From Ceratodon purpureus (taxonomy: Eukaryota; Streptophyta; Bryopsida; Pseudoditrichales; Ditrichaceae), in the NCBI GenBank assembly GCA_014871385.1, contig CM026424.1, positions 17,383,042-17,447,041 on the forward strand: a stretch of 64,000 nt of DNA, written 5' to 3'. Positions 1 to 64,000 of the stretch are shown here, piece after piece. Each line of letters starts with the position of its first letter. The first letter of the stretch is position 1. The position numbers and the translations under genes were made by a program. A model generated the notes under the pieces. That model searched no databases. It saw nothing but the letters and a program-made list of their open reading frames with translations, and had not been told where the DNA came from.

Positions 1-442
1 TTTAGGTATATTTTTTATTTATTTATTTATTTCCCAAAGACTGTACAAATTGATAAATTGTTATTACAATAGTCCATGAGGCATGTATTGTATGGCTTTT
101 ATCATAGATATACTCAACTGCACACATTTCACTAAGTCATACAATAATTGGTGTTTGTTATATATTATCCACTAATTGCATTTTAACTCTGGTAGTAGTT
201 TGAGACCTTCGTCCACTCCCTCACTATAAAATCAAATATAGTAAGTGCAAACACCATATGATGTAAAATGAATTAAAAGCCAGCTCAATAAATTAATGGA
301 AACGTCTTTTCAGAAATAAATTCCATCCAATAAAGGAACATGATCTCAATTTGGAACCTAACTGAACACAAGCGCCTTGAACTCCATCTACTAATCAGGT
401 GGCAAAAAGCTGCCAAAATAGAAGGATACTGTTACTACCATA
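1..442. other. Intergenic, AT-rich, no gene seen
   Basis: No supported coding region. The stretch runs up to the TA dinucleotide that forms the left target-site duplication of the MITE at 443. The last part (about 405-442) belongs to a dispersed repeat that has an inverted relative near 29765-30020. Confidence 0.5.
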
Positions 443-930
443 CTCCCTCTGTTTCCAAAAGAAACCATGGTTTCCACAAAGTCTTTGTTTCACAAAGAAA
501 CCATTGTTTCATTATTACCAGGAAGTCAACCATCAATATACATATTGAAAACTGTGTTAAGCCAAATGGCATTATGGCACTTGAAATCCGTGTTAAGCCA
601 AATGACACTTTCAATTAAAATAAGCAAAATTAAAGGCGACATCACTGTGCTTAATCCTGGCCCAAAAAGGAAACCATGGTTTCTTTTGGAAACAGAGGGA
701 GTATTAAATTTGTCCAAAAATAATTCTAAAAATAAAAAACATAAGAAAATTATAGAGACGAAAAAACAAAAATAGACTTTAAAATTATAACATTCTATCA
801 TTTCTAAGCCATTTGAGGTCATTTTTACTAAGTTTTGCTAAACCAACAAAAACGAAGAAATTAAATTCTCAAGAGGTAAACCTTACTTTTCCAAAAAAAA
901 CAGTCGTGTAACAAGTGGCAAAAACATGTT
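405..930 (+). repeat. Dispersed repeat, copy 1 (interrupted by the MITE)
   Basis: Sequence on both sides of the MITE (about 405-442 and 702-930) aligns with the reverse complement of about 29765-30020. Shared landmarks are a block near GGTCATTTTTACT, one near AGGTAAACCTTA and an end near CAAGTGGC. The identity is partial, so this is an old dispersed family rather than a recent duplication. No coding capacity is seen. Confidence 0.6.
443..701. mobile_element. Stowaway-like (Tc1/mariner) MITE, 259 bp
   Basis: The ends are near-perfect terminal inverted repeats of about 32 bp beginning CTCCCTCTGTTTCC, and the element is flanked by TA on both sides (441-442 and 702-703). A TA duplication and a CTCCCTC start are the established signature of Stowaway MITEs. 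The interior holds two copies of a short direct repeat around GTGTTAAGCCAAATG and no transposase. The small ORFs crossing it are by-products of the repeat. A related sequence on the minus strand near 29980-30015 lacks the element and looks like the empty site. Confidence 0.85.
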
Positions 931-1441
931 GTGGTAATAACACTGCTTCTAATACCAAAATCCCAACTCACCAAGAATAGTGGAACTACTGTCGTTTTTC
1001 ATTTACTATTTTGAGGATTATGCACGGTGTTGAGTAGAGTTGGTCACATAGAACAAGCAAAATAGCGCTTTTCCACGTTCTTGTAAGTGACCAGCGGCGC
1101 TTTTGAAATGAAAAATGATAGGTTTTGTGCTAGTGTAAACCTCAAGAAAATCTTGAGCCTAGCACAAAAGTAGGATGCAACTTACGCACACCATGCCCAT
1201 AGAAATTGGAGTAGTTGTTTTCATTCCACTTTGCATAGGATAAAGACATTTACTACTTTAACAATTTTATGCTTACCAAAACAAGACTTGAAGTTTCAAA
1301 GTACACTACATATTCATGTTTAGAGAGCACTTCCTAAACTGCCAAAGTTTGAAGGAACTGCCAAAACAGTGAATAACTCCATAAGGAGAGTCTCCTTTGC
1401 AAGGCTCACTAAAGCCAGCCAGCAAAGGAGGCACCCACAGA
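931..1441. other. Intergenic / 3' flank of the oxidase gene
   Basis: No gene is recognised. The part at about 1244-1400, just downstream of the oxidase stop codon and probably its 3' UTR, has a diverged direct copy at about 23569-23720 (shared TCATGTTTAGAGA and AACTGCCAA blocks). Confidence 0.45.
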
Positions 1442-4293
1442 TCAGAACTCGTCGTGGAGCAGCGGAGGCGCCGGAGGACGGGGCCGCAATCTGCACACCT
1501 TGAACAAAGGAAACGCCGGCGACGCCACGCAGCGGTAGTCGGGGGCGCAGTGCGCGTCGGCGCTGCAGTAGCACCACTGCTGGAGCGTGCACAGCGCGGA
1601 GTACTCCGGCCCCGTCCTGCGCACCACATGCCTGAACAGCGCCGGCTCTAGTACCTTGTCTGGATCATGCTGCTCCTGCAACGCTATCATCTGCTCGATG
1701 TTCCAGTCCGGGAAGTTGTCTCGCACATGGCACCTCGGATGCCGGAACTGGCGCTCGTGGTTCTTCCCCCAGTGCGGCCGCGCCTGCATGGACCATGTTG
1801 CAGTGCTCAACTGTTAGTTACCAGGACTCCATCTCATGAACACGATTCCTCACTGTTGCGTGTTACTAGCACTGCATGAACTTGAACATCTAGCTCGATA
1901 TATATCAAGGTCATGATGAGTGCTGGTTTCATGATGTGGAGTTTCTGTAAAACTGAGAGAATTCATGACAGAGATTAAACGATGAGCTAGTGAGCCTAGT
2001 GGGATTGTGGTTAAGGATGCATCTTGCCTTGTATTTGCACAGGCTGAGTTGTTCTATGGTTTCGGAGATCGAGGCGTGTTTGCCGGGGATTCGGGGAGTC
2101 ATGGCGGATGTCATGAGGGTCCACTGGACGAAGACTACGTCTTCGGTGCCGGTGTTGGTTGAGAGGAGGGTGTTGGTACCTTTGCCGAATCGGAGCCAGA
2201 AGGCTCCAGGCGGTAGGCAGCTCTTGATGTTGTGGTTGTGTTGGGTTTGGAGGCGGGCTTCGGAGTCGGCGAGCTCGGTCTTGACAATGGCTTTGACGTC
2301 CTGCACCCACTCGTCGAATTGTGATAGTTTGATTGTGAATTCGATGTCTTCGGAGACGGCGCCCATGTGAGACTGTTGGTATCCGCACTTGGGTGAGCAC
2401 TCCGCGGCTAGCATTGCGTGGTGGGTGGACACTGTTGCGTGCTCTACTGGCACTCCGTTTCCGTCTCTTGTGAATGGGACTCTGGAATGGATTGCTCCCG
2501 CGGTGCAAGCGTCTGCTTTGGTTGGATTAGAGCATCAGGAGGTGGTAAAGAAAAGAGGGGTATGAATGTAGCAGAGGTGACCTCCGGCTATGGCCCCGGC
2601 GGAGTGGGGGTCGGGGGCAGGAGGACCCGACATCCAGCAAGGGGCAGCTCTCACCGGGCAGCCCTAACTTTCATTAATTTTTTAAATTTTTTTTTTAAAA
2701 AAAAATTATGTTTTTTTTTTGGGAGACATGTGGTCTCAGAAATTTACATGAATAACATAAGGTTTTTCAAACCCATTGAGCGGAGCGAGAAGGGTTTGAA
2801 TAAGGGCGACGGGTCCGGTAGGACCCGTTGCCCGTTAAGTAATTTTAGGGTTCACTCAAAACAACGATCTCGGGGTAGCTAGGGTTGATCTCATTGAATT
2901 TTGGTTTTTATAGCCTTTATTTTTTCTGAAGTAAATTTTTTAAAAAAATTGAAAATAAAAAAATAAAAAAAAAAAAATTCTATGGGGCTGCCCGCCCAGT
3001 GAGCGCCGGGTCACCCTGCCCCCACCCTTCAATTCCCCGGGGCCATAGCCGGAGGTCACCTCTGCTACATGTGTCCCGAAAAGAGGAGCAACGATATAGA
3101 AATGGCGAATTGAGACGCGAGAATTAGGGTTTCGGAATTTGACCTGCATTCAGCGAAGCCGTTGAATTGGAATCCATTGCCATGTCGTTTCCCCAGGCAG
3201 CCATCATCTCACTCCAATTGCTGGCGATTCGGTCATCGACAGCGTCCATGTACATAGTTCGAGCATTTGGGTCGAACGGAGGGGCTGATGCAGGAAGCGC
3301 GTCCGCGGAGCCCACATGCGTGAACAGAGTGGCTCTATACATGCCTAGGTCTGGTCGCCAGTGACTGATGATGTGAGGCGTCTCCAGGGTCAGCATGGCC
3401 TTCAATTCAGGTACAATGTGGCTGTCATCCAAGTCGTTTCGAGTTTCCACAACGGTAAGAGAGGGTGGTTGCAATTGCAAAGTGAATTCTGTGATGATGC
3501 CGAGAAGACCTAATCCACCCACTAGAGCTCTCACCTCCATTGCCCCTTGTTCTGTCTGTGCATCACTCACAATGATGTCGCCCTTCGCATTAACCCACTT
3601 CATCTTGGTTACTAAGTCGCCGAGGCTGCATGTAGTGCCTAAACCGGAGCCGTGAGCGGACGTTGATATCACTCCGCCTACTGTCAAGTTCCCGTAGATG
3701 GAGAGTGCCCCTGCAAGCACCGACATGTTGTTTGCTTCTGCGGCATCTGCCAGGTCTAACAGCGTCATGCCTGCCTCCACCGTAAGCTGATTGTGCTCCG
3801 CATCGACGGAAGCAACGCGATTCATGCGATGGAGGAGCATAGTGATCGAGGTCACCCCCTCGACCTCCGATGCCTTTTCCATGATCTTGAGGATCGCGTC
3901 CGCATCGTATTCTAGCTTGGTGCTGCCTCGTTCTCCTGGGCACCCGAATCCAGCCGTGCTGTGGTATCCGCGTCGGCTGGCGCGAATCTTCACCGGCTTG
4001 TCACCAGATGTGTGCAGCTTGATGAGCTCACTAATCTCCTCAGTGCTAGTCGGGGTGATGTGGAGGTCAGATACACATTTGAGCCATCCATCGGCGGAGT
4101 ACCGAGTGGTGGCACCGTCAGCACGCTGCGACAACGCCTCGCTCACAAATTCCTGCTGATGGATATCGCCATCCTCTGCGTTGCCAGCTACAGCTAGGTG
4201 AGCTAACAAAATATGCAGTACTACCGCAATTCCCAACACCCTCGAAGCAGCTCTAATTCGAAACATCTTAATCCTTGCAGACTCCAGTATCAC
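1442..4293 (-). CDS. L-gulono-1,4-lactone oxidase-like FAD enzyme (3 exons)
   Basis: Probable FAD-dependent aldonolactone oxidoreductase, a family that oxidises L-gulono- or L-galactono-lactone towards ascorbate. Modelled exons are 4293-3144, 2512-2028 and 1783-1442, giving about 650 residues. The second Met, at 4266, would shorten the protein by nine residues. The N-terminus has a hydrophobic signal-like segment (VLGIAVVLHILLAHLAVAG). The FAD_binding_4 region includes GYHSTAGFGCPG and the strongly conserved TVGGVISTSAHGSG. The C-terminal ALO domain contains PHWGK, the conserved HWxK element, and a Cys-rich tail typical of plant GULLO proteins. Intron 2 begins AAG|GCAAG, so it is probably a GC-AG intron. 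Intron 1 contains a Mutator-type MITE. Family assignment is firm; substrate and localisation (probably secreted or wall) are inferred. Confidence 0.9.
2559..3077. mobile_element. Non-autonomous Mutator-like MITE in the oxidase intron
   Basis: A 519-bp element lies in intron 1 of the oxidase gene. Its terminal inverted repeats extend beyond 35 bp, with a shared core ATGTAGCAGAGGTGACC at the left and its complement at the right (about 3035-3070). The 9-bp sequence GAAAAGAGG occurs directly outside both ends (2550-2558 and 3078-3086). A 9-bp duplication with long TIRs fits the Mutator superfamily. No transposase is present. The interior has A/T homopolymer runs that could affect splicing of the host intron. 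Confidence 0.8.
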
Positions 4294-6882
4294 TATGACA
4301 CCCTTTGTGCATACCGGTTGTGAAGCAAACCTAACTTCTAAGCTATGGACGTGTTCTCAGCAATATTCTCTCTCCAGGGACGTGAATACATCCGGACGAA
4401 AGTTCAAAAGTCGAACACCGTACGACTGTCACGAGCCAGTTTTTTATGATCGAGCCTTACTCCTGCCCCAGAAGAGTGGAAAAGGGACCGAAACGCTGAA
4501 TGATTTTCCATGGTTGTTTCATTATACCGTCTACTCGAAACAGAGAGGGAGCCAGCAACCGACCCATTAAAGACTCCAGTACAAAATTAGAAGCTGCGTA
4601 CGAGTAGCAGCCATGGCCACCAGGAAGCAAATATCACACCATTGATGGGCCATCGAAGCTCGAGAATGATCTACACCTGTGAAAAATCCCGTGGACCTTA
4701 TGCGCGCAAGAGGCTCATGTTACTTTAGATTGTCGTGTACATAGTTCTGTATGTTGACTAATGCAAGTTTTGCCGGTCCAGATTGAGCCGATACGATGTT
4801 TGTTGATAACTTTTAGTGTACCTTGATTCTGGTGACGGTGGAATAAGTCAAGTGCTGAAGATCATGTATCTTTGTGACAGCATGCCAGGCCGATTTCCTC
4901 CTGCATTGGAACTTCGAACATTTGCATAACTCTGTGAGACGTTTGGTTTGAAACTGCAATAGATTTTTGCACAGGACCTTGCATTGTGAGCTCCGACGCA
5001 GAGGCCGGATATAACACCTAACAAAAGATGAATGACAGATTCTCCGTTTACTTCGACAGTATTAAAATCGGAAACGTTCAGATTTCTAAGTTTCGTCACA
5101 TGATACATAAAGTAAAATCTACCAGCCGGCATGTGTGTGGTACATGTTTGACATAGCTCGTGGTAAAATGCAGGGTTGTTTGCTAGAGACATTGGATGCG
5201 ACAAACTGTGGAGTGCTATGTTTATGATCAAGGCAGTTACCATCAATTACCCTCTGGATTCTGGATCGATGGACTCCATCGTCCAAAGACTATGGACGAT
5301 GGAGTCTTTGGGTAGACTACAACTTACCGGCTGGAGATGTATAACCTCGTCTTCACAGAGTGCGTGACGTATGGAGGTATCTCCAAATTTCACTTGTGCA
5401 CATGAAAATGAGCCCATGTGTGGCAATCTGGCATCTCAATTGTGTGCATTTGGCTCCAGGGAGAGATAATTTGTGGGCAGTGGATGGCTTACACGCACCA
5501 AACCAGAGCCTTCTTTTAAAGTACGAACAAACAGGCGTTAACTTCAACGCAACAAATCCGTTTCAAGGTTAGTTCAACGCTCACTATAGATCATAAATGC
5601 CTCACCTTTTCACAAATTCATTAATTTCTCAGTGAACTGGAGTATCGCTAGGCTTTCTTGTATTTCCCTAATCGTTCTCAACTACTCATGATGCACAATT
5701 TTATATATTAATTTTCCGGACATTGATCTGTCAGAAGCATATTGTTTTTCTAATAATAATGATGATAATCATATTGATCCTCACACAAATTTGTTTATAC
5801 GGTGCGGTTCCCGTCTGGTCATTGAGAGGAGCACTAACCAGCTAGTAACAACTATTATAACTACTACAGATGTGAGTCTAATAGGTGCAGCAGGGGATAT
5901 ACTTCAGACAACGTGCTACGGCGAGCCTTCAAACAGCTTTCACGTCATGATCAGACTTATCCTACATGTTGAGTCGTGGCTTATCAGCTGGGCAGCTTTC
6001 ATGAATACATACCTGAGCTTTACATTGCATGCTCTTGACGTTACTCAAGCTGTGATTATGTTCGAGGTTTGTCAATCTAAACCGATTGGGTATTACGTGA
6101 GCTCAATTATGCGCTGATTCTATATATGTATATATACACGACGTAAACTGTAACAACAAACAGTATGCGTAAGATTAAAGCAGCACTGATGTTTGCTATT
6201 TTTAGGTGATCAATTTTAGCACCTACTGGTAATGCAGCAGTGCCCATTAATCCCTGTTTCTTGGTGCATCGCCTTGATAAAAGGCTCCAGCAGTTAATGT
6301 CGAGTTATCGTGCAGGCGTTAAGACCAGCTTGTGGAGGATATTAGTGATAATAGAATCCTTGGTGACGGATCCTGCCGCAAATGTAACGACATACTTCAT
6401 TGGTAGCTGGGGACGTGAATCGTGATGTCAATGCACGTACAGGTGATCACGATGATCGATAACTTTCACATGTCAGAATCTCAGATCATGTCACCAGCTG
6501 GAGCTTCTTCTTGGCCGGCCCTCATGATCGTTCTCCCACAGAGGTCACAAATGATCACACAGTCGAGTCTGTTTTTTTCTGGTGCTAAGAGTTTAGGTCT
6601 TCTCTCGCGATTCAAGGATTGTGAATCGCGTGTGAGGTGCAGGAAATGTTGTAACTGCCATGGTGCTCTTGGGTGGCATGATATAATATTGCTTGTCGTC
6701 ACGAGCTTGTTTGCGAGATGGGGTCTCGAGCCGACAATTCACTTGTTAGCTGGGCAGCTTAAGATGGGTTGTAGGTAGGAACGGATTTTCGTGGAGTGTT
6801 GAAGTGCAAGCGTGAAGGAGATGATCCACTTTGATGTATGATTTTGTAGGAGGAGCAATCCTGTGGTGTCGTCATCTCCAAC
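4294..6882. other. Intergenic region, no gene recognised
   Basis: About 2.6 kb between divergently transcribed genes (oxidase on minus, glycosyltransferase on plus), so it should contain both promoters. Only short ORFs without family resemblance are seen. A perfect 14-bp inverted repeat lies at 5272-5285 / 5293-5306. No TATA box can be assigned with confidence. Confidence 0.5.
5272..5306. repeat. Perfect short hairpin
   Basis: Arms GACTCCATCGTCCA and its exact complement are separated by a 7-nt loop. It lies in the intergenic region, 1.6 kb upstream of the glycosyltransferase start and 1 kb upstream of the oxidase start. The role is unknown. Confidence 0.7.
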
Positions 6883-8769
6883 ATGGGAAAACTGCGTGAT
6901 GCTGCCAGGAGGTTGATTCAGAGCAAGGCCATTCATGGAAAGAAACGAGATCTCCTGGGATGGAAATTGAATACGATTTATATTGTGATGGTGATGGGAG
7001 CCATAGGCTTGTTCCAGCTGGTTATTCTTGAGCATCGCTGGTATTCGTCCAGCTCAAGCCATAAGGAATTCTCATCGTTTCCACATTTATTTGCCTCGGA
7101 GGAGGAGACGACGCTTAAGGACCCCTTAGCAAAGTCCGCCGGCAACAGCACAACTTCACAACATGGAGTGCATCAAAGTAAGTTCAAGCTATCGTGTTTG
7201 TTAGAGATATGCATTCTTCCTATTCAAGAAATCAATTTGAATTAGGGATTGTGACCAGAAATATAGCTGGGATGCTGACACCACGAAAAGAATTAGGTCA
7301 TGTCTGTACAGTACTGGAGTGTTTGGGTGTTCTGATATTTTTCTATGATGTTTGAATGTTGCACAGAGAATTCTTCTTTGTCTGGTGCATCGCCGAATCA
7401 GAAAAAGATCGTAATCATAAAGAATGACAAACTTTTGGAGTTCAGGCCGGAGAATACATTCTTGCCGATGAAGGACGTGGAGCAGCCAGGCATGTCGGAC
7501 AATGACACTAACTGGTTCATGAGTAGGCTCCGAGGGAGGTCGATCACCCCAGGAAGCGGCGAGACATTCGATCTGCCTATGGACGATCCTGAGGGCAGAG
7601 TTTTGTGTGTAAGAGGAAATGACGACCATGATGGGACCAAGAATGGGTATGGCTTGTTCCAGAAGAAGGCAATGCCACGGAATTCCATCTTCCGGCGAGG
7701 CACGACCTTCATCGCTGACAATTACTGGGACTATAACAACATCTGGCACTCCATGTCGGCTCTTGCCAACTTCGGAACATGGCGCCTGGAGAACCAATGC
7801 TCTTACCCTGACCGCTTGGTGCTGTATCACATGGGGGAGCTCGTCACCTCCATGGGCTCATGGATCACACACGTCCTTCAGGCAGCTTTCATGAAAAACA
7901 TTCCCATCGAAACGGGCCTCAGTGGTGTCAACTCCATGATTTGCTTCGAACGAGCCGTCATCCAGCGGCGAGGGCTTGGCAAAGTCGACACAACTCATAT
8001 TAATGCTCTCTTTGACATGCTCCGATGCAAGTCGAGGAGGTATTGTGGAATCAAGCGTCCGGCTCGAAAATCCTCAAGCATGGAGGTTTTGGTTCTCACA
8101 AGGTCTGGGCCAAGAGCGTTTACAAACGAATCAGGAGTTGCTGCTGTTGTGCATAAAGAATGCTCCAAAGTGCCTGGATGTGTCACGCGCATGTTGAACG
8201 CTGCCAACCTTACGTTCTGTGAACAGGTAATCCTCCTTAATTGCATGATCTACTCATTAATTGCAACCTTCAGAATAGGATAATCTGAACCTGGAAACTT
8301 GATTGATTTCTTAAGTGTGGTATCATTGATCCACTTATTGCAGGTGGAGGTGATGAGCAGGACCGACGTGCTCATTTCTGTGCATGGAGCACAGCTGACC
8401 AACATGATGTTCATGTCACCAGGCTCCAGAGTGATGGAGATGTTTCCTAAGGGGTGGGAGGAGTTTGCAGGAGTTGGGCAGGAGATTTATAAGTGGCAGG
8501 CTGATTGGACTAGGATGGTACATGCTGGCCGGTGGAGGGATCCAGAAGGGCCGGATTGTCCATATCCCAAGTCCGAGACCTTGAAGTGTCTTCTGTTTTT
8601 CAAGGACAGGGAAGTAGGGCTGAACGCTACACATTTATCGGAATGGACGCGCTCTGTATTGACTAGTTTTGGAGCCACCGAGCATCACACGGAAGCGGAG
8701 TGGGATGGCGTGCACGATGGGTTATGTGCTTGCGATGGAGACGATGGTGTGGTTTGGAGCTTCAAGTGA
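6883..8769 (+). CDS. GT61-family glycosyltransferase, type II membrane protein
   Basis: Exons 6883-7177, 7367-8226 and 8344-8769 join in frame to about 526 residues. Near the N-terminus a basic segment precedes a single hydrophobic span (IYIVMVMGAIGLFQLVIL), as in Golgi type II glycosyltransferases, and a Ser-rich stem follows. The luminal part carries the GT61 (DUF563) signatures: ADNYWDYNNIWH, a VLVLTRSGPRAF strand, and DVLISVHGAQLTNMMFM in the last exon. In plants the GT61 family includes beta-1,2-xylosyltransferase of N-glycans, xylan arabinosyl- and xylosyltransferases and EOGT-like O-GlcNAc transferases. The sequence alone does not decide between these. Both introns have clean GT-AG borders. 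Confidence 0.9.
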
Positions 8770-10142
8770 ACGTCCAGGAGCAATTTTTCACACTCCCTGT
8801 TCCTGAAGATGACCGAACCGTTTCACTCTGTAACAAGGCAAGAAAATCGAAATTCATGTTACTCTTCTTGCAGTTTATTTTCATTACTTCGAGGGCATAG
8901 TCATTGATCATAGATACAGTTTGGTTTTGTATTTCAGTAGGTCTACTCTCAGCTGTATGGAAGCATATGCTGCTGAACGGAAGCAATTAAATGTATTAGG
9001 CTTGTGATCCAGACCGTTAGGGTGGGATTTAGCCATTTGATGCTCAGGATTCCAACATAATAAACTTGACAGTTCCTTCATTACCAGAACTTAAATTGCA
9101 AGAAAGCAAATTATAAGCCTCCCGCATCTCAAGCATTCCGCTCATTGAGATGTGTCATCTGGCTCCATTTGGTTTGAGCTATTTATGGTTAAGTTCAACG
9201 GATGCAGGCTTACGGAAATGTTGTGAGCGGCATCTGGCCTTCATGATCCGACAGGCTGCCTAGTATTCTTGTGGCGCTGGTCTTGTTTGCACGTGATCCT
9301 TTTTTGCTGCGTACTCCATATAAATATTACAGAACTTATGTCTCCTTTGTTCGCAAGGCTCTTGAGTCATTTGGTCTGCAAATTAGCACTCTAACTTAAA
9401 TACTAACTTGGAGAAATTGCAGTTCTCCTTCGGTTAAATGATCATTTTGAGTACTAGTTGACATACATAAATTAAGTAGTTATTTGATTCATACACAATG
9501 CTGGTTCTCCCTGCTTACAGAAATAGTGGAATGAATATCTTTGAGTATTGTTTGGCTTGATCAAGGATGACTGAATTCAAACCTCTTTCTCATAAAAATA
9601 ATCAAGTGGGTACCGTGGTGAATCACTCCATGTCTCCTGTCTGACTCTGTTTTGCACAGATTTAGCACAAATTTGCTGCAGTGTGATATCGGGTTGTTAC
9701 TATTGGACCTATCTGAATGAAAATCATGCGAGCAGCTTGGTAGGAAAGTATTTTCTAATGCTTTCGGTTAGAAAATCTTCACATAGCTTGCAGCTAGAAA
9801 ATAAGGACTTTTTCATCAATCCTGAACAGATAATTAAGTGCCATTCCTTCGACTGTTAGTAAAATAAAGCGGCATGATCACTCATCTCTCGATTCGGAAA
9901 CCACGATAGTCAAACATGTCTCATGCTGGAGAGTTGTTGTGTGCAGGAGAGGAGACATTTGTGCTGGCATGAGCTGGAGAAACAAAAAGCCTGTCTCTGA
10001 GTTGAGGCCATTCCCTCCTTACATGTTTGAGAATGTTCGCCTCTGCTCGGGACCCTGAGCTAGACTCTGTACGCCCTGCGTTCAACAGAGCAACCAGTGC
10101 ATAACCTTAGATAATGGAATTAGTGGTTTCATTAGCAACGCA
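8770..10142. other. Intergenic between convergent genes
   Basis: Lies between the 3' ends of the glycosyltransferase (plus) and the S-acyltransferase (minus), so both 3' UTRs must be here. No further gene is recognised. Confidence 0.5.
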
Positions 10143-13100
10143 TCAGTAATTGAGTACCAAGGCTAGAATGAACGATGGTGGACAAAGGGGAAGAGGTGAA
10201 CGTTTGACGAGGAAGTTGCCCTCACCTCCGGTGCTATTTCCTCTAGAGCTTCTGGATCCTCGAGAACCCAAACTTCTCGAACATGAACTTGTCCGGGGCT
10301 TTGCATTGTCTTGACTAGGGCCATTCTCCCACACTGCAACTTTCTCATTTGGGGTAATTACTACAGAAGTTGAAGCAACGGTACTTTTGTATTTCAGTGT
10401 TTGTATTAGCTCTTGTAAACGGCCAGAATATTTTTCATCACCACTTTCACCTGCAGATGCGTCGTAGCCATCCTTTAAACTTTCTGACCTTTGAAACATT
10501 TTGTCATTCCCAAGCAATTCCTTGACCGCTGCTACAGGCTCCTCAGATGTGAGAGGAGTTTTAAGACTTGTGCAAATTGTTTGGTTAGGAGATTCCTGAA
10601 AAATATCTGGAGACGCCATCTGACTTCCGGGGTAAGAGCTTCCTGGATATGAACTTCCAGGGTACGAACCCAAACCTCCAGAAAACCTGCTTGGGCTGCA
10701 TCGTAAACCGTGGCCTGTGGACTGAGAGCTCCCGTCGGCTGTGAGAATTCCTGGTCTGTTATGTGGAAGGATGTTCTTGCCATGTCTGTCTTTCATCAAC
10801 AACCATCTCTCCTTCCCTGACAGTGTGAGGTATGCTCGATTGAATCGTCTGCTTCCAACTGCCGAAATTTCACCACTCACATCACGAGAGCTTAAATCAA
10901 GACTACTGTCTTCTGTCTCTGTTAGTACTTGGGAGGAAGCTTTTGAGTACATGATGGGCCGTGAGTTGGACATATCCCTTGCATGAGCCGCTGCCTTGGC
11001 GGCTTCTGCAGGATTCATTCGTGCCAATTTCCAAGGATTGATCCCTACTGAAATCTTTTTTTGAGGCTGACGAGCAGCTGCTTCAACAGCACTATTAGTT
11101 CTCATTTTTGTGCCAGATGACTCCAAGTCGCCCCTGGATTCCAGAACTTTCTGTTTCATCATCCAAGAAAGAGTTTGAGTAACCAGAGACCCGTAACCAA
11201 AAAACAAACCCATCAACACAGAGAGCGACAGAACAATATTTGCAAGCTTATGAGTCAATTTGTGCAGACGTTCAATTATCTTGTACCTGATGATGCTCTA
11301 CGAACATGCGAGGCGGTGTGCAGAAGACACCCCTGTGTAAAGATGGAACCCCGGTTGAGCTGAATCCGGCACTAACGCCTGTTCCGTTGGAGCTTGCAGG
11401 TGATGAGGTTAAGCTGTTGACCCCATCCCCAGCATGTTCTCCATGATCTGGTTCAGCTTGTTCTCTGACTGCCAGGATATAATCATACGTTGTGATTCCC
11501 TGTCCAAAGTTCCCACAGTTTGTCAATCTTAGCGGAATGCGTCGCGCTGGAAGTGACAAGAAATGGTTATGATACATGTACTTGGCTGTGTCAACTCGAG
11601 CAGAAAAATTGAAGCACAATTTTTTGGTACTGGAATTACCTTGTGGATTAGAATAAGGTGGAAGAAGAACAGTTGACACAACGGAATTGTTGCTAACATG
11701 GCAAGGAGCGACAGCAAGACCTGATTCAAATCCGGATCATAACATAAATTCAGAAAAGACTTCTGTACTTCACACACGGTAATTATCTGTGGAGAATTTA
11801 GCATGAGGCTAGTCTATGGGAAAAATATATGGAGCTCTTCATTGCTCATCAGCGAAAAGAGTACTCACAACTCCAGCTGGAACCATTAGAATGACCGTAT
11901 AATATATATTCAAATGGTTATACTGCATATGCATGAGACACTCACAGTTATTCAATCAAGAATATCCGTGTCTTTGTGAATTGAACAGCGCATTTTCACG
12001 GTCCATAATGTTATTGTTGGAGTATAAGAAGGAAATAATTTAGTGAAGAAGACAACACACACCACAACAATGATGTACGCCACCCGAGAGAAGCTACTGC
12101 CAAGTCTGTGAATGATCTCCTTCTCGAAACGGGTTTTCTCTGAAAAGCATCGAACTAGAACACCAATTCCAGTGGCCCATACGATTACCAGCTGCAATAT
12201 CAATAATGTAAACACACGATCCCATGACACAATGTCAAAATTTGAATTCGTCTATACGCATATCCATTCCAACTTTATGATTTCTGCAATTCTTCACAAC
12301 CATGGTCTGGGATTCGGGAATAATATTCAGCTTTCTCACCAGCAAGAGACATGCCACCATAAGGCTCACAAAAGCCTTGTAGTTTCTCTTTCCCACGCAG
12401 TTGTTGAGCCACTGTGATCAAGGAACACCACAAATATTAAATACCCCGCCTGCCTGAAATATCATAGTTGGCACGAAATTTGAAAAAAATTAGAGAAATT
12501 AATAAGAGGATGTATCACAAATGGATGGTGGAGGTACACACCCGACAATGGTGATCGAACCCATGTACGCACTTGTCACAAGCTCTGCAATGTTTGCTGT
12601 TCTTTGATATCTGGCAACAGCATGCCAGTTGAATATAAATTGGACTTGATCATGCCTAGTTCTCAGGAATTTCACCATTTTACGATGTTTCTATATGATC
12701 TAATTCATCTAAGGCCTAGGTAACTTCCAAAAATTTGCTCTGAGGTAGTGTGCTATACATGGAGAAAAGAACTTGGTCTTAGAATAACAGACCTTAAATT
12801 TACAGCAGTGCAGTAACTAGAATACAAACAAAAGTATGTGGCTTATCAAAGACAATGCAATGAAGCATGTAGCTGTACCTCAGCTTCGCAGATGCTACAG
12901 TATAGCAACTGTTCACCCGAATTCAAATTAGCTGAATCATCCATTTTACAACATGCGAATGGGAGGCACAGCCAACGAGCAAAAACACTTGGACCTGAAG
13001 CTGATTCGATTTTTGGCCCCATTTCAATGGATGCTGAATTTCTTTTAGGTCCATCATGTGAATGTTCAAAGCAAGTGTCAATGCCTGCCTTGAGCGCTGC

Positions 13101-14167
13101 CCGCTGTAAGGCCCTCACAGCGCGTTTGGACTGGTGCACCCCCATATCAGCTGGATCACATCCAGCACATCTCACATACAAAAAGAAGACGATTAGGACC
13201 TGCACAAAAAATCAGAAAAATAAATAAGCTCGTTGTCATGTCAAATAGTAGGTTTATCATCATGTTGTAATCATTATATGTAACATACAAGAGTGAGCCA
13301 TTACTTATGAAATATTGACAAGCAATTTATCTCTATGGGAACGTCCTTAAACTGTTCAAGTGAGACAAAAAGACGTAAAAGCTATCAAGCCGATTAATTA
13401 TCGCTCACCACTGGGGAGAAGATTGCGTAGATGTGAAACTTCAGAACTCCGTTTCCAACGAAAGGAATGAAAAAAACGTAGAAGGAGAAAGAGATTCCCG
13501 AAAACACAGCAACCGCCACCGTCTGCTCCATCCGTAACAATCACATAGAAATGTCAGTACGTTGATAGAACTGAAGACTTAACTCTAACCCCAAAGGATA
13601 GCCAGGTCTCTTCACAGCATGAATGTTATCCCGGAGTGGGTTTAGATGGACAAGAAAATCACAAGCTTCAACTCTCTTAGTCATATATTCTAATATTGCG
13701 CAACGATTCGCAAGCACCAAAATAAACTTATCATAAACCGAATCCTCAAAATCTCTCAGCACACATCAGAGAGTCAATATCTGGACCAAGTCACCTTGAG
13801 AGCCTCAAGATCAATAAGTTCCTTTATGGTGGTCTTCTTACACACAGACTGTTAATGGGATTTTCATTCAGAAAAAGACAACCTTCTAGTCTTTTTCCTG
13901 GTATTAAACTTCCTCAAATTCTACCATGTAAGAATTTGTTATTAATTAAGAGTGTTTCACACTTGATCCTGGAATGAAGAGGCTTTAGCTTAAACACAAT
14001 ACTCTGAAATGAATTGAAGGACAGTCCTCGCTATTGCTCATTTCAAGAACCAGCTAATGTAAGCAAGTGGAAGCTACGGAGTTGCCCGCAGAAAGTTGCT
14101 TGGGAACAAGGCTGAAGCTGCTAACCTGGAGAGGATGATACGGCAGCTCCCACCCATGGTTTCGCAT
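10143..14167 (-). CDS. DHHC protein S-acyltransferase (9 exons)
   Basis: Palmitoyltransferase that adds long-chain acyl groups to protein cysteines at membranes. Exons in frame: 14167-14126 (MRNHGWELPYHPLQ), 13522-13409, 13199-12879, 12610-12542, 12411-12340, 12191-12063, 11720-11640, 11499-11287 and 11150-10143, about 682 residues. The cysteine-rich domain is split over two exons and ends with DHHC: [24 protein letters not shown]. Four membrane spans are visible: two near the N-terminus (VAVFSGISFSFYVFFIPFVG; VLIVFFLYV) and two after the DHHC domain. The TTxE-like element is TTYDYILA. The long C-terminal tail has NPWKLARMNPAEAAKAAA, typical of a plant PAT subgroup, a YPGSS triplet repeat and many Ser residues. 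All exon phases close. Substrates cannot be read from sequence. Confidence 0.92.
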
Positions 14168-16539
14168 TGTGCAACAACTTGAGTTATTCTGCAGCTGCTC
14201 CCTTTCCAACACCCTCGTCTTGCTCCAGTGGAGATCAAACACGGGGTCTCATCAGCTTGTAATAACTAACAACACCGTCCACATGCGTCGCCAATGCTGC
14301 CACCTCCATCGCACCAGTCCTCTCCACACTGAAGTTTCGTCCAGCCTTAACCCAGAGACTCACTCATCAGTCCGTGAGTGAAAACCTAGCGAAGCAAAAA
14401 TCCTTAAAACAATGAATCCTGTATATGCCGCATTATATTACAGAGTCCACCAAACGAGGTTGTCCGACCTTAAAGCCCGATGAAGAGCACATCTATATCC
14501 AAGACCCGACTATGTGCAATGAGAGGAAGGAATGTGGCGAAGCCTCTGTGAACTAAAAGAGTTCACACCTTATGCAAGGCAGCAGCTTCTCGAGCTGGCG
14601 AACCTCACCATGGCCTGTTAACATTTACTGACCACCCGGCCTACACCCACTTCTTTCGTCGGCAACAACCAACGTCGATGTTCCGCCAAGAGTGCTCACA
14701 GTGAAAACAAAACTTGAGCTGCAAATCAGAGCTTAACTCACTGAGCTACCCACATGACCATAACACCTGCTGCCATCTTGGTTCTGTTCTACAGCTCAAG
14801 CAGCTGGAGTGTAGACATGCGTTGCCCAACTAATTATTCTTCACCTTCCATGTGCATTCACTAATGCTTGCTCTTTCAGCTGCAAAACGAGATTTGTTCT
14901 TCTTCCTCAACATTAAAGTGTGCCCAGGTTCAGGTTGGCTCTTCTTAGCTTTCAACTGCCGTGTGCTGCAGCAATGTGACATGAATATGGAGCCTGGTCT
15001 CCGCAGTCCTCAGTCCTCCAGCTCCAGCCTTGAAGCTCCTGCAGCTGGAGAATGACTGACTCATAATCTGGTAACGTTGATCGTGCCATTGATACTAACG
15101 CCTGCTTTCTGAGACCCCTCACATGGCACCACTATTCACTTCTTCTGTCACGCTTAGTTTAACTTGGTCAAGAGGGATTTCAGGCATGATATCACCCTAC
15201 CATCACCTTAGTATTACCTTGGTATCGCATAGTATCATCTTTATATCAATTGACAGGGGATGTCATATCGTCCCCCATGTTCTGTGTTCGGGTAATGTAG
15301 TTTACATGTTTTTAAAGATCCTGAAGAAGCCATTTGAAGTAGCTTAGAAGTAGAAGCAAGTTTGCGGAAGAGTGCTGCCACATTCCCTGGAGCTCCTTTT
15401 TCAGTGCGTACCGTTTCAGTGCTGCCAGTTTTTGAACTAGTTCTTATTCCAGACTGTAAGACTTGGTAGAGTCTCTATTGCTGCTCTCTCTATCTCTGCA
15501 TAGGTTAGCCATTACAAAGATTAAAACTCAATGTTCTAAGCTTAAGTTGTGGTTTGCTAATTTTTCAGGGTTTCCTTCATTTGGTAAAAGATTGGCTCAA
15601 GTTAGCCCATGCAAAGGTCCACGTGTACGTACAAATCAAAGGATGTTTCTGATGAATATCAAACATGCCAAAATATCCGATGAGGGTTGTACTTTTCTTT
15701 CTGCAATGAAGTTCGTTCATTTACCTAAAAAAATTTTAAAAAATAAATAAATAAATTTTTTTTAAAAAAGAAAAAGAAACAGGCCAGAATGATTTGGAAT
15801 TTATTCACCAGGATTTCGCAAGAATTATTTTATTACAGAACAGTAGAGTGACTTTGGATTACTTCTCTAAGATTATGAGAGGGAGGTAATTAAAATTGTG
15901 CACTAAGTTGTCTTCTCTTTCTTGAATTGTGATGTACATTTGAAGGAGGAAACACCCGTCCTCTGAGTCCTAGACAATAACTCCCATCACTTCGCCTATA
16001 ATGCACAATGACCTTACGATCGTGACTCCCTCGTGTATCAGAATGAACAATCAACGAATGGTCAATGCCATTTAATGGAATATGAAATTCTGAATTACAG
16101 GACAACAGTACACTCTAGGTGAGGCAAACAATCACTACTTATGAGACGGACTGCCTGCCAAGAACTTGGTCCTTTCAGCATACCCAATGGCTTGGAATCT
16201 GGATGCAATGTAACCGAGTCAGTGCAATTTCCCTCCTTGAGAGAACCTGAACTATGGTTTATTTCCCTTGTACTTTAGTCTCCTGTAGGTTCTACTTTCA
16301 CAGAACCTATTCTGTAACAAATTTGAAAAAATTGAGAGGTTGACTTTGGTTTCTATATTTTCAACTATAACTCCATATATTGACACTAGAGATGGCCTGC
16401 ATATAAAACTAGTTCACAATCATACATTAGAATAAATCCGTGAATAATGATGCTGCAGTTGCACCTCTTCATGATGTGTCCAGTGACAGGGTGCCTGACT
16501 CTTGAAAGGAATGATCATTGATGAGAAATATGGGTAAGA
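14168..16539. other. Intergenic region, no gene recognised
   Basis: Upstream of the S-acyltransferase start; its promoter and 5' UTR should lie at the left end. Only short unconvincing ORFs are present. An A/T homopolymer stretch occurs at about 15726-15780. Confidence 0.45.
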
Positions 16540-17380
16540 TCAGCATTTCGGAAAATTGCAGCAACCTGATTGTTTTGGCACTGGATTTACGAAATGAAGC
16601 TGTGAATATTTGGGCATGTCACGGAGCAGCTTAGAGTAAAGGGAAAGGAAGTGACGGAAAAGGTGAGAAGATAAGATCCTGGATGAATCATTGTTTAGGG
16701 TACGCAATACTCTGCACTGAAGATAATGATTCTGATATTGATTTTTTTGGAAGCGTGGCCCAAATGATTCAAGGTCTACAAAGCATGGAGATGGGGCAAT
16801 CCAGAAATATATTTCACAGGGAAATATGCTTTTGATCAAGTACTTCAAAGTTTCAATGCCGACTGTCTTGGAAGCTGAGTATGTGTCTGCAATGATATGC
16901 ATTTTCAATTTCTATCCTGAAGTTTTCTTTTACCCGAGGGCCAAAATTTGTGCCGAAGTTGCCCTTTTCGACAAGTAAATTCAGAGGATATCTTCAGCGC
17001 AAAATGCACCAATTATCATCAACTATTTTAAAACATTGGGCGAGATAAACATTTCAAAAACCGGCAACAACCTCCTTTGTTTGGCAGCCTTTAAGCTGTG
17101 AGTTGGGCATTTTCAAACGTAACAGCTTAGGGTGGAAGGAAAGGAAGAGACGTGGAAGGTGAGAAGATGTATAGGAGCTTGAAAGATTGTTTGGTGTATT
17201 ATGCAACATTTTGCAAAGAAGATGATGTCATAGATTCATTTTTCGGGGAATTGTAGTCCAAATGTGCCGAGGCCTACAAATCTTGGATAGACGGCATATG
17301 GTCTAAGTTGCTTAAAATCTTAACCCCAATAATACCATCGAGATTGGTAATGTTGCTTCTTTCTACTCAGATACAGGAGC
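16540..17380. repeat. Diverged tandem duplication of a ~330-bp segment
   Basis: The segment at about 16540-16880 and that at about 17050-17380 align in the same orientation over most of their length (shared GGAAAGGAAG, GGTGAGAAGAT and TCTACAAA blocks). On the minus strand the first copy holds an open frame of 122 codons (16540-16908), while the second copy has stops in the aligned frame. No family is recognised. This may be a decayed gene fragment or a non-coding repeat 3' of the protease gene. Confidence 0.5.
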
Positions 17381-17750
17381 ATGATGTGTACTGTGTCTTC
17401 AAAAACCGAGTCTATGGAGAAATCGTTTTCTTTCCAAGCGCCATAACATGAGATTGAGTGATCGAATCCCTAACAACTAAACATGAAAGTTGATTACATG
17501 AAGAAATGAAACATGATGCATACAGCTACAATATTGCTTTGTTTGTGTATTTTACAAGTAAAAAGAACTGCAAGACGAGACTTAACATCCTCAACGAAGA
17601 TTCACTACTTAGTTATATGTGCGGTATGGGCTAGAAGTGGGAGACTGAGGTCTACAGTTCGCCATGTGCGGTAGGTTCCGCACATGCTGTAGCGGAAAAG
17701 CACACCAACCTACAATACCGTAAGTAAATCTTATAATTACAGGAGTCAAT

Positions 17751-24756
<7,006 letters not shown>

Positions 24757-26060
24757 ATCTGTAGTTATTTATAATGAATATTATAATACCAAATTAGATG
24801 TATCGATTTATTATCCTAATATTGCACACTAGATTGAAATTTTCATTTAATTCATTTTCATTATCAATAATTTATTTTCTGGAGTAATCATCAGCTATTT
24901 GTTCTTTGATCTTACGCACATCCCTATAATCTTCTAAATATCAATAATCTCAATCTTAAGATAAATTATCCAATCTACTCTTGGACCGAGTCCATCAAAT
25001 CGAGATGACATTATAAAGCATGTCCGCAATATTAAAGTGCTTACAAAATCCTAGTTGATGAATAAAAGAATGGCATTTGCTTGTGTATCATCATTATTGT
25101 AAACATGTATTTTATTCACGTCAACAATGGAGCTTTTAGTAGTTCTTTTATAAAGCCATCCACAACAATGAGGCTTTTAATAATTCTTTTATAATGCCAT
25201 CTACAATAACAGCCATTATGAAAGCAATAGATGAATCTTGTAATTGTTTTTTCCATTATATCAAGTGGAAGAGATCTTAAAAAGATACCAAAGTTCTTGT
25301 CCGTTTTATTTTTTATTTTTAAAAAAATAAATTTAAATTATAGGATAATAAATTCAACAAATGTCTTTCTAATGATCAAAAGTATTACCACTCTGATGTT
25401 ATTTTTTAAAAATAAATGATAGCGGTGTTGGTAAAATCCACATGGATAAAAATATACATATGTTATAAATGAAAAAATACTAGCATCATTTATAATACTC
25501 TTAGACCTCTAAAGAATCTTAGAAAATTTAACATTAAATAAAAAATATATAAAAATTAAAGCAGTATAAGTAAAAGCAAATGAAATTTCATTGTTTTTAG
25601 ATTACTTTTTGAAAATGTAATGATTTATAAATTTAATACGAGTTGTAACACAATTAATGTGATTCATCAAAATTTTGAATATGTGTACTTTATAATTATT
25701 TATAACAAATATTATAACATCAAATTAGATGTATTGATGTATTATCTTAATATGACACTAGATTGAAATTTTCATTTACTTCATTCTCATCATCAATAAT
25801 TTATTTTGTAGACTAATCACCAGCTATTATTTCTTTGATTTTACATACATCCCTATAATCTTCTAAATACCAATAATCTCAATCTTAGGATAACTTATCC
25901 AATTTACCCTTGGACCTCCATTAAATTGAAATGACATCATAAAACATGTCCGCAGTATTAAAGTGTCTACGAAATTTGAGTAGATGAATAAAAGAATGGC
26001 ATTTGTTTGTGTATCGTTGTTATCGTAAACATATACTTTACTCACATTGACAATGAGGCT
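24757..26060. repeat. Pair of ~340-bp direct repeats, AT-rich
   Basis: About 24757-25100 and about 25690-26050 are diverged direct copies, sharing blocks such as CATCCCTATAATCTTCTAAATA and GAATAAAAGAATGGCATTTG, with centres about 0.94 kb apart. A further short block (GATGAATCTTGTAATT) recurs at about 25228 and 26448, so the duplicated unit continues and the right copy is interrupted by about 390 bp. They could be an old tandem duplication or degraded terminal repeats. No coding region is recognised, although a 97-codon open frame with an imperfect EPVNQV repeat lies at 26007-26300. Confidence 0.6.
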
Positions 26061-26484
26061 TTTCATCATGTTTTTGAGAACCAAAGTGAGTATGTTGGTC
26101 CATACTCATCTGCATATGTCTATGATATGCAAAATATAGAGCCAGTAAACCAAGTCTACAATATGCAAAATACGGAGCCAGTAAACCAAGTTGAGTACAG
26201 TGATGTTGGCCAGTTCTATAATACTGATGAAATGATGGCGGTTGAAGAATTGCTTTTACACATTCCGAATCATCAATCATCTACATGTATCCAGAGGTAA
26301 ATGCAAAATATGCGAAGCGGTTCTTCAACACCAATACTATTCCAATGAGCAAATTTGTTGTAGCCGAACATCCTTGGAGCGTAGAAATGGAGTTAGCAAC
26401 AATATTTCCAAATGATGATGCAATGTTATAATGTGTAGTTCAGAGGAAAGATGAATCTTGTAATTCTTTCTTCCATTGAGTATC

Positions 26485-28873
26485 AAAGGAAATATATGGG
26501 ATCTCGACCTTATTTATTACAGTGTCCATCGTATCTTGAGATGTAGAAGAATGAGAGATGTCCAGGAGAAGAAAGGAATTTGAGACCAAATTGTGAGCTT
26601 CAAATGAAACAAAATGAGTCTGAGCATATTGTACTCCTCCTCGAAGAAGATACTTTGGAGCTCAAGGTGATGATGTTGATCTTTCTAACAAACAAAAAAG
26701 AAAGTTGACTGATAAAGGGGCAAAGCAGGAAGTGCAATTGAAGGACAAGGAAGATAGGAAGAAAGAGAAGGATGACGAGCTTAAGATGAAGAAGGACGTC
26801 TCAGCCCAGAACAAGGAGTTGCTTAAGCTGGTGTTGAAGAAGGGACCGGAAAAACTTCTTTCCCACGTTAGAACTTCTCCTTCTGGCAGTAGCATGCCAT
26901 GAACCATGGCTCCAATGGTGTCCTAGGTACCTCTTTCAGTTGCTCCCCTTCCTTTGCAGACCATTTACACCATTCCATGCACCCAAGTGGAAGATGTATA
27001 GTGTGGAGTGAAGGTCATCAATGATAGTCCATCAGATATTTTGGAGTTATTTACCAATATCACGGATGGGGACAAGCCACAGATTTGGTTGAAGATTTAG
27101 AAGTGGATTAAAGATCACTAAGGGAATAAGATTCATTGCTCTAGGGGACGTGTGGATGCTACAATGGTGGATTTTATTCTATTTGATGTGCTCAAGGATT
27201 TACCGGTTCCTGGCCTAAGCCTTTCTAGAGAAAACCGTTCAAGGAATAACCACCCCAAAAAACCTATATCTGGAGTGGAGGAGAAGTATGAGTCCAATTG
27301 GATTGTGCATTATTTTGATTTTGCTTCTCAGTTCCTTCATAATGATGGAACAGTCATAGTTTTTACTCCAATTCAAAGTTTATTTCAAACAAGCTCTTAT
27401 ATTGGGCGGATTGGGCGGGCTTTCAAGAGGAAAGGAGGTTATTTGCAATTAATGGACTTTCATTGACTATACCAAATAATCCTTCTCGTACTCACAAGTG
27501 TTTTATGGTGAAGTGCTTTGTTTAGAAAAAGAACGTTCAGGTAGGTGTTCCGGCTTCAAGTTTTGTTTTTTATGATAGGCCAGAACTCACTGTCCAAGCA
27601 TCTAGTTGTCATCTGATGGACATCTCACAAACCTTATGAATGTGGATTCCCTTACAATTGAATCAAGGAATTACAAGCCACTCAAAGGAGCTCCTGAGAA
27701 GACTGTCAATCTTCTCCAGACTCTTGTTGACCTTTGCACCGTGGAGAATGATATTGTTATGGACCTCATCGCATCAACATGTACATTGTGTATCCTCTTA
27801 CTTAAAATTAATAAGTTTATCTATTTCAAACGTTTTATGGTTTATTAATAATTTATTTAATCTTTAGATGCATCCATTGGTGCGTGCAAAAGCATCAATC
27901 GACATGTAATTGCCTTTGAATATGACAATGTTTGGTACAAGGAAGTACTAGTTTCCCTCCTTCCGCAGCGTGATGAAGTCCAGTCAGAGAGCAGGCTTCT
28001 TTGCGTTTTCCAAAGAGGAAGTGCCTCTTGGAAAATGACAATGAGCCTAAGAAGAAGACATGTCCCAAGCGCTCTTATTAGTAAGTCTATACTATCGGTT
28101 TTCAACGTTTGTAGCAATTTCTTATTAGACATAAATTGTTTTCTGAATGGTTCTTACTTTTCTGCTTCAGACGGAGATCGAAAGCGTTGAAATCCCAAAG
28201 AATTGTCTCAAGGTATCTCAACAAGATAAGAAGCCCTATCTGTCCTTTGAAGCTTCCTTACCACTCAAAGAACCTTGCACATGCAACGGCTGCGGCTCCT
28301 TCACCACCATCTTCTCGAAAGCATCTTAGTCCAAATCTCGAAGCGGAGCAGTATTTTAAGTTATTTGCAGAAGTAGATAATATGGTATTATCTGATGACA
28401 GTGACTCCGAGCATGGGTACATTGAGGCAACAAGTGATGACATTTTGTTTAGTTGATTTATCCTATTATTTTGAGATGTGTGCGTTTTCATATTTTCATC
28501 TATTTTCATTTCTTATATTTGATTCTTACATTATTATATATAAAATTTAATTATGCATAATTACATCTATTTTCCCAACTTTGGGCTCCGTTTTAAGTAT
28601 AGGTGCTATATGAAGCCTTTTACAACAATTACATCTACACTTCAAGTATTCTCTAGGCAATAACTAAAGAACTTGACTCTAATGATTCTTAAGGAAATAT
28701 GGTATGTTCATGTGATCTAATGCAATTAATGGTGCACTTTCTTAAAAAATATTGAAAAATTAACCACGGTCGTAGGGCTTCCTTCTCGATTTTAATGCAA
28801 TTTTAATGAAAAAAGGTTCCAAATTATTGAAATTTTGTGCTCGCTGCTCACTACTGACAAGATAGCATTCTTG
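26485..28873 (+). pseudogene. Element C: truncated, decayed relative of the large MULE (methyltransferase half)
   Basis: Degraded copy of the 3' part of gene X and its element end. Aligned landmarks with elements A and B, in order: LLQCPSYLE and CPGEER; the K/E-rich helix and KGPEKLLSHV with SGSSMP; FDVLKDLPVPG (about 27182-27215); an FLHNDGTVIVF strand; NDIVMDLIAST before an intron at the same place as in A and B; then ASIGACKSINRHVIAFEYD. Several stops and frameshifts interrupt it. The right end (28858-28873, CAAGATAGCATTCTTG) matches the element terminus, preceded by a degenerate copy of the GTGAGC repeats. The left part of the element is missing. It is older than A and B and keeps sense codons where they have stops. 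Confidence 0.75.
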
Positions 28874-30961
28874 GGAGAACAGGACACATGGCGCCCCCTC
28901 CAAGCCCCTCTTTCACCTCCTTCTTTCCTCCCACTTTCTACTCAATGTTTTTTTTCTCTTTATTCATTTTTGACAAATCTCCAGAATCTAGTACTAGTGT
29001 AAAAAAAGTCAAAATTTACTATCCAAAATGATCAATGTGTAGGCCCCCACTCCAAATTTAGCGTTGGCGCCACCGTTGGCATCAGCGGTGGAGATGGGCC
29101 AAGCTGGGACAAATTCTTCCTGATGAAAGATGACATGGTGATAATCAGTAATCAGGCTAGAGACCAGAAGTTCCTGAACCAACTGTACCATGATAGGGGT
29201 GCAAAGGAAGGTAGCTACTAGCAATTCACATGGATGAATAAACAAATCTAATCCAGGTCCAAACATGAAGTCAATCTCTGGTGCCTCCCTGTAAATCAAG
29301 GCAGTTGAAACTATGAGCAGTCACACCCCACGTGAAGTCATGGCAACTCGTAGAACTGCAGGATTTCCCTGCACTGAACAATTGGCAACATAAATTGAAG
29401 CGGAACAAAGTTCCTGCAAGGCTGATTATATATATCATTATATGAATCCTTTGAAAAAGCATGTGAAGTTCTTCAAAATTGAAACACACAGCCAGTGATC
29501 ACAGTTAACTTGTATACTGTGAAATCATTCAAGATAGTTAAATTAATGAGTATTTGTGCCATGGCCAGCACCAAAGGAAATGAAAGACGGCCATTGAAGG
29601 CTGTAAGTACAGAAGGAACACCTCAAGTTACAGACTTAGCTGTCAACAAAATGTAACAAATAGAACCATGGTACTGTACAGAACCAAACCAATTACTAGG
29701 TGGTAACCTAATTTCTTTGATGTAATAAAATATGAGCTTCAGAGACATACAGTAACATCATACAGGTTCGCCACTTGGCAAATGAATATTTCTTTATTTT
29801 TGAAAAAATAAGGTTTACTTCTCAAAAACTAAATTTGTCCATTTTTGTTTACTAGCAAAAATTCAGTAAAAATGACCTTAAACGGCCTAAAAATAACAAA
29901 ATACTATAAAAATTATATTTTATTCTTTTGTCTTCATAAATTTCTATATTTTCTATTTTCTATTTTCTATTTTTAGAATTTTTTTTGGGGCAAACCTGAT
30001 ACGGTACTACTATATTTTGAGGTGATTAAGTTTCTAATTAACAGTGGAAATACATGAAATTACAGTCACTTACATGGAATCGGTGGAAACATAACAATAG
30101 CATGAATTCCTACAATATTCCTACAAGTTGGGCAAAATGTGTAATCAGACAATCAATCAATATCCACAGCTACCAGGCTACTTGTGAATTGCAGGATAGC
30201 ATGTCATAGGGTCATTCCTTCACAATTATAACATTCATGAATTGGAGTCTGCAATACAGCACTCAAGTATGAAAAATAATGCAATCAATCTACAACTCTC
30301 AAAATGGCCGGCACATCATTCACGGCCTCCATTCAAACTATCCATCTCCTTGAACTTTAACAGTTTTGCTAGCCACACACTATGCAGAATTATGATTGTT
30401 CCTATTGGAGAGGGATGCATTTTTTGACAAACAGCTGTTTGAGTGATTAGAAATCTTCCTAATATTGCATACTGTATGCACTCAATTTTGAAGTGTAGTT
30501 GGTCTAAAACAGATGCATTTCCAATAGAACCTACAACAAAGTTACTCCTGTTCATATGTCAATTCAGCACTAAGTTTCATTACCATGGCACCATACCAGG
30601 TTCACCATCTCATGCACAAATATTTAGTTGTTTGAAAAACAATGTTTTCCTTTCCATAGATAAATTACTTGATTTTGAATGTTACTAAAAATAGCAATAT
30701 ATGATAGAAAAATATTTATAAAGAAGAAGAAGAGAAACGTGAGTTTGAGTGTCTATTTGTTCCACCCCCAATTCAATGCCCACAGGACACAAAAATAAAA
30801 GGAAGCAAAGAACTACTCCACCTTTTTGAATGTAGACACTATAGTCACAAGATCTCACAAACTAAAATACGAGCCAAATGTTTGGAGTTTTAGCATAAAA
30901 ATAGTGTTACCCAAGAGTTGATCGCCAAGTCATGAGCTCATTGTTGGTTGGAGTGGGCCTT
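28874..30961. other. Intergenic between element C and element A
   Basis: No gene recognised. It contains the inverted relative of the 405-930 repeat (about 29765-30020) and simple A/T stretches. Confidence 0.45.
29765..30020 (-). repeat. Dispersed repeat, copy 2 (MITE-free)
   Basis: The reverse complement aligns with 405-930 minus the MITE. Across the MITE insertion point it reads ACCGTATCAGGTTTG, against ACCATA-[MITE]-TATTAAATTTG in copy 1, with a single TA. This supports both the MITE borders and the age order: the repeat came first and the MITE inserted later. Confidence 0.6.
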
Positions 30962-31243
30962 TATCTTATATCAGGAATGCTATCTTGTGAGCGGTGAGCG
31001 GTGAGCAGTGAGCGGTGAGCACTAAATTTTCAATTTTTTGACTATTTATTTGATATTTTGAGATGATTTTGAATGACATGGCATATAGAGGACCTATGAC
31101 CGTGGAAAGTGTTTTAGGGTATATTCCAAAAAGAGTGGCTTCTAAATTGATAAATGTAGAAATTCACACCCGATTCATATGAGTATAAATTCGGATTATT
31201 TTTTCATATATCATATGAATTCCATGCCAAGAAGATCAAGAGG

Positions 31244-31276
<33 letters not shown>

Positions 31277-31718
31277 AAAAAACAAAAAAACAAAAGAAAG
31301 AAAAAAGATTAAAAATAAATAATTAAAAGGATTATAGGGAAAACAAATTTAAAAAATGAAGGAAAATAAGAACAAAAAAAAGAAAAATAAATAAAACAAC
31401 AAAAGAAGAAAAACATCAAATAAATGAAATAAATATAAACAAAATAAAACATAAAACATAAAAAGGAATTAACAAAAAAAGATTAAAAAAAAAATGAATG
31501 AATACATATAGGAGAGAAAGAAGAAAGATTAAAAAAATTTAAACAAAAAAAGGTGAAGAAAGGATATACACAACGGCTATTGCAGATGAATGTGGCTTCT
31601 AGTTTTTTGGGATGAAGAAGTTTTCATCCAAGTGTTGGATGACTAATTTGAAGGTGCAAAATTAATTAACTGAGAGTTAGTTATCCTTAAAACCGACTTG
31701 GGATTTCTGTTCGTAGAG

Positions 31719-31860
31719 GACCCCAAGTACTTACCAGGGGCGCCCACGTACCCCACGTAATTACTAGGGGTGCCCATGTACCCCAAGTAATTACTAGGGG
31801 TGCCCAAGTACCCCAAGTAAATACTAGGGGTGCCAAAGTACCCCAAGCAATTACTAGAGG
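31719..31860. repeat. 30-bp tandem repeat, about 4.5 units
   Basis: Unit is about TACCCCAAGTAATTACTAGG plus GGTGCCCAAG. Element B has the equivalent array at about 57689-57745 with only about two units, so copy number changed after the two elements separated. Reading it as a 10-residue protein repeat gives open frames, but there is no sign of a gene. Confidence 0.85.
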
Positions 31861-32149
31861 TATTTGCATAATAGTGAAGGAAAAAATACATGAGAAAGGT
31901 TTTAAGAAAATCACATTTTATTGTGGTCCCTTCGAGCTGTAATCAAGGAATATTCAACTTCTAAAAAAATTAGTACCATCTTTATGATTCAATCATGTAT
32001 AAAGTCAATTTAAAACATATGGTCGGTATAGAAATTCATACAGAAGTAGAATAAAGTGAGGTTAAGGCAATATATAAAATCCAAAGCCAAAGCTATCGTA
32101 TAATATATAAGTAGGGAAAACATAACAATATAGAGTAAATATGCAATGA

Positions 32150-35100
32150 TCAAGAAGACATCTCGTCATCGCTACAAGTACCAATCCAACCATGATAAGA
32201 ATCGCTATCACTAGATAATGCCACTCTGGCAACTTCTGCAGCTATGTTAAGATAAATCTCAGCATCACGACAAATGCTATCTCTATCAGATGAAATAGAT
32301 GGAGAAGGAGCCGCTAAATAAGCTTGACCCTGCATCTCTGCATAATGTGGAAGCTCTAAAGGTCTAACTGGACTCCTTATCTTGCTAAGATGGCGCGAGA
32401 TAATAGAGCCACCAATGTCATTCTTCAACGCTTTCTTCCGACTGCACATGACAATTTCACAGTTTAATAAATACTGAACTAAATTTTTTAAAAAAAATAA
32501 ACAAATGACAAATGAATGTAAAGACTTACTTACAAGAACGCTTGGGGGCAGTCTTCCTCTCAGGCTCATCGTCTGACTCAACCGAACGTTTCTTCCTCGG
32601 TGAAGGCACAGGAATTGGAGTGGACTCAACCTCCTCCGTGCTTGGAAGAAGAGGCAGCAACACTTGCTTGTACAAGGTGGTGTCAGACTCGAAGCCTATG
32701 ACATGACGCCGGAGACTCTTGGATGCTCGAATGGAAGCACCTGCACAGAAATTAGAGCTCCAAAATATAAGTAAAAATTATTAAATGAAATATAGAATGC
32801 TTTTAAACAAAAAAAAAACCAAATTAGTACCTGTAGAAGCTGTGAGATCCATGACAATGTCATTCTCAATCGTGCACAAATCAATTAGAGCCTGCAAGAG
32901 GTTAGAAGTCTTCTCTCGTGCTCCTCTGAATGGCTCCCCAGTCTCTGAATTAATTGTCAGAGAATCTGCAGTAATCAAATTAGTGCAATGTCCATCAGAG
33001 GAGAGTTTGATGCCTAGGGCACCAAGCTCAGCCCTATCATGAAACTGGAACTTAGACCTTGGAACTTCCTCATCCACATTCTCCATCTTGATGAAGCACT
33101 TGACCATGAAAGTCTTGTGCTGGCGTGGATAACGGTCTGGAATAGTCAATGGCAGGCCATTGATTGCAAACCACTTGGCCTCTTCCTGGAAGTTAGCCCA
33201 CTCTGCCCAGGAAATAAGCTCATTCGAAATGAACTTTGAATCAGGATAAAAAACAATCAAAGCTCCATCATCCTGCAAAAACTACATAGCAAACTCAAAA
33301 TGGGCCTTAATCCATGAAGACTCCATTTATTTCCCTGCTGGAATCTTGGGGTGCTTGTTCCAGGAGGGAATCTCACCATCTTGCCCTAAACCTGGAACTG
33401 GTAAATCCTCTAGAACATCAAAAATGATGAGGTCCACAGCAGCCTCAGCCTCCTCACCTCCAAAATTCCTAGCCTTGCTACCGAGATTCCCCTTGATCCA
33501 ATGCTTGATCTTGCTCCAAATCTCAGGCTCATCCCCCTCCGATAAAGAAGTAAACAAATCCAAAATGCCCATAGGGCAATCATTGATGATCTCAACACTA
33601 GTGTCTACCTCATCCAACTGCGATCATGGAATCGTGTAGATAGTCTGAGAAGGCATGGGGGTAGAGAAATGAGGCACCTGAGGAGCTACAGGAACTATGA
33701 CAGCTTGCATGCTACTGCCTGAAGGAGAAATGCCAACATGAGACATCAACTTCTCTGGCCCTTCCTTCAAAACTAACTTGGCCAATTCTTTGTTCCTTGC
33801 TTCCACTTCTTTCTTGAGCTTAGCTTCCTGGTCCTTCTCCTTCTTCTTGTCTTCCTTCTCCTTCATCTTTGCCTCTGTCTTTGCCTTCTTCTCAGCCACC
33901 TTCTTCTTCTGTCTCTCAGACAGAGCAGCATCATCACCAACCTGCGAGGTATCCTCCTCCAAACTCACCATGTTCTCATCTACAAGCTGCTTCATTAAAT
34001 TCTCACAACTTGCCTTAAGACCTCTCTCTTCCCCGGGGCATTGATCATTCTCCTTGAGCTCAAGGTACCAAGGACACTGAAGGAGATGAGGAGCTCCAAA
34101 ATGCCTCCTCTGATAATCTGTAAAAATGCACTCACTGCTAGAGACATCCACCCATTTTTTAAACCGCTGAGGAATATCCTTCCTATCAATGGCACCCTTT
34201 ACAACCAATTCCCTCCAGAAATACCTCAAGATAGCCCGCTTCATAGCATTCTCAGCTCCAGCCTGGTGGAGAAATGGCTCTTTCTTGGTAAAGGTTCCAC
34301 CCTTAAGGAAAAAAGGCTTAAAGGCTTTCCCCCACAAAGTGATGGAATGAGCCTCAATCCATGAGCCAATATCATCTACAGGATTAGGTAAATCCTTTGT
34401 CCTCAAAACTATGATATCCTCCTCTACAATCTTGACATAACGAATGACTGCCTCCTCCTCTAACTGCAAAAATGATCCAATATAAGAGACATATGAATAC
34501 AAGACATTTTTTTGGTTGAAACAATATGTGACATTGAGGAAAGCAACAATTGTAAAACAAATTCATAAAGCTTAACTTATTGAAACTTACCCCGGCCCAG
34601 AAAGCAGCTTGATCCACCCAAGGCCTGAGAGCTAAATCTGAAGCTGGATGTGGAGGGAAGTTGTACTCCTGCCGACTCTCCTTGCTCATATTCCACCACC
34701 TCAACCACCTCTCCTTATGCTTGGCATTCACCTTAGCAGAGGCAATGAGCTGCAACTTCTCTGGAGTCATCTCTGGATCTGCATAGAAAATGTCAAAGTG
34801 GCGAATAATCTGCACAACAAGATTTCAAATATAATTAAGTCAAATAAGTGGATAAGTAAAATATTCAAACCTAAACAACTACAGTTTTAAGAAAATTGAC
34901 TTATTCATTCATATAGAGATTCAACGCATTAAGTGAATAGAAAAAAAAAAGCAAGTCATCCACTACCTGCTTCAAGCAGGCAATACACAGTACCGCCAGT
35001 GACCTGTAGGCACTGCAACAGGTGAGCAAAGCACGAGACATAATGATGAGACAGCAACCCAACATGCAATAGACAAACTCATAAGGTAACAAGCTCAATG

Positions 35101-38100
35101 GAACGAAGCTCAGAGCAACCGGCAGTAAGCAGTCATCTGGCTGCAGCTTGAAAAAATAAAGTCGACGAATCCACTGCCTGCTTGAGCCAAGGCAGTAGAC
35201 AATGCTAGAGGCAACGCAGAGTAAACACAAGCAAGGTGAGCCAGAAGCTCTAGGCAACGCAGCCTCCACCGAGGCACAAGGTGATACACCAACTTAACAA
35301 GCCAAAACAAATTAAAACATTCATCAAGCTCCAGCACTTGCTGGAGCACATAGCACGAAAAAAGTGTTTCACCTTGCCTTGGCCGGGGCATCCCTCGGAT
35401 CCGAGAGGTGGTCCAGGGGTGTCCTCGGCAATCACTTTTTTCCAAAATCTCACAGACTTTCAAGGCCTCGATGCGAGGCATGAAGAAATAATTATAAACC
35501 AATCATCAAAACAAAGCATCCGGCTCAGTGACTCACATAATACATTGAAAACAAAATACCAAGTGCTCCACAAACTGCCCCGGCCACCTGCTTCAGGCCA
35601 TGCTGAGCTCGAGCATAGAGCTCTCGTCCAACATACACGGCATGGGGTGAAGAGCCTGCAGCGACCAGACAGCTTGCAAAAGGAGCTGAGCTTGCACATA
35701 TACTTGACAAATCAAAAAGAGAAAACAAAGCTCGAGCATGTGCATGAGCACATGCTCATAAAAAAGTGATTGCAGTGGGAAGGGCCGGGGCACCCCTCGG
35801 ATCCGAGAGGTGGTCCAGGGGTGTCCTCGGCAATCACTTTTTTCCAAACCAACACATAAAACCCGAGCCTCCTTGAAAGGCATGTACCTTGAAAAAAAAA
35901 AAGCATCAAATATAGAATCCCTCCGAGATCCTCCTCTCGGATCCGAGACCGGAATATTCCACAAAATTCCATGGCATGCAGCATGAGCTCCCGGCTCCGA
36001 GTCACACACAACTCAATTTAAAAAAAGAAATGCGAGTCACCCACTGCCTGCTTGAACCAAGGCAGTAGTCACTCTCGACAGTAGCCCATATCAAGGCAGC
36101 AGCTGTTATCACACCAAGCTGAAAATCCAGTACAAACTGAGCCAAGCTCGTGGCACGAGGTGTACACAGCAACTCAACAAGCAGGAAATAAAAAAAAAAT
36201 TCATGAAGCTCCAGCACTTGCTGGAGCACACATTCAGAATAAAGTGATTGCAGTGGCCTCAACCGAGGCACCCCTCGGATCCGAGAGGTGGTCCAGGGGT
36301 GTCCTCGGAAGTCACTTTTTCTCAGAACTTATAATAAAATCTGAGCCTCATTGGGAGGCACGTACATTTTAAAAAACAAAAGCATCAAATAATGACGTAC
36401 CTCTTTTAAAAAACCTTCTCCATTGCTCGGGTTTGCTATAGCAATAAACCGATCCAACTGCGTGTTTAGCGCAGTCTTCTTCTTTTCTACTGCCTTAGCT
36501 GCGATCGCCTTTAGTTTAGATGCACTTCCTGGTCTTTCTTCTCCAATGCCTGTTATGAGTGTGTCTCTATAGCCTCGAATAGCCTCCTCCTGGGCCGCTG
36601 AAATCTCCCTCTTCAATAACAAAAATGAAATGTCAGCTTTTTAAAACTGGAGAGCTCTTAAACAAAATCACTGTTGTATACTCAGTATACTCTTGAAGAG
36701 TAGCTTACCTCGTATAAGAAGTTGATAAATGCATCATTTGTGAGGTGAAACCATTTTCTATTTTTTGTCCGTGCCCTCTCCAATATGCTGGCTTGTAAAT
36801 CCTCCTCTTTCACAAGACCCTTGAGTTGGTCAAAATCCAGCAAACCTAGTTGTTGGACACGCTTCACCTCGTGTGTCCAATGCTGTTCAACGTGGTCCAC
36901 TTGATTTTTTCTGCAAAAATTGTGCATTTGAAAACATCAAGTCACAGCAATTTAATTTAAATAACGAAGTATACATAGAGCTTACTGAACAAATATATGA
37001 ATTCTTAGAGGTCATAGCAAAGAAATCAAAATGGAAAAACATAAGATATCTCACATGCAGTGATTGTGGCTTATTTTCTGAGCTCTATGTTTTTTTAAAT
37101 AGCTTAACAAATAATAGTCGCCATTGAGCTCAAAAGGGAACATGGCACAAACTGAACTAACTATCAATGCCCATACTGCAGGCAGCTCCGGACAAGGAGC
37201 AGAAGCTTGCCACAATAGTCTTCGATCCGGATTCACGCTGGAACTCTTGATTAAATTAAAGCACAACCATTCACATACAATAAAAATGCCTAGAAAAAAC
37301 ATGAAAAGGAGAACTTACTTATTCCAGTCAGTCATGGCGTGCAAAAGCATATTGCACTTTGCAGGTGTGACATTGATAATAACCGATCGAACTGAGACAT
37401 GAAATGACGAATCATGCTTCCGAATGGTATTAATAATCTCTGACCAAGCAATGTGGCGATGGTTTCCATCCCACACGTAGAAGTACTTGTTGGAGTACTT
37501 CTCGAAAGCTGGATTTGCTGACAATCTTCTCTCAAATTCTTCATCCTCCTTCTGCCATGTCTCAGACCAGGATGCTCTGTCTTCTTCAGAAACACTACAC
37601 TCTTCCACCTTGAAACTCCTGAGAGAAAGATAGAAGCATGCTGACGCCCTCTTGTATCCACGTGAGAACTTGGCCTTCAGCTTATGAATGTCGTTCTTCA
37701 AAGGCTCCCTGACGTCCTTCATTGGAATCATCCGACATAGGGGAACATCAATCTCCACACCGGGCATGTCCAGCGCGCTTTGTAAAGCGATATGTGACGT
37801 GCCTATCACTGCTCTGCGCAGTTGGTCCTCAACTTCGGCCAAGCCACCATCCTCGTGATCCATGGCTGAAGATGGACTGTTTACCTCTTGTACAGGTGCT
37901 CCAGAGCTCAGGCCCTGGCAAAGTAATTATCAAACATTTCAGTTTCCATTAGGACGGAATGCTTTCCATCAAAGGATCGATTTCTACGAAGCTCAGCTGA
38001 TATTACTTCATTACCACAAACCTGAATGAAACCTTCACCAAATTCTGCAGCTACCCAGCTAATTTCAATTGCACAACACTAAGGTCTAGGATAATGTCTC

Positions 38101-39561
38101 ACAGCTTACATTACCGCAATCAGTCTATCTTTCAACTGCACCAGCCTCAGCTAGAATGCATCAAACCAAACTTCATTTACAAATTGCACACAGAAAGAAA
38201 AGGCTATGTTAAATTTAAAAAACAAGGTTCTGCAAGCGTACCTCAAAGACCTGGTCCTGAGACGATCCTGCCCCTCGAACGCGGTCCATGACTCTAGAAA
38301 TTTGCAGCCAATTTCGTGATTTGGGGGACCCGTATTAATTGACTTATACACCATGACCAAATTAACAAACATTGGTGATGAGTTTACAGCTCTCGTAATG
38401 TTTGCATAGCTAGGATGATGACCGAAATTTCCACATGAACGAGAATGATAGACTGCTGCATTGCCTTGTTGACAGCATAAGTCGCAAGTGTAAGTTCCCT
38501 CTAGCACTCTGAGCCTTAAGCACTCTGAGCCATAATCAGTCTAAGCCATAACCTCGGTGCAGCCAAGAATTACAGCTGAACATCATACTAGCTATACAAA
38601 CAGTAGATGCTAGAATGGCTAAGCTCAGACTGTATTGACCGTAGAATGGAAGTTCTGACGGAGGGACGACTTACCTCTGCAGCTTGAATGGAATCAGTCA
38701 CAAAGCTCTCCAAGGGCGCAAATTCTGAAATCAAATTCCTTCCTCCCAATACTTCCAGATCTTGACCCACTTCCAGTCTCTCAGACCGTAGTTTCTGCAC
38801 AAACATTTTAGGTTTTAGATACCACATTCCTTTCTTAATGCGCATTGAATCCAAAGGTGGGGTTCAGCCCAAACAGTCTGCAGCAAAAAGAAAACCAAGC
38901 AAAAATATTGACAAGAGATCGAAGGTACCGAATTTGCAGAGCTTTCAGAAATTGGAGTCCTTACAGGTTCACTCGGATTGCTGGTGCCGAAGACGAGCTC
39001 TAAGGGTTCCCCGGCTTCAAGTGCATCGCCTCCTCCCTCTCCCGACGGCAACCCGACCTGCAAACCCCAGATACCAAGTCACGGAAAAGTCAACCCGGTC
39101 ATAGGGAGAATCTCGACATTCATGAAGTCCGTCCATTCAATAATTAACATTCACCTAGATTGTATGATCGCGTAATTAATATTTTGTGAAAGCAATGTGC
39201 AGTGCTCCTCAATGTCCCTGACAAGTAGATTAAATAAACTAAGCCGCGGCTGAATCCATTTAGGAAATAAATAAAAAATTTCAACGTACTTACAATTAGT
39301 CAATTACACAATGCAAACTGCATGGTATGGTATACCTGACATATATTGGCCAATGCTTTGATTTTGAGATGCTTGTCATCATCTGAACTAAAAATCCACC
39401 TCTGCAATACGAGCGAGATCGACTTTCTCCTTCCGTCTCTTCTGGGCCGCCACCTGCTTCGGATTACTAAAACCTGAACCTCGCCTTCTCCCTCTACCTC
39501 TAGTTGTACATGATCTAGGAGCCCTCGGCACTCTTGGGCTTGGCTCTTCCTCTTCCCTCAT
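32150..39561 (-). pseudogene. Gene X in element A: ParB-like plus methyltransferase-like protein, broken
   Basis: Spliced gene read leftwards from ATG 39561. A basic first exon (RGRGRRRGS) is followed by small exons. An exon ending near 37317 carries IDVPLCRMIPMKDVREP and YVWDGNHRHIAW (DGNHR at 37456-37470), resembling the ParB/sulfiredoxin fold. Helical exons follow at about 36911-36708, 36612-36402 and 34810-34590. A large exon from 34466 has a K/E-rich coiled-coil (about 33760-33900) and then a methyltransferase-like region: VDLIIFDVLEDLPVPG (about 33392-33440, where DPPY would be expected), FLQDDGALIVFYP, then REKTSNLLQALIDL and DLTASTG, an intron, and ASIRASKSLRRHVIGFESD. The C-terminus is acidic and Ser-rich. 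Stops occur at TIP*SQ, AGK*ME and FAM*FL, and a 2-bp frameshift is present in exon 1. Domain calls are by motif only. Confidence 0.7.
34820..36400. repeat. Gene X intron of element A expanded by repeated fold-back units
   Basis: The intron between the exons ending near 36402 and beginning near 34810 holds three units of about 80-85 bp (35358-35442, 35761-35843 and 36241-36320). Each is bounded by AAAAGTGATTGC-type inverted arms and contains CACCCCTCGGATCCGAGAGG. They sit in longer diverged repeats spaced about 400-480 bp apart, with a CTCCAGCACTTGCTGGAG near-palindrome in two of them. The matching intron of element B has one unit (54162-54244). This expansion explains much of the length difference between A and B. 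Confidence 0.75.
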
Positions 39562-40263
39562 AGGTCTCAGTAACGCTCTCCCGTAAACATAATTCTAACT
39601 AAGACGTATGCTTTGAAATCGACAAGTGCTTAGTACCAGTTTTATAGTGGACTCTTAGTACCCTAAACCTTTCAGACCTATAATACATGCATGAGCATTC
39701 TGTGATTGCTAATGTTTGTGTCAGTATCTTTGTTATATACAATATTAGTATATATTTAAATTGTTAGGTGCAGACCATATTAGAATGGCCATCAAATCTA
39801 TGTAAAGGGAATGACATGATCTTATGTTGAAATTTGTGAACACCAAGTACCAGGTCTGGTATGATATCTCTCCTTAATATAAAATAAGATATGGAACTCT
39901 GTCTCCAAACAAAATAACTATTTAAATTAAAGTTGGCCTGATCACGCTCACATTGACGGCTAATTGTTATAAATGTATTGGTGCACATCTGTGACGGTTT
40001 AATTTCACTGCTGAATGATATAATAGTATTAGCTAAACATGATGTGGTTGGCGGTCTCAGCCGCCTAAGCATTTCAGTTTGTCAGATACATTCGAACTTA
40101 AATTAAGCTATACAGGTCATGGTGAATTCGCCAGTACACTCTATTTCATTTTAGAGTATGTTGGTTGTCCCACCACACTAACCACTAACAACTATATGAT
40201 CTCTACAACCTGGAACACACCAAGCACATCTTCTTACAATCTACTTGCACAAGCTCTCCTCCA

Positions 40264-43200
40264 ATGCATGATTGTACTTCTTCTATCTTCTATAGTACAC
40301 TTAGAATGGCCTCTCTACGGTCTCATGATGAAGGTATTCCTTTTGTGATGTCTGTAGGTCCAGACAATAAGGTAGTTGTGGAGGAGCGATTACTTAGCCT
40401 CACGTTTGGGTTTAGAGCTGGCACTATTTACGTGGAAGAAGAGATCTTTGATGATAATGGTGAGAATCTTGAGTGTGTATTTCAAGTGAAGGATAGTACA
40501 CCCGTTGGTTACGTTTGGACTCTTAGCACTGGAACTTTCAAGGTTTATGGGTTATCACATGCACAGATGTCTGAGTCTACTGTTCTTCTGACCCCTCCCC
40601 CCTCCACGTCAACAGTTCAAGTTCCTGGTCTAGCATCTGTCAAAATTGAACCCAGTGACAACTCAGTACATTTATTGAGTGACTCGGATGATGACACTCA
40701 CAGTGAGATCAAGCTAGGAGACACTAGGTCGAATCCATTTCAGAGTCGTGGATCCCAAGACTCAGGTCGTCCATCTCGACAGGGTAGTCGTTCTAGTATG
40801 TCTGCGTCATTGTCTACAGGGCGTCCACCTATTCACCCTGCTTCCAAAAAGAACAGGAGCATTATGTTTTCCATCAGAATGACAACATCAAGAGGGGGCT
40901 CCCGATCAGAATTATCGAAGATTGATTTTGATACTATTGAACATGAACAAGTGAAGTACTTACCGCCAGTTTACGACGGAGACAAGATTTTCGAGCTGCC
41001 CCCTGTACGTGAAGGAGTTCCAAATACATTCGGAGGTGAAATGGACGGGATGAGCAAGCAGTATGATGGCCACACCTGGTGCAAGACCATGACCACAAAC
41101 ATCAAGAACGAGTATGGCCTCACATATCGTAAGTCATCCTATACCGGACACTTACAATGTCCCAACATGAGTTGTGATTACATCTGCAGGAATAATGGGA
41201 TGGTAAATAGCACTGAATGGTCAGGCGTAGCTTAAAAACCTTTCTCTGTGGGAGGCTCCCCCACAGAGAAATCTACTTTAGCATGCAAAGTATGTTAGAC
41301 ACCTCCTACTTGTCTAGCATTGTGCGAGGCTAGGATCTATCATGTGTCGTCTTCAGATAATAATATGACCCGTGCGACGATTCATTTAGGACGTCATAGA
41401 CATCCTGTATCTCAAGGCAGATGTCAAAATTCTATGGATATCATGTTTGACTGCATAGCTAAGGAGGTTCAGAGGACACATAAACCCAAAAACTCTGCTA
41501 TCGTTCTTGCGGCCAGCAAGCAGTACCTTGCCGATGCTCTGATCCGTCCTACTGCTGGAGGCAGTCATCTGCGGGGAGCATCTATAGATGCTGTAATGGA
41601 CCAATTTGAGACTCTTTCTTCACCGAATATACGGAATTTTGTTTCAAGATCGAAAAGGTTCTTCCGTCAAGGGAATGGAGTCACAGCTAGCATCTTGGAG
41701 CTGAAGGATTACTCCAACTTTGATTTCATCCACCGTAATCAATTCCCTGGACAGAATGAAGGCAAGGTATTTCTGTTCAAGATGTTCAGTGATCGTCCAG
41801 GGAGCGGTGTCGATTTGGTGAAGCGCATGCACCCTGGAGGCGATCTTCAAGACTGCTGGATCATGTTCGATCATATCAAGCGCGTAGCGGACTAGACCAC
41901 TATGGAATGCCACGTTTATGACAGTAAGTACTGTAAAGTTATGACAATTGTCCTTTGTGACATGCAATCTGAAGATGCTGCTGCTCAAGAGTTATTTTGG
42001 CTCAAGCTCAATGAAGTTATGCGGAAGAACGGCCTTGAAAATACTAATTTCAAAGGATTCGTGGCTGACAACGTTGGAGCCAACTGGCACGCTGTTCGGA
42101 AGGTGTATGGGAACGGAGACCCCAATGATCCTATGGAAGAACGGGAACGCACTTGTCTTTTCCACTGGACAAAGTGCCTGCAAAGGGCAACTTCTCGGAA
42201 CATCTTGCCAAGCTTTCAAGACCAACACAAAGCATTGTGCAAAGTATGAAAGCACGCAAAGACCCAAGAGGAAGCAGACGCACAGTACAACGTCATCCGC
42301 GGGTGGTGGCTTTCGTCAGGCGCCACAACTGAAGAAGGAAGGGGTCATCTAAATGATTGGATGGCTTTCTGGCACTTCCGGAACTTACAATGGGGAGGCT
42401 CGAGGCAGCTTGTAAGTTCATTCATCTCTAAACCTTCCATCAAGTATTAGTACGGCCTTGCTTTTATCTCAAATCCTGAAAATGACATTATTTATTTTAT
42501 TGTTTTTCCCAGGATCTTACCCTTGACGAGAGAGCCGACATGCCTTCCTGCAACTTTGCCGAAACCGTCCACAACAGATGGCTTCAACAATCAGGAAACA
42601 CAATGACATGTTTGTACGAGGCAACAGTGGATGATATGATCCGAGCATTCATGCAGATAACAAGTTACCGGTCTTGGCTGAAGGGAGAAAAGGGCGGTAA
42701 AGGTCCGGACAAAGCAGAACTTCGTTTACGCCACGCTCAACGCTCTGGTGACCCCAAGTTGATTGCTGAGGCAGTGAACTCCTACCCGGGAGCCGAGGAT
42801 ATATTGACGAAGAAAGGAGGCTTGGAAGGTGCAGAGATCTTTGGATCTACAAAACGGAAGTTAGATTTGCCACCTAATTCCAGTCATGACTCTCATCGTT
42901 ATGATAAAGTGAATTATTCCATTCCTCGTGATGGCACGAGATCCACTAGAGAACGCATTGAGGAGGCCCTTTCTCAGTCTGACTCGGGTGTTCAACACAC
43001 TACTTCAGTGCAGGAGACAGATTGCGACCCCTCTAAGTGGCACATTGCCAGACTGTCCGGCAAGTCTAACCGAAAATGTCAAGCAATGCAGGCTCATACG
43101 AATGAGAAGTGCGATACCCGAGTGCGCCGAGGTACACATGGTACGCCTGCTTCTACATATGTAGGGCTGAAGAAGGAGTTCAGAACCGATCGCCATATTT

Positions 43201-43883
43201 CTACTGACTTCTGGTTTTGCGCCGATGACATTAATAGATGTGTGAAGGGCACAAAGAAATCGTTTGTGATCGATTGGCCATCTATCCCGCAGACTTGGCC
43301 TGTGAAAATGGGCACGAACTTGACCATCAAAGAGATTTTGGCTCTTGAAGAGGCCGGGTTCCAACTCCAACAACGTGGAGTACTATCACCTCGACGTCAG
43401 TTCCAGGTCTCTTCTAATATGCCGCTTCCAAGGAGTCATTTCCTGGTTCCTGTGGATCCTGATACACACCCGACGACTCGAAACGAATATGCCATCAGGA
43501 GAAGTCCTGACGCTTCTACCTCCGACCACCGCAACAAGTGGAGCAGCGCGGGTCTCATGAACAACTACTGGATTACAAATGTCACATCGATTCCATATCC
43601 AAGATTTGGCTGCGTCATCTCCTTGAAGAGTCCAAGTGAAACGATATATTGTATCACCATCACGGACTTCCCTGGATGTACTTGCCCCGACTTCATGAAA
43701 ATGACTTCGGAAACCCTTGGCAAAAGAGGACACTGGAAGTACTGCAAGCATGTTTATTATATCTTCCGCTATCTATGTGAGATGGATTACAAGGTTGATA
43801 CTTTTATGCACGCCCCTAGCTTCCGCTTCAACAAAGTTATGCGTGTTCTGGAGATGGCCAAAGTTGCTGAACCGCTTCAGTAG
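40264..43883 (+). pseudogene. MULE transposase of element A, broken by stops
   Basis: Two exons (to 42411, then 42513-43883; intron 42412-42512). Order of parts: an N-terminal region of unknown type; a Ser/Pro-rich acidic linker; a Cys/His finger of WRKY-GCM/FLYWCH type (HLQCPNMSCDYIC ... RATIHLGRHRHPV); a Mutator-type DDE core with WIMFDHIKR, then FKGFVADNVGANWHAV and CLFHW; a catalytic-Glu candidate in NFAETVHNRWL; and a C-terminal SWIM finger (CTCPDF ... KYCKHVYYIF). Stops: TAA after SGVA (about 41232), TAG after CKVC (about 41297), TAG after RVAD (41893-41895) and TGA after ALCKV (42247-42249). The last two are shared with element B and replace probable Trp codons. Non-functional as encoded. 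Confidence 0.85.
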
Positions 43884-44064
43884 TTTTACTTATGGTTAGA
43901 CTCTGAAATTGAATGAAGAGTACAGTTCAAAAATACATTATATGAATAGCGGAATTGATTTGTTTTGGCTCTGTGATGGATTTGGAATCCGCAGAACATA
44001 AATAAAGGTCACTATTTATGTTTATATTGTCCACCTCTCGAATGTCTTTGCCGTGAAATGAAAG

Positions 44065-44158
44065 CAAGAGAAGAATATTTCCAAGGTATGAAGGAATATT
44101 CCCCTCTCGGATCCGAGAAGAGAATATTCCTTCATGCCTTGGAAATATTCTTCTCTTG
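44065..44158. repeat. 94-bp near-perfect palindrome centred on GGATCC
   Basis: Two 47-nt arms with three mismatches and no loop, running from CAAGAGAAGAATATTTCC to its complement, downstream of the transposase stop in element A. Element B has a shorter version (about 46501-46545) with the same CTCGGATCCGAG centre. It could form a long hairpin in the transposase transcript. Confidence 0.85.
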
Positions 44159-44477
44159 TATCCGCGACCACAAAAATGCAATAAAAAAAATTATTTTAAA
44201 AAATTGGATATACATTCTGTATGTGACTTGAACAGTAAGCTTTCCTAGCCAACCATTCACATTTGATTGATTTTACGGTTATAGGGTCTACTTTATTTGC
44301 ATTCATATATTCCAACAAAGTGTCCTAAATTGCTCACCATTGTTTGATTGCTCTCAAAAAAATTCAAAAAAAAAAAAAAAAAAATTCAAATTTTTCTCTA
44401 AAAATTTGAAAATTTAGTGCTCACCGCTCACTGCTCACCGCTCACCGCTCACAAGATATCGTCGTTGTATCTTATAT

Positions 44478-46163
44478 AAATGGTACGGGTTTTAGTCTTT
44501 GTGATTTTTGAGTTTATGATATTTTTGTCTTCAAAACAATTTAACCCCTAAAAATCCAGCCGTTTCTAGATGCTCCAAGTTCCAAAACTGTCATTTTTGA
44601 CCGCTTTGTGGGAATGACGGTTTGGACCAGTTTTTTTTCTTTTATTTAGACATCTAACCGTAAGATCTTGTACTTTACTCTTTCCAAAAGTATTGATGTA
44701 ATTTTCAACCGTTGGATTTTTATCATTTGTGAGATTATAATGTTCAAAGATGCAGCAAAGATTTTTTTTGGTATAAACCAAACGACATAGGGTAAATGGT
44801 GAAAATGAAGACTTGATGTTCACTATCCCAAACATTTTGCTCATATTTTGTTCCATGTAGGTAATCAAGTTGGGTACCTCCATGCAAAATTATAGAGACT
44901 CATTTACTTTTTAGAACCTTCATAAAAAATATTTTCTACAAGCGGGTCTAAAAACGTTGATATCCTAAAACATGTATGACGTTACGTATACTTGGTTTTA
45001 GAAAAATCTAAACGGTGGTTAGGTGCCTTTATATATCTTTTATTTTGGGGCAAAATAATTTTTGAAAAAATTCAAAATCTCAAATTTTGACGAATTTTGA
45101 AAGAAATAATTCAAAAATTTGAAGCTTGTCTTTGTAATTTTTGGAGGCTGCCCATGTAAAATTGGATTAGTTTTTTGCTTGGGTCTCTTTGGAATTTGAG
45201 CGATGGTTTGGTCATGAAAATATTTCAAGATTTTTTTTTAGAAACCCTAATTTTAAGCTGCCCGTTTTGGACTTGATACCTAATATTTCTAGTTGAAGGT
45301 CTTAAAATTGGAATTTGGCTTTGAAAATTTTACCACATATAATTTGCAGTATAGGGAGCATCCAGTAAAAATCTTAGGCAAAAATTTGAATTTTAACCCC
45401 TTCATCTTGGCTCCCCAAAACAGCAAAAACCCATTTTGGCTTTCTTGGATTCTCAAGGGTTAATCTTTTGTATTTTATTTTTCAAGAATTATGTCTAGGA
45501 CAAACCTCCTAAGGTACTACAATAACCCTCTAAAGATTCCCAATCTTTCAAATTGAATAGTTGAATTACAAAAATTTACTATTAAGCCTATACGGGAAAA
45601 ATGATAAATCAAAGTATTATTTGTTGAAATGTCAAATAAAAATTTCTTTCCTAATGTTTTCAAAGAACATAATTTAATAAATTCAAAATATAGTAGGCCT
45701 TTGAGTGACTGCATTGTATTATGAAAACACCATTTTCAATTTGTTTTTAATTAATATATGGGTTTCAGATTGGAGGTAGATCAAACAAACACTTAATTCA
45801 CGTCAATTTCATTCGGAGACAGAAGTTTCTCTCTTTAATTGATATTATAAGAACGTTTTTAGGAAATATTTTAAAAGCATTTTTCCTTGAATAATACATT
45901 CACAAATACATTTTTAATTCTACTAATGTTATCATATGAAGGTCTTTGATGACTTATTTTTGTTTTTGAAATTATTTGCACATATTATAACTGATATAAT
46001 ATTATAATTTCTAGAAGTTTAGATTTCTATTGATTGAAAAATCCATCATTTTCTTTTTAAAAACATCTTAAAATTTCTAATAACATCCAAAAATAATTAT
46101 TGATCTTTTCATGAAGGTTGTATTATAAAAAAATTTAAAAATCCAAAAATGGTATAGAAGCAG
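44478..46163. other. Spacer between elements A and B
   Basis: About 1.7 kb of AT-rich sequence that belongs to neither element, since each has its own target-site duplication. No gene is recognised. It is the loop of the large inverted repeat formed by A and B. Confidence 0.65.
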
Positions 46164-46752
46164 ACGGGAGAAGTAGCAACGCTATCTTGTGAGCGGTGAG
46201 CGGTGAGCAGTGAGCTGTGAGCCCAAAAAAATTCAGTTTCTGTGTAAAAATTTGAGTTTTTCGTATAATTTTTGAATTTTTTTGAGAGCAATCACACAAT
46301 GATGAGCGATTTGGGACACTTTGCTTGAATATACGAATGCCAAATAAGTAGATCCTATAACCGTAAAATGAATGAAATGTGCGTGGTTTCAGAAAATAAC
46401 TAACTGTTTAAGTTACATACAGAATGGATATCCAAGTTTTTTGAATTTTTTTAATCTCATTTTCGTGGTCTCGGAAGTGGAGAAGGAATATTTTGAAGTC
46501 ATAAAGGAATATTCCGTCCTCGGATCCGAGGAGAGAATATTCCCTAAGTTTGCCAAAACATTGGTTTCCTTCTTAATTTTCACACGAACACATTTGAGCA
46601 GTAAACAATAACTAAATAAAATAGTGACCTTTATTTATGTTCTGCGGATTCCAAATCCATCAAAGAGCCAAAACAAATCAATTCCGCTATTCATATAATG
46701 TATTTTTGAACTGTACTCTTCATTCAATTTCAGAGTCTAACCATAAGTAAAA

Positions 46753-49700
46753 CTACTGAAGCGGTTCAGCAACTTTGGCCATCTCCAGAACACGCATAAC
46801 TTTGTTGAAGCTGAAGCTAGGGGCGTGCATAAAAGTATCAACCTTGTAATCCATCTCACATAGATAGCGGAAGATATAATAAACATGCTTGCAGTACTTC
46901 CAGTGTCCTCTTTTGCCAAGGGTTTCCGAAGTCATTTTCATGAAGTCGGGGCAAGTACATCCAGGGAAGTCCGTGATGGTGATACAATATATCGTTTCAC
47001 TTGGACTCTTCAAGGAGATGACGCAGCCAAATCTTGGATATGGAATCGATGTGACATTTGTAATCCAGTAGTTGTTCATGAGACCCGCGCTGCTCCACTT
47101 GTTGCGGTGGTCGGAGGTAGAAGCGTCAGGACTTCTCCTGATGGCATATTCGTTTCGAGTCGTCGGGTGTGTATCAGGATCCACAGGAACCAGGAAATGA
47201 CTCCTTGGAAGCGGCATATTAGAAGAGACCTGGAACTGACGTCGAGGTGATAGTACTCCACGTTGTTGGAGTTGGAACCCGGCCTCTTCAAGAGCCAAAA
47301 TCTCTTTGATGGTCAAGTTCGTGCCCATTTTCACAGGCCAAGTCTGCGGGATAGATGGCCAATCGATCACAAACGATTTCTTTGTGCCCTTCACACATCT
47401 ATTAATGTCATCGGCGCAAAACCAGAAGTCAGTAGAAATATGGCGATCGGTTCTGAACTCCTTCTTCAGCCCTACATATGTAGAAGCAGGCGTACCATGT
47501 GTACCTCGGCGCACTCGGGTATCGCACTTCTCATTCGTATGAGCCTGCATTGCTTGACATTTTCGGTTAGACTTGCCGGACAGTCTGGCAATGTGCCACT
47601 TAGAGGGGTCGCAATCTGTCTCCTGCACTGAAGTAGTGTGTTGAACACCCGAGTCAGACTGAGAAAGGGCCTCCTCAATGCGTTCTCTAGTGGATCTCGT
47701 GCCATCACGAGGAATGGAATAATTCACTTTATCATAACGATGAGAGTCATGACTGGAATTAGGTGGCAAATCTAACTTCCGTTTTGTAGATCCAAAGATC
47801 TCTGCACCTTCCAAGCCTCCTTTCTTCGTCAATATATCCTCGGCTCCCGGGTAGGAGTTCACTGCCTCAGCAATCAACTTGGGGTCACCAGAGCGTTGAG
47901 CGTGGCGTAAACGAAGTTCTGCTTTGTCCGGACCTTTACCGCCCTTTCCTCCCTTCAGCCAAGACCGGTAACTTGTTATCTGCATGAATGCTCGGATCAT
48001 ATCATCCACTGTTGCCTCGTACAAACATGTCATTGTGTTTCCTGATTGTTGAAGCCATCTGTTGTGGACGGTTTCGGCAAAGTTGCAGGAAGGCATGTCG
48101 GCTCTCTCGTCAAGGGTAAGATCCTAGAAAAAAAAAAAACAAACGATGTCATTTTCAGGATTATAAAAAATAATAAAAATTAACTACTTGATGAAAGGTT
48201 TAAAGACAATTCAACTTACAAGCTGCCTCGAGCCTCCCCATTGTAAGTTCCGGAAGTGCCAGAAAGCCATCCAATCATTTAGATGACCCCTTCCTTCTTC
48301 AGTTGTGGCGCCTGACGAAAGCCACCACCCGCGGATGACGTTGTACTGTGCGTCTGCTTCCTCTTGGGTCTTTGCGTGCTTTCATACTTTGCACAATGCT
48401 TTGTGTTGGTCTTGAAAGCTTGGCAAGATGTTCCGAGAAGTTGCCCTTTGCAGGCACTTTGTCCAGTGGAAAAGACAAGTGCGTTCCCGTTCTTCCATAG
48501 GATCATTGGGATCGCCGTTCCCGTACACCTTACGAACAGCGTGCCAGTTGGCTTCAACGTTGTCAGCCACGAATCCTTTGAAATTAGTATTTTCAAGGCC
48601 GTTCTTCCGCATAACTTCATTGAGCTTGAGCCAAAATAACTCTTGAGCAGCAGCATCTTCAGATTGCATGTCACAAAGGACAATTGTCATAACTTTACAG
48701 TACTTACTATCATAAACGTGGCATTCCATAGTGGTCTAGTCCGCTACGCGCTTGATATGATCGAACATGATCCAGCAGTCTTGAAGATCGCCTCCAGGGT
48801 GCATGCGCTTCACCAAATCGACACCGCTCCCTGGACGATCAGTGAACATCTTGAACAGAAATACCTTGCCTTCATTCTGTCCAGGGAATTGATTACGAAG
48901 GATGAAATCAAAGTTCGAATAGTCCTTTAGCTCCAGGATGCTGTCTGTCACTCCTCTTCCTTGGCGGATAAATCTCTTGGAGCCAGATATAAAATTCCGT
49001 ATATTAGGTGATGTAAGAGTCTCAAATTGGTCTATTACAGCATCCATAGATGCTCCTCGTAGATGGGTACCTCCTGCAGTCGGACGGATCAGAGCATCGG
49101 CAAGGTACTGCTTGTTGGCAGCTAAGACGATAACAGAATTCTTGGCATTAGGTGTCTTCTGAACCTCCTTAGCAATGCACTCAAACATTACGTCCATTGA
49201 ATCCTGACAGCTACCTTGAGATATAGGATGTCTGTGACGTCCTAAATGAATGGCCACACGGGTAACATCTTTATCTGCGGACGACACATGGTAGATCCTA
49301 GCGTCGCACATTGCTAGACAAATTGGAGGTGTCTTACATACTTTGCATGCTAACGTAGATTTCTCCGTGGGGGATCCTCCCACAGAAAACGGCACTAAGG
49401 CTACACCTGACCATTCTGTATTGTTTACCATTCCATTATTCCTGCAAATATAATCGCAACTACGGTTGGGACATTGTAAGTGTCCGGTACAGGATGACTT
49501 ACGGTATGTGAGGCCATACTCGTTCTTGATGTTTGTGGTCATGGTCTTGCACCAGGTGTGGCCATCATACTGCTTGCTCATCCCGTCCATGCCACCTCCA
49601 AATTGGGTTGGAACTCCTTTAGGTAAAGGGGGCAACTCAAAAATCTTGTCTCCGTCATAAACTGGCGGTAAGTACTTCACTTGTTCATGTTCAATTGTGT

Positions 49701-50380
49701 CAAAATCAATCTGCGACAGTTTGATCGGGAGCCCTTTCTAGATGCCGTCAACCTGATGGCAAACGAAACGCTTCTATTTTTTTGGGAAGTAGGGTGAATA
49801 GGTGGACGCCCTGTAGACAATGATGCGGACATACTAGGACGACTGCTCAGTCGAGATGGACAACTTGACTGCTGAGACCGCCCAGACTGGAATGGATTTG
49901 ACCTAGTATCTCCTAGCTTGATCTCACTGTGAGTGTCATCATCCGAGTCACTCAACAAATGCACTGAATTGTCACTCAGTTCAATTTTGACAGATGCTCG
50001 ACCATGAACTGGAACAGTAGACGTTGAAGGAGGAGGGGTCAACCCATATACCTTGAAAGAACAGTAGACTCAGACATCTGTGCATCTGATAACCCATATA
50101 CCTTGAAAGTTCCAGTGCCAAGATTCCAGACATAACCATCAGGTGTACTATCCTTAACTTGAAATATACACTCACGAATCTCTCCATTATCATCGAAGAT
50201 CTCTTCTTCCATGTAAATGGTCCCGGCTCTAAAACCAAACCTTAAACTAAGCAGTCGCTCCTCAACAACTACCTTACTGTCTGGACCTACAGACATAACT
50301 AATGGAATACCTCCATCATGAGCTCGCAGAGAGGCCATTCTAAGAGTACTATAGAAGATGGAAGAAGTACAATCATGCAT
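46753..50380 (-). pseudogene. MULE transposase of element B, broken
   Basis: Same domain order as the copy in element A. Exon 2 is 48123-46753 and exon 1 ends at 48220. The SWIM-containing exon differs from A at only two residues, whereas the Cys/His finger and early core region (about 48740-49680) are roughly 80-85% identical in protein. It shares the TAG after RVAD (48736-48738) and the TGA after ALCKV with A but lacks A's two other stops. Its own defects are a 14-bp templated insertion near 50050 and a 1-bp loss near 49705, both shifting frame before the finger domain. Confidence 0.85.
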
Positions 50381-51029
50381 TGGAGGAGAGGTGGACTGGG
50401 AATACAACAATAGAATGAGTTGTGACTCCAAGACATTGTAGAGACTATATAGTTCTTCGGGGGCTAAATAAATCGCCACCTTACATGTTCTTAAAATAAA
50501 TAATATGTACAGGTGGATATTGCATGACCTGTAGAGCACAAAATTTAGTTACTTAGTATCTGACATACTAAAGTGATTAGGCGGCTGAGAGCGCCAATAT
50601 GGTTATCTTTTGCTACTACAAATTTAACAAGTAGCCGTCAGTTTAATCTTTTAGGATTGACCTTTAATTTAAATAGGGATTTGTTAAGATACAGTTTATT
50701 AAATTGGACGTTCTAATTTGCGTCCAGGTCATGAATCGATAATTAGTGGATCTCCATAATTCAAACATAATATTATGTCATACTCCTTACAGATCGATGT
50801 TGGACTTCATTGAAGGATCTAGCGGCAATAATTCAAACGTTTACTAATATTATAGTTTATTTAAATACTGACACGATCCATAACAGGTACCACTCACAAT
50901 ACAAGTGTTATAGGGATTAGAGGAGAAGATACACATAGTCTGCTAAGTGACAATGAACGTCTCACTTATCAATTTCATGACAATCCTCCCAGTTAGTTGT
51001 ATGTTTGCGGGAGCGTGTTAGTGAGACAC

Positions 51030-54000
51030 ATGAGGGACGGGGAGGAACCTAGTACAAGAGTGCCTAGGGCTCCTAGATCATGTAGGACTAGAGGTAGAGG
51101 GAGAAGGCGAGGATCTCATTTTGGAAATTCCAAGCAGATCACATACCAGAGGAGACGAAAGGAGAAGGATGCTCTCAGCCGTATCGCTGAAGTGGACTAT
51201 ATATCAGATGAACCTGGCCATCTAAAAATCAAGGAATTGGCTACTATATGTCAAGTATACCAGACTTATTTGTTTGCTCACTACTTTTTCCTCTTTATGT
51301 GCATTTTAAGTTTATCATGTTTATTTTATTATTTCATTATGTCTAACCCGCCCAAGCTCTTGCTATGGACAATTTCTCCAAGGAATTAGTTTGGCCATTC
51401 AATTTCACGTTTGAGAGTTAGAGGACTTGAGTGAAATGTAGTTGGTGAGTTTCTTAGTGTCTCAATCATGTAATTTCCGAGAGGACTGTATAGTGAGGCC
51501 TGACGCAAGCCAGGTGCTATTACTTTGACTGCAGAGCCTCACGGTTGACCAAGATACCGAGGGTACGGCAGAGTCACTTCGAAGTGCTAAAGACGAAGCA
51601 GAAGGCGCTGACCTCGGTAGCAAGGGCGACTCTGGACCTTCTCTCACTTCGACGGAGCCATATCACGAGCAGGTAAGTTGTAAGCTCGAAAGTGTTTCAG
51701 TGTGCTTTTTTTTAGTTTCGCTAATCCCAAAATTAAAACTCAAATGATTTGTTAATCGCACCCAGTGCGATCTTGCTTCGAATTCAGAACTGCGAAACCC
51801 TAGCTCTATTCCAGCCGCAAGTTTGTAACAATCTCTTGTTGGGTACTCAAATTCTGTACTCGCAGGGAATCCAGTTGCTTGATACCCCAAGGGAGGTCCG
51901 ATTCGATCTCGAAATTGTGGACGATACCTTCTGCGTTGCGCTCCTGGAGCTCCTGAGTGACGCAGCGAATTCCGCTAACATGGACACTGTAAGCTAGACC
52001 TTTCTAATCGTCTACTTGGTCCATTGATTTGTAGTTTGTTGAATCTTGAAGGTACTTCGAAATTCGAACAGTCTTTTGTGGGTGTATGGATTACTTGACA
52101 CAATTTTCAATTCGGGCTCGACTTACGTAGGATTCAGTCCTCACGAATCTGGAAATTTTTTCATGTCGGATTCGAACCGGATGTGAGGGAATTATGTGAG
52201 GGCATTTATATTAACAGGAGCCTGATCTGCGCAACAATTAACCGGGACTGTCATGCCTGGATCACACGTCCATAAGCTGGTACTTGAGCCGTGTATTGAT
52301 TGTTTTCTGCGGTAGCAGTGCTCGTCCTACTCGTTCTCATTATCCAGACATCATTCTAGATTTCGTACAGGTAAGAGCTGTTTTGGGACGTCTCGCAGAC
52401 TTGCACCACTTTCAGCCTTACCTCAGATTGGTCAAGGCTTCGTGACGCGGCTTCGTGACGACTGTAGCTATGCGTAGCTGAAATTTTATGCTTCACACTT
52501 TTAGATGCTAGCATTCGCACTTCTGGGTATTTCCTTTACCTTATCATCAGGCCGCTCCATATCGAGCTTGTCTGATCCACAAGGTATGCAACATGGACAC
52601 AAGGTTTCGAAGTAGCTTGTTAGTACGTTTGTAGTTAAACAAAAAATTCTCTTGTAGCTACCGGCTAGTGCAGTTCAGCCTTCGAATTAAGTCAGCTGTA
52701 GCTTCAAGGTAAGCAGATTGTTGCTTGACAGCGCTGATTACCATTGCTTGTTAGTTTACCAGTCATGTGGTAATTAAGTCCAGGTTTAGTTTAGAAATAT
52801 GGAGAACTCTTGCGTGCAAATTACTTCCTCAGTTGTCTACAGATCATATGGTTAACCGTGCATTGATAAAATTGATTGAGAATCTGAAATGTTTTGTACG
52901 TGATTGCAGATGACCAGCGAGCATGGGATGGAGGAGGTACCTCGCACGACCGCTAACATGGATAGTACCTTAGGAGGACTAGCAGCAATGGAAAACATGT
53001 TACGCAGAGAAGTGATGGGTACCTCACACCTTGCACTTCAGAGTGCGGTGGAATTCCCAGGTATGGAGATTGACGTGCCACTCTGCAGAATGATCCCCAT
53101 GAAGGATGTGAGGGAGCCACTGCAGAACGACATTCAAAAGCTCAAGGCCGAATTCGCGCGTGGATACAGGCGGGCATCGGCATGCTTCTATCTCTCATTG
53201 AGGAGTTTTAGGATGGAGGAATCATATGTCACAGAGACGGACAGGGCATCGTGGTCAGAGTTATGGCGCAAGGAGGGTCTTGAGTTTGAGGGGCGCTTGC
53301 TTTCTACTCCAGGGTTGGAGAAATTCTCCAACCGATTCTTCTATGTTTGGGACGGGAATCATCGGCACATTGCCTGGACTGAAGCATCAACGCTCTTCAT
53401 CAACAAGATGCAGAATTTCATATTTCTGTTCGCTCTGTTATTATCAATGTCACACCTCAAAATTGCAATATGATGTTGCACGCCATCACTGATTGGAACA
53501 AGTAAGTATTCCAAACATTTCTATATTTTTAATAATGGCTTTGTAGATTCTGTATAAACTTGTCCATTTACTCGCATTGCCAATGTCAATTTTGGTTTTA
53601 TAATTATCTATGAATCTTTGTGTAATGTGTTTCAGGAAGAATCAGGTAGACCACGTGGCGCAGCACTGGACCCATGAGTTGAGGCGTGTCCAACAGCTCG
53701 GTTTGTTGGACTTTGACCAATTGAAAGGATTGGTGAAGGAGGAGGACTTGCAGGCAAGCATTCTAGAGTGGACACGAACCAAAAACAAGAAATGGTATCA
53801 TCTTACGATTGATGCATTCATCAACTTTTTATACGAGGTAAGCAATATTGTTTTCCTATCCTTGCTACGACCTCTAATAATGTAAGTACTCTAGAACTAA
53901 CTATATAATACTGTGCATCCAGAGGGAGATTTTAACCGCTCAAGAGGAGGCAATTCGAGCATACAAAGACTTTTTGATAACAGGACTGGGAGAAGACCGG

Positions 54001-57000
54001 GAGGGAAGTCCCTCTGAGCTCCTTACAGCTAGTAAGAAGGCTGTTAAAGTGATCAAAACATCGCTACACACGCGATTGGAACGCTTCGTTGCAATCGCCA
54101 ATCCAGCTAATGGTGATGGATTTATCAAAGAGGTATGTCACAGAGTCTGTCAATGTTTGAGAAAAAGTGGTTTGTGGTGGCACCCCCGACCCAGGCCTCG
54201 GATCCGAGGGGTGCCCCTATCTGTGTCCGTTATGTCACTTTTTTGAAGGCTCGAGCTCCAACCCGGTGCTGATGACTCAAAGCTTTTTTTATTTAGCATT
54301 TGCTTATGCTGTTCTTGAGCTTTGCTTGTGAGTTGTTGCGTGGACACAGCCTGCACTGAGCAGGCCAGGACTGCCTTTTTATTTTTTTATTTTCGAGAAA
54401 GCCTCCGCGAATGGCTTGCGGTTTTTTTCGCTTGATACTTCTTGGTCGTGGATAATGTTTCCTGGCTACAACCTGTTTCGAGCAGGCAAGTAGTAACTGG
54501 TTTTGTTTTGAATTGTGTAAGAAGCCTATCTAGACCCATTGCGGTTTGCTTAAAATGCTGCATTATCTGTGAATATTCTTTGCTTGTTTCCAGTGCTTCT
54601 CCCGTTTAGAGTATGTTGTTGTGTACTCTCTTTTTCATTTGTAATGCATAGTTCCACTTAATTGTTCATTAATATCAAGTACATTACATAGAATGATATG
54701 AATTTTTACTAAGATGACGCTTGACTTGTTTGCAAATCTTCGGCACATTGACATATTTTATATGAATGCAGAGATGACCCCTGAAAAGTTGCAGCTTTTT
54801 TCAAGTGCGAAGGTTTGTGCCAAGTACAAAGAGAGGTGGTTGAAGTGGTGGAACATGAGCAAGGAGAGTCGGCAGGAGTACAATTTTCCTCCACATCCAG
54901 CTTCCGATTTAGTTCTCTGGCCTTGGGTTGATCAGGCTGCCTTCTGGGCCGGGGTAAGTTTCTAATTCTTAAGCTTTTGCATTTCTTTTCACTGATGTTG
55001 CTTATTGCAGTATAACATGACTTTTCATCATAAAAAAGGTCATGTATTCTTACGTGTTTTTTAATTGATTCTATTTGCAGCTAGAGGAGGAGGCAGTCAT
55101 TCGTTATGCCAAGGTTGTAGAGGAGGACATCATAGTTTTGAGGACAAAGGATTTACCTAATCCTGTAGATGATATTGGCTCATGGATTGAGGCTCATTCC
55201 ATCACTTTGTGGGGGAAAGCCTTTAAGCCTTTTTTCCTTAAGGGTGGAACCTTTACCAAGAAAGAGCCATTTCTCCACCAGGCTGGAGCTGAGAATGCTA
55301 TGAAGCGGGCTATCTTGAGGTATTTCTGGAGGGAATTGGTTGTAAAGGGTGCCATTGATAGGAAGGATATTCCTCAGCGGTTTAAAAAATGGGTGGATGT
55401 CTCTAGCAGTGAGTGCATTTTTACAGATTATCAGAGGAGGCATTTTGGAGCTCCTCATCTCCTTCAGTGTCCTTGGTACCTTGAGCTCAAGGAGAATGAT
55501 CAATGCCCCGGGGAAGAGAGAGGTCTTAAGGCAAGTTGTGAGAATTTAATGAAGCAGCTTGTAGATGAGAACATGGTGAGTTTGGAGGAGGATACCTCGC
55601 AGGTTGGTGATGATGCTGCTCTGTCTGAGAGACAGAAGAAGAAGGTGGCTGAGAAGAAGGCAAAGACAGAGGCAAAGATGAAGGAGAAGGAAGACAAGAA
55701 GAAGGAGAAGGACCAGGAAGCTAAGCTCAAGAAAGAAGTGGAAGCAAGGAACAAAGAATTGGCCAAGTTAGTTTTGAAGGAAGGGCCAGAGAAGTTGATG
55801 TCTCATGTTGGCATTTCTCCTTCAGGCAGTAGCATGCAAGCTGTCATAGTTCCTGTAGCTCCTCAGGTGCCTCATTTCTCTACCCCCATGCCTTCTCAGA
55901 CTATCTACACGATTCCATGATCGCAGTTGGATGAGGTAGACACTAGTGTTGAGATCATCAATGATTGCCCTATGGGCATTTTGGATTTGTTTACTTCTTT
56001 ATCGGAGGGGGATGAGCCTGAGATTTGGAGCAAGATCAAGCATTGGATCAAGGGGAATCTCGGTAGCAAGGCTAGGAATTTTGGAGGTGAGGAGGCTGAG
56101 GCTGCTGTGGACCTCATCATTTTTGATGTTCTAGAGGATTTACCAGTTCCAGGTTTAGGGCAAGATGGTGAGATTCCCTCCTGGAACAAGCACCCCAAGA
56201 TTCCAGCAGGGAAATAAATGGAGTCTTCATGGATTAAGGCCCATTTTGAGTTTGCTATGTAGTTTTTGCAGGATGATGGAGCTTTGATTGTTTTTTATCC
56301 TGATTCAAAGTTCATTTCGAATGAGCTTATTTCCTGGGCAGAGTGGGCTAACTTCCAGGAAGAGGCCAAGTGGTTTGCAATCAATGGCCTGCCATTGACT
56401 ATTCCAGACCGTTATCCACGCCAGCACAAGACTTTCATGGTCAAGTGCTTCATCAAGATGGAGAATGTGGATGAGGAAGTTCCAAGGTCTAAGTTCCAGT
56501 TTCATGATAGGGCTGAGCTTGGTGCCCTAGGCATCAAACTCTCCTCTGATGGACATTGCACTAATTTGATTACTGCAGATTCTCTGACAATTAATTCAGA
56601 GACTGGGGAGCCATTCAGAGGAGCACGAGAGAAGACTTCTAACCTCTTGCAGGCTCTAATTGATTTGTGCACGATTGAGAATGACATTGTCATGGATCTC
56701 ACAGCTTCTACAGGTACTAATTTGGTTTTTTTTTTGTTTAAAAGCATTCTATATTTCATTTAATAATTTTTACTTATATTTTGGAGCTCTAATTTCTGTG
56801 CAGGTGCTTCCATTCGAGCATCCAAGAGTCTCCGGCGTCATGTCATAGGCTTCGAGTCTGACACCACCTTGTACAAGCAAGTGTTGCTGCCTCTTCTTCC
56901 AAGCACGGAGGAGGTTGAGTCCACTCCAATTCCTGTGCCTTCACCGAGGAAGAAACGTTCGGTTGAGTCAGACGATGAGCCTGAGAGGAAGACTGCCCCC

Positions 57001-57394
57001 AAGCGTTCTTGTAAGTAAGTCTTTACATTCATTTGTCATTTGTTTATTTTTTTTAAAAAATTTAGTTCAGTATTTATTAAACTGTGAAATTGTCATGTGC
57101 AGTCGGAAGAAAGCGTTGAAGAATGACATTGGTGGCTCTATTATCTCGCGCCATCTTAGCAAGATAAGGAGTCCAGTTAGACCTTTAGAGCTTCCACATT
57201 ATGCAGAGATGCAGGGTCAAGCTTATTTAGCGGCTCCTTCTCCATCTATTTCATCTGATAGAGATAGCATTTGTCGTGATGCTGAGATTTATCTTAACAT
57301 AGCTGCAGAAGTTGCCAGAGTGGCATTATCTAGTGATAGCGATTCTTATCATGGTTGGATTGGTACTTGTAGCGATGACGAGATGTCTTCTTGA
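51030..57394 (+). pseudogene. Gene X in element B: ParB-like plus methyltransferase-like protein, broken
   Basis: Mirror copy of gene X. Start chosen at 51030 because MRDGEEPSTRVPRAPR aligns with MREEEEPSPRVPRAPR in element A. Exons recognised include about 51030-51252; the ParB-like exon ending at 53501 (DGNHR at 53351-53365); 53635-53837; 53922-54132; about 54735-54954; 55081-56712; about 56804-57020; and 57103-57394. A 1-bp deletion just after HIAWTE shifts frame relative to A, and the acceptor before the 54735 exon reads CAA instead of CAG. From about 55129 to the end it is essentially identical to A, including the three stops (TIP*SQ, AGK*ME, FAM*FL), the DVLEDLPVPG motif (about 56119-56150) and both 3' introns. 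Confidence 0.7.
54162..54244. repeat. Single fold-back hairpin unit in the gene X intron of element B
   Basis: Begins AAAAAGTGG and ends CACTTTTTT, with an inner CCTCGGATCCGAGG palindrome and GGGGTGCCCC/GGCACCCCC arms. It corresponds to the three units in the same intron of element A. Confidence 0.7.
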
Positions 57395-59370
57395 TCATTG
57401 CATATTTACTCTATATTGTTATGTTTTCCCTACTTATATATTATACGATAGCTTTGGCTTTGGATTTTATATATTGCCTTAACCTCACTTTATTCTACTT
57501 CTGTATGAATTTCTATACCGACCATATGTTTTAAATTGACTTTATACATGATTGAATCATAAAGATGGTACTAATTTTTTTAGAAGTTGAATATTCCTTG
57601 ATTACAGCTCGAAGGGACCACAATAAAATGTGATTTTCTTAAAACCTTTCTCATGTATTTTTTCCTTCACTATTATGCAAATACCTCTAGTAATTACTTG
57701 GGGTACTTGGACACCCTTAGTAATTACTTGGGGTTCCTTACGAACACAAATCCCAAGTCCGTTTTAGGAGTAATTAACTCTCAGTTAATTAATTCTGCAC
57801 CTTTAAATCAATCATCCAACAATTGGATGAAAAATTATACATCCCAAAAAACTAGAAGCCACAATAGCCGTTGTGTATATCTGTTCTTCACCTAATTTTG
57901 TTTTACTTTTTTTTATCTTTCCTCTTTTTCTCCTATATGTACTTATTCATTTTATTTTTCTTTTTTTGTTAATTCTTTTTTATGTTTTATCTTTTTTTAT
58001 TTTTTTCATTTATCTTTTTATTCTTTGTTTTTCTTCTTTCGTTGTTTTATTTATTTTTCTTTCTTTTCTTCTTATTTTCCTTCATTTTTTAAGTTTTTTC
58101 CCTATATTCCTTTTCATTATTTGTTTTGATCTTTTTTCTTTCTTTCATTTATTTCTTTTTTTCTCTTTTCTAAATTTTTTTTTTATTTTTATTTTTTCCT
58201 CTTGGTCTTCATGCCGTGGAATTGATAAGATATATACTCTAAAACACCTTCCACGGTCATAGGTCCCATATATGCCATGTCATGCAAAATCATCTCAAAA
58301 TATCAAATAAATAGTCAAAAAATTGAAAATTTAGTGCTCACCGCTCACTGCTCACCGCTCACCGCTCACAAGATAGCATTCCCGACGGGAGAAGTTGATT
58401 CAAGAAGTCAGGAACAAGTTCCTGATTTTTCCAAATTTAATGGACCAAATTATCAGAAAAAAATAATTGCAATGCACTTTAAAATGTATTATTTGGACCT
58501 TGTATGAATAAGTTATGAATTTTTGAAGAGTGTACCATTAATATACATAATGCATACCCTAGGGTATGATGCTTAGATGTGGAACATTCTTAGAATCATA
58601 TCTATTCGCTTCAATAAATTTCTAATTTTTTTAGAAGAAACACTTCTGGGCATGAGGATGCTTATGGGTATGGCTATCTTACCAAAATTACTTGGTTATA
58701 TCTCATTTCAAAGACTTAACTCACCTTCTTCTATCCATTTCGTCTAATTATACTTTACACTGTGTGTTCTCATGACTTGCAAATGCTTTCAATTCCAGGA
58801 GCGGACTCAACAATGGCAACGCAAGATTTGTAATTAATCATCGACAATAGACGTTTTTAGATTCCTTCACACTACTCAGGAGTCAGAACAGAAGAGACCC
58901 AGTGTCAGTGAGAGTTGAGTCGATTACACTGAGCCTGCAGACTGAGACAGTTTTAGAAACAAGTACATCCCAAGTTGATTCATGAAATTGTCATTGGTCT
59001 GGGCGTGAATTTCATCGCCTGCATATCATGTGAAGTTACTATTATGTTCCCACAGAATCTTGGTCAAAAGTTTACCAGGAGGCACCTGCAATTAATGTGC
59101 AAATGAAAAATCTGTGCAGGTGCATGAAGAACCACTGCAACTGAGGACGCCAGGACTGTCCCAGAGTAAACAAGAATGAGTGAGACTGCAACTGCCAGTT
59201 CTCTCAGAGACAAACAGAAGCCACTGGAAGCAAACAGCCTTGAAGCCTCAACGTAGATACAAACAGAGCTGTAAGTGAGGCCAATCAAGGAAAGCGGCGA
59301 CGACGTCCAAGCTCATCAAAGCCCATCAATAATGCCTTGAAACCAAGCGGGTCTGTGTCTATCTATCTAG

Positions 59371-59375
<5 letters not shown>

Positions 59376-59403
<28 letters not shown>
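59376..59403. repeat. (CT)14 microsatellite
   Basis: Uninterrupted CT dinucleotide run about 670 bp upstream of the glucanase ATG. CT-rich tracts in plant promoters and 5' UTRs can bind GAGA-type factors, but nothing here proves that role. Confidence 0.9.
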
Positions 59404-59406
<3 letters not shown>

Positions 59407-59905
59407 CTTTCCTGCCGTTGCCATCGCAGGCTCATGCAGCTGCAGCAGTGTTTTTGATGTCAAGGAATTGGTCTAACCTGGGACTGATTTACTAGCTTAG
59501 GGCCAGGACAGGGTCTGCACACATTGCCATCACTTCTGCTGCTGTGCTGCATCGCCATGCTCTTTACCTCTGGTCTGCAGCCGTCGTACCACGCTAGTAC
59601 TGCATGAAAATTTGCATTGTACCGTTGGTGGATCAGCGGTATGTAAGCAGTGGGCAGTAAGTGCGCCAGTACTTGCAAGTTGGAACATGAGCTGATGAGC
59701 AGCTGTTGCAGTGCAGCGTCCGCTTGGGGTACAAGTTTAGTGCAGAGTCGCCTCATTCCGGAAGATTAGCTTGATTAAGAGGTCGGTTTCTGTGGTATGG
59801 TGTGTAGACTGCAGTTTAGAGCTTTCGTGTGTGCGCTTGCTGCATTTTAGATTCTAGCTACAGTGTTGTTCTAGGACTTTATGCGTTTTGTGGTGGAGTT
59901 GAGAG

Positions 59906-59967
59906 GGGTTGCTATTGAGGACGTCATTGTGAAATTGGGTTGCTATTGAGGACGTCATTGTGAAATT
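59906..59967. repeat. 31-bp exact tandem duplication
   Basis: The unit GGGTTGCTATTGAGGACGTC plus ATTGTGAAATT occurs twice head to tail and then begins a third time for five bases. It contains GACGTC, a bZIP-type core. It is about 100 bp upstream of the glucanase start. Confidence 0.9.
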
Positions 59968-60073
59968 GGGTTGTGTGAGTTTTTTGAGGTTCAGGAAGGT
60001 GAGTGAAGGAGTGAACTTGAAGTAGAGAGTTGGAGTATTTGTGAAGCTTCTGTTTCAAGGTTCGGGAAGAACG

Positions 60074-62121
60074 ATGAAGACACATTGTGGAAGGAGGCAG
60101 GGTGGTTTTAGCAGACTTGATTTACTCGGGGGCCTCATCGTGTTGCTGCTATGGCCTGCACTGATATCAAGCCAAAGGACCGGCAACACAGGTAACATTG
60201 CTTCCTTCGACCATACCTACTCTTGGCCTTGGGAGTATCTGAACACTGTACCTACGCAGGATTGTCTTGATCCAAGAAAGCTGTATGCCTAGATATGAAA
60301 TTATAGGATTTTAGAATGGTCATGCCTTAGAGTTCTTTGAGGGGCACTGATACTAAGATCAATGTGAATTAAGTCACGATGTCTCGAGAAGTGTTCTGAT
60401 GGTTTGTGCGACACTGTATATTCCCGAGGTTTTCATAGAGATGTCCTTCCAAACTGCGACAAGAGCCTGGCTTGCCAGTTTTCTTCCCTGTGCCTACGAC
60501 ACGAGCAGTTTTGTGAAGTGCTTCTCTAAGTGTAGGATAATAATGGACGGGACAGAAACACGTTGCCGAAGAATGGTCTTCTAGAGTGTTTGGTTCTTAC
60601 ATTTTGCACTATGCAGGATCCTCCTACCGAATGGAGACTCATGTTATGGGCATCAACTACGGTCGCATTGCGAACGATCTCCCGTCACCTTACGAAGCCG
60701 TTCAGAAAATCAAGTCAATGAAAATAGGTCGAGTGAAGATCTTCAATTCCGATGCGGGGGTTCTGAGCGCCCTTGCCAACACAGGTCTTGAAGTGGTGAG
60801 TGCCCTTCCGAATGAAGACATTCCCGGCGTTGCGCAGAGCATGACGGCATCGGACCAGTGGGTGAACAAGAACGTGCTGGCACACTACCCGGCAACGAAC
60901 ATCGTATCCATTATCGTCGGCAACGAGCTCTTCTCCTACGAATCCATGAAGCCCACATGGGCAAAGCTCATGCCAGCAATCAACAATCTACACTCGAGCC
61001 TGGCCAAGCAAAACCTGACCAGCCACATCAAGCTGTCGACCGCGGTGGCCCTCGACGTTCTGAGCTCTTCATACCCGCCGACTGCCGGAGCTTTCAAAGA
61101 GGAGCTCGTTGGACAGTACTTGCAGCCACTGTTAAAATTCCTCTACAACTCGCAGTCCCACTTCTACGTCAATGTGTATCCCTATTTTGCATGGGCGAGC
61201 GATCCGGAACACATCCCACTCGACTACGCGCTATTCGGAGCGTCTACTCCTGGTGTGACCGACAACGGTAAGTCTTACTACAACTTGTTAGATGCCCAGC
61301 TTGATGCCGTCAACGCGGCGCTTGAGAAGGTTGGCTATGGCCAGGTGCGATTGGCGATCAGTGAGACTGGGTGGCCTACTGCTGGAGACGCCGCCCAAGT
61401 GGGAGCCAATGTGGCCAACGCTGCTACTTACAACAGACGGCTCGTTAGGAAAATGTTGTCCAATTCCAAGGTGGGCACACCCATGCGGCCCGGTGTGTTC
61501 ATTCCCACGTTCATCTTCGCGCTGTTTAACGAGAACCAAAAGACGGGGCAAGGCACTGAGAAGCACTGGGGCGTGATGTTTCCTAACGGTACCAATGTGT
61601 ATAGCATTGACATGACTGGGACGATGTCGGATGGCCAATACTCCCCACTGGCCGATAATCCGGTCTTCTCCAACGCTCCTCCGCCGACCCCAACCCAATC
61701 CCCAGGCCAAGCTCCTTCCACAAGTGGAACCTGGTGCGTTGCCAAGAGTGGGATGGGCCAGCCGATGGTGCAATCTGCTCTCGACTTTGCGTGCGGCGCA
61801 GGAGGTGCTGATTGCCAGCCATTGCAACATGGCGGTTCGTGCTTCAACCCGGATACCCTCCACGATCACGCCTCCTATGCTTTCAACAGCTACTATCAGA
61901 AGACGAAGGCTGCTGGTGGCTCTTGCAACTTCGGTGGCGCTGCCACGCTCGTTACAACCGATCCAAGTAAGTTGGCTGCAGCTCATACATCCCACTCAGT
62001 GTTTACATGGCCTAAGGTGGTGGTGGAGAGTCGCAGGGGCGAGAGTGATCTTGCTTTTTCTGGTTCTAACCAAGCTCTTGCGCTCTGCATCCTCTCTATC
62101 CTCTTCATAATTCGTATATGA
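60074..62121 (+). CDS. GPI-anchored beta-1,3-glucanase, GH17 with X8/CBM43 domain
   Basis: Glucan endo-1,3-beta-glucosidase that hydrolyses callose-type glucan at the cell surface, for example near plasmodesmata or in wall remodelling. Exons 60074-60191 and 60617-62121 join in frame to about 540 residues. Exon 1 encodes a signal peptide (LLGGLIVLLLWPALISS). The GH17 domain starts at MGINYGRIANDLPSP. The acid/base Glu lies in IIVGNELF and the nucleophile Glu in AISETGWPTAG. A Pro/Thr/Gln linker leads to the X8 (CBM43) module beginning WCVAKSG with paired cysteines (DFACGAGGADCQPL, GGSCFNPDTL, GGSCNFGGAA). The C-terminus is a hydrophobic tail (ALALCILSILFIIRI) consistent with a GPI signal. All catalytic elements are intact. 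Confidence 0.94.
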
Positions 62122-63283
62122 ATATTCCATAGCCGTGGGTGTACCTCCGTATTTTGTTGCCGGCCATCTCAATAATTCAGTTGTACTGTACATACTAGTA
62201 TTCTAATCGACCCCTTTCTTTCACAGCCTAGATTGATCGACACGTACGACGTTTGATCATGGAAATCCTTGGCTGTCTATTAGTCGTTACAACATTTGGT
62301 TGTCCTTTAGCATATTCTCTTGTGGTTACCATATATGTTTGCGTGTAGATGTGTGTTCGGCACAAGCTGAATAGGAGCCTTGCGCTATGCCCATAGGATA
62401 TATTCCTGGTGCAAGACCATCAGCACGTAAACTAAATTCTTGTAACTTCCTGTCCATACATACACATTCAGGGCTATAACCCCTGAACTATCTGGAGGTG
62501 GATTGGAGTGGCATTCCTTGTATGCTGTCACTTTGCTGATTGAAAACACTCTAATTCTTCTCCCCCTTTAAGTCGTTGCACTCTGCCTCGTTTTAGGAGA
62601 GGTGGATGATGATCACTGACTGTTTTTTGTAAAACTGTGAATAACAGGTCATGACACCTGCAAGTTTCCGGCAAGTTAGAATCTTCTGCTGATTGAAGTG
62701 TGTCTTGATGATCTGGTCTGACAAGAGAAGATTTAGGGACCTTCTCATGAATGATAAATGCATTCTGAGTGTTGATGTATAGTTGGAGCCCCTAGTCACA
62801 GAACCTCTCATGGTAGTGGTTGATCACTTTGAGAGGGTATACAAACGATAACTTCTCTTCCCAGCCTTAGCTATCTAGCCACCAAGAAGTATGAAGTTAA
62901 CAAACAAGTTAGATGTTAGTGCCCCCTTGGAGGTCAGGCTTGCATTAAGTGGATGAGTCTGCCCTTGCATTTATATAGCTTATAGCTAATAATATATTAT
63001 GAGAACTACAGGAATTGTAGAAGAGTAGAATCATTCGCACGTAGGCTCGTTTTGAGACACTTTTTGATGAAAAGCATTTTTTGGAGAAGGTTGGAAAACT
63101 TTCCGGATAAATCACAAACAGTTCAATTTCATGGTGATGTTTTCTATGACAGTGTAGACGTTATCTGTTTGAAAGAGAATATGCAGACATGTGACACTGG
63201 TTACTGGCGCAATCATCATCTGACCAGAGTGAGGGAAAAATACGTCTGCCATTGTGGATATTCATACTTCGATTCGAACATCT
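62122..63283. other. 3' flank of the glucanase and intergenic DNA
   Basis: Should contain the glucanase 3' UTR at its left end. No further gene is recognised up to the target-site duplication of the LINE fragment. Confidence 0.45.
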
Positions 63284-63300
63284 CTCTAAGATTACAATTT

Positions 63301-63783
63301 TCATTTTTTTAATTTTTTTTTAATTTTTATTTTTATTTTTTTTTGAAGCAAATGAACGGATTTCATTGTAAAAATAAAGTAACAACCAACCCTCAACGGA
63401 CCGCAGTCCAGGGTGGCGGGGATGGACTTCTGGACATGGGACAGAAAGGGACACAGTGAAATTAGAACCAGTTGAGCACTATGCCTCTGGGGGGGATTAA
63501 GTTCCACCTGACTGTAAGCTCAGTTCTGGTACCTAGTAGATTTAACTCTCATCAAAGGTAATTAAGTTGTCCTGAATTTGAGCCAAAATGCTGCATTTCC
63601 TGATAAAAGCCAGGGTCTTTCTCCAGGCTATTCTAGCGTAATCTAGAAGCGATTCCGAAATCATCTGTCTAATTTTCTGGGCGCTCCATGCACTGCCTTC
63701 AAAAACTGCGCTATTCCTACTAAGCCAGATTATCCATAACCCGATGCCATGAACAAGAGCCCAGATCTTGTTAACGCCATTAG
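63301..63783 (-). mobile_element. 5'-truncated LINE (non-LTR retrotransposon) 3' end
   Basis: A 17-bp direct repeat CTCT(A/G)AGATTACAATTT flanks the insert (63284-63300 and 63784-63800, one mismatch). On the minus strand the insert ends in an A-rich tail (T-rich on plus, 63301-63345). The minus strand at its 5' end encodes IWALVHGIGLWIIWLSRNSAVF followed by KIRQMISESLLDYARIAWRK, which resembles the C-terminus of plant LINE ORF2 after the zinc-binding reverse-transcriptase region. The reading frame stops soon after ITFDES. Only the last 0.48 kb was inserted, as in typical 5' truncation. Confidence 0.85.
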
Positions 63784-63800
63784 CTCTGAGATTACAATTT

Positions 63801-64000
63801 CTCTGGATACCATATGAAGATACACCTCATGATTCTAAAGTGATCGGTACTCTAATTAAGCCACCTTCTGAGCTACCCAATATGAAATTACTGCCCCTGT
63901 GGCAGCAAAAGAATGTAATCTGCTTGTCACATGTACAAAATTCATCAGCTCCATAATGGAGTGGGAAAATCATGGGATTCCCATAACCGGCCCGGCGAGG
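63801..64000. other. Window end, no gene recognised
   Basis: About 200 bp right of the LINE target-site duplication; nothing recognised. Confidence 0.4.

Follow-up and report, generated by a model that had tools for sequence, protein, structure and literature searches.

Eukaryotic transposons that encode anti-silencing proteins, such as VANC, or epigenetic enzymes of the TET/JBP and SET kinds are already known. VANC is the second gene of the Mutator-like VANDAL/Hiun elements of Arabidopsis; its product binds short motifs in tandem arrays of non-coding element DNA and reverses silencing (PMC5735166, excerpt). MuDR likewise has a second gene, mudrB, and other Mutator-like elements (MULEs) have accessory ORFs, with TSDs in the range of 8-11 bp (PMC6446971, excerpt). 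Fungal TET/JBP-dioxygenase DNA transposons and SET-carrying elements hold an epigenetic-type enzyme beside the transposase (PMC12730594, excerpt). In bacteria, Bacillus cereus Bce_0392 and other ParB-methylase fusions unite ParB-like and adenine-methylase domains in one protein (PMC5512222, excerpt). Here we describe a spliced moss gene, X, that joins a probable ParB-like domain to a methyltransferase-derived one and that appears to be the regular second gene of a high-copy DNA transposon family.

Two elements in the window

The window, the whole 64,000-nucleotide stretch of Ceratodon purpureus DNA that was analysed, contains two elements with TIRs, each with a transposase gene:

30972..44467, no strand: element E1, 13,496 bp, with TIRs; a complete transposon holding gene X
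30981-31059/44380-44458: E1 TIR arms
Flanking both ends of E1, outside: perfect 10-bp TSD, TATCTTATAT
30987..31020, no strand: left TIR of E1, array of a 7-bp iteron, GTGAGCG, in 4.9 copies (Tandem Repeats Finder)
44419-44452, 46189-46222 and 58336-58369: the same iteron array at the other ends
40254..43883, plus strand: E1 transposase gene, decayed, divergent from X; C-terminal SWIM-like CTCP...KYCKH (by eye)
46174..58384, no strand: element E2, 12,211 bp, in the opposite orientation to E1
46178-46272/58286-58380: E2 TIR arms
E2 TSD: perfect 10-bp ACGGGAGAAG; an 11-bp reading, GACGGGAGAAG, is equally perfect
46756..50390, minus strand: E2 transposase gene, divergent from X

Tandem Repeats Finder placed the iteron array at 4/4 element ends of E1 and E2, and the 10-bp duplications at both elements, together with their TIRs, fall within the 8-11 bp range of MULEs. 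The TIR core recurs at 327 genome sites (<=1 mismatch), against 0 for the reversed pattern, and among the 100 of these sites listed, which gave 17 close TIR pairs, 13 of the 14 long close pairs hold both genes.

The Mutator assignment in the earlier note agrees with the TSD length, the presence of TIRs and visually recognised Cys/His segments, but no Pfam transposase model matched. The E1 transposase ORFs gave no Pfam transposase or SWIM model up to E 2, nor did the E2 transposase ORFs and read-through frame up to E 5, and the SWIM-like, CLFHW and Cys/His segments were recognised by eye only. Because no MULE transposase profile was matched, we use "Mutator-like" as a working label. The only Pfam match of the E2 transposase, PanZ (0.16), is meaningless.

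Structure of gene X

The strings from which the gene had been proposed all lie on the minus strand within 32150-39561, and the gene and its relatives in the window can be laid out as follows:

39561, minus strand: start ATG of X in E1
39325..39561, minus strand: N-terminal basic exon (RGRGRRRGS), with a frame break; 3' border approximate
37319..37863, minus strand: exon A, probable ParB/DGQHR-like domain, IDVPLCRMIP...DGNHR, with DGNHR at 37453-37470
36709..36910, minus strand: exon B, with GT-AG borders common to loci L039 and L042
36401..36610, minus strand: exon C
34591..34809, minus strand: exon D
32831..34463, minus strand: exon E-G, helical linker and methyltransferase-related domain with motifs IV, X and the first half of I
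~33405-33434, minus strand: motif IV, VDLIIFDVLEDLPVPG, in exon E-G
32898-32921, minus strand: motif X, REKTSNLLQALIDL, in exon E-G
32530..32740, minus strand: exon H, which completes motif I (GASIRASKSLRRHVIGFESD) and encodes a basic tail
32150..32441, minus strand: exon I, encoding an acidic C-terminal tail, with the stop codon
52904..57394, plus strand: gene X of E2, decayed, with a frame break after DGNHR in the ParB exon
26478..28456, plus strand: third copy, methyltransferase half only, older and decayed; 65% nucleotide identity; motif IV FILFDVLKDLPVPG

X is spliced, as had been supposed, the motif I string spanning a GT-AG intron (32831-32852 to 32740). The N-terminal exon of E1, in which the frame break was read by eye, shares 76% nucleotide identity with E2 50963-51265, and the 5' border of exon A is uncertain, with an open frame that reaches 37926. 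Exon E-G of E1 has three in-frame stops, and the three stops of the E2 gene are the same as these. The window copies of X are pseudogenes. The gene X pattern exceeds chance and recurs elsewhere in the window and in the genome, with open-exon copies present outside the window.

The N-terminal domain

Exon A had been assigned to the ParB/sulfiredoxin fold. Its best profile-profile match is indeed to the ParB superfamily, in the DndB/DGQHR branch, with DGNHR aligned on DGQHR, but there was no Pfam ParB_N match. Sequence comparison thereby lends moderate support to a domain that is probably ParB/Srx-like and nearest the DGQHR (DndB) branch. The hhalign alignment to DndB spans 114-116 columns, including DGNHR/DGQHR and an AM.D.NK/F.DLN segment, with a score of 26.6-32.0 and a probability of 15-40%. 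With either DndB set, 0/150 column shuffles reached the observed score (best shuffle 23.5), and reversed controls gave 16-17. As a check of the method, an unrelated methyltransferase profile scored at its own shuffle median (75/150 as high), with single shuffles of it reaching 23.0. Comparison with ParB_N and Srx gave probabilities of 1-2% and, in the set of 36 moss rows, scores that did not stand clearly above those of the shuffles.

The length of the DndB alignment and the shuffled and reversed controls argue against the alternative that exon A is a lineage-specific DNA-binding fold, with a coincidental DGNHR, fused to the methyltransferase-derived domain. That reading, which we consider rather unlikely, draws on the low hhalign probability, which dropped from 39.8% to 15-20% as rows were added to the sets, and on searches of exon A against Pfam, NCBIfam and PDB, which returned no believable ParB-family match. 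It is also favoured by a PDB match to ribosomal eL24 at E 0.0086, which was taken as spurious. Single-sequence searches matched DndB (PF14072, E 0.032) for 1/9 members, with unrelated matches as good (UPF0227, 0.022; NCBIfam blaCVI, 0.021). Within the active-site box G-x-H/R-R, GNHR is invariant in 9/9 aligned members. Fold prediction of the ParB exon from 3 sequences gave a pLDDT of 35.

The C-terminal domain

Independent profile searches bore out the proposal that the C-terminal half is related to beta-class N6-adenine/N4-cytosine methyltransferases with the motif order IV-X-I. This order is seen in the alignment and in a colinear match to CcrM (E 3.4e-4) over 2-225, nearly the whole domain; a match to DpnA (E 4e-7) is carried by the X-I part. 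PF01555 was matched at E 0.0022 by one third of E1 exon E-G queried alone. Exons of L001 and L002 scored above the Pfam cut-off and L039 just below it, and there was no Pfam methyltransferase match for two L042 exons or for the L001/L002 motif-IV exons alone. PHROG methyltransferases were matched by 5/5 members, and tblastn returned 86 phage records; of the 10 listed, every one with an annotation is a methylase. Judged by these comparisons, the domain derives from beta-class amino-methyltransferases.

In known enzymes the aromatic residue of DPPY stacks on the target base. The catalytic motif IV, (D/N/S)PP(Y/F/W), is absent from X of the window's family and of five other loci: D-V-P-E occupies this position in 14/14 sampled sister copies (L046-L059) and in L039, L042 and L045, while L060 and L061 have D-I-P-E and D-L-P-E, and L041 is out of frame there. 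The window copies read D-V-L-E/K, with L in E1 where all 14 sampled sister copies have P, and L again in the third copy (FDVLKDLPVPG); this L, common to the three window copies, may reflect decay. P-E is not universal, because the third window copy reads DVLK. The loss of DPPY itself did not come from decay, an explanation that is excluded because copies under constraint have D-x-P-E in common. L001 and L002 form a separate subfamily with D-Q-P-Y/F, a near match to DPPY. Nearly all aligned rows keep D-[LI]-x-[AT]-S-T-G in motif I and E-K-S/T in motif X, and the motif I glycines are mostly altered.

An active N6-adenine/N4-cytosine methyltransferase, working even with D-x-P-E, could mark element DNA and so protect it or keep its promoter open. 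Strong constraint on the domain, the retained motifs I and X and the D-Q-P-Y/F subfamily would suit such an enzyme, but Glu replaces the DPPY aromatic in every D-x-P-E copy named above and the motif I glycines are altered, and we regard this activity as unlikely. Since the catalytic motif IV was not found, X is classed as methyltransferase-derived and not as an active enzyme.

By analogy, X might instead be a nicking or nucleotide-hydrolysing enzyme, a ParB-superfamily DNase/NTPase acting in excision or integration, to which the methyltransferase fold would give DNA affinity. Bce_0392 is reported to be a non-specific nickase (PMC5512222, excerpt) and DndB is described as a member of the ParB superfamily with links to nuclease/NTPase activity (PMC10853773, excerpt), which, with the invariant GNHR, speaks for this view; the element, however, already has its own transposase, and we find the proposal improbable.

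Copies of gene X in the genome

The ParB exon was matched at 150/150 scored genome places (1863 candidates); for the methyltransferase exon, taken from a homologue in a different assembly, the figure was 79/79 (3860 candidates). The earlier note called for a search for intact copies, and open-exon copies do occur: 51 of the 79 scored copies lack a stop over 548 residues. Among the matches listed, 100 of 122 transposase places have a divergent X ParB exon <=6 kb away (random mean 0.9, maximum 4 in 200 draws), 1 has a same-strand ParB exon and 21 have none; conversely, 50 of the 150 listed ParB places have no listed transposase <=6 kb away, both lists being limited in length. At the DQPY loci, neither ORFs read by eye nor tblastn revealed a transposase in the 2.0-3.4 kb upstream. 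The dN/dS ratio has a median of 0.126 for the ParB exon (303 pairs, all <0.5) and of 0.132 for the methyltransferase domain (71 pairs, maximum 0.227). Both halves of X are under purifying selection.

X had been described as transposon cargo. It does lie inside the element, but the term is too weak for what the pairing, the dN/dS ratios and the TIR pairs indicate is a constitutive, selected second gene. Although fragments of host genes are frequent in Mutator-like elements (PMC6446971, excerpt), it is very improbable that X is a passenger captured at random from a host or microbe, in the Pack-MULE style, because the association and selection tests contradict passenger status and X and transposase diverge in parallel across families; an unconstrained captured fragment of this type is ruled out by the pairing, dN/dS and TIR-pair content.

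Proposed role and origin

Taken together, we lean slightly towards the explanation that X is the element's second gene and encodes a DNA-binding helper in anti-silencing or transposition, in which the D-x-P-E methyltransferase fold is probably non-catalytic. X would then be a constitutive component of Mutator-like DNA transposons forming a high-copy family, and its predicted protein would comprise a basic N-terminus, a DGQHR-kind ParB/Srx-superfamily domain, a helical/charged linker and a beta-class methyltransferase-derived domain. In the nucleus this protein would bind element DNA, most likely the 7-bp iteron arrays of the TIRs, and would serve the element as VANC and MURB serve other MULEs. 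In the D-x-P-E families the methyltransferase fold would probably act as a DNA-grasping or AdoMet-sensing module, whereas the D-Q-P-Y/F subfamily may have retained DNA methylation. The iteron binder could instead be the transposase.

A broader and considerably more doubtful proposal is that a land-plant transposon superfamily co-opted a prokaryotic-type ParB-methylase as an element-guided DNA modifier or sensor. D-Q-P-Y/F members would write 6mA or 4mC, D-x-P-E members would bind without catalysis, and the two would jointly form an adenine-mark/anti-silencing system. X bears on the question of transposon-written adenine marks in plant DNA, and the high copy number and many open-frame copies make its function directly testable in moss.

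Acquisition of X from a prokaryote or virus, as suggested earlier, is plausible. IMG/VR held 0 relatives of either half. The only GTDB match, L045 in a cyanobacterial assembly, lies on a contig in which an intron separates exons A and B; because of this intron, and because it is the sole such place in the assembly, we treat it as eukaryotic contamination and have set it aside as a cyanobacterial donor.

Comparison with known systems

A search of the open-licence PMC literature found no eukaryotic DNA transposon with a conserved ParB-type adenine/cytosine amino-methyltransferase-derived second gene; an earlier report is possible. X shares colinear homology and the motif order IV...X-I with DpnA, CcrM and YhdJ, to which the L002 domain is ~24-26% identical over its full length, but differs from them in its altered motifs IV and I and in the large N-terminal part fused to the domain. 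Like Bce_0392, X has both domains in one protein. By comparison with the description of Bce_0392, X is spliced, eukaryotic and housed in a TIR transposon, has extra basic and helical regions, carries a DndB-like DGNHR and not the classical ParB motif and, in the window's family, has D-x-P-E for DPPY.

Among transposons, the fungal TET/JBP elements share with those of X an epigenetic-type enzyme beside the transposase, but X has an AdoMet-dependent amino-methyltransferase fold and not a dioxygenase, and host and transposase differ. MuDR resembles the X elements in its second gene and in a TSD within 8-11 bp; in E1 and E2, by contrast, X and transposase are divergent, and mudrB is not known to have a methyltransferase or ParB domain. 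VANC, like X, is the second gene of a Mutator-like element, although the arrays of the X elements sit in the terminal repeats and the domain content of VANC is not known to resemble that of X. The X elements resemble the established class of Mutator-like elements that bear accessory genes.

Gene X belongs to a two-gene transposon

The window contains two neighbouring, mutually inverted elements, with Mutator-like as a working label, each bounded by terminal inverted repeats (TIRs) and perfect 10-bp target duplications:

30972-44467: element E1
46174-58384: element E2

In both, gene X and the transposase gene diverge from the centre, and a 7-bp unit, GTGAGCG, is present in 4.9 copies at all four ends. 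E1 also carries a 30-bp tandem repeat (4.7 copies, 31720-31861) just inside its left end. Two other ORFs of the window, one sugar-lactone oxidase-like (3124-4356, minus strand) and one glucan endo-1,3-beta-glucosidase-like (60544-62121, plus strand), we take to be ordinary plant-like genes.

Allowing one mismatch at most, the 362-Mb genome contains 327 matches to a 24-base core of the TIR and 0 to the reversed pattern. Among the 100 sites listed of these 327, 17 adjacent inverted pairs lie less than 20 kb apart. Judged from the ParB-exon and transposase places among the matches listed, 13 of the 14 long pairs (12-16 kb) hold both genes and one holds X without a listed transposase. Three short pairs (3-5 kb) have neither gene among the matches listed, and are likely non-autonomous derivatives:

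G000:C1:1312689-1315815: short TIR pair, neither listed gene
G000:C2:10361742-10366430: short TIR pair, neither listed gene
G000:C2:22231761-22235844: short TIR pair, neither listed gene

The ParB exon of X matched at all 150 places scored (the best 150 of 1863 genome candidates), and the transposase at at least 122, from 121 scored of 2199 candidates, the final two being pieces of one copy. A divergent ParB place lies within 6 kb of 100 of the 122 transposase places (same strand, 1; none listed, 21); random expectation is a mean of 0.9 and a maximum of 4 (200 draws). Of the 150 ParB places, in turn, 99 are paired and one has a same-strand partner; for the remaining 50 no transposase is listed. 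X is therefore a gene of the element.

X evolves under selection

In six pairs compared by eye with the window's genes, the transposases are 61% identical and the ParB exons 43-45%; thus, X evolves faster than its partner. Median dN/dS (NG86) of the ParB exon is 0.126 over 303 non-independent pairs, every one below 0.5 (copies without stops, more than 120 codons, dS 0.1-1.0; L009 and L012 removed as duplicates of E1 and of L040, another sampled X locus). Similarly non-independent pairs gave a median of 0.132 for the methyltransferase domain (maximum 0.227, 71 pairs) and 0.190 for the whole E-G exon (86 pairs, dS 0.1-1.2, E1 and E2 excluded, a few stop-bearing rows retained). Between the ParB exons of E1 and E2, dN is 0.145 and dS is saturated.

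Structure and decay of X copies

An earlier note had proposed that a ParB-like domain is fused to a beta-class methyltransferase as transposon cargo at 32150-39561. All of its named motifs are found there on the minus strand, and its motif-I string is spliced across an intron, as it suggested. X comprises eight exons or more; their GT-AG borders are seen again in other copies, and the N-terminal exon starts at 39561. The long intron of X in E1 contains three related copies of a ca. 175-bp repeat (35270-36391); by eye, similar GGATCCGAG-like stretches occur in L042 and L041.

The X genes of E1 and E2 have three stops in common. Because their 3' blocks (E1 31810-34821, E2 54725-57734) are 97% identical, shared stops included, versus 74% for the ParB exons, a recent exchange or copying event, later than the decay of this block, is probable, which suggests gene conversion or a mosaic origin. 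Undamaged copies exist outside the window, since exons A to I of L042 are stop-free (A and B translated, the remainder read). Exons A to I are also open in L045 (CADCWO010000058.1), a 4.7-kb contig binned in a cyanobacterial MAG, which has an intron at the A/B border. It is the sole GTDB match and the lone X-type place in its MAG assembly, and we interpret it as sequence from a different plant, probably a moss. The 548-residue exon of this contig shares 45-48% identity with each of the 79 scored copies in the present genome, and 51 of these copies lack an internal stop.

The C-terminal half derives from a methyltransferase

The methyltransferase ancestry of X is established by several matches. 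Pfam N6_N4_Mtase matched one exon each of L001 (E 5.8e-8) and L002 (E 2e-7), L039 (E 5.6e-5, below cut-off) and one E1 exon piece (E 0.0022); two L042 exons and the motif-IV exons of L001 and L002 gave no match to it. Genome-wide, 150 of 772 candidates were scored with this profile, and at least 32 places reached E 1e-3. Against solved structures, a five-member profile matched DpnA at 4e-7, with the X-I region contributing almost all of the match, and was colinear with CcrM over 2-225 (3.4e-4); all five members matched PHROG DNA methyltransferase families. The L002 domain found 86 phage-collection and 44 plasmid records (tblastn, E 0.01); among the 20 listed, all with a named feature are methyltransferases.

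Motif IV reads DVPED in all 14 sampled copies (L046-L059), L039 and L045, DVPEG in L042, DIPEN in L060, DLPEG in L061, DVLED in E1 and E2, and DVLKD in the older third window copy; L041 is out of frame here. In four families, the window's own among them, Glu thus replaces the motif-IV aromatic, with the domain still constrained. In known enzymes this aromatic stacks on the target base, so catalysis is expected to be lost or changed in these four families. L060 and L061 represent further families (ParB exons 37-43% identical to L044), and motif I of L060, DWKAGTG, is near-canonical. A separate subfamily has DQPY (L001) or DQPF (L002) in the same ParB-to-methyltransferase order; 58 of 122 listed rows are at least 56% identical to its ParB exon. 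It is multicopy (represented by L001+L043 and L002+L044), and no transposase was found in the 2.0-3.4 kb upstream of these loci.

The N-terminal domain

PLCRM, GY and GNHR are common to nine of nine diverse members. The ParB-like assignment held in part: hhalign scores against DndB exceed shuffles, but Pfam ParB_N does not match the N-terminal domain. L044 matched DndB (PF14072) weakly (E 0.032, residues 74-148 on profile positions 75-149), and unrelated families scored equally well (E 0.021-0.022). In local hhalign comparisons, eight DndB sequences yielded a probability of 39.8 (score 32.0) and 29 sequences one of 17.2 (27.1); with 36 moss rows the probability was 15-20 (26.6-28.6). None of 150 DndB column shuffles attained the observed score for either set (best 23.5 and 22.0), and reversed sets scored 16-17. 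For ParB_N and Srx the probability was 1-2%, above shuffles with the 9-row profile and not clearly so with 36 rows. DndB is a member of the ParB superfamily according to PMC10853773. A ParB/DGQHR domain is thus probable in this part of X.

A possible role for X

The element has two genes, one of which, X, is under selection and of methyltransferase descent; a ParB/DGQHR domain is a moderately supported part of the mechanism. The X protein would bind DNA in the nucleus and would target iterons. By analogy with VANC (PMC5735166) and with other MULE accessory proteins (PMC6446971), X may act in anti-silencing or in transposition.
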